64,000 nt of DNA, taken from contig JAFEMH010002514.1 of the NCBI GenBank assembly GCA_022495995.1, positions 186,001-250,000 of the forward strand, written 5' to 3'. The DNA is from Adenophora triphylla var. japonica (Eukaryota; Streptophyta; Magnoliopsida; Asterales; Campanulaceae). Below are positions 1-64,000 of this stretch, piece by piece. The first letter of the stretch is position 1; every line of letters starts with the position of its first letter. The position numbers were made by a program, and so were the translations under genes. The notes under the pieces are model-generated. The model searched no databases and had not been told where the DNA came from. It saw only the letters and a list, made by a program, of their open reading frames with translations.

Positions 1-546
1 TGAATCCTTGCACCTGAGATTATCATCGTCTTCCACATGGTAAACATCGTGTTTGATATAGTCTAACACTATCTTTAATCGGATAACAATAAGGGCTATG
101 TTAGCACGTTTGGATCCATGTAGGGAAGAATGATAAGTCAAGATGGGATTTGTCCCTCTTATGAAGAGAGATGTTTGCTTGGGCCCCTCGATGAATGATG
201 TTAATGAAATGTGTGGCCGCACTCAAATGATTTGATAGAGATCAAATACATTTGGACAATCAACATATTCGGAATTGAGAAAGCATTGAACGGAATGAGT
301 TGACCTAGACCATGACTCATGTTCAATTGGACATAGTGGATAAAGGGATTATAACATTGGATCTATTAAGGAATCAAGCTTTGATGTTATATTTAATTGG
401 GTGGACATAATAATTTGCTAGAAGTCACTTATGTCTTGTGAGGTTGATGTTTCATTTCACTGCCAACATTAAATATAATTCCTAAAGGGTCACACACAAA
501 AGAACGAATTTGATTCAAGCTGAAAAATTGGAATTTTGGGTTCTGG

Positions 547-725
547 CACGACTCGTGACCAGGAGCACGACTCGTGCCCTGGTTCACGACTGGTGCCAAG
601 GATAACGACTCGTGACCAAGGCTGAGACACAACTTGGTTTTTGACTCGATTTGATCAGAACGAGTTGGGGCTCAAGGAAGGACTCGTGAGCATGAGTGAT
701 TTGCAAAGGGCACGACTCGTGCCAC
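547..725 (+). promoter_or_regulatory. Cluster of CACGACTCGTG palindromes in the copia LTR
   Basis: The 11-mer CACGACTCGTG (arms CACGA/TCGTG around one C) occurs three times exactly, with three or four one-base variants, in under 200 bases upstream of the TATA box. The other LTR has the matching cluster. It could be a binding-site array for a dimeric transcription factor; no specific factor is recognised. Confidence 0.5.
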
Positions 726-819
726 GACCAAATTTCGTGTCCGTACAGTTTTCCTTGGCTAGGAAGGAATTGGTATTTTGCTAGGTTTCTACCCTAATTG
801 TTAGGGGATTTATATGGGA

Positions 820-827
820 TATAAATA
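820..827 (+). promoter_or_regulatory. TATA box of the copia 5' LTR
   Basis: TATAAATA followed by CAGCC, in the position expected for the U3/R border. The same box is kept in the 3' LTR at 7292-7299. Confidence 0.7.
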
Positions 828-1307
828 CAGCCTTGCATCCATATTTTTCCAACCTCTCACATCATAATCCAAGGTTTTTGAAACTCTAGATTTTTTATTT
901 TGATTTTGAATCAAAATTCCCAATTGTTCCATTGTTTTGGCTTTGATTATTGAATATTCATTCAATAATCAAGAGGATCATCTAGAAATCCATCAAGGAG
1001 GTGTTCTTGGATTCGTTCGCATGTGGATTACCAATAGAGGGTGATAGGTTAATCACCAAGAGCTTGAAGCCTCCGTTAGTTGATTCATCACAAGGTTTGA
1101 ACAAGGTAGAAGAAGAAGATCCGTTTTCGATATCAAAATTCTAGGCTTGAATTTTGTGATCTACTTTGTTAATCCTCATCACATTCAAGGTATGTAAATT
1201 CTATCTCATATTAATTTTAATCTCTTCATGCTAGACGGATTCTAGGGCTAGGGTTTTGATGTTAAAATTAAATCTTCCGCTGCGTTTTTAACCCCTAAAC
1301 CCAACAG

Positions 1308-1319
1308 TGGTATCAGAGC
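1308..1319 (+). other. Primer binding site, initiator tRNA-Met
   Basis: TGGTATCAGAGC directly follows the LTR end with one base between. This is the usual plant copia primer site, complementary to the 3' end of initiator tRNA-Met. Confidence 0.9.
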
Positions 1320-2180
1320 CCTGTCTTGCCATGATTATGATTGAAATTTCATGCTAGATTTAATATGATTATTTGCTACCATGTGATATGAAATAGATCT
1401 AGATCCTATATGTTTTGTTTTTATGAAATACAAGTATATTTGATATGACATGATTCATGATTTATGATAAATTAATTATATTAGTTTATCACATAGGTTA
1501 TTAATCTTTTAATATGATTAAATTAGATTTGTAATTTTTCAAAATTGAATCAAATTGTTTGTATGATATTTTGTGAAGCCCTATGTTCATGATTATGTTC
1601 ACATGAGATCTATGTTACAACCATGCGATGTTTGTTATATGTTGAAAACCTTCTAAATATTTAAATCTTATGCCATTCCCTTATTAGAACACTTGTGATA
1701 TTTTAGGGTATTTGATGTAGTTTCGACTCAGTTGGGTGTATCTTATATCTTAATTTGTGATCAAGGTGAGATAATGGTTGATGTTGTTTTGACTCAGTTA
1801 GGTGCATCGTTCCATGTCTCACATGTTTGAAAAGGGTTTTGATTTAATTGGTGATTTCAAATGAGATTTGATCCAAGGCATTGATGAGATTTAAAACATG
1901 CTTTTGATATATGATATTTATTGAATCTCATAAAAGATCTAAGAGTCATATAGTGATATGATTGATGTTTCTAACTAAATAGCTTAATTTCGGGCATTGA
2001 CTCAGTTAAACCAAAATCAAGTGAAATATGGATCTTAGCCTACTATGATTATATGATACATGTTTGTATTTGAAGGTGTATAATTTAGTGGGAGTATTTA
2101 TGAAATACATTATTTGCTCTTAGATGATAAACGTGTTGTTATTGATATATGTTTATATTGTTTGCATATTTTATTGTAGA
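1320..2180 (+). other. Untranslated leader of the copia element
   Basis: AT-rich with no credible reading frame. It carries three copies of GACTCAGTT at about 1725, 1791 and 1999 in otherwise unrelated surroundings. Nothing else is recognised before the gag start. Confidence 0.6.
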
Positions 2181-3071
2181 ATGACTACACACAATAATCA
2201 ACCCCTGTCACTACGATCTGTCCTTGAGAAGGACAAGCTTGAGGAGAACAGTACAAACTATTCTGACTGGATTAGAAGCCTCAGAATTGTTCTGAAGCAA
2301 GAGAAGAAACTGTACGTTCTCAATGAACCCATTCCACCTCAACCTACTCCAAATGCTCCTAGGGCTGATAGGGATGCACATAAGAAACATAATGATGATT
2401 CTATGGATGTCGCATGCCTTATGCAAGCCACTATGTCTAAGGCTCTTCAGAAGGACCTTGAGCACATAGATGCAGCATTTGATCTTGCTGAGCGCTTAAA
2501 GGAAATGTTTCAAGTGCAAGCAAGAAATGAGAGGTATGATGTGGTTAAGTCCCTAACTGCATGCAAGATGCAAGAAGGGAAATCGGTGGGAGCTAATGTC
2601 CTTAAGATGAAGGGTCACATTGAGCGTCTCGATAGGCTTGGAAATCCGTTGAGTTTGGAACTCGCCACGGATTTGATATTGAATTCATTGCCTGAGAGTT
2701 ATAGTCATTTTATTATGCACTATCACATGACTGACATGGATAAGAATCTCTCGGAATTGCATGCGATGCTTAAGACCGCAGAGATGAATATCAAGAAGCC
2801 TAAAACCGATACTGTGTTAATGGTTAACAAAGGTAAAGGGTTCAAGAAAGATGGAAAAGGTAAGGCAAATGTTGCTAAACCTAAGGCAAGCCGATGCCAA
2901 AGAGGCTCCCTAGGCATCTCAAAAGGATGCGGTTTGCTACCATTGCCAAGAGGTTGGACATTGGAAGCGCAACTGCAAGTCTTACAAGGAAGGCCTAAAG
3001 GCGAAAAAGAGCAATGTGATTGCTACTACTTCAGGTATCTATATGATAGATATTTTTCTTTCTGTTTCTAG
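2181..3071 (+). pseudogene. gag: copia gag, frameshifted
   Basis: Gag builds the retrotransposon particle and binds its RNA. The likely start is the ATG at 2181 (protein begins MTTHNNQPLSLRSVL); the frame is also open upstream to 2124 without similarity to gag. The body matches the copia UBN2-type gag: SDWIRSL near the N-terminus, then a core containing ERLDRLGNPL and ILNSLPESY. A CCHC zinc knuckle (CYHCQEVGHWKRNC) is encoded near 2929-2970, but in another frame from the N-terminal part, so a frameshift lies near 2900. The original gag would have run on into the protease. Confidence 0.88.
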
Positions 3072-4480
3072 TTCATGGGTATTAGATACCGGATGTGGAT
3101 CTCACATTTGTTTAAATGTGCAGGGACTGAGAAATAGGAAGCTGCTCAAACAAGGTGAAGTTGACCTGCGTGTTGGGAATGGAGCATGAGTTGTTGCATT
3201 AGCCGTAGGGACATATTATATAACTTTACCTAGTGGCTTAGTACTTGTTTTAAACAATTGTTACTATGTTTCGGATTTGAGTAGGAATATTATTTCTGTT
3301 TCTTGTTTGGATAATGAGGGGTATGATTTTCTTATTTCGAATAAGAAGTTTAATATTTATTTAAATGATATGCTTTATGGTATTGCAAATTCATTTAATG
3401 GCCTTTATGTTCTTGACGTTGATGAGAAAAAAGATAGTGTTGAAAATGTTTATCATGTGGATAAAAAATATAAACCGAATGACGTGAACAACTCGTTCAT
3501 GTGGCATTGCCGGCTTGGTCATATAAACGAGAAACTCATTTCTAAACTCCACAAAGATGGAATGTTAGACTCACATGATTATGAATCATATGAGATATGC
3601 GAATCTTGTTTATTGGGTAAAATGACCAAACCACCCTACACTAAGAGTAGTGAAGGGGCTAGTGACTTATTAGGCTTAATACATACTGATGCATGCGGAC
3701 CAATGAGTAGCATTGATAGGGGAGGATTTCAGTAATTCATTACATTCACCGATGACTTATCTAGATATGGCTATATCTATCTGATGAAGTCAACGAGTGA
3801 ATCATTTGAGATGTTTAGAACATTTCAAAATGAAGTACAAAATCAACTTGGCAAAACAATTAAAGCACTTTGATCCGATCGTGGTGGTAAGTATTTGATC
3901 CAAGAGTTTGAGAATCATCTCAAAAACTGTGGAATTGTTTCAGAGTTGACTCCACCCGAAATGCCACAATGAAATGGTGTTTCCGAGAGGAGGAATAGAA
4001 CCTTATTAGATATGGTTCGTTCGATGATGAATCAAGTAGACCTTCCTATATCCTTTTGGGGACATGCATTAGAGACTGCTGCGTTCACACCGAACAGATT
4101 CCCTACTAAATCGGCTCCTAAGACCCCACATGAGATGTGGCATGGAAGAAAACCTAATTTGTCTTTCATGAAGATTTGGGGTTGCGAAGCTTATGTGAAG
4201 AGTCTTGTCTCTGATAAGTTAGCACCTAAATCTGATAAGGTTATTTTCGGTTGTTACCCTAAGGAAACCAAGAGGTATTACTTTTACAACCGCGTTGAGA
4301 ACAAAGTGTTTGTTGCTCAATATGGTACCTTTCTTGAGAAACAGTTTCTCAATAAAGCATCTAGTGGGAGTAAAAATGATCTTGAAAAAGTTCAAGAACC
4401 TGAAAATAACATGGAACCGATAGTAGAGACTAAACCAACTCCACAAGAAGTTGTGGAACCAGTTCAAGATCCACAAGTCC
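3072..4480 (+). pseudogene. pol: copia protease and integrase, with internal stops
   Basis: The aspartic protease core VLDTGCGSHIC is encoded at about 3077-3110. It is followed by the GAG-pre-integrase zinc domain (WHCRLGH, then CESCLLGK) and the integrase core (HTDACGPM, then SDRGG, then NGVSERRN). From 3277 on it is one frame with three stops, at 3733, 3871 and 3970. The 3871 stop replaces an Arg codon before SDRGG (CGA to TGA) and the 3970 stop replaces a Trp before NGVSERRN, judging from the family motif. Integrase would insert the cDNA into the genome. Confidence 0.9.
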
Positions 4481-6178
4481 ATCGTAGATCGGATAGGTTA
4501 CGATCTGCACCCGAGAGATATGGATTTCTCGTGTTGGAAAGTAATGAAGTGGAAGTCATTGAGAATGACGAACCTACTTCCTATCAAGTGGCGATGTCCG
4601 ATCCCGATTCGGATAAATGGTTAGAAGCCATGAAGTCCAAATTGCAATCCATGTCGGATAATCAAGTTTGGAACTTGATTGAGCCACCCGAAGGTGTAAA
4701 AACCATAGGGTACAAGTGGGTCTTCAAGAAGAAGACTGACATGGATGGGAAGGTGCATACTTATAAGGCTAGGCTTGTAGCAAAGGGATATAGGCAAACT
4801 CATGGTGTAGACTATGATGAAACCTTTTCGCCTGTTGCCATGCTTAAGTCTGTTAGAATTTTAATTGCCATAGCTGCATATTATGACTATGAGATATGGC
4901 AAATGGATGTCAAAACTTCTTTCCTTAATGGAAAACTGCTAGAGGATGTGTATATGACACAACCCGAAGGTTTTATAGATCCACAAAATTCTAGTAAGGT
5001 GTGCAAGTTGCAAAGATCCATTTATGGGTTGAAGCAAGCTTCTAGGAGTTGGAATCTTCGATTCGATGAGAAAATCAAAGAGTTTGGTTTTATCAAGAAT
5101 GAAGATGAACCTTTGTATACATGAAATTCAGTAGGAACGTTGTGCTATTTCTCTTGTTGTAGTCGATGATATCTTACTCATTGGAAATGACATTCCTGCA
5201 CTTGAGACTGTCAAGTCTTGGTTAAGGAAGTGTTTCTCAATGAAAGATATGGGTGAAGCCGCTTACATCCTTAGTATCAAGATCTATAGAGATAGATCTA
5301 AGAGGATCATTGGTTTGAGTCAAAGTACCTACATTGACAAGGTTCTTAGAAGATTCAAAATGGAAAATTCTAAGAGAGGAAACTTGCCAATGGGTTATGG
5401 TGTTACTCTTAGTAAGACTTAGTGTCCTAAGACAACTGATGAACGAAATAGGATGAATGATATTCCATACGCTTCAGCTATTGGTTCTATCATGTAAGCT
5501 ATGATTTGTACTAGACCCGATGTCTCGTATGCTTTGAGCATGACAAGTCGTTACCAATCTGATTGGGTGAGAACCATTGGATGGCAGTCGACGATCCTAA
5601 AGTACTTACGAAGGACTAAGGATGCGTTCTTAGTATTTGGAGGATTGTAAGAAGATCTTGTTGAAAGAGGTTACACATATGCTAGCTTCCAAACCGACAA
5701 AGATGATTTTCGATCGCAGTCAGGATTTGTGTTTATGCTAAACGGAGGTGCGATATGTTGGAAGAGTTCCAAGCAGAGTACTATTGTCGATTCTACTACT
5801 GAGGCCAAATATATAGCGGCATCCGATGCAGCTAAGGAGGCAGTTTGGATCAAGAAGTTCATTAGTGACTTGGAAGTTGTTCCAAGTATCACTAATCCTG
5901 TGGAACTTTATTGTGACAACAATGGTTCCATTGAGCAAGCAAAGGAACCAAGGTCGCACCAAAGATCCAAACACATACTTAGATGTTTCCATCTAATTCG
6001 AGAGTTCATTGATAGGGGAGACGTTAAGATATGCAAAGTATCAACCTATGATAACATTGGGGATCCGCTTACAAAGCCCCTAGCACAAGCGAAGCATGAT
6101 GGTCATGTGAGGTCCATAGGTATTAGATACATAGATGGAGCCTTCTGCAAGTGGGAGATTGTTGGTGTAATGCCCTAG
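4481..6178 (+). pseudogene. pol: copia reverse transcriptase and RNase H, frameshifted
   Basis: The RT begins near 4600 (VWNLIEPPEG, then YKWVFKKK, then ARLVAKGY). It includes QMDVKTSFLNG and the shifted active-site motif VVVDDILLIG near 5153-5180. RNase H follows, with TDKDDFRSQSGFVF, then STTEAKYIAASDA, and SKHILRCFHLIREF near the end. A frameshift lies close to 5122 and stops occur near 5420, 5497 and 5648. The C-terminus ends at 6178, inside the start of the 3' LTR, as is usual in copia elements. Confidence 0.9.
6149..6159 (+). other. Polypurine tract of the copia element
   Basis: AAGTGGGAGAT directly precedes the 3' LTR start TGTTGG. This is the standard copia plus-strand priming tract. 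Confidence 0.85.
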
Positions 6179-7759
6179 GCTATAGTTATGATTGACTTAA
6201 TATGTTATGTATCATCTTTATTATTTATTATAGAGCACATTTATTCTGTTCATTATATGTTTGCATGTTTATTATATTGAACTGCGTCCCTAGTTGTTAT
6301 GAACAATTAGTATAAGTTGGTAATGGATAATCATAGTAATGATTATATGCATAGAGATGCACATTACACTTATGGATACTTTCTAGAGAACAAGTATTGG
6401 ACATGACCTACTTATGAGATTTAAGACATGGTCTGTTGTCATGATTAAATTTCATGATAGTCGTGTTATTGAATTCTTGCGCCTGAGATTATCATCGTCT
6501 TCCACATGGTAAAGATCGTGTTTGATATAGTCTAACACTATCTTTAATCGGATAGCAATAAGGGCTATGTTAGCACGTTTGGATCCATGTAGGGAAGAAT
6601 GATAAGTCAAGACAGGATTTGTCCCTCTTATGAAGAGAGATGTTTGCTTGGGCCCCTAGATGAATGATGTTGATGAAATGTGTGGCTGTACTCAAATGAT
6701 TTGATAGAGATCAAATACCTTTGGACAATCAACATATTCGGAATTGAGAAAGCATTGAACGGAATGAGTTGACCTAGACCATGACTCATGTTCAATTGGA
6801 CATCGTGGACAAAGGGATTATAACATTGGATCTATTGATGTTATATTTAATTGGGTGGACATAATGATTTGCTAGAAGTCACTTATGTCTTGTGAGGTTG
6901 ATATTTCTACTCACTGCCAAAATAAAATATAATTCCTAAAGGGTCACACACAAAAGAACGAATTTGATTCAAGCTGAAAAATTGGAATTTTGGGTTCTGG
7001 CACGACTCGTGACCAGGAGCACGACTCGTGCCCTGGGTCACGACTCGTGCCAAGGATAACAACTCGTGACCAAGGTTGAGACACGACTTGGTTTTTGTCT
7101 CGATTTGATCAGAACGAGTTGGGGTCAAGGAACAACTCGTGAGCACGAGTGATTTGCAAAGGGCAGGACTCGTGCCAATTGGCACGACTCGTGCCACGAC
7201 CAAATTTGTTGTCAGTACAGTTTTCCTTGGCTAGGAAGGAATTGGTATTTTGCTAGGTTTCTACCCTAATTATTAAGGGATTTATATGTGATATAAATAC
7301 AGCCTTGCAGCCATATTTTTCCAACCTCTCACATCATAATCCAAGGTTTTTTAAACTCAAGATTTTTTATTTTGATTTTGAATCAAAAGTCCCAATTGTT
7401 CCATTGTTTTGGCTTTAATTATTGAATATTGATTCAATTATCAAGAGGATCATCTAGCAATCCATCAAGAAGGTGTTCTTGGATTCGTTCGCGTATGGAT
7501 TACCGATAGAGGGTGATAGGTTAATCACCAAGAGCTTGAAGCCTCCGTTCGTTGATTCATCACAAGGTTTGAACAAGGTAGAAGAAGAAGATCCGTTTTC
7601 GATATCAAAATTCTAGGCTTGAATTTTGTGATCTACTTTGTTAATCCTCATCGCATTCAAGGTATGTAAATTCTATCTCATATTAATTTTAATCTCTTCA
7701 TGCTAGACTGATTCTAGGGCTAGGATCTTCCGCTGCGTTTGTAACCCCAAAACCCAACA
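6160..7759 (+). repeat. 3' LTR of the copia element
   Basis: 1600 bases, from TGTTGG to CCAACA. It carries the palindrome cluster again (7001-7205, four exact copies of the 11-mer) and a TATA box at 7292-7299. The following bases read in frame as gypsy protein, which fixes the right boundary. Confidence 0.94.
7292..7299 (+). promoter_or_regulatory. TATA box of the copia 3' LTR
   Basis: TATAAATA, equivalent to 820-827 in the 5' LTR. Confidence 0.6.
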
Positions 7760-8128
7760 ACCAGTACCAACGACATTCCACTATTAGAGATCAAGCATGA
7801 TGACAATATGGCATTAACTGGGTTCACCTTAGAGATCTCCAAGATCCAATTATGCAGCGTGGACCTTCCACTATTTTGGGACAAAATCCCTCCCGCCATG
7901 GAGATGATAAAACTCATAAATTTCATCCCAGGACTGGGGCTCGGCAAAAGGTTACATGGCCAACACCAAGTCATCAAAGTCAAGGACCACACTACAGTCC
8001 AGAGGCTCGGTTATATGCCAACACCAGCTGACATCAGGAAAAACAAGAGGCTCGCCAGCACCAAAGCAGCAGCCCGCAAAAGGGGAACTTCCTACGGCAC
8101 ACCTAACCTCCAACCCTTACAGCTTTGA
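7760..8128 (+). pseudogene. Tat polyprotein fragment between protease and RT
   Basis: Reading from 7760 the frame is open to 8128. Its protein matches the product of 57100-57370 in element F residue by residue over about 90 positions (NDIPLLEIKHDDNMALTGF here against NGIPVLKIKHDYDDMMLTGF there; LGYMPTP against LGYIPTP). In Tat elements this linker lies between protease and RT. After about 8100 similarity ends and the tandem repeats begin, so the RT-RNase H-integrase part was lost by deletion. Confidence 0.8.
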
Positions 8129-8185
8129 CCTCGCTCGCTACTTCGTCAAAGGAACCAACATCAGAACTAATGAAGATGAGAAAGC

Positions 8186-8520
8186 AATTACCCATCTTTT
8201 AGAAAGATTACCCATCTGTTAGAAAGATTTCCCATCTGCTAGAAAGATTACCCATCTCTTAGAGAGATTGCCCATCTTTTCGTGAGATTACCCATCTTTC
8301 ATGAGATTACCCATCTCTTAGAGAGATTACCCATCTTTTCGTGAGATTACCCATCTTTTCGTGAGATTAGCCATCTCTTAGAGAGATTACCCATCTGCTA
8401 GAAAGATTACCCATCTCTTAGAGCGATTACCCATCTGCTAGTAAGATTATCTATCTTTTCATGAGATTACCCATCTCTTAGATAGATTACCCATCTTTTC
8501 GTAAGATTAGCCATCTTTTA
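8186..8520 (+). repeat. 20-bp tandem repeats, 3' region of element A
   Basis: About 17 copies of a 19-20-bp unit containing ATTACCCATCT. Many units form a small hairpin, ATCTCT-TAG-AGAGAT or ATCTTT-TAG-AAAGAT. Such blocks are typical of the variable 3' untranslated region of Tat elements. Confidence 0.9.
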
Positions 8521-8581
8521 ATTAAGGTAGACAGTCAAATACCTTAAAACACCCTATCCCCAGCGGACAAAAGACAAACAT

Positions 8582-8945
8582 CAATCACTGTAAGCCCGTA
8601 CAACGAATCTTCTCCCCGGCAGTCATCGTAAGACCGACCATCTCATTTCCACGGCAATCACTGTAAGCCCATACAATAAATCTTCTCTTCGACCGTCAAT
8701 TGTAAGCCCGACCATCTCATTTCCACGGTAATCACTGTAAGCCCATACAATGAATCTTCTCTCTGGCCATCAATCGTAAGCCCGACCACCCCACTTCAGC
8801 GGCAATCAGTATAATCCCGCACAACAATCCCTCTTCGGCCATCATCGTAAGCCCAAACGGCAAACACCATGTCCCCAACAGACAAAAGACGAGCGGCAAA
8901 TCAACATAAGCCAGCGCAACAATCCTTCTCCGACCGTCACTTCCG
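8582..8945 (+). repeat. 73-74-bp tandem repeats, element A
   Basis: Units starting CAATCACTGTAAGCCC begin at 8582, 8655, 8729 and 8803, followed by a decayed copy. Each unit has an internal half-repeat around GTAAGCCCGACC. Confidence 0.85.
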
Positions 8946-8949
8946 TAAA

Positions 8950-9070
8950 ACCCGGAACAATCTCACTTAGGTTCAGACGCCTCCCAACAGTCTCACTTAG
9001 GTTCAGACGCCACCCAACAGTCTCACTTAGATTAAGATGCCTCCGAATAGTCTCACTTAGGTCAAGGCCC
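8950..9070 (+). repeat. 30-bp tandem repeats, element A
   Basis: Four copies of a 30-bp unit with AGTCTCACTTAGGTTCAGAC. The reverse complement of the 31-bp array at 39955-40640 in element B is clearly related (both contain AGGTTCAGACGCCTC followed by ACAGTCT). Confidence 0.85.
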
Positions 9071-9088
9071 CCACGAATAGCCCTTGCA

Positions 9089-9132
9089 CCTACGAACTAC
9101 GATCGGCTCGATTCCCGCTCGAGATACGTAGG
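9089..9132 (+). other. Conserved Tat 3'-region hairpin (copy A)
   Basis: Outer arms CTACG (9097-9101) and CGTAG (9127-9131); inner arms CTCGA (9107-9111) and TCGAG (9119-9123). The block GAACTACGAT ... GATTCCC ... ATACGTAGGAATCC recurs in element B on the other strand, and in diverged form at 50169-50202 and 61399-61436. It lies about 130 bases before the 3' LTR. An RNA structure is likely, but its role is unknown. Confidence 0.6.
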
Positions 9133-9662
9133 AATCCTTCCGCTAAGGGTCCAGCTAGCTGACCTCTCAGGTCTCTTCAAGTAAGGCATCCCCAGATTTG
9201 GATCCTTATCTTTTTCAACGACCCCACTTCCTTCGAAAGTGACGTCGCTGAGGGGCTACTATTAGTACCCAAATCCGGATCATCAAAATCCGTTAAGAGT
9301 TAACCGAAATCCGTTAATTGGCCCTTTCCAGGTTAATCGGAACCCGTTAAGCTCCCGGTCCTCAAGTCAACGAGACATCCCGGACTGCCCCATGCATCCC
9401 GACGTCAAAGTGTACTCAACACACGTTATCACACGTAAAAGTATAGCTTTCCCCAAAAAATGCACTTTTTGGGACTTTCTGGGGGCATTTCAGACATTTT
9501 TCGGACAGCTATTTAAAAAAGGTACAAAACCGGGAATAATGGGACAAAAACCCTAGCCTAGGTAAGTCATAGGGACATGTGGCATGCATGCCAAGCCCCA
9601 CAAATCAACATCAATCAAATTTGAGGGTGAAAAGACCAAAATACCCTTTATTTTGAGTGAAG

Positions 9663-9793
9663 GTCCGGCCGGACTGTTTTGCTTGAAAAACCAGAATTGC
9701 CAACAAGCCCTCCAATTTTCTAAAAAACCCAAGGACCTCCTGAAATTAAGGAAAAGTCCGGTCCGCCTGTTTTACAATTTCACCCTATAAATA
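9663..9793 (+). promoter_or_regulatory. LTR A promoter: duplicated GTCCG motif and TATA box
   Basis: A perfect palindrome GTCCGGCCGGAC at 9663-9674 is followed by TGTTTTGC. A second, imperfect copy lies at 9756-9775, just upstream of TATAAATA (9786-9793). The LTR of element F has the same plan. Confidence 0.55.
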
Positions 9794-9941
9794 CAAGGGA
9801 TGTCAAATTCAAAAGAAAAAAATGAAAAATATAGTCTCTCTCAAGGAACCCCACGGCCCTAGGCTGATCTTCCCCCTCCCGAGCCCCGTTTTGTCTCGAT
9901 TTGTGTGAAAATCCTATTTTCTGACCAAATACGAACTAAAC

Positions 9942-9946
9942 ACATC
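9942..9946. other. Target-site duplication of element O
   Basis: ACATC before the left LTR and ACGTC (31904-31908) after the right LTR differ at one base, and CTAAAC lies beside both. A 5-bp duplication is normal for gypsy integrases. Confidence 0.75.
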
Positions 9947-10606
9947 TGATGCCACAGGAAATGTGCTTATCAATCTTCCTCCACGTGGCAGGACTGATCA
10001 CTTGACTCCTTGACCTGAAAACCAGAACCCACGACTAGCCGGATGTGTCTCCGGCTTAGACCCTCGGGCGTGAGAGTAAGTATATGAATTGGAGAGCAAA
10101 AATATATTGAATAAATATAATTCAGATAACAAAATTGCAGTTACCTTATAACCGTGGTAGTGATGATGTATTTATAGTTGATGAGTGCGGTTATTTTGGT
10201 GGGGCTACATGAGCTCCGTAATTCATGGGACAGTTACTTGTCATGGGAACGTGTCCTGGATTGGCTCCTGAATTGTAGGGAACCGTTTACGGAAAGATTT
10301 GAAGCACGTGCGTCTGTATCAGTTAGGTCAACGCTTTCTTATTAGGTCGAGGTCGCCATTTGAGGTTAGGTCGACCTGACTGACGGGTAGAGCTGGATCG
10401 TACCCGAATTAGAGCATGGATCGTTGAGTCGGACCAAGCTAGGTCGGGACCTTGGAGGTCGGACAATGAGCTTAGGTCGACTGATCCTGTTGCTGGCCCT
10501 TAGGCCTTATGGTGATTGGGCCAGACTCATTAAGAATGTGGAGGCCACGGCTACCTGTGATTGGGCTTTACTCGCTTGGCCCAACTCGACACTTTTGGTA
10601 TGTTCA
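9947..10606 (-). repeat. 3' LTR of element O (element orientation)
   Basis: 660 bases, TGATGCC to TGTTCA on the plus strand. On the minus strand it has TATAAATA at 10176-10169. The short frame inside it is also present in the other LTR and shows no similarity to proteins. Confidence 0.94.
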
Positions 10607-10622
10607 GTGGCCCCCAACTTTC
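10607..10622 (-). other. Polypurine tract of element O
   Basis: On the minus strand AAAGTTGGGGGCCAC directly precedes the LTR start TGAACA. This agrees with minus-strand gag-pol. Confidence 0.75.
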
Positions 10623-10888
10623 GAGTTGACTTTGTCGATTAGGAAGTTAAGGAAATTTTGATGAAGATTGCTGCGACTCGCAGGTCGCTACTCGTTCTGA
10701 AGTTTAGTTGACCCAAGATGACGTGGCACAATCCTGGACGTCGATGACGAACGGTCAGATCTGAAGGAGCGCCGTATTTGGCAATGATTATTATTTTGAC
10801 ATTTGATAAACCGCCTTGGAAACTGTTTCCGCCATTAATAAGGAAAATAATTTTCGAATTTTCCTTTTTCCTTTCCAATTCCGGAAAA

Positions 10889-10896
10889 TATAAATA
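10889..10896 (+). promoter_or_regulatory. TATA box of the antisense gene of element O
   Basis: TATAAATA about 190 bases before the ATG at 11089. It lies inside the element, on the strand opposite to gag-pol, suggesting that the gene has its own promoter. Confidence 0.6.
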
Positions 10897-11088
10897 CCAA
10901 AATCCTTCTTCCTTTTGAAATTTTACCGTCTCTGAGCTCTGAAAAACCCCGGCGAAGACAGCAAAGAAATGATCGGCTTAAATTTGACCTCCGTCCTCTG
11001 CAACAGCTTTCTGTTCCGACCTTAATCAAGGTATTCTTCTCCTTTCTTGCTCTAGGGCTTTGATTGGTGCGTTGCTTTTGAATTTGCC

Positions 11089-11543
11089 ATGGCTAGAACC
11101 TTCAGTAGCGATCCAGGAGCCTGGTATGGATATTGCACTGTCAACCGTAGGTTGTACAAGCATTTAAACGGTGAGTGGAATGAGATGTCTCTGGATGAAT
11201 GCGCCTCCATCTTGACAAGGTGGGGGCTGAATTTTAGTGAAATAGGGTTGCCCGTTGGAGAGGACGTAGGTAATTTAGTAATTGATGACTCGAACGTTGT
11301 CACTTTTCATCTCTTTCACGAATTGCTCGACCACATAGCCTTGTTTTATGTTAGGGATGTCAACAAACCTTCGTTCCTTAGGAATAGGAAGAGTTTCCCG
11401 GGGGAGTCTAGGTCACCCTTAGTTAGGTTCACTGAAATTGTTCATAGGTCTGACTCCCCTGTTTCTCCTTCTTCTTGTACAGATATGGCTTCTCAAGGTG
11501 GAGCTACTGCATCTACTTCTTCAAGTCCCATAATTGTGGATGC
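11089..11543 (+). pseudogene. Antisense gene of element O, first part of exon 1
   Basis: The open frame starts MARTFSSDPGAWYGYC and runs without a stop to the insertion point of element I. Across the GATGC duplication the reading continues at 21416 in the same frame (SPIIVD, then AFDDLVVPGKNER), so the gene was whole before element I landed. It runs opposite to gag-pol of its element. Tat elements are known to carry an antisense additional ORF between pol and the 3' LTR; its biochemical role is not established. The later part of the protein resembles the 'putative gypsy type transposon' domain (Pfam Transposase_28), judged by pattern only. Confidence 0.78.
11539..11543. other. Target-site duplication of element I
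   Basis: GATGC at 11539-11543 and again at 21411-21415, a perfect 5-bp duplication that also restores the reading frame of the interrupted gene. Confidence 0.95.
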
Positions 11544-12135
11544 TGTTGGGCCCTACATTTTCAGTCAACATGTTTACAACTTACACTTAACAACTTGGTA
11601 CTAACAACTTGAATTGTTCTATTTACCACTTGGTTTTCTACAGGTTGGGACCAGTAACGCTATTCCTATTTTATAGGGCACGTGTCAAAGGAAGCAATGA
11701 CTAAGTCAAAAACGTTTCTTCAGCAACAAATCTTATCTTCTCCCTCAAACAACAAATGGCGGAAATATCTCTATTGGATCAACCTCTTTCCCGAGTTTAT
11801 AGGCCCATGATTCTCTTTGTAGTTAGCCATTGTGGAGAGGTATAAAAGAGACATACCACTGTATTTTGCACACACATGATTCACTAGCTTAAGGTCTCTT
11901 TTAATACGCTCATAGTACTGTAATCCTCAAGAACATTTAGTAAACTTTCGGTCAAGGCAGGAGCCAGATCCTCCTGGGGTTTTATGCCGGCGAACAAGTT
12001 GTTCAAGGGCTTTCCCTAGTCAACAAACATCTTGTGTCCATTTCTATTCAACTTGATAATCATTGTACCTAGATTCTTATCACTTTAGTCACTTTTCTTC
12101 TCATCTAATTCGCTTGTTGAAATTTGACCAAAACA
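11544..12135 (+). repeat. 5' LTR of element I
   Basis: TGTTGGGCCC to CCAAAACA, 592 bases. TATAAAAG at 11841-11848 is the likely promoter box. It differs from the 3' LTR at three sites. Confidence 0.96.
11841..11848 (+). promoter_or_regulatory. TATA box of the 5' LTR of element I
   Basis: TATAAAAG following GGAGAGG; the same box is at 21116-21123 in the 3' LTR. Confidence 0.65.
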
Positions 12136-12138
12136 ATT

Positions 12139-12155
12139 TGGCGCCGTCCGTGGGA
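12139..12155 (+). other. Primer binding site of element I
   Basis: TGGCGCCGTCCGTGGGA starts three bases after the LTR end. This form is common in plant gypsy elements; I do not assign the tRNA. Confidence 0.8.
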
Positions 12156-12177
12156 AACTTTGATTATTTGCATAGAA

Positions 12178-13920
12178 ATGGTTAATCCCTCATCCAGCGG
12201 TCAGAGTCGGCCGTTTCCTGTTTCCAATGCCCAAGGCAACCCTCCTCCAAGTGCAGAGGCTGTCAATTTGGAGATAATGTCCAACATGGCGGACATGTTG
12301 AAGAAAGTAGGCGATCGGTTGGATGCTCAGGAGCACACGAATACCATGATATTCAATGCCATTGATAGTCTGCGTAAAGGGAAGCAAGCTGAGACTCAAG
12401 TATCCACCCTGTTTTCACCTTTACTTCCTAGATCTTTGTTTGGTGCAGGTACAGGACCAAGCCATGTCGGAGATATCCCTATGTCCAACACCTTGTCAGC
12501 GGAGAGCACGATTGTGACATCCATTCCAATCGAGCAACCAAGATTCGGCCTACCAGCTGGCCAACCTGCGCTATCATCTTGCTACACTTATGCTACACCC
12601 TCAATGGGGTAAACGGGAAGTTTCTGTAACACTTTCGATACTTTCGCACCTCAAGTTAATAATGCTCCTCTTTTCGCAGAGAACCAACTTGTTAAGGAAA
12701 TGCAAACCATTAAGGAGTTGCTACGAAGCGTGCCTGGAGTCAACTTGCCGTATCACCAAGTCTCTCCAACTTGCTACAATGAGTCTCGTTTTGTGCCAGC
12801 AATAGCCAGTGTGGAGATCCCGAAGAAATTCTCAGTCCCTCATATGAAGAAGTATGATGGGAGTACCGATCCAGCAGAGCATGTGTTCTTTGTATCGTGG
12901 AATCAATGGATATCATAAGTATCCCTCCTATGTTTAAAGAAGCATGTTTTTGCAGAGGCTTTGGCTCTACTTTGTCAGGACCAGCCTTAAAATGGCTAAC
13001 AGGGCTTCCTCTAAACTCTATTTCATCTTATGCTCAACTTGTCAATATGTTCATTAATCAGTTTTCATGCAACAGAGCATTTGACAAGTTGACTAGTGAT
13101 CTTTATAGAATTGTACAACAGCCTAACGAAAATCTTAAAGAGTATTTGCACAGGTTCAACAAGGAGGCAGTGACTATACCCAACTTGGATGTGTCCACCG
13201 CTACGGAGGCATTCCGTATAGGCTTGAAGAAGAGCTCTTTGTTCTACAACGAGTTGGTGATGACCCCTGCGAAACAACTTGAAGAAATTAGAACCAGGGC
13301 CTTGCCTTACATCAGATTGGAGGAAGATAGCTTGGCGATGGGGAAGTCAGCTGGGAGGACTCCTACTCCTCTATTTGAGCCTTCTGACAGACGACCGGAT
13401 TCCCATCACTATAAGTCCAATAGGGGAAAACCCCCTGTTAAAACTGAACCCTCTAGAATTCATGTTGTAGATGATGATCAGGAAGGTGATGATAATGATT
13501 ATCCACAAATTTCTGAATATTGCTTTTCTGTGGACATTGCAGGAATCTTGTGCGCCATGGGAAATCTTGGAGATAAAGCAAGATGGCCCAAAAAGAATGA
13601 CCAGTCAACAACTTGGAAGGACAAGTCCAAGTGGTGCGCATTTCATGAAGATTTTGGGCACACCACCGAGAACTGTTTCGCCTTGAGGAAGGAGATTGCT
13701 CATTTATTGTCCAAGGGTCTTCTCAAGGATTTGTTGAGCAAGAAAAGGGTCAGGAGTGAATCCAAAGAACCTGATTCAGGGGAGCAGTCTAGACCCGAGA
13801 AAGTTGCACCCCCTCCAGCCACCAAGGTAGTGAATGTTATCTCAGGTGGGTCTCATATTTGCGGCACAACTTACTCTGCCGCCAAGCGTCATGCCAAAAG
13901 CTCTAAGGAAGATCAATCAG
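12178..13920 (+). pseudogene. gag: gag of element I, frameshifted
   Basis: The start is the ATG at 12178 (MVNPSSSGQSRPFP). The first frame is stopped at 12610 and resumes in the same frame; it shifts near 12895 into the frame that carries the gag core (ALKWLTGLPLNSISSYAQ) and the zinc-knuckle-like WCAFHEDFGHTTENC near 13633-13677. A further shift occurs near 13900 before the protease. The product would form the virus-like particle. At least one stop and two frameshifts make it non-functional. Confidence 0.88.
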
Positions 13921-14440
13921 GACAACACAGATGGTCATGTTATTTCCTTTGAAGATGAAGATAAGGACAACACGTTGGACCCTCATCATGATGGTCTAGT
14001 TGTTCAGGTGCAGATTTCTAATTGTGTGGTCAAGCGGATTCTGATCGATGGTGGCAGCTCAGTCAACATCATCTTCACTCATGCTCTTGAAGATATGGGC
14101 ATCCCGCTGTCCGAAGTGGTGAAGAATTCATCCGTACTGGTAGGGTTCAGTGGTGAGGTGAAACAAACAGTCGGAGAGATCAAGTTGCCCATCTACCTAG
14201 AGGGTATGAATTCCATGGAGAGGTTTTGTGTGATTGAGTGCTCTTCCTCGTAAAATGTTATATTGGGAAGACCTTGGATCCACAACATGAAGGCCATGCC
14301 ATCAACTTACCATCAATGCGTCAAGTTTCCAACACCGTGGGGAGTTGCCAAGTTGAAGGGAAACCAGCAAGTCTCTAAAGAACGCTACAAGATCTACATG
14401 AAAGCAAGCTCGACCCCTCGGCAAGCATAGCAATTAAAGA
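13921..14440 (+). pseudogene. pol: Aspartic protease region of element I
   Basis: The catalytic motif ILIDGGSSVNIIF is encoded at about 14038-14073. Downstream, past a stop at 14251, the same frame gives [14 protein letters not shown], a conserved end of Tat protease domains. The stop falls where relatives have Tyr before NVILGRPW. The protease would cut the Gag-Pol precursor. Confidence 0.85.
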
Positions 14441-16370
14441 AAAAGGCCCAGGACATTCTTGAAGCAGTGGAGCACGATACAAAAGCGTTCTGTTGATGCA
14501 TCAAATCCACGAGGCCCAAGTGCAAGTTGGGATAGACCTACCGTCCGAAATTGAAGAGGAATTGATCGAGTTCTGAAAAGCCGAAAGCTTTGTTTCGCTT
14601 GGAAACATGAAGACATGACGAGGGATAAGCAAGGATATTATTACTCACAAGTTGAACATCGATCCGACCATCCGTCTGTCCGTCAAAAGAAGGAAGTTTG
14701 CCCAGGAGCGGAACCAGATCATAAAGGATGAAGTCGAGAGGCTTCTGAAGTCCAAGATGATCAGAGAACTTCAGTACCCAAGGTGGTTGGCTAACGTTGT
14801 AGTGGTGGAGAAGAAGAATGGCAAGTGGCGAGTATGCGTGGACTTCACCGACTTGAACAAGGCCTGTCCGAAGGATCCATTCCCTCTCCCTCATATTGAT
14901 TCTCTAGTTGATGAGACAGCTGGCCACAACATCTTGACATTCATGGATGCATCTTAGGGTATCAACAAATTCAAATGGAGCCTTCGGACCAAGAAGATAC
15001 AACATTCATGACTCCAGAAGGTATATATTGTTATATTTCTATGCCCTTTGGTCTTAAAAATGCAGGGGCAACCTATCAAAGGTTAGTGAACAAAATGTTC
15101 ACAGACCAACTTGGCAAGACGATGGAGGTCTACATAGACGATATGGTGGTCAAATCCAAGCACATTGAGGATCATGTGGAGCACCTTCGAGGCATTCAAC
15201 ATCTTGAAAGCCTTCAACATGAAGCTCAATCCGGCGAAGTGCAACTTCGGTGTTAGAGCGAGCAAATTCTTGGGATATATGGTGACCAAGAGGGAATCGA
15301 AGCAAGTCCTGAACAAATCAAAGCCATTCTCAACTTGGAATCCCCTAAGAACATCAAGGACGTACAAAGGTTAACAGGTAGAGTAGCAGCTTTGAATAGA
15401 TTTATATCCAAATCATCTGATAAGTGCAGGTTATTCTACGAAGTATTAAGAAAAACAAACTTTTTCAATGGATCGACCAACATGAGGCGGCCTTCAAACA
15501 ACTTAAAGAATACTTGATGACGTCACCCCTACTCGCCAAACCCGAACATGGTGAGCATCTTTATTTATATTTAGGCGTATACGAAAATCTTTGTTAGTGC
15601 GGTATTGGTGAAGGAAACCCAAGGCGAACAACATCCTGTTTACTATGTAAGTAAGTCTTTATTAGATCTTTGAAACAAGGTACTCTCATCTTGAAAAATT
15701 AATATTAGCCTTAACTACCGCTGCTACCAAATTACGTCATTATTTTGAAACACATTCCATAACCGTTAGAACTAATTATCCTATGAGAAATGTGTTGAGA
15801 ACCCCGGAGTTGTCGGGCGGAGTTGGCCAAGTGGTCGGTCAAGTTGAGCACGTATGACATTTCATACGAGCCGAGAACGACCATCAAATCGCGAGGCCCT
15901 AGCCGATTTCGTAGCCGACTTCGGTCAAGTTTGCGGCTGAGGTAGAACTGGAAGTGCAACAACTTGAAGGTAAAACTATTCCTCGATTTTGGACATTGTT
16001 TACGAGATGGAGCTTCAAATTCCAAAGGGATTGGCTTGGGAATAGTCCTAAGATCCCCTCAAGGTGATATCATACCTCAAGCCGTATCTTGTGAATTCGG
16101 TGCAACAAATAATGAAGTGAGTATGAAGCCCTAATCATGGGTTTAACTACGGCTTTGAATCTGAATATTACACATTTAAATGTATTTGTTGACTCTCAAT
16201 TGCTAGCTAACCACTTTAATGGCGGTTATATGGCGAAACATTCCAAGATGACTCTGTACCTCCAACATGTTAAGGCTTTAGCTTCGAAATTTCTATCATT
16301 CTCTTTGGAACGGGTCCCTAGAGAAGAGAACGCAGAAAGCGAGCGCCTTGGCTAACTTGGGTTCAACTTG
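14441..16370 (+). pseudogene. pol: Reverse transcriptase and RNase H of element I, frameshifted
   Basis: The RT is recognisable from WLANVVVVEKKNGKWRVC and VDFTDLNKACPKDPFPLP, through MPFGLKNAGATYQRLV, to the catalytic YIDDMVVKSK near 15131. A stop and frame change occur at about 14955 and others near 15180, 15300 and 15370. The RNase H part is fragmentary, with FVDSQLLANHFNGGY near 16180-16225 and LERVPREEN near 16310. The whole stretch could not produce an active enzyme. Confidence 0.87.
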
Positions 16371-17715
16371 CAAATCAATGTTGCATTCTAGTATACCAAT
16401 TATTTATGTTAAGTACCGTGATAGACCAAGTTGAGGAAATTCAAGTGGTTACGCCACCTCTTTGGGGCACCGGATGCTAAACCTTCTTGGACCCAACTGT
16501 AATTGAGTTTCTTCAACTTGGAACTATTCCACCGATGTTAAGAATGTTAGATCTTTTAAGATTCGTACTTCGACTTTCGTTTTGATAGATAATGTCTTTG
16601 TTTAAGAAGTCTTTTGCGGGGCCACTACTTGAGATGTGTCGATAATGATCAAGTTGAAGTGGTGCTTAAAGAAATCCATGAAGGAATATGTGGGAACCAT
16701 TACGGAGGAAAGGCATTAGCATCCAAGGCCCTCAAGACGGGATACTATTGGCCAACCATGCGTCGAGATGCCATGAGCTACGTACGAAGTGTGATGCACA
16801 CTTGAAGACATAGCAACATCTTGCATCAACTGCCAGAGCCCCTACATCCTATAGTCTCATCTTGGCCTTTCATGCAGTGGGGCATGGATATTGTAGGCAA
16901 GTTGCCTAAAGCTCCCGGAGGCAAAGTGTTCATGTTGGCTCTAACCGATTATTTCTCGAAATGGATCGAGGCAGAAGCTTATGTACAAGTAAGAGATAAA
17001 GAGGTAATTTCATTTTTAAAGAAAAATATCATTAGCGGGTTTGGTGTACCATCGGAGATTGTATGTGACAACGGGTCACGGTTCATAAGTAAGAAGACCG
17101 GGGACTTTTGTACTGGCCTGGGGCATCAAGTTAGTCATGTCGACACTGTCCACCCTCAAGCCAATGGCCGGCCGAGTCAAGCAACAAGTTGATCATCAAC
17201 AACTTGAAAAAGCGTCTAGATCAAAAGAAGGGAAAGTGGGTTGAAGAATTACCACTTGTGCTATGGGCAGATAGAACTACTTCTAAAGGAGCCACAGGTA
17301 GAACTCCCTATTCTTTAGTATACGGAGCTGAAGCTGTAATTCCAGTTGAAGCGACGTCCCACGAGAAGGTATGGCTTATTAACTCAAGATGAAAATAACC
17401 TCTTGCTAACTCAAGATTTAGATACAATTGATGAGATCGGGATTTAGCCAAGATAAGGATGGCGGCTTATCGCCGGCGAATTGCTAGGTCTTACAACAAG
17501 AATGTCGAGTTAGAAGGTTCCGGGTTGGTGATTTAGTTTTAAGGAAAGTATTTCAAAATACAAGAGAATTGAATGCGGGTAAGCGGCTCCCAGTGGGAAG
17601 GCCCATATCTCATCGATGCCGAAGCTGGCAAAGGTGCATACTGGTTGTCAACCCCAAGTGGAGACAGAATCCCTAGAAGTTGGAACGCTATCCACTTGAA
17701 ACTTTATTTCATGTA
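16371..17715 (+). pseudogene. pol: Integrase of element I, frameshifted
   Basis: The zinc-binding part reads IHEGICGNHYGGKALASKAL, then GYYWPTM; the expected Cys pair is damaged (SVMHT). The core has [10 protein letters not shown] with the first catalytic Asp and IVCDNGSRF with the second. The Glu region after HPQANG is altered by a frameshift. The C-terminal part ([12 protein letters not shown], then [16 protein letters not shown]) is open to 17392, then fragments to about 17715. Confidence 0.86.
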
Positions 17716-17900
17716 AGTCTGGTTATTTATAACTAGACTCCTCAGGTACGGTTTAAATTTATGTCGAGTTCAATTACGCATTTCAATTTTTTACTCTTAT
17801 TAAAACATTACTGACTTGAGCGTCGGAGGGGCGTTAGCTATGCTAACGCCCAACCCTAACATAAATTTGTTTTGCGAGGTGCAACTTGAGCAAACGGAGT

Positions 17901-18183
17901 AGGTTCAACAGGTTGACACGCCAGTACAGCTGATACTTGTTGAGACCTAAGCTGGAACATGACAAACATGTTGACACGCCGGTACGGCTGATACATGTTT
18001 GAGCCTGAGGAGGACAAAGGTCAAGCATGTTGACACGCCAGTACGGCTGATACATGTTTGAACCTGAAGAAGAAAATTTCAACATGTTGACACGCCGATA
18101 CGGGCGATACATGTTGGAATTCTAGCTGGAGAGGGATAGAACTTGTTGACACGCCAGGACGGCTGATACTTGTTCTATCTCTT
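17901..18183 (+). repeat. Array of five 58-bp repeats forming covarying hairpins
   Basis: The constant part TTGACACGCC starts at 17913, 17971, 18030, 18087 and 18145. In each repeat the sequence before it pairs with the sequence about 23 bases later, but with a different stem each time: AGGTTCAACA (17901), CAAACATG (17963), GGTCAAGCATG (18019), AATTTCAACATG (18075) and GAGGGATAGAAC (18131). Each has its complement on the other side, allowing a single bulge or a few G-T pairs. The array lies between the end of pol and the end of the antisense gene. Confidence 0.88.
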
Positions 18184-18674
18184 CAAACGAATTACCTCTG
18201 ATCAAAGGTACTTATGGTTAAAAGATATTCATCTTTTCTTACGAATTAAGGTTTTGACACCTTTGCCTGGGCGCACGTTTTCACACTTCTTCAAGTTGTG
18301 AACTATTGGTTGTAACATTTTCATGTTACCTACGGTTTATAACATTTACATGTTATCTAAAGAACAAAAAAGCGTCTCTCAGAGACATAAGATACTTTGC
18401 TAAAAAACCATTAAGTGTTTTCCAAAAGATTTTTTGCAAACTAAAGGACAAGTTGGATAAGCCAACGAGTCCCTAAAGACCTAAAAAGCTTGGAGTACTA
18501 GACCAACCTAGTACCCCCAAATAAATTGTCTCGGCTCTTATGAGCCATTACAAACTAAAAAACCTTGTTTTTGGGGACACTCCCCCCATTTGTTGTACCG
18601 ACAGAGGTACACAAATAAAGTAAAAATTGTTTTTTCATCCAAAATACCCAAAAGTTTTAAAATGTTTTTTAAAC

Positions 18675-19510
18675 TTAGTGGCCTGCTGCCGCCGGTGTTG
18701 TGTTTTCCCCTTGGTCGTTGGGTGTAACCATAATGGTGTTCAGATCCTTGTTGGCATCATCAACTAGGGCTTCCAAGGCCGCGGAGTTCACTTCCTCTGC
18801 ATCCGCTGGCTCCCCAATATGGTCCCCCAAAACATTTCTCTCGTCCTCCAGGTTCCAAGTTATGGCTTGCCCATTTTTATATTCTTCAAACATCTGAATT
18901 CGAGCCTCTAACAAAGTCTTGGTGGCATGAAATTTAAAGTTTCCCTCCGCAGCCGCAAGTTCTTTCATGTGAGCCTTGTTCTCAGCCCTGATGGCTTCCA
19001 CTTCTTTTTCTAAGCGTTCAAAATCCTTCCTCAAACTTTCCATTTCACCAGCGTGCTTGTTTGCTTCCTTCTTCCACTTCTCCACTTCCTTGGCACTTTT
19101 TGTGGCCTCCTTCTTCGATTCTGCAACCTCATGACTGAGCCTAGCCGCCTTGATCTTCAATGCATCAATGTGGGCCACAATAGGGGTCATAATTTCCTGC
19201 ATAAAAGGAAGCATTAATATTCTATCAAACTCCTTGAAAAAACTCAAAGGTCCCTTCATCTTTACCTTCTCAACAACAGCTCTGAACTTTTCTCCTAACT
19301 TTCCCATATCCATGTCACCACTTGTGTCTGTGGTTTCAGCATCCACTAGCTTTCTCTTCTTCGTATCCCCCTTCTTCTTGGATGCAATCATATCGGAGCT
19401 AGCCACAACAGACACTGGGGTGGGGGGTTTACTATCTTGCCTTGCTAAACTCTTTGCTCTAGCCGCAGCAAGTAGGCCAGCAGCACTAACGGTGTCCTTA
19501 GAGAAGGTGG
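18675..19510 (-). CDS. Antisense gene of element I, last exon
   Basis: The frame is open on the minus strand from an acceptor site (TTTTTGCAG, ending at 19511) to the stop at 18675. The product is Lys/Glu-rich and most likely a long coiled coil (EVAESKKEATKSAKEVEKW, then ESLRKDFERLEKEVEA), preceded by a basic patch KKKGDTKKRK that could be a nuclear localisation signal. The gene is antisense to gag-pol. Its function is unknown. Confidence 0.72.
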
Positions 19511-19594
19511 CTGCAAAAAGGTTGAAAAGTTAGAACGAAACAAAGGAATTAGAACAAGTTGGAGATAGGCAAAGATTTCAGGTATTTAATTAAC

Positions 19595-19799
19595 TTTGTA
19601 GACATTTGGATGGGCTCAGATAAAGTTTCTTCAAGATTTGTTTCTTGGGCTTCTTCAGGACCAACTTCCTCGTCGTGATCTGCAACAAATTGAACTGGTA
19701 GTACCTTAAAAGTTCTCACTAACAGGTCCAAATCATAAATCTTGCTCACATTCTCCTCCGTGTTGTCCTTAAAAGGATAGAGCACATCCAATTTCGCAA
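19595..19799 (-). CDS. Antisense gene of element I, middle exon
   Basis: The exon starts after an acceptor TTTGGCTTAG (AG at 19801-19800) and continues the frame of exon 1 (AKLDVLYPFKDNTEENV). It contains an acidic stretch EEVGPEEAQETNLEE. The best-looking donor, GTTAAT at 19594, would put the last exon out of frame by one base, so the end of this exon is uncertain. The frame itself stays open to 19549. Confidence 0.5.
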
Positions 19800-19881
19800 C
19801 TAAGCCAAAGAGAAAATTGGAGAATTAGTTACATGAGTTATTAGGGAGAATTATTAGAATTAGAAAAATTGCCTATACTAC

Positions 19882-20464
19882 CTTGGGACCTCCATTTGAA
19901 GTTGGCACCCTCATCCTTCACCAGGGTGCTCTTCTTGGCGAAAAAGAATTTGTTCTTCCACCCTCTATTGGCGGTATCAACATTGTCATTTAGAAAGGAC
20001 ATCCTACCAGCTTTAACCCTAAAGCCATACCTCCCTAAACCAAAACTCCTAATTTCATTTGTGAGAGCGAATTCCTCTAAACCTATTTCCAACTCTGTTT
20101 CTGCATTTAACCTTACGAGGGTTTGTAGGCTTCTCCAACCTTGGGGCATAAGTTGGGCATAGTTAAGTTTGGTAGCAGCAAAAAACTTGGTGATTAAGAT
20201 CGGGAAGGGGAATTTCAAACCAATAGTGAAGGGGTATTCAGGGAAACATACCCATTCAGGGGAATAACATTCTGGGGTTAGGTCAAGGTGGGTAAAAAAC
20301 TCAGTTTCATATGCCATGGCATGATTCTTCTTGATGATCTCTAAATTGGTAGCGGGGATTCTACACTTCTCTTTTTCAGGGTTCTTCAACATGTTTTGGG
20401 TGAGAAAACCCACGGGCAAACCCTCTCCACTCTCGATTAAAGTCACCGCTTTTCTCTTCCCCAT
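19882..20464 (-). CDS. Antisense gene of element I, first exon
   Basis: It starts MGKRKAVTLIESGEGLP at 20464 and is open to a donor site AAG|GTAGTA (GT at 19881-19880). The protein has a pattern like Pfam Transposase_28 ('putative gypsy type transposon'): YPFTIGLKFPFPI, then AQLMPQGWRSLQTLV, then GWKNKFFFAKK. The family assignment is by pattern only. No stop interrupts it, in contrast to the broken gag-pol on the other strand. A possible TATA box lies about 170 bases upstream. Confidence 0.75.
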
Positions 20465-20631
20465 TTTTTCAAACTTAAACAGAAAATCAAAGATGGAATT
20501 GAAAAGAAAACAAGAAACTCACCGTCAATCTCTACTTGATTTTCCTCTCCAAACCGTCTTCTCTGGTCCCTCTTCTCGAAATCTTTGTGAAAGTAACGTT
20601 TTGAAAAAGAGAGTTGGAACAGGAGTCTGTG

Positions 20632-20638
20632 TATTTAT
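20632..20638 (-). promoter_or_regulatory. Possible TATA box of the antisense gene of element I
   Basis: On the minus strand CCATAAATACACAG, about 170 bases before the start codon at 20464. The position resembles that of the TATA box before the antisense gene of element O. Confidence 0.45.
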
Positions 20639-20801
20639 GGAGGTTGAGAGTGGTTGGGACTATAAAACAAATAAATCTTTTTGCCTCGGGAAACTTCTTA
20701 AAACCGTCCCATCGCGTCCCTTTTAAACCGTCGTTCTTTTCTTATTTTGGCAAACTTTTTGAAATTCTTTTGTCTCTTTCTATTCTTCATTTTAAAATTC
20801 A

Positions 20802-20818
20802 AAAAGTTTGGGGGCAAT
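20802..20818 (+). other. Polypurine tract of element I
   Basis: AAAAAGTTTGGGGGCAAT immediately before the 3' LTR start TGTTGGG. Confidence 0.85.
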
Positions 20819-21410
20819 TGTTGGGCCCTACATTTTCAGTCAACATGTTTACAACTTACACTTAACAACTTGGTACTAACAACTTGAATTGTTCTATTTA
20901 CCACTTGGTTTTCTACAGGTTGGGACCAGTAACGCTATTCCTATTTTATAGGGCACGTGTCAAAGGAAGCAATGACTAAGTCAAAAACGTTTCTTCAGCA
21001 ACAAATCTTATCTTCTCCCTCAAACAGCAAATGGCGGAAATATCTCTATTGGATCAACCTCTTTCCCGAGTTTATAGGCCCATGATTCTCTTTGTAGTTA
21101 GCCGTTGTGGAGAGGTATAAAAGAGACATACCACTGTATTTTGCACACACATGATTCACTAGCTTAAGGTCTCTTTTAATACGCTCATAGTACTGTAATC
21201 CTCAAGAACATTTAGTAAACTTTCGGTCAAGGCAGGAGCCAGATCCTCCCGGGGTTTTATGCCGGCGAACAAGTTGTTCAAGGGCTTTCCCTAGTCAACA
21301 AACATCTTGTGTCCATTTCTATTCAACTTGATAATCATTGTACCTAGATTCTTATCACTTTAGTCACTTTTCTTCTCATCTAATTCGCTTGTTGAAATTT
21401 GACCAAAACA
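20819..21410 (+). repeat. 3' LTR of element I
   Basis: 592 bases, identical to 11544-12135 except at three positions. TATA box at 21116-21123. Followed by the GATGC duplication. Confidence 0.96.
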
Positions 21411-21415
21411 GATGC

Positions 21416-22276
21416 ATTTGATGATTTGGTTGTGCCAGGGAAGAATGAGAGAGGTTATGTTCCCCAAAGACCACAGAGAGGGAAAAAGAATATTCCATCT
21501 CGATACAGCTTGATTTATGATTTCTGTGAGGTGAGCAAAAAGGACTATAGGGTGACCATCCTTAGTAAAAGATTTCATGGCTCAATTTAGGTAAACCTTT
21601 ACCACAGATGCTACTAGGGTAGCCTTCTTCTATGGCCAATTTGAAGCTGGCCTTAGGTTGCCACTTGACCCTTTTATCAATGAATTTTTGGAGTGTGCCA
21701 ATGCTTTACCCCTTTAGTTGGGAGCCAACACCTATAGGGTCTTAGTATGTTTTGCCATAGTGTGTAGGTTTTTGGGATACAAACCTTGTATGAGGGTGTT
21801 CAAGGAATTCTTTTGTATTAAATATAGTGGAACTGACCTGAGTGTCAGTACTCCCTCTAAACCCAATTCTCGCAAGGTTTTCACATACCTTCCCAGTAAA
21901 GCAAGTGGGTGGAACTCCCATGTGGTTGTAGTAGAGAGCAGATTAGGATGGGAATTTCCTTTGCCAACTGCTGATACAGAGCCCATAGATGAGGGGGACT
22001 ATTGGGAGCCAATCTGGCATTTTGACTCATACCAGAAGTTATGTCGTCTGGCAGATAAGGGGCCTATCAGTTGGGAGAGCCTAGGAACCACCAAGTATAA
22101 TTATATCCAAGCCGGGATGATGGATGGGGAGGGAGAGGTGCAACCTCTGGTGCCTGTTGGTAGAGGTATGATATATCCTGACTGGGTTACCCATGCCTTG
22201 GGTAGATTTGAGGACAAGTGTCAGTTTTGCCAACGGACATCCAACTACTGCAAGGAGAATGGGGAGCATGTTGGTG
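21416..22276 (+). pseudogene. Antisense gene of element O, second part of exon 1
   Basis: It continues the frame from 11543. A frameshift lies near 21570. Stops at 21592 (TAA) and 21715 (TAG) fall in an otherwise conserved stretch (FEAGLRLPLDPFINEF, stop, LGANTYRVLVCFAIVC) that resembles Transposase_28. The exon ends at 22276 before a donor GTAAGG. The splice to 22547 keeps the frame. Confidence 0.75.
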
Positions 22277-22546
22277 GTAAGGGTTTACTGGTTTTTATTT
22301 GACTCGTCAATTGCTAGTCCGCATGTGTAATTCTTTGTTTGCACATTGTACTATTTTGAATTGCATGCGTATCTCTTAGCTCGTCAGTTGTTATCTCGCA
22401 TATAGGATAGTTAGCTTGTTCAAGCTAGTTGGCACTTAGAACTTGTAACTTGTATGTGACATGATTAGTTCGTACATAGAACCTACAGCTCGTATGTAGA
22501 AATTTCCCATGTTGATCTAACTCTTTGTCACTTTGATCTTTTGCAG

Positions 22547-23228
22547 TTTTGACCCCTGAGTAGGAAGCGAAAATGGGTTGCATAATAGCGATGTCTGACA
22601 GGAAGAAAGCCAAGAAAGCCCATGGTGCCGCCAATGCTCGTGCCAACAGAGAGAGGGAGGCAGAGAGGAGAACCGGTTTGTTGTCCAAGGACAACGTGGG
22701 GATGGTGCCCATGGAGGAGATTGAATCAGAAGATCCTCTGCAAAGCGGCACCCAATCTAGGGATGTGACTGAAGGGGGCGATGAATCCAATAGGTTGATT
22801 AGACCAAATCCAAGCTCCGACCCAAACCTTGAGGCCAACGCTGCGACCTCTAGAGCCGAGATAACTGGGGCTAGCCCTCTGAATGTTGTGCACATTGATG
22901 ATGAAGCTATGGAGGAGGAGGATGAACGTGCTCTGAATACAAGGAAAAGATCAAGGACTAAGAAGGGCAAGGCCGTCTCTTCGAGCCAACTTCCTCCCCC
23001 CATGCCTTCTCCGAGGAGTCAAGAGTCCATTAAAGCTCAGATGCAGAGGCTTAGTGAGGTTCCCCCCCCCTTGTTGGGGTGAACAGCATGACTCGCCGTT
23101 ATCTCGAGGTGACTCTTGGGCAAGTAGTGGTGAGGAGGGCCATAGATGTTGACCTCTTGGCCCATTTTGCTGATAAGGGGATGACCCCTGAGGAGTTCTC
23201 AGCTCGAACTGGATTGGTGCATAGCGAG
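22547..23228 (+). pseudogene. Antisense gene of element O, exon 2
   Basis: The acceptor is TTTTGCAG (ending 22546). The exon encodes a basic, then acidic, low-complexity region with a possible nuclear localisation signal (TRKRSRTKKGKA). A TAG at 22561 and a run of nine C (23062-23070), where the frame shifts, break it. After the run the frame gives MTRRYLEVTLGQVVVRRA. It ends at 23228 before GTAATC. Confidence 0.72.
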
Positions 23229-23335
23229 GTAATCTTTTACTTTCCCTTTCTGTTTAGTCGCTTATTCTGCTAGTTTGTCAGTTTAACCTCCGAATCTTGG
23301 CCGAGCTAATACTTCAATAATTTTCTTCAATGTAG

Positions 23336-24211
23336 TCTGTCACCATGACTGAACAAGCTAAGAGATCTTGGAGGGATTCTATTGAGAGGGAGAGGCAGGC
23401 TCTGCATGATTACTCCAAGAAGTCATAAGAGTTGTCTGAGCTGAAAGAGAAATATAACGACCTTGATAACTCTTTTGATGCTCAGGAGTTGGTGAAGAAA
23501 AAGGCGCTGGCTGATTGTGATAAGGCCTTGGGGGATCTGAAAGCTGCTGAGACCAAGCTTGGGGAGATAAGTTAAGAGAGGGATGCTGAGCGTCTGGCTC
23601 ATGAGAAGACGAAAATTGAGCTCGCCACAGTCTCAAAACTTCTTAAGGACAAAAATTATTTTTTGACTGAGCTGAATGAAGAGCACAACGCTGCCAGGGC
23701 TAAGTGGAAGGAGGATCTAGAGAAGGTTGGCCAGGATGCTGCTAAGAGGGCTGTTGATAGCTTCAAGGATGGGGATGAATATCATAACACCATTGTGGAC
23801 AAGGCGAAGGGCTTCTTGGATTTAGGCAAGCGTCACATGGCTCATCGAGCTTTTGTCGACCCAGACTCTGATGTCTCCTTGGAGCAACTAGCTCGCTGGG
23901 CCTATGCTCCCCAATATGACGCGGCTGCTCGTGGTGGTCACTCGGTCGTGCCATATTCTGAAAATGATTTGGCCTTCATTGCTCAAGAAGACCAAGAAGA
24001 TGGTTGCGAGCCGTGGGAACCTCCAGCCTTAGCCCTAAGGACCTTTGACACAGCGTTGTAGGAGATTGAGGATGCTGAGGAGATGGAGGTTGATGATGAA
24101 CTGGAGGAACATGTTTTTTCTGATTCAGGTAACCCCATAGGCCCCCAGCAGCAAGAAGGTGAGGATCGAGCTGACATAAGCATTCAAGTTGACGCTGGCC
24201 AAGACCCTTGA
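23336..24211 (+). pseudogene. Antisense gene of element O, exon 3, coiled coil
   Basis: The acceptor is TTCAATGTAG (ending 23335). The product is a probable coiled coil (SIERERQALHDYSKK, then ELVKKKALADCDKAL) followed by a C-terminal domain (LDLGKRHMAHRAFVDP) and an acidic tail. Three stops, at 23426, 23573 and 24059, are each TAA or TAG where CAA or CAG would give Gln. The stop at 24209-24211 ends the gene. It lies tail to tail with pol of element O. Confidence 0.75.
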
Positions 24212-24596
24212 TTTTATCTGAATGAGGTTGTAACGGACAAGTCCTAAACAATATTTTGTTTTTTGTTTTGAAACTATCTGAACGCCTTGGCCCAGCTTTT
24301 GGGAGGCTTGATACTTAGTAACTTTTATTTTGCACAAGTCTTGGCCCGCTTTTGGGAGACTTAATTATATACAATCGTAGCTGACTTTATATACTTGTTT
24401 GTTGTATGCTTTTGGTTTCAGCATGTGTGTGTCGAGCTAGATGTAATAGGATGAATAAGTCACTCTAAGCTTAGGGTCGACCTAGTTTCATGGTGACATA
24501 GTCAAACTTAGACTTGTAAGGATTTTGTGAACTAGATTGACTCAGAGTCGAACCTGTTTAAGGGATCAAAGCTAACCAAGGATCGAGCTGATTAGG

Positions 24597-24908
24597 ATGA
24601 GGCTGACTAAGAGCCGAGCTCGTTAGAACGAAGTCGACTAAGAGTCGGACTTGTTAAAGAAAACAAAACTGATTAAGAATCGAGTTTGTTAAAACGGAGC
24701 TGACTAAGAGTCGAGCTCGTTGAACGAAGTCGACTAAGAGTCGGACTTGTTAAAGGAATAAAGCTGATTAAGAATCGAGCTTGTTAAAACGAAGTTGACT
24801 AAGAGTCGAGCTTGTTGAACGAATTCGACTAAGAGTCGGACTTGTTAAAGGAACAAAGCTGATTAAGAATCGAGCTTGTTAAAACGAAGATGACTAAGAG
24901 TCGAGCTT
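24597..24908 (+). repeat. Array of about ten 30-34-bp covarying hairpins
   Basis: The superunit is 95-96 bp, made of three related units. Each unit has the form arm, GACT or GATT, AAG loop, AGTC or AATC, one bulged G, arm. Complementary outer arms are AAGTC/GACTT (24631, 24727), AAACT/AGTTT (24666), GAGCT/AGCTC (24697) and AAGCT/AGCTT (24761, 24856); AAGTT/AGCTT at 24792 uses one G-T pair. The units at 24822 and 24887 have one mismatch. The array lies between the antisense gene end (24211) and pol end (25059). Confidence 0.88.
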
Positions 24909-25058
24909 GTTGAACGAAGTTTAGCACAGTGTTTGGTCGAATAGAACATGTGATTTTATATTAAAATAGGAGCATGCTTACATCAAGTGGAAAGCTAGAA
25001 CTATGATAAATTCAAACTTGGGAGCTGCCTTAGCTTTGAACTGAACTAGGGACTTGAA

Positions 25059-27038
25059 CTAGAAGTAGTACATGATGAGGTGAGTGGCATGCCATGGATG
25101 CTTCAACTCTTCGCCATCTGGGTGAGATATCATGTAAGTCCCCTCCTTGATGACTCGAGTAACAATATAAGGACCTTCCCAATTAGGAGATAGTTTATTC
25201 TGTTGAGTTCTTCTTCCTGTTGCTTCAATTTTTCTCAACACGTGATCTCCTACTTGGAATGATCTTGTCTTCACCTTCTTGTCGTGGTAACTTTTAGTCC
25301 GCTGCTTGTAGTTGACCATCCAAAGGTAAGCCTTGTCTCGCTTCTCGTCGACCAAATCCAGGTTGATCAGTCTGCTAGTGTCGTTCTGCTCTTGATCGAA
25401 GAAGGTTACTCTAGCAGTAGGAAATCGCAGCTCAGCAGGTGCCATGGCCTCTGATCCATATGTTAGAGCAAATGGGGTTTCCCCCGTGGGCCCCCGAGTG
25501 GTTGTGCGAACTGCCCAAAGAGCAAGGGGAAGTTCGTCCAACCAGTTGCTGCGTTGACCTACCTAGCCCGTCTTGAGTGAGGATAGTACGAGCTTGTTTG
25601 CTGCTTCAGCTTGCCCATTTCCTTTGGGATAGGCGACAGATGATTGCCAATGCTTGATTCCCACTCTATTCATTTCTTCTTCGAATGCTCTGGAAAACTG
25701 TAAGCCGTTATCTGATACTATAGCTCGAGGGATCCCAAATCGACACCAGATGAAGTCATGTATGAAGTTGATGGCGTTTTCCTCTGTTATGCGAGCTAGT
25801 GGCTTTGCTTCGACCCACTTGGTAAAATAATCAATTTCAACGATCACATACTTGCAATTTCCCCGGGCGGGAGGGAAGGGTCCAATCAGGTCGACGCCCC
25901 ACATATCAAATGGCCAGGCAGCGATCACTGGAGTCTGTTCCGTTATAGGCATATGAGGTAGGTTGGCAAACCTTTGACATTGATCACATTGTTGAACAAA
26001 GTCATGAGTGTCAGCTCTCATGTGTGGCCAATAATACCCCAAGGTGATCAATTTGTCGGCTAGAGTTCTGGCCCCCGGGTGTCCACCACAAATTCCACTA
26101 TGCACCTCGTGCATCAACTGAGTGATCTCTTGAGGGTGAATGCACTTCAATAGTGGCCTGGTGTATGATCTTCTGAACAGCATGCCCCCTTGGATAACAT
26201 ACCTCGGAGCTTTCTTTTTGATAGCTCGAGCTTTCTTCTCGTCTTCAGGGAGCTCGCCACTTTCTAGGTATGCCTTCATTTTCTCGATCCAGCACTTGTT
26301 GTAAGCCCAATTTCTCAAGGGGTCTTCCACACATTGAATTTTGACCCTTTCATACTCTGGATTCTCAAGGTAGGAGATGGGTTCTTCATGTGGTTCGTCT
26401 GAAGTGGCCAGCTTTGAGAGTAGGTCGGCTAGCTCGTTGTCTTCTCGATCAATCCTCTGAATTTCCCAAAACTTTAGGTCTTTTGTCAGTTCCTTCACTA
26501 GGTCGTGGTACTTGACTAGAGTAGAGTTCAGCACCTCGTACTCTCCTCGGACCTGGTTGACTTTCAACTGTGAGTCACAATATGCCATGATTTTAGTCGC
26601 TCCAAAGCACTTTGCGTACTCGATGGCTGAAACCAATGCTTCGTATTCTGCTTGGTTGTTAGAGGCATCAAACTTGAACCTCAATGACTCCTCATATATT
26701 GTCCCAGACTCTGGTTCAATCAGAACAATCCCAGCTCCACTGACACTCTTGGTTGCTGATCCATCCGAGTAGACTTTCCAACAATCGACGGGTAGGCTAG
26801 TGACGACTAGGGACTCAGGATCTTTCCCTTTGACTTTCTCCTTTTGAGCTCGCATCTCGCTATCTTCCTTAGTGAACGTCAGCTCGACCAAGAAGTCTGC
26901 TAGAGCTTGAGCCTTCAACGCCTTTCGAGATTGATACTTGATGTCGAATTCCGTGAGGGAAATTGACCAATTGAGTAAGCGATCTGAACTTTCTGGCTTA
27001 TGTAGAATTTTTCTCAAGGGCGCATTCGTGAGCACCAC
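25059..27038 (-). pseudogene. pol: Additional RNase H and integrase of element O
   Basis: One frame with a single stop at 25563-25565. The additional RNase H is VYSDGSATKSVSGAGIVL, then SNNQAEYEALVSAIEYAK, then YCDSQLKVNQV. The integrase zinc site is HEVHSGICGGH with CDQCQRF, and the catalytic positions are WGVDLIG, IVSDNGLQF and GQAEAANK. The C-terminal part ends LSPNWEGPYIVTRV and WHATHLIMYYF at 25059. Before 27038 a TGA at 27063 interrupts the same frame. Except for stops this is nearly intact, so the element is fairly young. Confidence 0.92.
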
Positions 27039-27062
27039 AATAGGATGAGCAAGGTAATAAGC

Positions 27063-28670
27063 TCACAGCTTTCTTGAAGCCACGACTAAGGCATAGGCGA
27101 CCTTCTCTGCATTGTAGTACCTGCCTTCAACATCTGATACAGCCTTGCTTACATAATATACAGGCTTTTGAAGCCCCTCCTCTTCTCGAACCAACACTGC
27201 AGTAACTGATTTGTCTCCCACAGATAGATACGCGAACAAGGTCTCACCAATAGTCGGGCTGCTCAATAGTGGAGGAGTAGCAAGGTACTCCTTGAGTTGT
27301 TGGAACGACGAATGACATTCGGCCGTCCACTCAAAATTTTTTGTCCCCCTCAATGATTTGAAGAAGGGGAGAGACCTTTCAGTCGACTTGGCTATAAATC
27401 GACCTAGGGCTGCCACCCTGCCGTTAAGTCGCTGCATCTCCTTTACACTTGCAGGCTCCTTCATCTCGACTAGAGCCTTGATCTTCTCTGGGTTAGCTTC
27501 TATACCTCGTTGGGACACCATAAATCCAAGAAACTTGCCAGCTGCCACTCCAAATATGCATTTGCTCGGGTTGAGCTTCATGTCGTTTGCTTGCAAATTG
27601 GCGAACGTTTCCTTTAGGTCGACCACGTGACGTCCAACCTTTGTTTTGATGACCATATCGTCGACGTAGGCCTCCATGTTTCGGCCAATTTGTGAGACAA
27701 ATACCTTGTTAACCATGCGTTGATAGGTTGCTCCTGCGTTCTTTAACCCGAACGGCATCATGTTATAGCAATAGATGCCTCCAGCTGCTTGGAAAGCTGT
27801 CTTCACCACGTCATCCTCATGCATCTTGATCTGATGATAGCCTGAATAGGCATCTAGGAAGCTGAGGGTGGAGTGGCCAGCAATAGAATCCACGAGCTTG
27901 TCAATCCTTGGGAGAGGATAGCTGTCCTTTGGGAAGGCAAGATTGAGGTTGGTGAAGTCGACACACATTCTCCACTTGCCATTCGACTTCTTCACCATGA
28001 CTACGTTGGCTAACCAGGTCGTATGCGTGGATTCCTTAATTATACCTGCACTCAAAAGTTTTTGTACCTCGAGTTTGATGGCTTCTTCTTTGTCACGAGC
28101 CAAGTTCCTTAATTTTTGAGGCCTTGGCTTGATGGCCGGGTTGACTTCCAGCCTGTGAACCGCGACCTCCTCCTTGATCCCTTTCATGTCCTCAACTCGC
28201 CATGCAAAGACATCACTGCTTTCCTTGAGCAACTCAACAATCTCTAACCTTTCTTCAGGTGACAGCTGCTTCCCTATCTGAATTTTCTGCTCGGGATGGG
28301 CTAGGTTGGTGATTACTGACTACAATTCGTCCACAGCTTCTAGCTCTGGACCATCTCTGAACTGCGGGGTCTCGATGATGATCTCTCTGACCCTCTTCCT
28401 TTCCTCGGCTCCCAAGTGGGGAGCTTCCTCAGCAATCATCTCATCTAGTTTGTCTGCAGTCTCACTGGTGGTGGCCCCCGAGTTATTGTCGATCTGGAGG
28501 CATAGCTTGCCTATGGAGACTTGGTCGACCATAACTGTATCCGGATCAACCATGGTGGTTTCAGAGTGACGTGTCGACTCAGTCATGATCTCGTCATGCG
28601 AGTGATAGGTCGACTCTTCCACAATGGTGATTGTAGATAGTCGAGTAGTTTTGGTGACTGACTGAGACAA
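27063..28670 (-). pseudogene. pol: Reverse transcriptase of element O
   Basis: The RT has WLANVVMVKKSNGKWRMC and VDFTNLNLAFPKDSYPLP, then MPFGLKNAGATYQRMV, then AYVDDMVIKTK with the catalytic Asp pair. It continues through FGVAAGKFLGFMVSQRG into a degenerate first RNase H (LFAYLSVGDKSVTAVLV), where the usual Asp is missing, as expected in Tat elements that rely on the additional RNase H. The N-terminal linker (28670-28323) is in the same frame, separated by a TAG at 28320. Confidence 0.92.
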
Positions 28671-28682
28671 CTTTAAGTATCC

Positions 28683-31181
28683 TTATGCGGTCTCAATCTC
28701 TAGCTCTCTCTTCTTCCTTTCACGAAGTACATGATCAAGATATGCTCGAGCTGTGCCTTGTACACAGCCGACTCCAGCTGGTGTGGGGAATTTAACTCGT
28801 TGATGGGGGATTGAGGACACCATTCCAAGTGCGACCTGGCCAGGGATTCCAAGAATAGCAGCATAATCACTATTGACATCTATGATAATAAATTTTACCT
28901 TAGACACGATCCTGTAGGGATGCTGTCCTAGGTCGACATCCAGCTCAATCTGCCCCTTAGCATCAACTCGGTGGTTTGTGAAGCCCTCCAATATGCCATC
29001 ATACCTTTCGAGCTGCTCGTTTGAGAGACCCATCTCTTGGAATGTCTTATAAAACAGAATATCCTTGTAGGCCCCTGTGTCGACTAAGAGTCTGGTCGTC
29101 GTACATCCATCAATGAGTCCTGGGATGACAAAAACTTGGTCTCTAGCCGCCATATTAGTTGGTAGCTCGTGAGGATAAAAGCTGATCACCTCATCTCTAA
29201 CGTGGCTCCTTGGCGGTACATGTGGGGCTTTGTTGAGCTGAAAGATCTTATGCTTGATGGCTGTATTGCTGGCTTGCTCAGTAATAACACCCAGATTCAG
29301 TCTAGGCTGCCTTGGTTCCTGATGTCCACCTGCAGGTCGCTCACCTCCACCGCCTTGAGGTCTTTTAACATATGCGTCGAGCCTACCTTGTTCGACCATT
29401 CTCTGAATTATACGTTTCAAGCTCATGCAATCCTCTGTGGTATGGCCTATATCCTTTTGGTACTCGCAGTACTTGGATTTGTCCCTTCTGAACTTATTTG
29501 CTGGGTTCATTGGGGCAAGTGGGGCCAGCTCGACCGCATTCATAATCTCAGTTCGACTCACCGTTAGGGGAGTGAAAGCCTCAGGCACCTTTTCTATCAC
29601 CCTGGTCCTGTTCTTACCATTCTTGTTATTTCCCCCATTCTTGACTGAGTCCTTCATATCATCAGCGACCTCAGTCTTGGGGCCTTTCCCATTCTTCTTT
29701 TCTTTTCTCTCTTCGGCCAATGCTACGTTGTAAGCCTTTTCAAATAAATCTTGTCGAGTAGTGACCGTTCGAACTGTTAGCTCGTAATCCATGTCCGCAG
29801 AGGAAATTCCACTCCTAAAGCAATTGATCACCTCCCTGTCTGTGAGGTCCTCCTCTATTTTGTCGACCATCTCTTTAAACTTGGTGTAGTAGCTCATTGA
29901 GCTTTCATTTTTTCCTTGCACCAGGTTGTTGAGATCGGTGACAGTCATCCTCCGAGCTCCAGCAGTCGAGAAGCGATCTAAAAACTTTATTCTCATATAG
30001 GTCCAGGTCGAGATGCACCCCATTGCCAGACCATTGAACCATGTAAGGGCTGCCCCTGTGAGTGTGCTGATGAGTGCATTGCACATCTTGTCGTCCTCAT
30101 TGGAGACAAAGCACATGGTTGCTTCTAGGTGCTGTATGTGGTTCTTGGCGTTGGTTGCACCTGAATACTTCTCTAGGAGAGGCAATCTGAAACCGGGAGG
30201 AGGTCGACGGTCAATCAATTCCTTAGATAAGGGACGAACAGCAAAATCTTTGTGCTCGACCTTTCCTGCATCAGCTTTCTTTTCAGCTTCCCATTGCTCG
30301 AACTTTCTCTTCCATACCAGCCATTCCCTAGCATCTGGGTTGTCATCCTTAGCTGGAGGGACATCGTTGGATCTCTGCCTCTCACTCCTAGGGGGAGTCA
30401 CTTGTTTGCTCCTTCTGTCTTGGTGAGAAGGCGACCTAACTGACCTAGTCGGCAACCTGCGCCTATCCTCCCTTATGGGCGACCTGCGCCTACCATTTCC
30501 GACTGGTGACCTACGCCTATCATCCCTTATAGGTGACCTTCGCCCATTTCGGTCCCTGTGGGACTGTGACCTCTGCGTCCTTGCTGGAGATCTCCTTAAG
30601 CTCCGACTAGCTTCCAACCGTGTCCTCAGGTCGGACTGAGCCTCTTGCTCTCTATTTCTGTTGAGACTGACCCTCAGATCGTCACTTGGGACATGAATAG
30701 GCGATTGAGGCCGAAAAACCATCCATTGGTCAACATTTTGTCCCACAGTCTCCTTTGGGCGAGCATTCCTAGCATGCTCCCTATTTGAAACCTGAGAGGG
30801 AGCCATCCTCTCTGACCTTCTATCCGCCTGTTCTGCCTCCTCCATTGCCAATAACTCGGCCATAATCTGAGCTCGCTCCATCAGCATTTCTTTTCTGCTC
30901 AAAGGGTTGGATGAGGGACCTGCCCTATTTCCAACATTCATTTGTCCAGTTGGACGCTTTGGAGGAGGTGGAACTCCTTGCCCCTCCATAGGCCGCTTAT
31001 CTCTCCTTTCATCTGGCAATCCCCTGCCATCAGCCACACTGTTAGATCGTGTTGCCCTAGCATGTTGACGTGGTGGAGGGGGAGGAGGCAAGTTAGCATT
31101 TTGAGTGTTCGCATTTGTGTTATTGTTTCCTTCTTTGTGCCCGAGTGAGGCCTCGGATACATGTCCATCCGAAGTCACCAT
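28683..31181 (-). pseudogene. gag: gag-protease of element O, 832 codons
   Basis: The start is the ATG at 31181, about 60 bases inside the LTR. An Arg/Ser-rich stretch with repeated RRSPIR (about residues 198-275) is followed by the gag core (AALTWFNGLAMGCISTW, about 380-480), a knuckle-like CEYQKDIGHTTEDC (about 585; relatives have His where Gln stands) and an aspartic protease (LLVDTGAYKDILF, about 695). The TAA at 28683 lies in frame with the RT linker, so it is probably a mutated Gln codon; programmed readthrough is possible but less likely, given the other stops. No frameshift is seen. Confidence 0.9.
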
Positions 31182-31221
31182 GATTGTAGGTTGAGAAAAC
31201 TTTCGAGGTCAAGATATGCAC

Positions 31222-31240
31222 GTTCCAGGCATTGGAACCA
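31222..31240 (-). other. Possible primer binding site of element O
   Basis: On the minus strand TGGTTCCAATGCCTGGAAC begins three bases after the LTR. It does not match a primer tRNA I know, and it can fold on itself (GTTCCA with TGGAAC). Confidence 0.4.
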
Positions 31241-31243
31241 AAC

Positions 31244-31903
31244 TGATGCCGCAGGAAATGTGCTTATCAATCTTCCTCCACGTGGCAGGACTGATCACTT
31301 GGCTCCTTGACCTGAAAACCAGAACCCTCGACTAGCCGGATGTGTCTCCGGCTTAGACCCTCGGGCGTGAGAGTAAGTATATGAATTGGAGAGCAAAAAT
31401 ATATTGAATAAAGATAATTCAGATAACAAAATTGCAGTTACCTCATAACTGTGGTAGTGATGATGTATTTATAGTTGATGAGTGCGGTTATTTTGGTGGG
31501 GCTACATGAGCTTCGTAATTCATGGGACAGCTACTTGTCATGGGAACGTGTCCTGGATTGGCTCCTGAATTGTAGGGAACCGTTTACGGAAAGATTTGAA
31601 GCACGTGCGTCTGTATCATTTAGGTCGACGCTTGCTTATTAGGTCGAGGTCGCCATTTGAGGTTAGGTCGACATGACTGACGGGTAGAGCTGGATCGTAC
31701 CCGAATTAGAGCATGGATCGTTGAGTCGGACCAAGCTAGGTCGGGACCTTGGAGGTCGGACAATGAGCTTAGGTCGACTGATCCTGTTGCTGGGCCTTGG
31801 GCCTTATGGTAATTGGGCCAGACTCATTAAGAATGTGGAGGCCACGGCTGCCTGTGATTGGGCTTTACTCGCTTGGCCCAACTCGACACTTTTGGTATGT
31901 TCA
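31244..31903 (-). repeat. 5' LTR of element O (element orientation)
   Basis: 660 bases, the same length as 9947-10606. The minus-strand TATA box is RC of 31466-31473. It is followed on the plus strand by the duplication ACGTC. Confidence 0.94.
31466..31473 (-). promoter_or_regulatory. TATA box of the 5' LTR of element O
   Basis: TATAAATA on the minus strand, matching the direction of gag-pol. The other LTR has it at 10169-10176. Confidence 0.65.
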
Positions 31904-32185
31904 ACGTCCTAAACACCTTTCAAACACCCTTTCGTATCCCATATACGTCCTTCCTAACCAAAGAGTCAACACCTAGCCATTAGGTAACACTTTCACCTTC
32001 TAAATCCCGCTTTATCTAGATTTACGCGTAAAACACTACTTTTTTATCCGATCAAAGTTCTCAAAATGTAGACGGAATGCCATCTACATGTCTCAAAATG
32101 ATCCTCCCTCTATCATCTTTTCTCCTTCAAGAATAGTGATTTTGGGTTAAAACAGAGATCGAGTCCCGTTTTTGTTTTCTGTCAT

Positions 32186-32400
32186 TTACCGTCCGGATCG
32201 TTCGATCTGTTGATTTGCACTTTTAACGTCCGAACCGTTTGACTCGTTGATCGTACTTTTACAAGTTCGGATTGTTTGATCCATTGATACCGCATTTAAA
32301 TACAGTCATTTACGAGTCCAAGCCGTTTGGCTCGTGATAGTATTTACTTACAAAGTCCGAGTCACAAAACGACTCATTGATCGCATATCATTTAATACCT
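32186..32400 (+). repeat. Five degenerate repeats with covarying hairpins in LTR A
   Basis: Units contain GTCCGRNYC, a GTTT-type loop, and RNYC before TTGAT. Paired arms differ by copy: GATC/GATC, GGATT/GATCC (one G-T), AGCC/GGCT and GAGTC/GACTC. The second copy (GAACC/GACTC) does not pair. Confidence 0.55.
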
Positions 32401-32439
32401 CTTTTCATAAAATTGGTCACAATGTAATGCCCGGTTAAA

Positions 32440-32610
32440 AACCAGAGTTCGTCATTCGAACTCCTTTTCGAAAACAATGTAAAATCGATGTTTGCCATGC
32501 GAACGCTTATTTCCAACTCAAAACCGATGTTTGTTATTCAAACGCTCTTTTACCAAAATCAACGTTTGTCATTTAAACCAAGATTAAAGCTTGTCATTCA
32601 CGCCCATTTT
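32440..32610 (+). repeat. Second hairpin array in LTR A
   Basis: Successive hairpins with loops such as TCATT: GAGTTCG/CGAACTC, GTTTG/CGAAC, GTTTG/CAAAC, GTTTG/TAAAC. A fifth unit (GCTTG/CACGC) is imperfect. Confidence 0.55.
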
Positions 32611-32958
32611 CAAAAGTAACACGAACACACACACACGCACACTTTTCGAGAAAGGTAGAAAGACTCGTCATATGAGGCATTTCGGGTGATCTCAACATAC
32701 TCTTCCCGAAACGTAACGTGACCTCCGAACCTAACAATCTCTGGTCCTAAAAGCCATTTTTCAAGTTTTGGCTACCAATCAAAACGTACACTTTCAAAGC
32801 CTTTTTTCAAGTTTTGGCTACCAATCAAAACGTTTCATTTTCAAAGCCTTTTTCAAAGTTTAGGCTCATAATTCAAAGCGGCGTGGCGACTCTCTTTTCC
32901 AAGTGAAGTCCATTTAAAAGAACCGCTAGCCGCAATCCCCGCGATCCGGGTAATTTCA

Positions 32959-33314
32959 GTAGGCAATCAAGTCATCTGAACTCCTTCTTTTATACATGAT
33001 TCCATAATCAAAAGTGCCCTTCAAGTACCTTAATATCCGCTTGGCAGCTTGTAAATGCATCTCAGTAGCCTTGATCCACCCAAGAACTAGGCATGAGGCT
33101 TTTCTATGATAAGCAAACAAAGGATTGTTGCTACCATCAGGAAGCTTTTCCGAAGGGAAAGTTGTTTCACTGAGAACGACGAAGGTGATATCGTAGGTTG
33201 TGAGGACAGTGAAGAAGAGGGATCTCCAATTCATGAAGTTTCAGTGTTCAGATGGCAATGTCCCAAATAGGATTGAATGTTCAAAGTGAGAGGGAGAGTT
33301 TTTGAAGCATCCAT
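32959..33314 (-). pseudogene. copia gag fused to RNase H by deletion
   Basis: The N-terminal part is copia gag (MDASKTLPLTLNIQS; after a frameshift near 33234, SEKLPDGSNN and LGWIKAT). It joins in frame to the RT-RNase H border (EMHLQAAKRILRYLKGTFD), which normally lies about 1000 residues later. The frame ends after DDLIAY at the edge of LTR A. No function is expected. Confidence 0.75.
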
Positions 33315-33383
33315 GGCTCCTGTAGGCTCTGATACCGTAATAGACACAGAAAGTTTATGAGATGAAATGGGAAGAAGACAGTA
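32959..33383 (-). mobile_element. Internally deleted copia remnant
   Basis: On the minus strand the order is an LTR end (33383 to about 33337), the primer site (RC of 33325-33336, tRNA-Met type), the gag start (ATG at 33314) and an abrupt end at the LTR of element A. The interior is deleted: gag is joined directly to RNase H. The CACTA transposon starts in its LTR. Confidence 0.75.
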
Positions 33384-33398
33384 CACTACTTGAAATCA

Positions 33399-34075
33399 CA
33401 TTTTAGGCGACCAATCTAAGGAGACCAAAAAAAAAATTGTTCGCCTAAACAATCTTTAGGCAACCAAAACAAAGCCTAGTCGCCAGAAGTTACTCTTTCG
33501 CAACCGCTTTTAGGCGACCAACATTTTTGACGCTTTACCCGAGTAATCGTGGCCTAAAAAAGATTTTTGGTGGCCACAACTTTGGCGAAAAATCTAATGA
33601 TCGCCATACATACACAATGGTGACAAAGTCTTTCACGACCAATCATTAGTCACCTTACATTGTCTTAGGAGACAAACAAAGACTCTCGTCACCTTAGAAA
33701 AAACTTTATGCGACCAAATAAAACATTTGTCTCCTGAACATATTTTAGGCGACTATTCCCATGTGGTCGCCTCAAACAATGAAGTTTAGCCGACTATTTT
33801 TGACTCGTGGTCGCCTCAAACGGAGTTTAGGTGACTAATTCGTTTTGGCAGCCTAAAACAACAGAGTTTAGGCGACTATTTTGTTCCTTGGTCGCCTTAA
33901 ATCGAGTTTAGGCGACAATATCTTTTTTTGGTCGCCTAAAACAACAGAGTTTAGGCAACTAGTTTTTTGCTTTTGGTCGCCTCAAACAAAATTTAGGCGA
34001 CTGTTTGGGCTCTTGGTCGCCTTAAACAGAGTTTAGGCGACTATTTTGACTCTTGGTCGCCTAAAGTACCAACTC
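33399..34075 (+). repeat. Subterminal repeats of the CACTA transposon
   Basis: Many copies of TTTAGGCGAC and of its reverse complement GTCGCCTAAA, alternating so that each pair forms a hairpin. Such arrays bind the transposase accessory protein in En/Spm elements. Confidence 0.85.
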
Positions 34076-34079
34076 ATTT

Positions 34080-34740
34080 GCGTGTGGTCTTATCTAGCTA
34101 TAAAGTTGCTATCTAGTTACATCAAAAATAGTGTCGCCCAATCCATTATTTAAAGTTGCTGTCTGATTTTTATTGTGTGGTCTTATCTAGCTATTTAAAG
34201 TTGTTGTCTCATTTTTATTGTGTGGTCTTATCTGAATTTAAAGTTGCTATCAATAGTTACATAAAAAATAGTGTCGCCCAGTCCTTTAAATAAAGTTGTT
34301 GTCTGATTTTTATTGTCAAAATATCTCTGAAAAGATGCCTCAATAGTTAAATAAAAAATAGTATTGCTTCAGTCAATAATTTAAAGTTGGTATCAATACT
34401 TACATCAAAAATAATGTTGCCCAGTCCATTATTTAAAGTTGCTCTATTGTCAGATTTTTATTGTCAAAATATCTCTGAAAAGATGTCTCAATAGTTATAT
34501 CAAAAATAGTATTGCTTCAGTCAATAAATTAAAACTGCTCTCAATTGTTACATCAAAAATAGTGTTTCCTAATCAATATTTAAAATTGCTCTATTATCAG
34601 ATTTTTCTTATCAAAATAGCTCTGAAAAGATGCCTCAATATAACATCAATAGTGTTGTTGCAGTCAATAATTTAAAGTTGCTAATGTTGTTGCTATTAAT
34701 AAGTTAAAGTTGCTCTATTGTCACGAAAAATATTTCTATC
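34080..34740 (+). repeat. AT-rich degenerate direct repeats before the transposase
   Basis: Repeated phrases such as ATTTAAAGTTGCT, TCAGATTTTTATTGTC and ATCAAAAATAGT, with copies about 100-130 bases apart. No reading frame is credible. It is probably the promoter and 5' untranslated part of the transposon. Confidence 0.65.
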
Positions 34741-34942
34741 TATTAATCATCTACCATTACACACAATTCTTGCATCCACACAGAACCTAATTGTCTTTCA
34801 AGAGTTTTTCATCAATTTCTCTTTTTCTCTTCCTTTTTCTTATATTTTTCTATCTCTCTATCTCCTTTGATCCATATATTATATTCTCTTCGTTATCATC
34901 TTCTCATTTGTCTAGAAAATTAGATTATTACTCCCTCCTACA

Positions 34943-37174
34943 ATGGATAAAAGTTGGATGCATCTTTCCAACAAATTTTCTAGGGAACTTATAGCTGGGG
35001 TTGATAGCTTTCTTGAGTTTGTGATACCACATAATTGCAATTCGTCTGGCCTGATCCCGTGTCCACGTGCCAACTGCAACAACATGGCATTTTATTGTAT
35101 CTCCAAAGTGAAATGTCACTTGTTGCGGAAGGGGATGAAGTATAAGTATACGACGTGGACACATCACGGTGAACGTTTAGATGCTGCTTCTATGTCATCA
35201 CAATCTCAACCGCCTGACCAGCAGTATTTTGTTGACAATGATCAAGTGATGGGCATAATAAATGATGCCTATCCATTTGCATCAATGCATCATAATACTG
35301 TAGATGAGAGCATAAATGACATGCATAATCAAGAGATCTTCGACTATGAAGAACTCTTGCAATAGGCCTTGCAAGAGTTATACCCGGGCTGAACACAATT
35401 CTCTTCACTTACTGGAATTGTAGAGTTACTACATTACAAAGTCAAGTCTCATACTGCCAATTGCCAGTTTAATGATTTGTTAGAGATAATGCGACGTATG
35501 CTTCCCGAAGGAAATACACTGCCTGTTGACACTCGCAGAGCATTCAAGGTGTTGAAGAGGTTGGGGTTGGGCTATAAAAAAAATTCATGCTTGTACAAAT
35601 GATTGTGTATTGTATTATAAGGAATATGAGGTTCTAAATATTTGTCTCGTGTGTGATCACCCAAGATACAAGCCTAGTTCGGGGTACGGGAAGAAAAAAG
35701 TTCCACACAAGGCAATGTTTTACTTTCCACTAACACCGCGATTGAAACGGTTGTATATGTCATCGCATACTGCAAAAGACATGAGATGGCACAAGGAAGA
35801 AAGGGTGGATGATGATGTTTTGAGGCATTCTGCTGATGGAGACGCGTGGAAGTCATTGACTTTGACTATCCTGGTTTTGCATCAGAGCCTCAAAATATAA
35901 GGTTAGGGCTTGCTACCGACGGTTTCAATCCATTTGGAGATATGAATTCAAACCATAGCACGTGGCCTGTTGTCGTGGTTCCTTACAACTTACCACCTTG
36001 GAAGTGTATGCGGAAGGGGTTTACAATGCTAACTATGCTTATTCCAGGTTATCCCAGAAAGGAGATAGATATTTATTTGCGACCATTGGTTGATGAGCTG
36101 AAAGAGCTTATGGGTGAATGGTGTACAAACTTTTGATAAGTACTCTGGCACACAATTTAATTTGTGGGCCATGCTTATGTGGACTATACATGATTTCCCT
36201 ACTTATGGTATTACATCAGGTTGGAGCACTGCCGGTTATAATCCATGTCCGATTTGCAAGGATGACGTAACCTCTAGTTGGGCCGCTGGAAAGGTTTGTT
36301 TCATGGGGCACCGTAGATGGCTGCCTTCTGATCATCACTTGCGGTATAACACCTGCAAAGATGACTTTGATGGTAGAACGGAGCTCCGTGCACCTCCTCA
36401 TGAATGGTCTGGGGAAGAAATATTAGAAAAACTGAATGAGCAACAATTTCCTACATTCGGGAAAAATGATAGCTCTTATTTACAAAGGCCTATGGAAAAT
36501 AGTAACTGGAAAAAGAGGAGCATATTTTTTGATCTTCCGTATTGGTTGAAGTTAAAGCTTAGGCACAATCTTGATGTAATGCATATTGAGAAGAATGTGT
36601 GTGATACTCTTGTTAACACTATTCTCGGCATAGAAGGAAAGTCAAAAGACACGCCTAACGCAAGGAAGGACTGCATGGAGCGGGGGATAAAGAAACGCTT
36701 GTGGTTGCAAAGTAAAGGTAACAAGTGGATAAAGCCTCATCCTATTTTTACGGTTAAACCAATACATAAAAAAAATTCTGAATTTTTTTCTTCTGTTAAG
36801 TTTCCTGATGGGTATGCTTCTAATATATCATGATGTGTAAGGAGAAATGATGGGAAATTGTTAGGGTTAAAGAGCCATGATTGTCATGTTCTATTGCAAC
36901 GTTTGGTCCTAGTTGCTATTAGGGGATTCCTTCCTCATCTTGTGGTAGAACCGATTACAGAATTGTCACGATTCTTCCAACATTTATGTGCCAAGACTCT
37001 ACGCAAGCAAGATGTTGAAAAGTTACAACATGAGATTGTATTAATCTTGTGCATGTTTGAGCAGATTTTCCCCCCAGCTTTTTTCACAGTCATGATCCAC
37101 CTCACGATTCATTTAGCGTCTGAAGCATTGCTAGGTGGGCCAGTCCATTATCGTTGGATGTATCCTTTTGAGAG
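34943..37174 (+). pseudogene. TNP2-type transposase, first part
   Basis: The start MDKSWMHLSNKFSRELI begins the transposase-associated domain. The TNP2 core follows (CPVCDHPRY-like ICLVCDHPRYK, LGLATDGFNPFG, DFPTYGITSGWSTAGY, LKLRHNLDVMHIEKNV), then a DUF4218-like part (HCHVLL-type SHDCHVLLQRLV, LCMFEQIFPPAFF, GGPVHYRWMYPFERL). Stops lie near 35363 and 35393. Frameshifts lie at an A run near 35580 and near 35850 and 36110, and a stop near 36831. It ends at a donor GT (37175). The enzyme would cut and join the CACTA ends. Confidence 0.88.
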
Positions 37175-37246
37175 GTTATAAATGCTTTTGAATTTTTTAT
37201 GATTTTTAAGTTCTAGTGTTCTAACTATTCTTTAATAATTTTGCAG

Positions 37247-37643
37247 ATTAATGGGCACATATAAAGGATATGTTAAAAATAGGCTTAGACCAGAAGCGTC
37301 CATAGCCAAAGCATATATTGCAATTGAGTCGCTTACTTTTTGTTCCATGTATCTTCGTAATGTTAGTACAATTTTTAATCGATCGCCAAGGTATAATGAT
37401 GGTGGCACGCGAGCAAAAATTATCACTGTATTCTCACAAATCGCCCGACCATTCGGTAAAGCAAGTAAATCTACAACTTTTACCTTGGAAGACATGATGG
37501 TTGCACATTTGTTTTGTCTAAACAATTGTGTAGAGGTTTCCCCATTCATGGTTGAGCATGTGGAGTTGATGAAGAGTATGTACCATCCTGACTCTTATTA
37601 CGACCATCACCGTCAACAATTTACCAAATGGTTTCGTAAACGT
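37247..37643 (+). pseudogene. TNP2-type transposase, middle exon
   Basis: The exon lies between acceptor TTTTGCAG (ending 37246) and donor CGT|GTAAGT (37644). It continues the DUF4218-like part in frame (LMGTYKGYVKNRLRPEAS, then SIAKAYIAIESLTF) and reaches HHRQQFTKWFRKR. No stop is seen. Confidence 0.82.
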
Positions 37644-37737
37644 GTAAGTCAATTAGTTATTTAAAATATTACTTAAGTATAATTACAAATGAATTTTATA
37701 TATTTATTAATAATATTGATGTATAAATTTATCATAG

Positions 37738-37778
37738 ATTTCAAAGATGAGTGAAGCATACTATGATGAATTAAAGGC
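37738..37778 (+). pseudogene. TNP2-type transposase, exon cut by element B
   Basis: After the acceptor ATCATAG the frame gives ISKMSEAYYDELKA. The reading resumes at 47746 beyond element B and its AAGGC duplication, giving LARGP, the expected motif. Confidence 0.8.
37774..37778. other. Target-site duplication of element B
   Basis: AAGGC at 37774-37778 and 47741-47745. Removing element B with one copy restores the transposase frame. Confidence 0.93.
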
Positions 37779-39732
37779 TGAATGTGCGCTCGCCGAAAAA
37801 AATAAAAAGGAGTCGCCACGCTGTTTTTAAGAGGAAACATTGAAAACCTTTTTTAGAGAGAAAATGGGTTCGGGGGTCAGGTTACGTGTTGGGAAGAACC
37901 GAGAGTTCACCCAACACGCCTCGTCCGTAGACGAGTCTTTCAATTGTTCAACATTTAAATCATCCAAATGTGTGTGCAAAGTGTGTATGACAAGATATGT
38001 ATGAAATGCATTAAATGGCTTTGTTTTATTACTCAACAAGGGGAAAATACAACTTGTAAGCCATTGACTCTGGGAGGCCACATCCCACTTTACCTCGAGG
38101 ACAAACAGAACATGATTTACAACTGAAAGGATGATCCTCTACAGATGGTCACCATGTGTCGCGTGACACAGGACATGCTAGGCACGATGTGTCACGTGAC
38201 ACATGTTTACCGTTTGCAGGGACCTTACATTTTGTAATACAGAAGCAACAGATACCAAGACAGATCAAAGGATCAAACCAAACCAGCTCAGATACCAACG
38301 AATATACAAAGGATTGACCAAGGGGATGTGGATATAGGGAGATCCACACTCCCTTGGCCAATAAACAACAAATACCACAAGATCACATCACAAATACCAA
38401 CAATACCAAGCAAAGCTAATTAAACAGAGAGATCGGCAGTTGGGACTTGATAATTGGGGGACGGATGGAGTCTAATTATCAAGTCCGGGGAATAGATTGC
38501 AACGGAGCAAACACAATAACAAAAATGAGATAAAAGTGAGGGAAGAGATTCGTTACCCTCGTAGTCCACGCTCCCTAAACCAAGTTAGGTTTAAGGATCT
38601 TCAAATCAGATCCGGAACGAATTCAAATCCCAGACCTAGTGGTTTGCAGCTTCCAGTAATGGTGCGGACTGTGCTTCGAGCAAAATTGGCGCTGGAACAG
38701 GGGAGAACTGAGGGAACTTGGTTTTGGTTGTCGGCTTGGCGTTGTTGAAGCGAGGCACCATTAAGGAGGAGGTTTGGCCGGAAATTAGAGGTAGATTGGT
38801 GGTGGTGGTGTAACGGCTTAGAGGCTGTAAACTGGAGAAGCAGGGGAGATGGCGATCGGTTTGGGTAGAGAGAGAACGACGGTGGAAGAGGCTATGGCTG
38901 TTGTTGATTTGGCCGGAGAAGATGGTGGGGCGGTGGTTACAGGCTAAGGCTTAGAACAGGGTAAGGAGTTGGCGTCGGATTTGGAGAGAATTGAGCAGGT
39001 TGGTGGAAGCGGTTGTGATTGGGGTAGCCGGCGAAGATGGTGATGAAGCTTGGCGTCTACTTTGGCCAGAGAGAGATGGAGATTGAAGGGAATTGAAGGT
39101 CACCGGTTGGTTTGGGGATCGGAGAAGAAGGGTGAGGTCGCCGGTTAATGGTGTTTATGAGGAAGATGTTAATTGCAGGTTTGGCCGGTGAGGGAGAGCT
39201 TAGGTTGGAGAAGCTTGGGTGAGGGCGTTGAAGGGAGGATCGTAGTTGGGGAAGAAGGTGTTGCATATAGAGAGAGAGGAGAGAGAATGAGAGTGATTTA
39301 CGGATAGAGAGAGAAAGGGTGAGGACTGTGTGTTGTTTGTGTGAGTTGTGAGAGGCTCCTCTTAACAAATGAAATGGAATTTGGTATTTAAAGCGTAAAT
39401 TGGGAATGATTTTAATATGTCGCACGACCCAACGTCTCCAAATTCCATGCCTCAAACTGTCGCACGACGGGCCACGTCCATAACCGATTCTGGCGCCAAA
39501 ACCAGATTCTGGAACATTCCGGGTTAATTCCCAAGAGGTCCAAACTGATTTATTCCTTTTAGGTCCTTTTGTCCGGGAAAAGTACTAAAAAATACTTCCT
39601 TCGCGGGAAACTTATAAAAAGTTCCCGAAAGTCTCGGAACGGACCGGGAATTTACCAAAACGCCCCTAAATGCAATTTTATCACATTAAAATGCATCTGA
39701 AAAGGTTGCGAATTTGGATTGGCGTACTTACA
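37779..39732 (-). repeat. 3' LTR of element B (element orientation)
   Basis: 1954 bases. On the minus strand it starts TGTAAGTACGCCAATCC, resembling the LTR starts of elements A and F. It contains the 18-bp palindrome at 38187-38204, a GA-rich tract near 39262-39320 and a TATA-like TTTAAATA on the minus strand near 39390. The long minus-strand frame 39455-39057 has no protein-like features and is rejected. Confidence 0.92.
38187..38204. promoter_or_regulatory. 18-bp palindrome with a G-box core in LTR B
   Basis: ATGTGTCACGTGACACAT is a perfect palindrome centred on CACGTG, the core of plant bZIP/bHLH sites. The other LTR has ATGTGTTGCGTGACACAT (near 46136), which breaks the core. Confidence 0.5.
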
Positions 39733-39876
39733 GAGCCCCTCGGAAACGTCACTTATGGAAGAAGTGAGGTTGTCGATAAAATAGGACCCAATCCCAATGA
39801 GCGGCTGGAGGATAAGGAGGAGGGCTAGACGGTGAGCTGGGGAAAAGGATGGCTGGACCTTTTGAGAAAAGGATTC

Positions 39877-39913
39877 CTACGTATCCCGGGGAGGGAATCA
39901 AGCCAAATCGTAG
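39877..39913 (-). other. Conserved Tat 3'-region hairpin (copy B)
   Basis: On the minus strand it reads like copy A (GAACTACGAT, GATTCCC, ATACGTAGGAATCC, AGGTCCAGC). Outer arms CTACG/CGTAG at 39877-39881 and 39909-39913; inner arms TCCC/GGGA at 39884-39887 and 39893-39896. It lies about 145 bases from the LTR, as in element A. Confidence 0.6.
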
Positions 39914-39954
39914 TTCGGACCATTCGGGGGTGTCTGATCCAAAGAGACTATTAT

Positions 39955-40640
39955 GAGGCGTCTGTACCTGGTGGAAGACTGTTTTGAGGCACCTGAACCT
40001 GGTGGAAGACTGTTTTGAGGCGTCTGAACCTGGTGGAGAGACTGTTTGGAGGCGTCTGAACCTGGTGGGGAGACTGTTTTGAGGCGTCTGAACCTGGTGG
40101 AAGACTATTTTGAGGCATCTGAACCTGGTGGAAGACTGTTTTGAGGCGTCTGAACCTGGTGGAGAGACTGTTTTGAGGCGTCTGAACCTGGTGGAGAGAC
40201 TGTTTTGAGGCATCTGAACCTGGTGGAAGACTGTTTTGAGGCGTCTGAACCTGGTGGAGAGACTGTTTTGAGGCGTCTGAACCTGGGGGAGAGACTGTTT
40301 TGAGGCGTCTGAACCTGGTGGAAGACTATTTTGAGGCGTCTGAGCCTGGTGGAAGACTGTTTTGAGGCGCCTAAACCTGGTGGAAGACTGTTTTGAGGCG
40401 TCTGAACCTGGTGGAGAGACTGTTTTGAGGCGTACGATCTGGTGGAAGACTGTTAGGAGGCGTCTGAACATGGTGGGAGAAGCATTTTGAGGCGTCGAAC
40501 ACAGTGGAAGACTGTTTTGAGGTGTCTGAACCTGGTGGAAGACTATTTTGAGGCATCTGAACCTAGTGGAAGACTGTTTTGAGGCGTCTGAACCTGGTGG
40601 AAGACTATTTTGATGCGTCTGAACCTGGAATATGGAATCT
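39955..40640 (-). repeat. 31-bp tandem repeat array of element B
   Basis: About 21 copies of a 31-32-bp unit with GGCGTCTGAACCTGGTGGA. Minus-strand frames across it are only a translation of the repeat. It is related to the 30-bp repeats at 8950-9070. Confidence 0.93.
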
Positions 40641-42220
40641 GGAATCTGTAGCTGCCGAAGGGGTTGATGCTATTGTTTGCGCTGCTGGGGATGGATGTAG
40701 CTGCCGGAGGCTCCTATGCTACTAACTGCTGACAGGGACTCTTGCTTGCTGGGCAGCGAATTCTTGCTTTGGCGGTGGGGCTCTCTATGTTTGACTGCTG
40801 GCTTTGATCTGGGACCATAATCACTATGACGGGGGTTGCTTGCTGGGCAGCGGGACTTTATCGGCACTTCGGTGATGGGACTCTGGCTTGTTGGGCAGCG
40901 GATTCTTACTTTGTCGATGGGGCTATCTTTGTTGATGATTGACTTCTGTATCCCAAACTTCGCTTGGTGGGCCAGGGACTTTGCTTGCTGGGCAGCGAAC
41001 TCTTATTGATGCTTGGACGGTGGGGCCATTGATCTTGATGCACCTTGCTGGGGAGATTAACATAGGTACGGCTTCTTGTCTCGGTTCTGCTTTGAGGGGC
41101 AATCTTTGAGATTAGGTGCAGCTCCGTTGATCATTGGACTTGCGGGGGTAGATGTGGCTGCCGGAGGGTTTTAGGCTATAACTGCTGTTGGGAGGTAGCT
41201 GTCTAGGGTCTCATGCTACCATTGGTTCTGTTGGGGATAGGTGTAGCTGTCGGAGGATCTCATTCTACTGCTTGATGACCGTGGCTGCCGGAGGGACCTA
41301 TACCACTTGTCGACGCTTGCTGGGTGGTCGTTCACGAAGCAGTCTTTGCAAAATAGGCTTTTGAATCATCAAGGCTGGTGAGCTTTATTGTCTGGATTCT
41401 GGGGCAGGTGGGGCTCTTTTCCTTTGACAAGCACTGCTTGGGGGGCTGAGGCAGCTAAGGCTCTTTTCCGACGGTGTTGATGAGTCCGGGCCTTACGAAG
41501 ATAATAAAGGCGGGGTCTGCCACCTGCAGGATTTGGAATCTTTGTCCAGAACTGTGATTCGAGGGGCAGTCTTCACGATCACATCACGATCACCTGATTA
41601 TCGTACTCTGCGGGGGGAGACACAACACTACTAGGCACTTTGCATTTTATTAGTCTCTTACTTATGCATTATTAATCTTTTGTTGCACAAGTCCATCTCA
41701 GCTAGGGAGAATAGGGAAGTAGGGGTTTGGCACGGCTTGATGAGCGGATATGTAGGTAGCCATTATGCTATGAGGGATTGTGTATGAAACGAATGTGTTT
41801 ATGATGGGGTGGACCCTCTCCTGAGGATTTGAAAAGTGTATGAGTGACGGTGTATGGATGGTGCAGCTTAGGCAAGTCGGGGACGTTCCCGAGAGTACAG
41901 ATTGCAGCAGGTCCATTGGTGGTGAGGACAAAGTGCATCGCGCGTCTGAGACAGCAATCATCAGAGGGGGCAGAGAGCAATCCCGGCTTGGCGAAGCCCC
42001 AGTTGACAGTGCAAAGCAAACCTTAGAGGGAATATGGTAAGGAGAGCCGGAGGGATACTTTAATCAAAGCCCCAGCTTGAGGAAATTCCATGCAGCTTCG
42101 TCGCAGACAGAGTCATCTTGTGGCCGAGGAGGCAACTCATCACTTCAAACCGCAGTCAATCAGTCGCTGGACAGGACTAAGAAGTATTTACGTGCAGGGG
42201 TATATCTTTCGAATGGTGGG
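40641..42220. other. Degenerate repeats, interior of element B
   Basis: It holds scattered phrases such as TTGCTGGGCAGCG (near 40749, 40848 and 40989) and GTAGCTGCCGGAGG (near 40697). The rest shows no credible gene. Several short frames exist on both strands without similarity to one another. Confidence 0.5.
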
Positions 42221-42254
42221 AAATGAATCCCGAACTTCTGTATGACACTCTCGC

Positions 42255-42395
42255 TTTAGGTTTGACTCTTTTGGGAGAGTATAAGCATCACAAGGTGTGG
42301 AGAAGTGTATGGAAGCCCCTGCTGACCGAAACAGTGTTTAGCTCTATCTTTCTATGATGTAGAAATAGAAGACTTGTCGAGACACTTGAAAACTT
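42255..42395 (+). other. Block shared in inverted orientation with 49895-50035
   Basis: About 140 bases match the reverse complement of 49895-50035 at roughly 75-80 percent by eye, including AGTGTATGGAAGCCC and GACTTGTCGAGA. In both elements it lies antisense to the gag-pol direction. The plus frame gives LGLTLLGEYKHHKVW and SVWKPLLTE; the other copy gives LGLTLMREYEH and SVWKPLLTE. It could be a remnant of an antisense gene. Confidence 0.55.
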
Positions 42396-44839
42396 GTCTT
42401 ATTCGTGATGATCACAAAGCTATTTAAAACCCTTTATTGATGTTCGGGTTTATCGACCGCCAAAACTGATATGAACAAATATTTCAATCAATCATGAGGA
42501 GAAAGCCCACTAATATCGAGAATCAAATTCGGGAAGATGAACAGTGTATGGGCATGGTCCTTGAGGAGACTGGATTTTTCTTAGATCTGTTTATGATTTC
42601 GACCGGACCAGTTATGGTTGCCTACATTCCCCTCCTTGGGAGGAGCTCAGGTCGCCATAGTTCGGGCTTATCCCGAATGAAAAGAATGAACGGTGAAATT
42701 CGGGGATTTGAGGACCTTTGAAGATTTTAAGAATTGAAAGAACATGTCCTCTTGGAGTGTCGCTGGGAGACACGGATGTGAAGCCCCAGTAGGACATTCA
42801 CGGCAGGTGTTTGCAGAGGAGAAATGAAATATGCTCACATGCAACGTCGAATGGACAGATAGAATTTGTACAATCTTCGCTTGACGGTCCTTTGAGCTGG
42901 GATGGACTTGGCTCCTCTTTAAGCAACAATCTATTTTAGAACTCGACGGTATTGGAATGAAACTGCTATCCGGTAGGAACTGCGACTGGGTCTCGGGATT
43001 TTGATCGGTCTTCGGGTGATTTAGGATATCATGACCTCTTAAAATGAGAGGTCGACTAGGCTTTTTGCTGACTGAACCTCTAAAGATGAGAGGTTTGGCT
43101 TTTGGGTATGTGTCTGGGATTTCTAAGGCGAGGGAATTGATTTACTTCTTCACTGCCTCTAAGAATGAGAGGTCAATCTTGGCTTTGGCAATGGAATAGG
43201 TAAGGGTAACGGAAATATCCTCTAAAATTGAGAGGACGTCTTGGAATTGGTTAGAGGTAATGGTGAGGGGACATCCATGATATCTCTTTATTCACTTTGA
43301 GGCTCCTCTTGAGTAACGACCGGCTTCCTTGACTTTTGCTTTTGAGAGAATCGCTGGGGACTATGCTCTCTTTCTTTTCTTCTTCTTTTTTTTTTTTTAA
43401 TATTTTTGTGTCTCTCTTTTTTTTTGTATTTTTGCCTCTCTTTTTTTTCAACTTTGTTTTGAGAGGATAATATCAGCTAGTCCCCAGGATGGATCATTGC
43501 CTTCTGTCATTCTTGAGCTTGGAAACGGTCGATCTTCTTTTGAATGATGGGAGCCTCGAGGATAGTCCCTCTTCTTCTTGAGATGGTTAAATGGGTTTCA
43601 AATATGCCGATCTTGAAATGAAGGGGTATTGTTTAGTGAGGGTGAGGTAACGGTTTTCCTAAGGGTGAAAGGTTTCAACCGCAGCCCCTACCGGATGATC
43701 CGAACGAGATTGAGTCTTCACTTGCTTGCTTAAGCTTACTCTGAGAAAGATCCGTGCAAATTCATCGAGCAACGAGATAGCGAGGATGAAGGAAGGTATG
43801 TGAGCATATGGGACGCGAGATGGGGAATTGGTGAGCCCCACTTTGGGAAGGATATCAGTCGATTTTCTCACTCCGATCAATTTAAACATTAGTCATTTCG
43901 AAGCATTAGTCGGTGAGCAGCACAAGTGATCATTTGGAATAAGACCATTTCAATCGAGTGTAACGTAGGTGTGCTAGTAATGTCTCGAGTCTAGCAAGAA
44001 GAGAAACAAAGATTTTTATCACTGCAAAGTAAAACTGGTCCAACTTGGACTTGACAGACTCATGTCCGATAGTGGACATTCTAGACCCTACGAGGACTGA
44101 TTGACTGCATCAACATTCGGACGGGAGGAAGGGTATCGTTGCCGTCTGTGCGGTGAGGACTCTTCTCAATCTTTATGTCCTTCACAAGCTGTCTCTCCTT
44201 AGCTTTCGCAATCTGAGCAAACAACCGGGCCTCCCGCTTGTGAGGAAAAATGTCTTCAAGTGTAGCCCACAACTTTTCGATGGACGCACCATTTGCACTC
44301 TGCTGCTGACCCGTGGGCTACGAACCTCCAGACTGGTGGGCCGTAATCTTATCTGCACCGAGCATTTTAGATTTCGAATCAGATGGACGACCGCTCGGGC
44401 ACTTGAACTTCTTCCGCCTCGGGAATATGGACCTATGAGCGCCGGGAACGAGAGCGCACACCCAACTTGCCTTAGTCTTGCAAAGGTAAAGAGGTAAGAG
44501 CGTGTATAGACGGAGGGTAGAGAATTTTGAGAAGGTACGGGAGAGGGAAGAGTACGGAAGGAGATGGACTCATGCAACACTTTATTAATCTTCAAGTAGA
44601 AATCGGTGGCTTTTAAGTCCTAGGAACGGTTGGGAAAGGCTAATCCTTTATTTCACGCAATCTAGACCTCGAGGGAACCTAGGGACACATCATCTACAAA
44701 TACACAAAATGTGTTGGTTCAAAATGAATAATAGGCAATAGTACCTAAATAAAACCAAAGCATTTATGGGACGGACGAGCAGCCCCAATTTCTCCAGAAA
44801 TTTGGGCAGCATAACGGGTATTCCTGAAGAATTTCAAGG
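42396..44839. other. Interior of element B without recognisable genes
   Basis: The region contains four CCTCT/AGAGG hairpins (43035-43235) and a T-rich low-complexity tract at 43375-43455. Short frames on both strands (for example 44182-44595 minus) have no recognisable domain. I see no retrotransposon protein here. Confidence 0.5.
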
Positions 44840-44965
44840 AAAAATCCGGCATGACCTCTCGTCGGTGCACGTTGACAAAGCGACATGATCTCTCGTTAGA
44901 ACATGTCGTGGGAACGACATGTCCTCTCGTGAAACCATGTTGCGATGGCAACATGCCCACACGTG
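44840..44965 (-). repeat. Short repeats forming two strong hairpins in the leader of element B
   Basis: ACATGTCGT (44901-44909) pairs with ACGACATGT (44914-44922). CATGTTGC (44936-44943) pairs with GCAACATG (44948-44955). Both loops are four bases. The surrounding 34-36-bp units share CATGACCTCTCGT-like phrases. Confidence 0.6.
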
Positions 44966-45708
44966 CTAGGTTTTGGGAAAGGTACGAAGGCTTATTAAGA
45001 ATTTTGAAACAACTCATTTTAGTGTATTTGAAAAATGACATGTCAAAAACCAACCGTTTGGGTAAGGTTTAAATGTGTGGTGCCACCTATAACGCGCTAG
45101 GGGGATAGGTTTGACATTAGGCGCTCAAGCGTAGGCGAATATTATCACCGTCCGCGATGCCGTCAATCGCACCCGAGGTTCTAGATCTACGTGATGTAGT
45201 GTGCGGGATGGCTATGTTCCTTTATTTGCGAAAATGATTTTTTTAATTTTTTTTAATTTTTTTTTATTTGAAAAAGGGGAGAAATGAAAACAACTCACAC
45301 ACACACCCCCACAGAGTACAATAAGCAAGGATCAATAAAATTGATCATGGGGGACTGCCCCACAATCACAACTTGTATCAAGGAAACCAAACCCTGCAGA
45401 GTGACCACCTTCTGTCGCGCTACACAGGACATCAAAGGTACGCTTTGTCGCGTGACAGAAGGAGTCACATTGCCAGAACCCTGAACAAAAGAACATAACC
45501 AGCCCCAGCCTCCAAGCACAAGCAACAGATCAACACCAAGCCCCAGCACAGCACAACATCAACAGGAAGCAAGGAAGGGGAGGGAATAAAACAAAGCAAG
45601 AAATGCATACAACACATATAATGTCACAAACAAAGCACACACAAATGAAGGAATCGAATGTTGAACGAACATGAAAGTTTGACCCACTTTTGAAAACCAA
45701 GTTTCAAG
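44966..45708. other. Leader of element B next to the primer site
   Basis: It includes a T-rich tract at 45235-45270 and a CA-rich tract at 45293-45310. No credible gene is seen. Confidence 0.5.
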
Positions 45709-45726
45709 TCCCCAGCGGAGTCGCCA
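45709..45726 (-). other. Primer binding site of element B, tRNA-Arg type
   Basis: On the minus strand TGGCGACTCCGCTGGGGA starts one base after the LTR. It is complementary to the 3' end of a plant tRNA-Arg, as I recall that end. Confidence 0.75.
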
Positions 45727-45727
45727 C

Positions 45728-47740
45728 TGAATGTGCGCTCGCCGAAAAAAATAAAAAGGAGTCGCCACGCCGTTTTTAAGAGGAAACATTGAAAACCTTT
45801 TTTAGAGAGAAAATGGGTTCGGGGGTCAGGTTACGTGTTGGGAAGAACCGAGAGTTCACCCAACACGCTTCGTCCGTAGACGAGTCTTTCAATTGTTCAA
45901 CATTTAAATCATCCAAATGTGTGTGCAAAGTGTGTATGACAAGATATGTATGAAATGCATTAAATGGCTTTGTTTTATTACTCAACAAGGGGAAAATACA
46001 ACTTGTAAGCCATTGACTCTGGGAGGCCACATCCCACTTTACCTCGAGGACAAACAGAACATGATTTACAACTGAAAGGATGATCCTCTGCAGATGGTCA
46101 CCATGTGTCGCGTGACACAGGACATGCTAGGCATGATGTGTTGCGTGACACATGTTTACCGTTTGCAGGGACCTTACATTTTGTAATACAGAGGCAACAG
46201 ATACCAAGACAGATCAAAGGATCAAACCAAACCAACTCAGATACCAACGAATATACAAAGGATTGACCAAGGGGATGTGGATATAGGGAGATCCACACTC
46301 CCTTGGCCAATAAACAACAAATACCACAAGATCACATCACAAATACCAACAATACCAAGCAAAGCTAATTAAACAGAGAGATCGGCAGTTGGGACTTGAT
46401 AATTGGGGGACAGATGGAGTCTAATTATCAAGTCCGGGGAATAGATTGCAACGGAGCAAACACAATAACAAAAATGAGGGAAGAGATTTGTTACCCTCGT
46501 AGTCCACGCTTCCTAAACCAAGTTAGGTTTAAGGATCTTCAAATCAGATCCGGAACGAATTCAAATCCCAGACCAAGTGGTTTGCAGCTTCCAGTAATGG
46601 TGCGGACTGTGCTTCGGGCGGAATTGGCGCTGGAACAGGGGAGAACTGAGGGAACTTCGTTTTGGTTGTCGGCTTGGCATTGTTGAAGGGAGGCACCGTT
46701 ACGGAGGAGGTTTGGCCGGAAATTAGAGGTAGATTGGTGGTGGTGGTGTAACGGCTTAGAGGCTGTAAACTGGAGAAGCAGGGGAGATGGCGATCGGTTT
46801 GAGTAGAGAGAGAACGACGGTGGAAGATGCTATGGATGTTGTTGATTTGGCCGAAGAAGATGGTGGGGCAGTGGTTACAGGCTAAGGCTTAGAACAGGGT
46901 AAGGAGTTGGCGTCGGATTTGGCTTAGAACAGGGTAAGGAGTTGGCATCGGATTTGGAGAGAATTGAGAAGGATGGTGGAAGCGGTTGTGATTGGGGTAG
47001 CCGGCGAAGATGGTGATGAAGCTTGGCATCTACTTTGGCCGGAGAGAGATGGAGATTGAAGGGAATTGAAGGTCACCGGTTGGTTTGGGGATCGGAGAAG
47101 AAGGGTGAGGTCGCCGGTTGTTCAGGTCGGGTGATTGGAGGTCGCCGGTTAATGGTGTTTGTGAGGAAGGTGTTAATTGCAGGTTTGGCCGGTGAGGGAG
47201 AGCTTAGGTTGGAGAAGCTTGGGTGAGGGCGTTGAAGGGAGGATCGTAGTTTGGGAAGAAGGTGTTGCGTATAGAGAGAGAGAGAGGAGAGAGAATGAGA
47301 GTGATTTACGGATAGAGAGAGAAAGGGTGAGGACTGTGTGTTGTGTGTGTGAGTTGTGAGAGGCTCCTCCTAACAAATGAAATGGAATTTGGTATTTAAA
47401 GCGTAAATTGGGAATGAGTTTAATATGTCGCACGATCCAACGTCTCCAAATTCCATGCCTCAAACTGTCGCACGACGGGCCACGTCCATAACTGATTCTG
47501 GCGCCAAAACCAGATTCTGGAACATTCCGGGTTAATTCCCAAGAGGTCCAAACTGATTTATTCCTTTTAGGTCCTTTTGTTCGGGAAAAGTACTAAAAAA
47601 TACTTCCTTCGCGGGAAACTTATAAAAAGTTCCCGGAAGTCTCGGAACGGACCGGGAATTTACCAAAACGCCCCTAAATGCAATTTTATCACATTAAAAT
47701 GCATCTGGAAAGGTTGCGAATTTGGATTGGCGTACTTACA
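45728..47740 (-). repeat. 5' LTR of element B (element orientation)
   Basis: 2013 bases. The extra length against the other LTR comes from a tandem duplication near 46890-46960 (CTTAGAACAGGGTAAGGAG occurs twice) and an insertion near 47120-47150. It has a copy of the primer-site core 40 bases before its end (minus strand, 45767 down to 45758). Confidence 0.92.
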
Positions 47741-47745
47741 AAGGC

Positions 47746-48110
47746 ATTGGCAAGAGGTCCTCTAGACTATGATTTTTACCCCGATTGTTATGTTAATGGC
47801 GTCAAGTTCGTATTGCTCTTCGTGATGACCATTTAACCACTCAAAATAGTGGTGTATGGGTACCGGGGAATGACCAAACTGCTGGTTGGGAATTCTATGG
47901 AAAGTTGACCATGGTTGTTCTCCTGCTTTATAGGAATCGTTTCGAAATTATCTTGTTCAAATGTCGGTGGTTTGATACAAACCTAAATAGAAACGGTAGC
48001 GTCAAACGGGAATATGGTCTTGTGTCAGTTAATACCGATAGAGTTTGGTTCGAAGATGATCCTATCATATTCGCAACCATGGAAAAACAAGTTATATATT
48101 TAGATGACCC
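47746..48110 (+). pseudogene. TNP2-type transposase C-terminus (DUF4216-like)
   Basis: The frame continues the exon cut at 37778: LARGPLDYDFYPDCYVNGVKF. A frameshift near 47810 leads to NSGVWVPGNDQTAGWEFYG and RFEIILFKCRWFDTN, typical of the DUF4216 part of TNP2 proteins. The reading is cut at 48110 by the second CACTA-like end. Confidence 0.83.
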
Positions 48111-48113
48111 GCT

Positions 48114-49190
48114 CACTACCAGAAACTGAGTATTTACCGACGGAATGACCAGCGACAGAATCATTCTGCCGCTATATAGCGACGGAAATTATGCTTTAGC
48201 GACGGAATAATTTTGGCGTCAATTTTACCGACGGAATTAAATTCCGTCGATGAGTTTGGTCGCTAAAAACGAATTTTCGTCGAATATTCGTTTCATTACC
48301 GCCACTAGATTGGCGCCTGAATTATTGACGGAATATTCCGTCGCTAGTGCTTTCTCAGCGGCGGAATTATTCCGTCGGTGAAAATTTAATATTTTTTTTA
48401 TTTTTTTAAATAAACCAGCGACGGAATGTTTCCGTCGGTGATAAATTAATTTTGTTTTTTATTTTTTTATTTATCAGCGACTGAAATATTCCGTCGGTGA
48501 TTATAACATTTAATTTTTAATTATTTTTAATTAATCAGCGACGAAATTCTTCCGTCGGTAGAAATTAAATATTTTTTAATTTTTTTTTAAATAAACCTGT
48601 GACGGAATAATTCAGTCGATGATAAATTAATTTTTTTTATTTTTTCATTTATCAGCGACGGAAATATTTCATCGGTGATTGTAACATTTAATTTTTAACT
48701 ATTTTTAATTAATCAGCGACGGAATTCTTCCGTCGGTAGAAATTAAATATTTTTTAATTTTTTTTAAATAAACCACCGGCGGAATATTTCTGTCGGTGAT
48801 AAATTAATTTTTTTTATTTTATTATTTATCAGCGACTGAAATATTCCGTTGGTGATTATAGCATTTAATTTTAATTATTTTTAATTAATCAGCGACGGAA
48901 TCATTCCGTCGGTAGAAATTAAATATTTTTTATTTTTTTAAATAAACCAGCGACGAAATATTTCCGTCGGTGATAAATTAATTTTTTTTTATTTTTTTAT
49001 ATATCAGCGACGGATTTATTCCGTCGGTGATTATAGCATTACATTTTTAATTATTTTTAATTAAACAGCGACGGAATTATTCCGTCGGTGATTAATAATT
49101 TTTGTTTTTTTATTTTTTTTTTATTTATCAGCGACGGAAATATTCCGTCGGTGATTATAACATTTAATTTTTAATTATTTTATAACTAAT
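48114..49190 (+). mobile_element. Second CACTA-like transposon, one end only
   Basis: It starts CACTACCAGAAACTGAG after GCT (48111-48113, possible TSD). Its subterminal repeats (GACGGAA ... TTCCGTC) differ from those of the first CACTA element. No opposite end (TTTCTGGTAGTG) was found, so the element is truncated. It lies in the C-terminal transposase exon of the first CACTA transposon. Confidence 0.75.
48370..49175 (+). repeat. Higher-order array of GACGGAA/TTCCGTC hairpins
   Basis: About 14 hairpins spaced 56-62 bases apart. Three kinds of AT linker alternate in fixed order (ending ATTTATC, TTAATTAATC and AAATAAACC), making a three-unit superrepeat of about 178 bases repeated four times or more. 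Confidence 0.85.
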
Positions 49191-49199
49191 TAACACAAT

Positions 49200-49570
49200 A
49201 ACTAACTGAAAACATTAAAAAATTTAACTGGAAATGTAAGAAAATTGACTGGAATTTCATAAAACTAACTGAAATTTTGAAAAACTAACTGAAAAACATT
49301 AAAAAAAACAAACTGGAAACGTTAAAAAACTGATTGAAATTCTAAAAAACTAACTGAAAACGTTAAAAAACTGACTGGAATTTCAATAAACTAATTGAAA
49401 ATGTTAAAAAACTGACTAAAATCGTTAACAACTGATTGAAATTCTAAAAAACTAACTAAAAACGTTAAAAAACTGATTGAAATTCTAAAAAACTAACTAG
49501 TAACGTTCAAAAACTGACTGAAATTCTAAAAAACTAACTGAAAACGTTAAAAAACTGACTGAAATTTCAA
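49200..49570 (+). repeat. About 40-bp AT-rich repeats
   Basis: Alternating AACTAACTGAAAACGTTAA and AACTGACTGAAATTCTAAA half-units. It may be the interior of the truncated CACTA-like element or an independent array. Confidence 0.75.
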
Positions 49571-49596
49571 ACGATTATAAGTATATGAGATTTGAG

Positions 49597-49890
49597 ATTT
49601 AGGGTTTGGGGTTTAGGGTTTAGGGGTTAGGGTATAAGTATATGAGATTTGAGATTTAGGGTTAAGGGTTTTTGCTTAGGGTTAGAGTTTAGGGTTTAGG
49701 GGTATAGGGTTTAGGGTTTATGGTTTAGGGGTTAGGGTTTAGGGTTTAGGGTTTGGGGGTTAAGGTTTAGGGTTTAGGGGTTAGGGTTTAGGGTTTAGGG
49801 TTTAGGGGTTAGGGTTTAGGGTTTGGGGGTTAGAGTTTAGGGTTTAGGGAAATGATTTAAGGGTTGGGGTATAGGGTTTAGGGTTTAGGA
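49597..49890 (+). repeat. Interstitial telomere-like tract (TTTAGGG type)
   Basis: About 290 bases of TTTAGGG repeats with many GGGGTTAGGG and other variants. The array is too degenerate and internal to be a functional telomere. Confidence 0.85.
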
Positions 49891-50168
49891 CAAATCAAGT
49901 TTTCAAATATCTCGACAAGTCCTCTTTTTCTACAAAATAGGACAATAGAGCTAAACATTGATTTTCTGTCAGCAAGGGCTTCCATACACTTTTACAAGCT
50001 TTTCAGTGCTCATACTCTCTCATAAGAGTCAAACCCAAAAGCATTTATTTTGTGCCTACATCAAATAAGGCATTCACACAAAAGGGGACCCGTTCCCACC
50101 TTTTCAAAAATAAATACGCCCTTGCGAGTGTACATTACGAGTCATTTCTCCCACAAAAGAAAGTTGAA

Positions 50169-50202
50169 CTACATATACCTGAGCCCCTCAAGGGGAACGT
50201 AG
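50169..50202 (+). other. Conserved Tat 3'-region hairpin (copy D)
   Basis: Outer arms CTAC (50169-50172) and GTAG (50199-50202); inner arms CCCC/GGGG around TCAA (50184-50195). The flank GGCAGCCTT ... TTGGTTCGGTCTAA matches copy C in element F. Confidence 0.55.
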
Positions 50203-50489
50203 GCAGCCTTCATTGGTTCGGTCTAAGGAATACACAAAATTCCAAAAATTGACGCCACCAAGGCTCAGGCAAGAAGCAAGCAAGAGATTTTGCGTCTCGA
50301 CAGAGCTTTAAAAGTAAATCACAAATCATCACAGTTAAAACACTTCTTGATGAGTTCAAGCATGTTCTACTCTCAAACTCACAACATGATAAAAGACAAC
50401 CTAAAACATTTAACAATCAATGTGTCTGCAATGACAATGAATGGATACTCTGTGTTTCAGAAGGTCATTCCATGCTACTCGCGTTTGGC

Positions 50490-51470
50490 CCTTCGTCACT
50501 CTTTCCTTTCTTCCCTCGTCACCAACGAGTCTTCTTTCATTCCACATGAGCGAGTTCTGTCTCCCTCATTCCGAGATCAGGAGTCCTCCTCATCGTGTCA
50601 AACGAACCAGTCGCTCTCAGAGCATCGTTCACCCGTGCCTCGGCTCGGATCTCCTCCTTACGAGTCTGCAAAAGTGGATCTCTCCTCGCCAGTCTGTCAA
50701 CTCGAGTCCCGTAGTCAAACAAAGCATCTCCCATGACATCCTGAGGGTTAGACCAGGCTTCTGCACTCCTAAGGCTATAGCTGAGGCGGCAATCTAGCCC
50801 CAGAATTGCTTCACGCCTGCTCCACATAAACACTTGGGTCTGCCCGATATGCTACTCATACAAATCCAGGTACTCGGTGGTCAAGACAACACTCTCCCGA
50901 CATCTAAGGAGCACCACAGGATGGAAAGCGGAATACTTCCATACCCTCAGAAAATACAAAAAGGCATCTGGACCCGCCATGCAGAAAGAAGCTACCCCCA
51001 TTGTGGCATTGTCGTTCCAGCCCAGCAAAGGCTCCTGCCTCATCCTGAACTGCCTGGAAACAAGCAAAGAAGACCAAGACAAACACGGAACTCTGACAAC
51101 ATAGAAATCTTCCTGACAAGCCCTCCTAGTCTCAATTCCCTAATGAGGAATCCACCAACGGAGGTGATGCGTGCCAAGTCAAACCATCCACCTCTCCCAA
51201 GCAGACTAATCCATATCCAAGACAAGAGGTCGCTGAGCAAACGTCCACGGACCAAGAGATGTCAAAAGCACAGGCATTGCTTAAAGCCTCTCTCGCAACC
51301 ACAAAGTGACCAAAGCAGGGGCTTCCCCCATGCATGAATCGGTCCCCCATCACCAAAGTGATCTATGCCATGGAAAGTCTCCCCCGAAACTAAGGGAAAG
51401 ATGTACTCACCGGCCCAGCAATGGCCTACCACATCCAACAAACACGTCCCAGGGTACATAATTCCCACCG
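50490..51470 (-). pseudogene. Antisense gene remnant of element D
   Basis: Three minus-strand fragments in different frames match the minus-strand protein of element F: LLDVVGHCWAGEYIFPLV (near 51435), VWKYSAFHPVVLLRCRES (near 50930) and RSAEAWSNPQDVMGDAL (near 50760). The sense-strand frames here are not conserved between D and F, which supports the minus strand as the coding strand. The N-terminal part is absent, and several stops and frameshifts occur. Confidence 0.7.
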
Positions 51471-51880
51471 TCGCTCATGAAACTGTCAAAGCTGCTTCAG
51501 CCCCAACTGCTCAGAAAACCTGCCAAAGCTGTCTCAGCCCCCATATACCACAAGAATTTCAAGCTCATGCGACATGCACAAAACATAAAAAAAAAGGGAG
51601 TAGAAACAACCCCTAAAACAAAAATATAAGAGTTCATTACATGTGAATACATTGTGCATATAAATAGAAATATTTTGTTGCTCTCCTCACTAACATGCAC
51701 AGAAAAGAAAAGAAAAAAAAATAGAGTCTTACTCTAAGTCATCGGCACCACCGCCTGGTAAAAACTCCGGCATCTCGGCGCCCCCGCCAGCCACCTCATC
51801 ATCCTCACTGAACACAGCACCTTCCTCGACCGGATAATCCAGGAAGTCCGCAGGAGTAAGAACAAAGAAGGAAAGAGAAG
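51471..51880. other. Unassigned part of element D
   Basis: It holds a repeated phrase AAGCTGCTTCAGCCCC/AAGCTGTCTCAGCCCC near 51490-51545 and an A-rich tract near 51700-51725. A minus-strand frame 51920-51729 ends in an acidic stretch (EEGAVFSEDDEVAGGG) and might be the tail of an antisense exon; this is uncertain. Confidence 0.4.
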
Positions 51881-52059
51881 ATGAGCCATCCCTCCTCTCC
51901 TTTTCCAGCACCTGAGGCACCCCACGTCCTCAAACATTTCAACAACTCAGCCAGAGGTGGCACCACATTCTCACTATCTCGGTCAGAGGCACCCCACGTA
52001 CTCAACACATCAACAACTCGGTCAAAGGCGCCCCACGGCCTCAAACATCACAACAAATT

Positions 52060-52835
52060 CGATCCGAGGTGTCACCTCGCCCTCACACCAAGTTCAGACA
52101 GAGGAACCACCTCGCCCTCACACCAAGATCAGACAGAGGCGCCACCTCGCCCTCACATCAAGTTCAGACAGAGGTGCCACCTCGCCCTCACCGCAAGTCC
52201 AGACAGAGGCGCCACCTCGCCCTCACACCAAGATCAGACAGAGGTGCCACCTCGCCCTCACACCAAGTTCAAACAGAGGCGCCACCTCGCCCTCACCGCA
52301 AGTTCAGACAGAAGTGCCACCTCGCCCTCACCGCAAGTTCAGACAAAGGCGTAACCTCCCCCTCACCGCAAATCCAGACAGAGGCACTACCTCGCCATCA
52401 CCGCAAGTTCAGACAGAGGGGCTACCTCGCCCTCACCACAAGTCCAGACGGAGGGGCCACCTCGCCCTCACACCAAGATCAGACAGAGGCACCACCTCGC
52501 CCTCACACCAAGTTCGGACAGAGGTGCCACCTCGCCCTCACCGCAAGTTCAGACAGAGGTTCCACCTCGCCCTCAACGCAAGTTCAGAGAGAGGCGCCAC
52601 CTCGCCCTCACCGCTAGTTCAGACAGAGGCGCCACCTCGCCCTCACACCAAGTTCAGACAAAGGCGCCACCTCGCCCTCACCGCAAGTTCAGACAGAGGA
52701 GCCACCTCGCCCCCACCCCAAGTTCAGACAGAGGCGTAACCTCTCCCTCACCACAAGTCCAAACAGAGGCGCCACCTCGCCTTTACCGCAAGTTCAGATA
52801 GAGGCGCCACCTTGCCCTCACCGCAAGTTCGGACA
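52060..52835 (+). repeat. 35-bp tandem repeat array of element D
   Basis: About 22 copies of a unit with GCCACCTCGCCCTCACCGC and AGTTCAGACAGAG. Because 35 is not divisible by three and the unit has no plus-strand stop, all three plus frames are open through it; they are rejected as genes. Such arrays are typical of the variable 3' region of Tat elements. Confidence 0.93.
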
Positions 52836-52971
52836 AAGGCACCATCACGTCCTCATCATTTCACCGACTTCGATCAAAAACACCAGCGCATCCTCAGCAT
52901 TTCAGCGACTTCGGTCACAAGCATTTCCTCCTGCAAGTAAACACAACAAAGGTATGAAAAATCATACTTAT

Positions 52972-54250
52972 TGTAAGTACCCCAATCTGGATCACTCTCT
53001 TCCGAACGCACGGGAAACACCACAGGCTCACACAAATGCAGTCTCGAACACCCGTAGCCCTCAAAAAATCCAAAAAACCAACAACCAAACCAAGGGGGGG
53101 GGCTTTCTGGGATAAAAAAGCACAAAAGGACTTTTTAGGAATTTCGAAAAATTTGGAAAAGCATGGATGGTCCATACGGATCTCTTTGCACCAAACATAA
53201 TTATTACGAAATCCTCTTAAAGTCCACATTATTCCCTCAAATCTAGAAAAACTAAATTTTTGGTTTTCATGGAAGGGCCGTACGGACCTTCTTGCACGTT
53301 TTCCAAAACTATAAATAGAGGGCTACCCCTCCCTCATTTGACACACATCCCTCTTCTCCTCTCTCCCTAAGCCTTCAGGCTCCCCTTCTAAGACCCTTCG
53401 GGGCACTCCCGGTCCATTTCGATTCCTTCCTGGGCCTTCCGAGCTCCCTTGCGGTGTTTCGAAGCCCTGCCGAGCACTACCGAGCGCTCTCGAGATGATC
53501 CCGCGCTGCCTCGAGGCACTCTCGAGGTATTATGAGACCCCTCATAGTACTTCAAAGCCTTGCCTGGTCTATTTCGAGGCGTCTCGGCCCTTTTCGAGCC
53601 AAACCGACGATCCCGACGCACGCCGAAACTCTACCCGAACGCAACCGACGATCCCGACGCACGACGAACCTCTGCCCAAATCCAGTCAACGTTCCCTGCG
53701 ATACCAACGCACGCCGAAACTCTATCCGAGTACACACCTGACAATCCCGAGGCACGCCGAAGCTCTGTCCGCAGACAACCGGCACATCCCGAAGCGATCA
53801 AGGTCCATCCCGAAACACTATTCCATCCTCAAACACTATTCCCCAGCGGAAGACAGACACGAACCAAAATTGGTAAGGCTTCCTTCCTACACTATTTCAA
53901 TACATTTCAATACGTAGTGTACAATGTAGACATCCGATACAGCATGCATTTTTAAAAGCACATACACACACACACAACATTTAAAGAAAGAAGGGGTACC
54001 GAAAGACTCGTTTTTATGAGGCGACTCGGGTGAGCTCTAATATTCTAATATTCTCTTCCTGAGGAGTAACCTGACCTCCGAACTCAAAAAATCTCATCAC
54101 ACAACAATAGTTTTTAAACTGGTGCCTTTTCCCAATGTTTTGGGCTAAATCAAAACGGTGTGGCGACTTTACAAGCAAAACACAGCGAGACACCTCCCGA
54201 CAATGCGAGATGCCAGGGCTCCGCGTGCGAGCCGGATCCGGATAATTTCA
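52972..54250 (+). repeat. LTR shared by elements D and F
   Basis: 1279 bases, from TGTAAGTACCCCAATCTGG to GATAATTTCA. It is followed by a primer binding site, so it serves as 5' LTR of F; it is preceded by the 3' region of D. A good polypurine tract before it is not evident. TATA box at 53310-53317; a primer-site-like TGGCGACT at 54161, 90 bases before its end. Confidence 0.8.
53169..53317 (+). promoter_or_regulatory. LTR F promoter: duplicated GTCCG/TACGGAC motif and TATA box
   Basis: Motif copies at 53169-53190 (GGTCCATACGGATCTCTTTG) and 53275-53296 (GGGCCGTACGGACC, then TTCTTGCA). TATAAATA at 53310-53317 follows the second copy by 13 bases. Confidence 0.6.
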
Positions 54251-54252
54251 GT

Positions 54253-54270
54253 TGGCAACTCTGCTAGGGA
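54253..54270 (+). other. Primer binding site of element F
   Basis: TGGCAACTCTGCTAGGGA starts two bases after the LTR. It is a variant of the tRNA-Arg-type site of element B. Confidence 0.7.
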
Positions 54271-55367
54271 CGTTTTGTTTTAAAAAACTTTTAAATAAAC
54301 AAAACAAAAGATTTTTAAAACGATGATGAGGGTCAAACTTTCATTTTAGCCCCTTCTTTAACTGTTGTGTGTGTGCATGTGCTTTACTTTTTATTTCACA
54401 AAAAAAAAAAATACAAAAAAAATGCATCAATATACATCTGTGTACATACATTTAAAATTCTTAAAAAAAAACTTTTGTTTTACTCAGAAAAAGAATTTTA
54501 GAGACCGCACACTACTCGCACTGCTGCCTCAGTAAACTGCACGCTACTCGCACTGCTGCCTCGGTACACCACACGCTACGCGCACTGCTGCCTCAGATAT
54601 ACTGCACACTACAACCCTTAACCCGGGGTGGTCTCAGTTGCAGTTTGTTTGGCCTTCCTACGCCTCTCAGACACGCACGGGATCATTCCAAACATCCCAT
54701 CCTAGCCAGTGTCAACCATGTACGCTTGCATCACACTCAGTCCAGACTCGGTTGGTTTTTACCCAGTCCGTGTCATACAGCCTAGATACATATCCCATGC
54801 TGGCCATTTTCTGAGTCGAAGCTAGGAACTCAAGATCCCTTGTGCAAGCAAAGTGATGAAAGGTCATGCTAAAATCTTGACCTGATCTTGATTTTCCGAA
54901 GCTACACCTAGACGATGTTCCATCCCGGATATACATCCATGCCTACATGACACCACGTCATCAAGCCTTTAATACTTCAGCCATGACGATATGACCCAGC
55001 CAACGCCTAATGTCACAGATCCCTTGCGTAATCAAGGTAAAGAGAGGTCATGCCGAACTCTCGACCAGATCTTGACTCAGGTGCCGGCTTGGCTCACTAT
55101 TCACATGGCTAACGCATTAGAACGAACATGACAGGCTCGGTCCTTAGGTTCGATTTTTCTTTTAGGCCGGTGGAAACCACTTGCCCTATAGGACCCTCGC
55201 CCGGGGTTGTCCACCCCGGGATGTCGAAATACAGGTGCAAAACGAGGGGCTTATAGTTGCAAAAAAAAAAAAGCGATCTTTTCCAACCAACATAGGATTC
55301 TGAGAAAACAGTGTTTTAAGTTAATTAAAACAAAAAAAAATCATAAATAAAGAAAAGCGGAAAATAC
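54271..55367 (+). other. Leader of element F with 32-bp repeats
   Basis: Three 32-bp units (TACTCGCACTGCTGCCTC at 54513, 54545 and, variant, 54577). Low-complexity A and T tracts flank them. No credible gene is seen before 55368. Confidence 0.6.
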
Positions 55368-56262
55368 ATGTTGCATGAGCTTTCCCCCTTTATCCAAAAG
55401 GCCTTCCCAGATCTAAACCTTACCCGTCACCCCCTCCAGTGGACCGAGAGTGATCGAGAGTACCCGGGAACTATTCTCCCAGTGTCAATGCCGCAAGGTC
55501 CAACATCCTTCCCAGCACAGCCACTAGGGCAGTCAATCAACTCCCCATGGCCAGATCAGCGGATAACAACAAGGAAAACGGGCCCTTACCCCCAAGAAAC
55601 TTCCCGACAATGGAAGAGGTGTGGCAAGCCATCATAGCCCTCGAAAAATGCCAAGGCGAACAACAAGCCTGGATCGAAGGTGCCATGCACCACTTCGGAA
55701 CATTAGCCACCCCCAACCACCTGGGGCTTCCAAAGACATACCCGTTCCCGCAGCTCCTAACGTCTCTCATTGTCTCCCAGAAGTCAATCTGTTGCCCTCG
55801 TACGAGCCATGCAGCTACGACATAAAGCCATAAGACCCCCCGGGGGAAGACGTGCCCGGTCAACATCCTGAGGTCTCAATACTGCCGCAGAACAATGAAC
55901 GCATCTGGTGGGACGTCTGCGATTGCACCGCTTGTCTGGAACTGGAATTCCAAGATGAAATGAATGAGGATCGCCCTCGAAGAAAGAAAAAACCCTCTTC
56001 TCAACAAAAACTGAAAAAGAGATACGAAGCCGGCGACCCCACAGTCGAAACCCTCGAAGAACCATCAGGAAAGTTTGACTACTACGTCATCTACTCCAGC
56101 AAATCTCCTCAACCTAGCTCTGCACAAGACCACGGCAACGTCTACTCCATGATCAGCTGGGACGAGCTCCGCACCGCCACCAACGGCCCGAGGTCCAGAT
56201 ACCCCAACCCCTGTCTTGGGAAGATCTCAAAGCCACTGTTGACGCTTCAACAAAAGCAATAA
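55368..56262 (+). pseudogene. gag-like region of element F, broken
   Basis: Fragments in different frames start MLHELSPFIQKAFPDL (55368), FPTMEEVWQAIIALEKCQ (near 55600) and ERIWWDVCDCTACLELEFQ (near 55897). No classical gag core or CCHC knuckle is recognised. I infer the region encoded gag because it precedes the protease. It is either a divergent gag or a gag with its core deleted. Confidence 0.5.
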
Positions 56263-56264
56263 CC

Positions 56265-56987
56265 GTGAACGAACTAAAATGCAAAGCATGGCCCTATGCC
56301 AACCAAGGCCCTCTCATTACAGAAATAGGAGAGACAAGCAAAGCAGCAAAGCCAGAGGTGAACGTACTGACACGTTCTGGTCAAATCCCGACGAATCCTC
56401 CACGGGCAGACAAAAGGAAAGCCATGCCTGAGCCTCGAACTGAAAAGGGGCCCTACGCCAAAGAAGCCGAAACTCTTGACCCGAAGGCTGAAGATCCTAC
56501 TCAGGCTAACATCTCACTCTGGTTCTTACTCACTTCCTCTTACCCGCACAAACTCAAGCTGGAGGAAAGCCTGGCCCAGACCATGGTACCCATCACCGTG
56601 ACGCCAGATGAAGCGGTTCAGATGATCGGGAACGTTCATTACAACAACATCATCACTTTCACGGAGCTCGACCTCCCAAAATTTGGGTATGACCACAACG
56701 AGCCCCTCTACATAACAGTTCAACTGGATGAGCGTCGCCTCCCTCGGGTCTTAGTAGATGGAGGATCAGCCATGAACGTCCTTCCATCCAAAATGATGGA
56801 CTTGCTAGGGATCAAGCCAACTGATCTGAAGCCCTCAACTAAGACAATCAAAGCATACGACTCGACGTCCCGCTCACTCTTGGGGATAACCAGTCTGAGC
56901 CTATGGTTCAGAAAGCAGATGGTCCCGACTGACTTCCAAGTCATCGACATCCCGATCATGTTCACTGCCATCTTGGGACGCCCTTAG
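56265..56987 (+). pseudogene. pol: Aspartic protease of element F
   Basis: It is open for 240 codons, with VLVDGGSAMNVLPSKMMDLL (catalytic Asp followed by Gly-Gly-Ser as in Tat/Ogre-type elements) and the closing ILGRP at 56987, where a stop follows. The protein upstream contains ITVTPDEAVQMIG and TFTELDLPKFGYDH. Cutting of the polyprotein is the expected role. Confidence 0.85.
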
Positions 56988-57005
56988 CTACACCAGATCA
57001 ATGGG

Positions 57006-59075
57006 GTGGCATCCACCCTCCACCAGTGCGTAAAGTTCATCCAAGGGACAGATCTTACCATTATCTATGGTGACAGCATAACCACTGAAGGGACCGACAC
57101 AAACGGCATCCCGGTCCTGAAGATCAAACACGACTATGACGACATGATGCTAACAGGGTTCACAGTCAAAATCCCAAAAGCCCAGGTGTGCCACATAGAC
57201 CTACCTTTGACTTGGGACCGAAACCCTCCCTCGATGAAGATGATGCAGCTCATGAACTACATCCCGAGGCTCAGTTTGGGAAAACGCCATCAAGGTACCC
57301 AACAAATCATCGAGGTCAAGGAACAGAATACCCTCCATGGCCTGGGATACATTCCCACTCCCTAAGACGCTGCGGAAAACAGAAAAGCTGCACGAAAGCC
57401 GGCGGTTTGAACGAAGACACAGAAAAGGGAATAGAGCTGATCAATGCCAAACAAAACTGGCCGACAACAATGGACAAGCTCCAGCAGAACCTTGCAAGAT
57501 TCAGAGGCCTCAAGCCAAATCCAGTCAGAAGAGCATTTCTCGACGCACCAACTATGCCGAGACCCACTACCACCACTATTCACAATGAATTCTGGTTCTG
57601 GCAAAACCCCTCTTTGGCGGGAGAACTCGAAAAACTCTCTGTTAATATCCCTGTCGCCAACAAGCAGGACGAGTCCGCATTCGAGCTAGCAATAACCAAG
57701 ACAAAGATGGAAGACTCCGCAGACAGTGCCTGGAACGAGCCATTACTACAACAGCTCTTCAGCGAAGAAATCGAGGTGCCAGACCTAATCGATTTTGTTT
57801 CTGATAACTCTACAGTATCCATGATTGGGGACAGCAGCGCGAAGCCTTTCGACCCCCGCCTCCTGTCAAGCTCATTGCCACTCAATAACTGGGCTACCTT
57901 CTCCGGACCTACCGCCAGCAAAAGGGACATGATCGAACAACTTGGCCCGACCCCTCGCGTCCTAGAGTCCAGTGTCAAAACCCATCCTGAGTCCATTACC
58001 TTTGAATTCGAGTCTCTCGAGTCATCTGATGGCCTTACGCCAGAAGATTACGAACTCATTGCCAATAATGTATTCCCGTATGCTCTTAATGAAAGCTTCG
58101 ATCTTTTCGAGTATCCTCTCATTGCATCTTTAACAACTGATAAATTAACTAACACACAAACAGTTAATAACGATTCACTTGATAAAGAAGAAGACACATT
58201 AAACAAACAATACATTAAACACATCTTTAAGCATGTTGCCAAACGAAAGAAAAACCGGCCCCAAGCTGCCGAGGAGGTTTTAACCAAAGTGGATTTGGGA
58301 ACTGCTGAAGAGCCAAAAGAGACGCAAATCAGGAGTTTTTTCACCGGCACGGAGCATAACGCATTGACTGCACTGCTCAAAGAATTCGTGGACGTGTTCG
58401 CTTGGTCTTACCGAGACATGCTCAGTTTAGATCCTGACATAGTGGAACAACGGATTCCCTTGAATCCCGAGGCTAAGACCATCAAGCAAAAGCTATGCCG
58501 AATCAAGCCAGAATGGTCTTTGCAAGTCAAGGAAGAGATCGAAAAGATGCTTCGCGTCGGCTTCATAAGGGTGATCGAGTACCTGACATGGATCTCCAAC
58601 ATAGTCACAATCACCAAGGCCAATGGAAAAGTACACTGCTGCGTAGACTTCCGAGATGGCCGAAGAAGATCAAGAAAAAATAGCCTTCACAACCCCCTGA
58701 GGAACCTACTGCTACATAGTAATGTCATTTGGACTAATGAACGTTAGAGCTACATACCAACGGGCAGCAACCGCCCTCTTCCACGACATGATCCATAAAG
58801 AGATCGAAGTGTACGTCGATGACATGATCATCCACTCAAAGGGATCAGATGGACAACACCTCACTGACCTGAGAAAGTTCTTCAACTGCCTCCGGATACA
58901 CTCAATGAGGTTAAACCCTGCCAAATACATATTTGGAGTCAGCCGAGGCAAATTCCTAGGATACATGGTCACCGAGCGAGGCATCAAAGTTGATCCTCAA
59001 AAGATCAAGGCCATCATCGAAATGGGTCGCCTGCAGTATATCAGTCGTTTCGTCAATCAGCTGACCTCCATGTGA
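57006..59075 (+). pseudogene. pol: Linker and reverse transcriptase of element F, internally deleted
   Basis: A linker homologous to 7760-8128 (57100-57370) is followed by a long frame from 57188 with LLKEFVDVFAWSYRDM (near 58378) and the RT start KEEIEKMLRVGFIRVIEY. After VDFRD the sequence passes directly to MAEEDQEKIAF, so about 40-45 residues of RT, including the first catalytic Asp, are missing. A frameshift also occurs. Further on are YCYIVMSFGLMNV, ATYQRA, the YVDDMIIHSK active site (near 58811) and FGVSRGKFLGYMVTERG. Confidence 0.87.
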
Positions 59076-60900
59076 GAGCCAATTTTCAAACTAATGAAGA
59101 AAAACACAGACATCGAATGGAACTTAGAATGCCAAGATGCCTTTGAAGAAATAAAGGCGTACCTTGTGAGTACGCCGACACTGCTGTCGAAGCTATGCTC
59201 TGTTAAGAAAATAAGGAGTCGCGAGTCGAGAACGCCATCTACTTTGTCGGTCAAAAATTTCAGGGCAGCGAACTAAACTACTCAGCCCTCAAGAAAACCT
59301 GCGCAGCTCTAGTTTGGGTTGTCGGAAAGCTACGACACTACATGTAGTCGCACACAGTGCACTTGGTCTCCAAAATGGACCCGGTCAAATACCTCTTCGA
59401 CAAACCATCTCTGTCAATGAGGCTCGCCAAGTGGTCTTTCTTCCTAGCGGAATTTGACATCAAGTACGTGAACCAAAAGTCAATCAAGGGACGGGTAATA
59501 GCCGAACAGCTGGATGATTTCCCAACCGACGAGCCCCAAGGTCCTGAACCACAATTTCCAGACGAAGGAACCTTCGCACTTGAAAGCGAAAACCGATGGA
59601 AATTGTTCTTCGACGGACCAGCCAACAAAAGAGGTAACGACATTGGTATGCTCTTGGTCGACCCCAAGGACGAACACACCCCAATCGCCATAAATCTAAA
59701 TTTCGAGGTAACCAACAATGCCGCCGAATATGAAGCCTGTGCCGCCGGACTAGAGGCCGTACTCGAAAGGAACATCCAGAAACTCGAGGTTTACGGGGAC
59801 TCAGCCCTGATCATCAATCAAGTTTCCAATAAGTGGAAAACAATAGACCCATGCATGCAAAAATACCACGCTTGCATGGAAGACCTCATCACACAATTCA
59901 AAGAGGTCACCTTCCACTACATGCCAAGAGATCAGAACCGGTTTACAGACGCCCTAGCCACCTTGGCTTCACTCGTGGAGATCCCCGAGGGAAAGGAAAT
60001 TAAGCCATTCAAAGTCGGGCAAAAGGAAATTCCCGCCTACTGCTGCGAGATCGAACCAGAGCCCAAGCCCATCAATGAGCCATGGTACAATCAGATCTTC
60101 CAATACGTCAAGAATGGGGAAATTGCCTTCATGAACGAGGAAGGTCAGTGCAAGGAAGGGGTCAAAGCCAAGAGCATCATGGCCCTAAAATGTCTCGCCT
60201 CTCACTTTGTCCTCCTTGGAGACATGCTATACAAAATATTCTACCATGGACCGCACCTACGCTGCATCAGTCAGGAAAAAGCAAGTGAGCTCATGAACGA
60301 AGTCCACAATGGGGCTTGCGGCCCCCACATGAACGCCAGAGCCCTGATGCAAATCATCCTTAAAATGGGCTACTATTGGATCTCCATGGAAGCCGACTGC
60401 ATCTACTTTGTCCGAAGCTGCGACAAGTGTCAACGATTCTCCAACCTCAACCATCTACCTCCTCACGATCTCTACTGCATGAATACGCCCTGGCCCTTCG
60501 CCACATGGGGCATTGACATCATCGGGAAAATCGCTCTGCCGGGCAGCAACGGCCACGAATTCGTCTTGGTAGCCATCGACAACTTCACAAAATGGGTCGA
60601 AGCCAAGTCCAACAAGGTGCTCACCTCCAAGAAAGTTGCACACTTCCTCAAAGAAAACATCATCTGCCGATACGGCATTCCGAACGAGGTCATATCAGAC
60701 AACGGCTCCCACTTCGAAGGAGAATGCGACAGACTGCTAGCTGAATTCAAGATCACACGCCACAAGTCTTCTCCCTACCGGCCAAAAACAAACGGCGCCG
60801 TAGAAGCAGCAAACAAGACCCTCGAATGGATCATCCGAAAAATGACCACCCGAGGACGTGATTGGCCCGAGAAGCTGCACCTTGCACTTTGGGGCTACTG
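59076..60900 (+). pseudogene. pol: RNase H and integrase of element F
   Basis: The long frame 59357-60901 carries the additional RNase H (WKLFFDGPANKRGNDIGM, NNAAEYEACAAGLEAVL, YGDSALIINQV). The integrase zinc site follows (HNGACGPHMNAR, CDKCQRF), then the core with WGIDIIGK, VISDNGSHF and GAVEAANKTLE. All three catalytic positions are present. The TGA at 60899-60901 falls where CGA (Arg) would continue the protein. The first part (59076-59356) has frameshifts. Confidence 0.9.
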
Positions 60901-60901
60901 A

Positions 60902-61354
60902 ACATCAGTCAGAACAGCCATGGGGAAAACTCCATTCGCCATGACATACGGGATGGAAGCAGTACTACCCGTGGAATTGGAAATTCCCTCACTTCGAGTG
61001 TTGTTAGAAAACGAGACCAACGAAGTCGAATGGGTCCGAAGCCGACAAGACGAACTGGCTCTGCTAGACGAGCGACGGCTAAAGGCCATGGAACACATTC
61101 GAGCCTACCAAAGCAGAATAGCTAGAGCTTTCAACAAGAAAGTCAAGTCTCGAGACATCAGGGAAGGCGATCTGATACTCAAAGAAAAGCCTCCCACTCG
61201 AACCAACCCACTGGGAAAATGAGAACCAACATGGATCGGCCCTTTTGTGGTTCAAAAGATCTTCTCCGGAGGTACCATGAAGCTGACAGACCTAGACGGC
61301 AATCCCTTCATGAATCCAGTCAACGGAAGTAAACTTCGCAGATACTTTGCCTAA
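60902..61354 (+). pseudogene. pol: Integrase C-terminus of element F
   Basis: The same frame continues TAMGKTPFAMTYGMEAVLP and DLILKEKPPTR. A TGA at 61220-61222 (CGA to TGA) precedes EPTWIGPFVVQKIF, the GPF-type motif. The true end is the TAA at 61352-61354 after LRRYFA. Confidence 0.87.
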
Positions 61355-61398
61355 AGAAGACCAACTGTGCATCTCTTGGCACTCCTTGTAGTGTCGAA

Positions 61399-61436
61399 CT
61401 ACGCAGACCTGAGCCCTCTAGTTCGGGGGAACGTAG
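61399..61436 (+). other. Conserved Tat 3'-region hairpin (copy C)
   Basis: Outer arms CTACG (61399-61403) and CGTAG (61432-61436); inner CCC/GGG. It starts 45 bases after the pol stop. The flank ACAACCTTAATTGGTCCGG matches copy D. Confidence 0.55.
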
Positions 61437-62129
61437 ACAACCTTAATTGGTCCGGTCTAAAAACACACAAAAAAGTCAAATGTTTGAATGTCAACCAAGA
61501 CCTCCATCAAGCTATACACTTTCCAAAGCATGCCCCCACCATCACCTTTACCAAGTCAAACAACGGCGGCAACATCAAAGGACATCCGAAGGTCACTCAA
61601 CATTAAACGACTGACCCATGTCAACTCCCAAGCTAGGGGCTTGTCTTCGCCCTCACGCCCTTCAAAAAAAAATGAAAAAAGAGCTCAAGCAGAACCTTTC
61701 AAAAAAAATAAAGCTCAAGCAGATGCTACAAAAAATGAGGTCAAGAGCCCGACGCCGACAAACAAGAGGCAAGGAAGCCATGGAAAAGACCGTCAACACG
61801 ACTTGTCAAGGGATCATCCAACCTCCCATCCAAACACAAAACTTAAGCGAAAAGGGATTGCCGTCAAGGCCCAGGCTACTTCAGTCCACGAATACAACAG
61901 AAAGGTCCAAAGTTGGACGCCGCCAGGGCTCACAAAAGAAACAAAAAGCAAACAAGAGATCTTGCATCTCGACAAAGCTTTAAAAGCAAATCACAAATCA
62001 CTAACGATTACAACATTTTTTGATGAGTTCAAGGACGGTCTACTCTCAAGTTCACAACATGCTAAAAGACAGCTTAATACATTTAACACATAATGTGTCT
62101 GCAATGCAATGAATGGATACATAGGAGGT
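61437..62129. other. Spacer between pol and the antisense gene of element F
   Basis: Matches 50205-50490 in element D in part (for example CATCTCGACAAAGCTTTAAAAG against CGTCTCGACAGAGCTTTAAAAG). An A-rich tract lies near 61660-61740. No gene is supported. Confidence 0.5.
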
Positions 62130-63700
62130 CATTCCACGCCATCTGCGCTTGTCCCCTCGCCATTCTTCCCTTTCTTTCCTCGTCCCCGGTGAGTCTTCTT
62201 TTGCTCCACTCGAGCCAACTCTGTCTCTCTCAATTCAAGATTAGGAGTCCTCCCTGTAGAGTCAAACAATCAAGCAGCTCGCAGAGCTTCATTCACTCGT
62301 GCTTTGGCTCGGATCTCCTCCCTGCGAGTCTGCAAAAGAGGACCTCTCTCCGTCAGTCGGTCAACTCGAGTCTCGTAGTCATACAAAGCGTCTCCCGTAA
62401 CATCCTGAGGGTCAGACCAGGCTTCGGCACTCCTAAGGCAATAGCTGCGACGGCAACCGGGTCCCAGAAATGCTTCACGCCTGCTCCCCAAAATCACTTA
62501 GGACTACCCGACACGCTGCTCGTACCAATCTAGGTACTCGGTGGTCAATACAACACTCTCCCGATACCGAAGGAGCACCACAGGAGGGAAAGTGGAATAC
62601 TTCCATACCTTCAGAAAATACAAAAGAGCACCGAAGCTGCCATACAAAGAGGAGCTACCTCCGCAGTGGCAAGGTCATCCCAGCCCAGCAAAGGCTCCTG
62701 CCACATCACGAACTTCCTAGAAACAAGCGACAGAATGTAGAAGGAGGACCAAGACAAACCTGGAACTCTCACAACATAGGACCCTTTCTTGAAAGGCCCT
62801 CCTAGTCTCAATTCCCCAGTGTGGAACACACCAGCGGATCTGATGCGTACCAAGCTGTGCCATCCATCTCTCCCAGGCGGACTGATCCATATCCAATACA
62901 AAAGGTCGCCGAGCAAACGACCACGGGCTAAATGACGTCGGAGCCTCGGGCATAGCCTGAAGTCTCTCTCGCAGCCACAAAGTGAGCAAAGCGGGGCTTC
63001 CCCCTCTCATGAACCTATCCCCAGTCGCCAGACGATCAATGCCGTGAAGGGTCTCCCCCAGCACCAACGGAACAATATCCTCTCCAGCTCTGCAGTGCCC
63101 TACCACATCCAGCAAAGCGCCGTTGCAAACCCCAAGGGAGCTGACCATGAAAAGCGTCGCTATCACGCACAAGGCAAATGCGTCCCACGAGACGTCACTC
63201 TCATCATCGCTCATAAACCGCTTCGGCAGCACAGAAATGTCAATGTGGCCTGAATCAAGAGTCATACCCAGCGCTTCTTCCAACGAAGTTTGAAGGAAGC
63301 ATGCAAGCTTCACGCTCACGGCAAAACTGCCAATCAAAGGAAGCAAGATGGCCTCCACCTCCGGTCCTACCATCAAGGCCCAAAAATCCTCAAAAGTGGG
63401 TGTCACTTCATTGTAGGAGAGACTATACACATGCCTCCTAACATCCCAGAACATTACGACAGCCCACAACAGTTCCCAATCAGGAACCAACTCCTTAAGG
63501 TACCAAACCGAGCAGAGTCGAAACCTCACCTCGAAAGCCCGCCTATGATACCTCATACGGTGCCGCATCCACATTTTTAGCCACTCTAGGAAGTATGCTT
63601 GCCGCTCCTTCGAAAGCCTCGACAAAACTCTTGGAACAGACGAAGAATCCATGGCAAAAATGGAGGTTCCTAGAGAAAAAGAAGCTCGAAATGACTGCAA
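62130..63700 (-). pseudogene. Antisense gene of element F, plant-mobile-domain-like
   Basis: The main frame is 63700-62717 (327 codons; a likelier start is the ATG at 63652, MDSSSVPRVLSRLSKE). The pattern LWAVVMFWDVRRHVYSL, then NEVTPTFEDFWALMVGP, resembles plant mobile domain/DUF7745-type proteins found in transposons. After 62717 other frames continue the similarity with element D (FLKVWKYSTFPPVVLLRY near 62600; RSAEAWSDPQDVTGDAL near 62420), so it is frameshifted. The tail is basic. The gene is antisense to gag-pol; its function is unknown. Confidence 0.72.
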
Positions 63701-63765
63701 ATGGGAGGTGAGAGAAGTTCAGACATCCTGAAAACACTTATCTCTTCCCCAAAAGCAAAGATGAT

Positions 63766-63815
63766 ATGTACGTACCTCTTTGCATGCTAGGTCTGTCCGT
63801 ACGGACCTCTTTGCA
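63766..63815. promoter_or_regulatory. Two copies of the LTR F motif upstream of the antisense gene
   Basis: TGTACGTACCTCTTTGCA (63766-63784) and GTCCGTACGGACCTCTTTGC (63795-63814); the second holds a perfect 12-bp palindrome. The same motif occurs twice in the LTR. It could belong to the promoter of the minus-strand gene. Confidence 0.45.
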
Positions 63816-64000
63816 ACATGGTCCCACGTTTTCAGCAAACAGTAAAACAGCCACTGTTCCCAGCAGGACCATGCTCCAAACTGCCCAAATTCTGGCCAAA
63901 GCCATTTCCGGAAACCATACACTAACCACAAATGCACTCCCAGCTCACGTGGCATGTAATAATAATAAGATAGCAACAATTCCTAGGACAATCCCCGGGA
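63816..64000. other. Window end, unassigned part of element F
   Basis: Nothing recognisable. The LTR start sequence TGTAAGTACC is not present, so the 3' LTR lies further right. Confidence 0.5.

Follow-up and report, generated by a model that had tools for sequence, protein, structure and literature searches.

A tandem array of hairpins with covarying arms in a probable Retand retrotransposon from Adenophora triphylla

Ten short hairpins lie in tandem between two converging genes of a plant retrotransposon, and their arms differ from unit to unit in a coordinated way. Is this array kept by selection on the structure of an RNA, or could the same pattern have been produced by the way that the element is copied? 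We addressed this question in a window of 64,000 nucleotides from Adenophora triphylla var. japonica (the window is the whole stretch of DNA that was analyzed, and all positions refer to it). If the hairpins are selected RNA structures, then such arrays gain a testable function, and their fixed place despite the turnover of their sequences would be explained. If they were made by template switching, then the covariation misleads about function, which would matter equally for the finding of RNA genes. We conclude that the array, which is of a kind listed with unknown function, may work as folded RNA.

The retrotransposon and its lineage

Comparing the window to itself revealed two LTR elements, one inside the other, which we call O (outer) and I (inner). 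Element O is a Ty3/gypsy LTR retrotransposon on the minus strand (9946–31903) with gag and pol domains. Its LTRs (9946–10606 and 31243–31903) are 97.6% identical, with 16 substitutions in 661 sites. The gag ORF (28683–31181, minus strand) matches Retrotrans_gag (E = 6.7e-13), and pol (25059–28232, minus strand) contains the Pfam domains RVT_1, RVT_3, Integrase_H2C2, and rve. More precisely, the reverse transcriptase ORF (27063–28232, minus strand) has RVT_1 and RT_RNaseH_2; next come the RNase H-like RVT_3 and then Integrase_H2C2 and rve (25563–27038, minus strand); and the C-terminus of the integrase (25059–25562, minus strand, with the ORF ending at 25059) has a match to SH3_Tf2-1 (E = 2e-5) that is below the cut-off for that family. 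The antisense gene region is on the plus strand (21718–24061), with ORF pieces at 21718–22302, 22564–23082, and 23576–24061, and element I sits upstream of it.

The domains of O point to a lineage. Retand/Tat elements combine the Ty3/gypsy order of reverse transcriptase, RNase H, and integrase with one more RNase H, which lies between the last two (PMC6317226), and O has both features. It also has the antisense ORF between pol and the 3' LTR that is expected of this group. The region from pol to the 3' LTR is reported to be 2.9–6.6 kb in Retand elements (PMC11963269); from the coordinates, and with the nested element subtracted, it is about 4.6 kb in O, which is inside this range. In the nested element, this region is about 3.1 kb (with the end of pol read by eye). 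The domain TRP28 is described from the antisense ORF of 97% of Retand clusters (PMC11963269). The antisense region of O has a weak match to this family (Transposase_28/TRP28, PF04195; E = 0.026; score of 15.2 bits, cut-off 26.2 bits; profile positions 36–68 of 69), and among the 25 families listed for the two antisense ORFs of I, this one is absent up to E = 1. Judging from these domains, element O is probably a Retand type of Tat Ty3/gypsy element. For both O and I, the name is likely rather than proven, because the TRP28 match is weak in O and absent from I.

The RNase H–integrase part of O is 39–45% identical to 12 aligned relatives, and a protein search gave many named plant proteins among the best 120 of 1434 matches, with the top match at 43% identity. 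In IMG/VR, GTDB contigs, and phages or plasmids (tblastn), the matches were 25–41% identical and mostly to the RNase H part; these were bacterial or archaeal records or viral contigs, and none was recognized as a plant element. Other protein scans of IMG/VR gave no match at all. For IMG/VR and GTDB, the statements about matches cover the best 80 of 148 loci and the best 80 of 323 loci, respectively.

The 3' UTR tandem repeats of Ogre/Tat elements were reportedly described by Macas in 2009 as a source of satellite DNA. Another report also has the tandem arrays between pol and the 3' LTR seeding plant satellite DNA (PMC7004042). The Ogre/Tat repeats, including those of Gmr9 from soybean, resemble the array of O in their place, their short monomers, and their interleaved types, but no stem structure is discussed in the portions of these reports that we consulted (PMC7004042, PMC3305785). 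Retand elements are already known to carry antisense ORFs and tandem arrays in the region from pol to the 3' LTR, and in these features O resembles the lineage of Retand from Silene, Grande from maize, and RIRE2 from rice (PMC11963269). A 2025 survey of 617 assemblies found arrays in about half of the recent Retand elements and described them as family-specific and of unknown origin and function (PMC11963269). In the main text of that survey, the words hairpin, inverted, secondary structure, and stem do not occur, and "palindrom" occurs twice, only in the title of a reference. Word searches of the available text of four other papers found no mention of the structure of such arrays (PMC6317226, PMC3305785, PMC7004042, and PMC7264820), and the titles and abstracts listed in the literature searches did not mention it either. 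Thus, the place of the array, the antisense genes, and the presence of arrays were already known; within the literature searched, covarying hairpins in an array appear to be new.

The array and the pairing of its arms

The ten hairpin units of 29 nt each span 24596–24911, in the spacer between pol and the antisense gene, which converge. (TRF reports it as 24583–24921 with a unit of 31.) Units 1–5 are at 24596–24624, 24627–24655, 24662–24690, 24693–24721, and 24723–24751, with loops at 24609, 24640, 24675, 24706, and 24736. Units 6–10 are at 24757–24785, 24788–24816, 24818–24846, 24852–24880, and 24883–24911, with loops at 24770, 24801, 24831, 24865, and 24896. The units were found by searching for TAAGA, which contains the AAG loop, but the gap-free spacing of 30 to 35 nt leaves no space for further units that such a search would overlook. 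Two decayed units at the edge, outside this motif, were added afterwards: one at 24530–24558, with a CAG loop at 24543 and 11 of 12 pairs, and one at 24565–24593, with its loop at 24578 and 7 of 12 pairs.

Taken 5' to 3' along the plus strand, the unit runs as follows: AAC; an A or a G; one arm of five bases; GACT or GATT; AAG; AGTC or AATC; G; the partner arm; and GTT. Variants occur. This gives a stem of 12 base pairs (3 + 5 + 4) with an AAG triloop and one unpaired base in each arm. The plus strand is the antisense strand for O (and the sense strand for I). On the minus strand, which is sense for O, the loop reads CTT and the bulged G becomes a C on the 5' arm. An earlier note on this DNA had reported ten AAG-triloop hairpins with a bulged G, and all ten are there. 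However, the stem is longer than it had stated, with three more base pairs (AAC/GTT) past the unpaired base on the 5' side. It had also listed two units with one mismatch. In the nine-bp core, units 8 and 10 do have one mismatch each, but there is also a G-U pair in unit 7 and there are two mismatches in unit 1, which is itself a decayed edge unit. Across units 2 to 10, the departures from pairing are two mismatches and two wobbles.

The unpaired bases are more constant than the stem. With the edge units counted, 11 of 12 units have AAG as their loop (CAG in the other) and all 12 keep the bulged G. Among the ten units, 14 of the 24 stem columns vary, while only one of the five unpaired columns does; this is the unpaired base on the 5' side, which is A or G. 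A constant loop and bulge with changing arms is the pattern of a recognized RNA hairpin, although a set of five unpaired columns does not allow a strong test.

We compared the pairing of the arms to 500 shuffles of the letters on the 3' side. The ten units (9 distinct rows) reach 96.3% pairing over 108 cells and a covariation score of 0.345, versus 0.212 when shuffled; none of the 500 shuffles reached either value. Both sides have changed in 5 of the 12 pairs, which was reached by 1 of 500 shuffles. With the edge units included (12 units, 11 distinct rows), 92.4% of 132 cells are paired and both sides have changed in 7 of 12 pairs, and no shuffle reached either of these. A different measure, the number of further pair types, was not above the shuffles (463/500 reached it for ten units and 368/500 for twelve). 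Sliding the partner by 1 to 3 columns reduces the pairing to 20–50%. A stricter test, in which the outer arms were swapped among units, was less strong: 80 of 20,000 permutations for all ten units, and for the 8 distinct arms, the units' own pairing ranks 1152 of 40,320 (~3%). Cells that form a wobble pair on one strand only number 5 for the plus strand and 2 for the minus strand in the ten units of O, and 3 and 2 in I, so there is no clear preference for a strand.

We also simulated neutral evolution with 19 substitutions in the stem, which is the parsimony count on a tree that we assumed for the ten units, without exchange between units. The simulations had 0.56 pairs with changes on both sides on average and at most 4, and none of the 20,000 runs reached 5. 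By the covariation score, by the number of pairs changed on both sides, and by this simulation, the arms change in concert beyond chance, as the earlier note had proposed. These results make it very improbable that the array is a plain minisatellite, in which a hairpin that formed by chance was then duplicated. Tandem arrays that differ between families are common between pol and the 3' LTR (PMC11963269, PMC7004042), but a minisatellite does not explain the five compensated pairs (0 of 20,000 neutral simulations, given the assumed tree and no exchange between units).

The ten units are not ten independent witnesses. They form a 95-bp higher-order repeat of three units (TRF, 24539–24920, 87% matches), and there were few independent events. 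Because the units are three types plus their variants, it is the five to seven compensated changes that are the real evidence. From the divergence of the LTRs, we calculate that about 2.6 changes would be expected in the 216 stem positions since O was inserted, so the array may have been near perfect at that time. Our preferred explanation is that selection on RNA structure kept the arms paired while the element was active. We hold this view tentatively and would give it a little less than an even chance.

The chief alternative, and a serious one, is template switching. Here the growing strand, in reverse transcription or DNA synthesis, folds onto itself and is extended with the opposite arm as its template, so that hairpins are both created and repaired. 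Compensated changes would then arise in one step, without any role for the RNA, and slippage at the hairpin would yield a tandem array as well. Template switching has been documented as a maker of compensated changes in RNA genes (PMC8794818). Also, between unit types A and C, two neighboring pairs have changed together, which is what a single switch would produce. On the other hand, copying through both segments of the stem would remove the bulged G, and none of the 12 units has lost it; nor is the loop inverted in any of the 12. (A switch that was confined to one segment of the stem would spare the bulge.) Overall, we consider template switching to be a somewhat unlikely source of the covariation.

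The array also folds more stably than expected by chance. The 312-nt array has folding z-scores of -7.9 as plus-strand RNA, -5.5 as minus-strand RNA, and -6.7 as DNA, and in each case none of 100 shuffles was as stable. Because any hairpin unit that is repeated ten times would score well, we also permuted the columns of the units in register, which keeps the repetition, and folded every unit alone. The permuted units matched the summed stability of the real ones in 2 of 1000 cases for the plus strand and 5 of 1000 for the minus strand. In a cruder permutation with a fixed period of 31 nt, which is off register, none of 100 were as stable on either strand. The pattern GAYTAAGARTCG, with at most one mismatch, has 12 matches in the window versus 0.94 expected, and 11 of the 12 are within 24539–24903. 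A 17-base pattern had one exact match in IMG/VR, which by our own estimate is about what chance would give in a collection of this size.

Two further hairpins lie between the antisense gene of O and the array, as seen from the fold and the sequence. The first (24284–24307) is GCCT-TGG-CCC ... GGG-AGGC, and the second copy (24336–24362) is AAGTCT-TGG-CCC ... GGG-AGACTT. By eye, one pair differs between them by a compensated change.

The nested element and possible roles of the hairpins

Element I is a Ty3/gypsy element on the plus strand (11544–21410). Its LTRs (11544–12135 and 20819–21410) are 99.5% identical, with 3 substitutions in 592 sites, and it is flanked on both sides by a perfect 5-bp target site duplication, GATGC. 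Its reverse transcriptase is recognizable at 14619–15712 in two frames, with no ORF of 120 codons there. Its antisense ORFs are on the minus strand (18675–20518), at 18675–19529, which has coiled-coil-like matches, and at 19841–20518.

Element I also has an array (17905–18176, plus strand), with five hairpin cores at 17905–17943, 17963–18001, 18022–18060, 18079–18117, and 18138–18176; in some units the outer arms reach beyond these cores. As the earlier note had observed, this array is unrelated in sequence to that of O and yet is in the same place, between pol and the antisense gene. The units of I do not have the "same architecture" that it saw in the two arrays. They are about 59 nt, and in most of the fold on the plus strand, outer arms of at least 9 pairs lead to a 3x2 internal loop; next come two pairs, then a bulged C and three more pairs, which close a five-base loop instead of a triloop. 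The inner part departs from this common fold in units 1, 2, and 4, and unit 5 has two T-T mismatches.

Compensated changes beyond chance, which we found in O, are weaker in I. In the five rows of the I array, 92.9% of 70 cells are paired (5 of 70 are unpaired), and the covariation score was reached by 1 of 500 shuffles. The number of pairs with changes on both sides (3) was reached by 65/500 shuffles; if only Watson-Crick pairs are considered, both sides have changed in two pairs of the outer stem. Among all arrangements of swapped arms, the units' own arms rank 2 of 120; for the outermost flanks by themselves, the ranks are 7 of 120 (plus strand) and 16 of 120 (minus strand). The in-register permutation gave the I array the counts that were found for O, 2 of 1000 (plus strand) and 5 of 1000 (minus strand).

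The mean folding z-scores (plus/minus strand) are -1.27/-1.74 for the O array and -1.57/-1.47 for the I array, versus -0.07/0.01 for gag-pol of O, 0.02/0.01 for the antisense region of O, and -0.02/-0.06 for gag-pol of I. The spacer of I between pol and the antisense gene (17711–18680, plus strand) contains 9 perfect hairpins versus 1.2 in shuffles, and 0 of 60 shuffles had as many. Examples are at 17829–17851 (with a 10-bp stem), 18312–18329, 18339–18356, and 18495–18514, and the second and third of these differ by one compensated pair. The spacer of O is not enriched in perfect hairpins (2 versus 0.9 in shuffles; reached by 13/60); this count misses its bulged stems, which the folding z-scores do catch.

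The hairpin arrays might instead be spacers that prevent self-silencing. If both strands fold locally, then transcripts with overlapping 3' ends would avoid forming long double-stranded RNA for a plant Dicer; in a variant of this idea, the hairpins help to end both transcripts. Both elements have their hairpin arrays where genes converge, each strand is structured (z = -4.8/-5.0 in O and -3.7/-3.0 in I), and in maize Grande, antisense transcription from its own promoter has been reported (PMC7264820). But this role would not require a constant loop and bulge, and we view it as improbable.

If selection on RNA structure is correct, then the array of O would supply the 3' region of the element's RNA with a series of hairpins, in the stretch that separates gag-pol from the antisense gene converging on it. 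A binding protein may recognize the loop and bulge that stay constant; candidates are the Gag nucleocapsid, the protein encoded by the antisense gene, or a host protein. The bound array might then control the export, packaging, or stability of the element's RNA. The array would grow and shrink by slippage of reverse transcriptase or by unequal exchange, which could have given the 95-bp higher-order repeat. A multi-copy platform for an RNA-binding protein is a candidate function, but in this specific form we consider it unlikely. More speculatively, the arrays of Retand elements in general could be fast-evolving structured RNAs: the sequence would be replaced in each family, a chain of hairpins with constant loop and bulge would be kept where the sense and antisense genes meet, and each array would co-evolve with its own RNA-binding protein. 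We are more doubtful of this broader proposal.

The constitutive transport element of simple retroviruses, along with other multi-copy hairpins that bind proteins, is comparable: its stems are repeated, its unpaired residues are constant, and it lies in the 3' part of a retroelement RNA. The O array shares these traits, but it has ten copies, is in a plant element, and has no match in Rfam. In a search of 9900–32000 against Rfam, the one match below E = 1 had half of the cut-off score and was outside the array, so no described RNA family was found. We also considered two other kinds of RNA. A likeness to the iron-responsive element (given the bulged C on the sense strand) was dropped because the loop and the stem do not fit. 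A Dicer precursor was dropped because the stems are only 12 bp, which is too short.

Palindromic arrays and other hairpin-rich regions

We ran the fixed-period permutation on 21 arrays in the window, chosen among 43 TRF rows that overlap each other; the selection excluded short arrays at 34147, 34653, 43391, 45238, 45512, and 53804. In four arrays, no permutation out of 100 was as stable for one strand or for both: O (0 and 0), I (0 and 4), 33783–34065 (0 and 0), and 48355–49155 (0 and 0). In the remaining 17 arrays, both strands had counts of 3 of 100 or more. The next best was a short 27-bp tandem array at 30451–30544, inside the gag ORF of O (3 and 4 of 100).

The two other structured arrays are palindromic: 33744–34065 (AGGCGAC/GTCGCCT) and 48355–49155 (GCGACGG/CCGTCG). 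They are probably parts of CACTA-type DNA transposons; a Transposase_21 ORF is at 36114–36833. We used them as controls and picked their units leniently, so that each arm could have as many as 5 mismatches in 11 positions. In the array at 33744, four of 12 rows were out of register, with the 3' arm joined to the next 5' arm, and dropping them reduced the number of pairs with changes on both sides from 3 to 0. The 8 units in register have 72 of 88 cells paired and changes on both sides in 0 of 11 pairs. The array at 48355 (15 units, 12 distinct rows) has 111 of 132 cells paired and changes on both sides in 1 of 11 pairs; this is the outermost pair of an edge unit and disappears without that unit. 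The control arrays largely keep the sequence of their arms and vary in the middle. The O array does the reverse: its arms covary and its middle is constant. Although the samples are small, this difference speaks against a sequence-specific DNA site in O and against a process that repairs palindromes everywhere, as template switching might (0 and 1 compensated pairs of 11).

The hairpins of O could nevertheless be DNA-level sites with dyad symmetry for a dimeric protein, such as the one encoded by the antisense gene, similar to the subterminal repeats of CACTA elements. Those repeats are tandem palindromes as in O, but the two such arrays in this window largely keep their arms and vary in the middle. 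Palindromic arrays, probably of DNA transposons, and a Transposase_21 ORF in the same window fit with this idea, and TRP28 was predicted to bind DNA in the Retand survey (PMC11963269). Given that the control arrays have the opposite pattern of conservation and that the bulges break the dyad symmetry of the O units, we regard DNA sites as quite improbable.

Perfect hairpins are also in excess, more mildly, in some other parts of the two elements. The antisense region of O has 7 versus 2.9 in shuffles (3/60 reached this), gag-pol of I has 10 versus 6.0 (5/60), and the LTRs of O have 2 each versus 0.4 and 0.6 (4/60 and 6/60). There is no excess in gag-pol of O (5 versus 5.6; 37/60) or in the antisense region of I (1 versus 2.2; 50/60). 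A copia element at 1–7724, with LTRs at 1–1252 and 6470–7724, has perfect hairpins with loops of 3–6 nt throughout, including in its coding part. It has 44 perfect hairpins versus about 9 in shuffles, with 29 in the internal part (versus 6.5) and 7 and 8 in the LTRs (versus 1.4 each). That this element is rich in hairpins over its full length, as if some process made hairpins, is a point in favor of template switching.

The window contains several other repeats. A pair of long repeats at 37778–39732 and 45727–47740 is ~97% identical and perhaps represents LTRs; the sole ORF of at least 200 codons between them (39749–40471) has no match in Pfam. A 31-bp tandem array at 39945–40628 has about 22 copies and is partly in an open frame, and the consensus of a short array at 8956–9062 resembles it by eye. 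A degenerate array of TTTAGGG, the plant telomere repeat, is at 49598–49889 and adjoins the palindromic array at 48355–49155. Finally, a 35-bp tandem array at 52066–52855 has about 23 copies, mostly within an open frame, and is enclosed by a pair of repeats (50270–51442 and 61942–63116) that are 79.8% identical. These repeats may be the LTRs of a third gypsy element, within which reverse transcriptase, RNase H, and integrase are found at 58373–60901.
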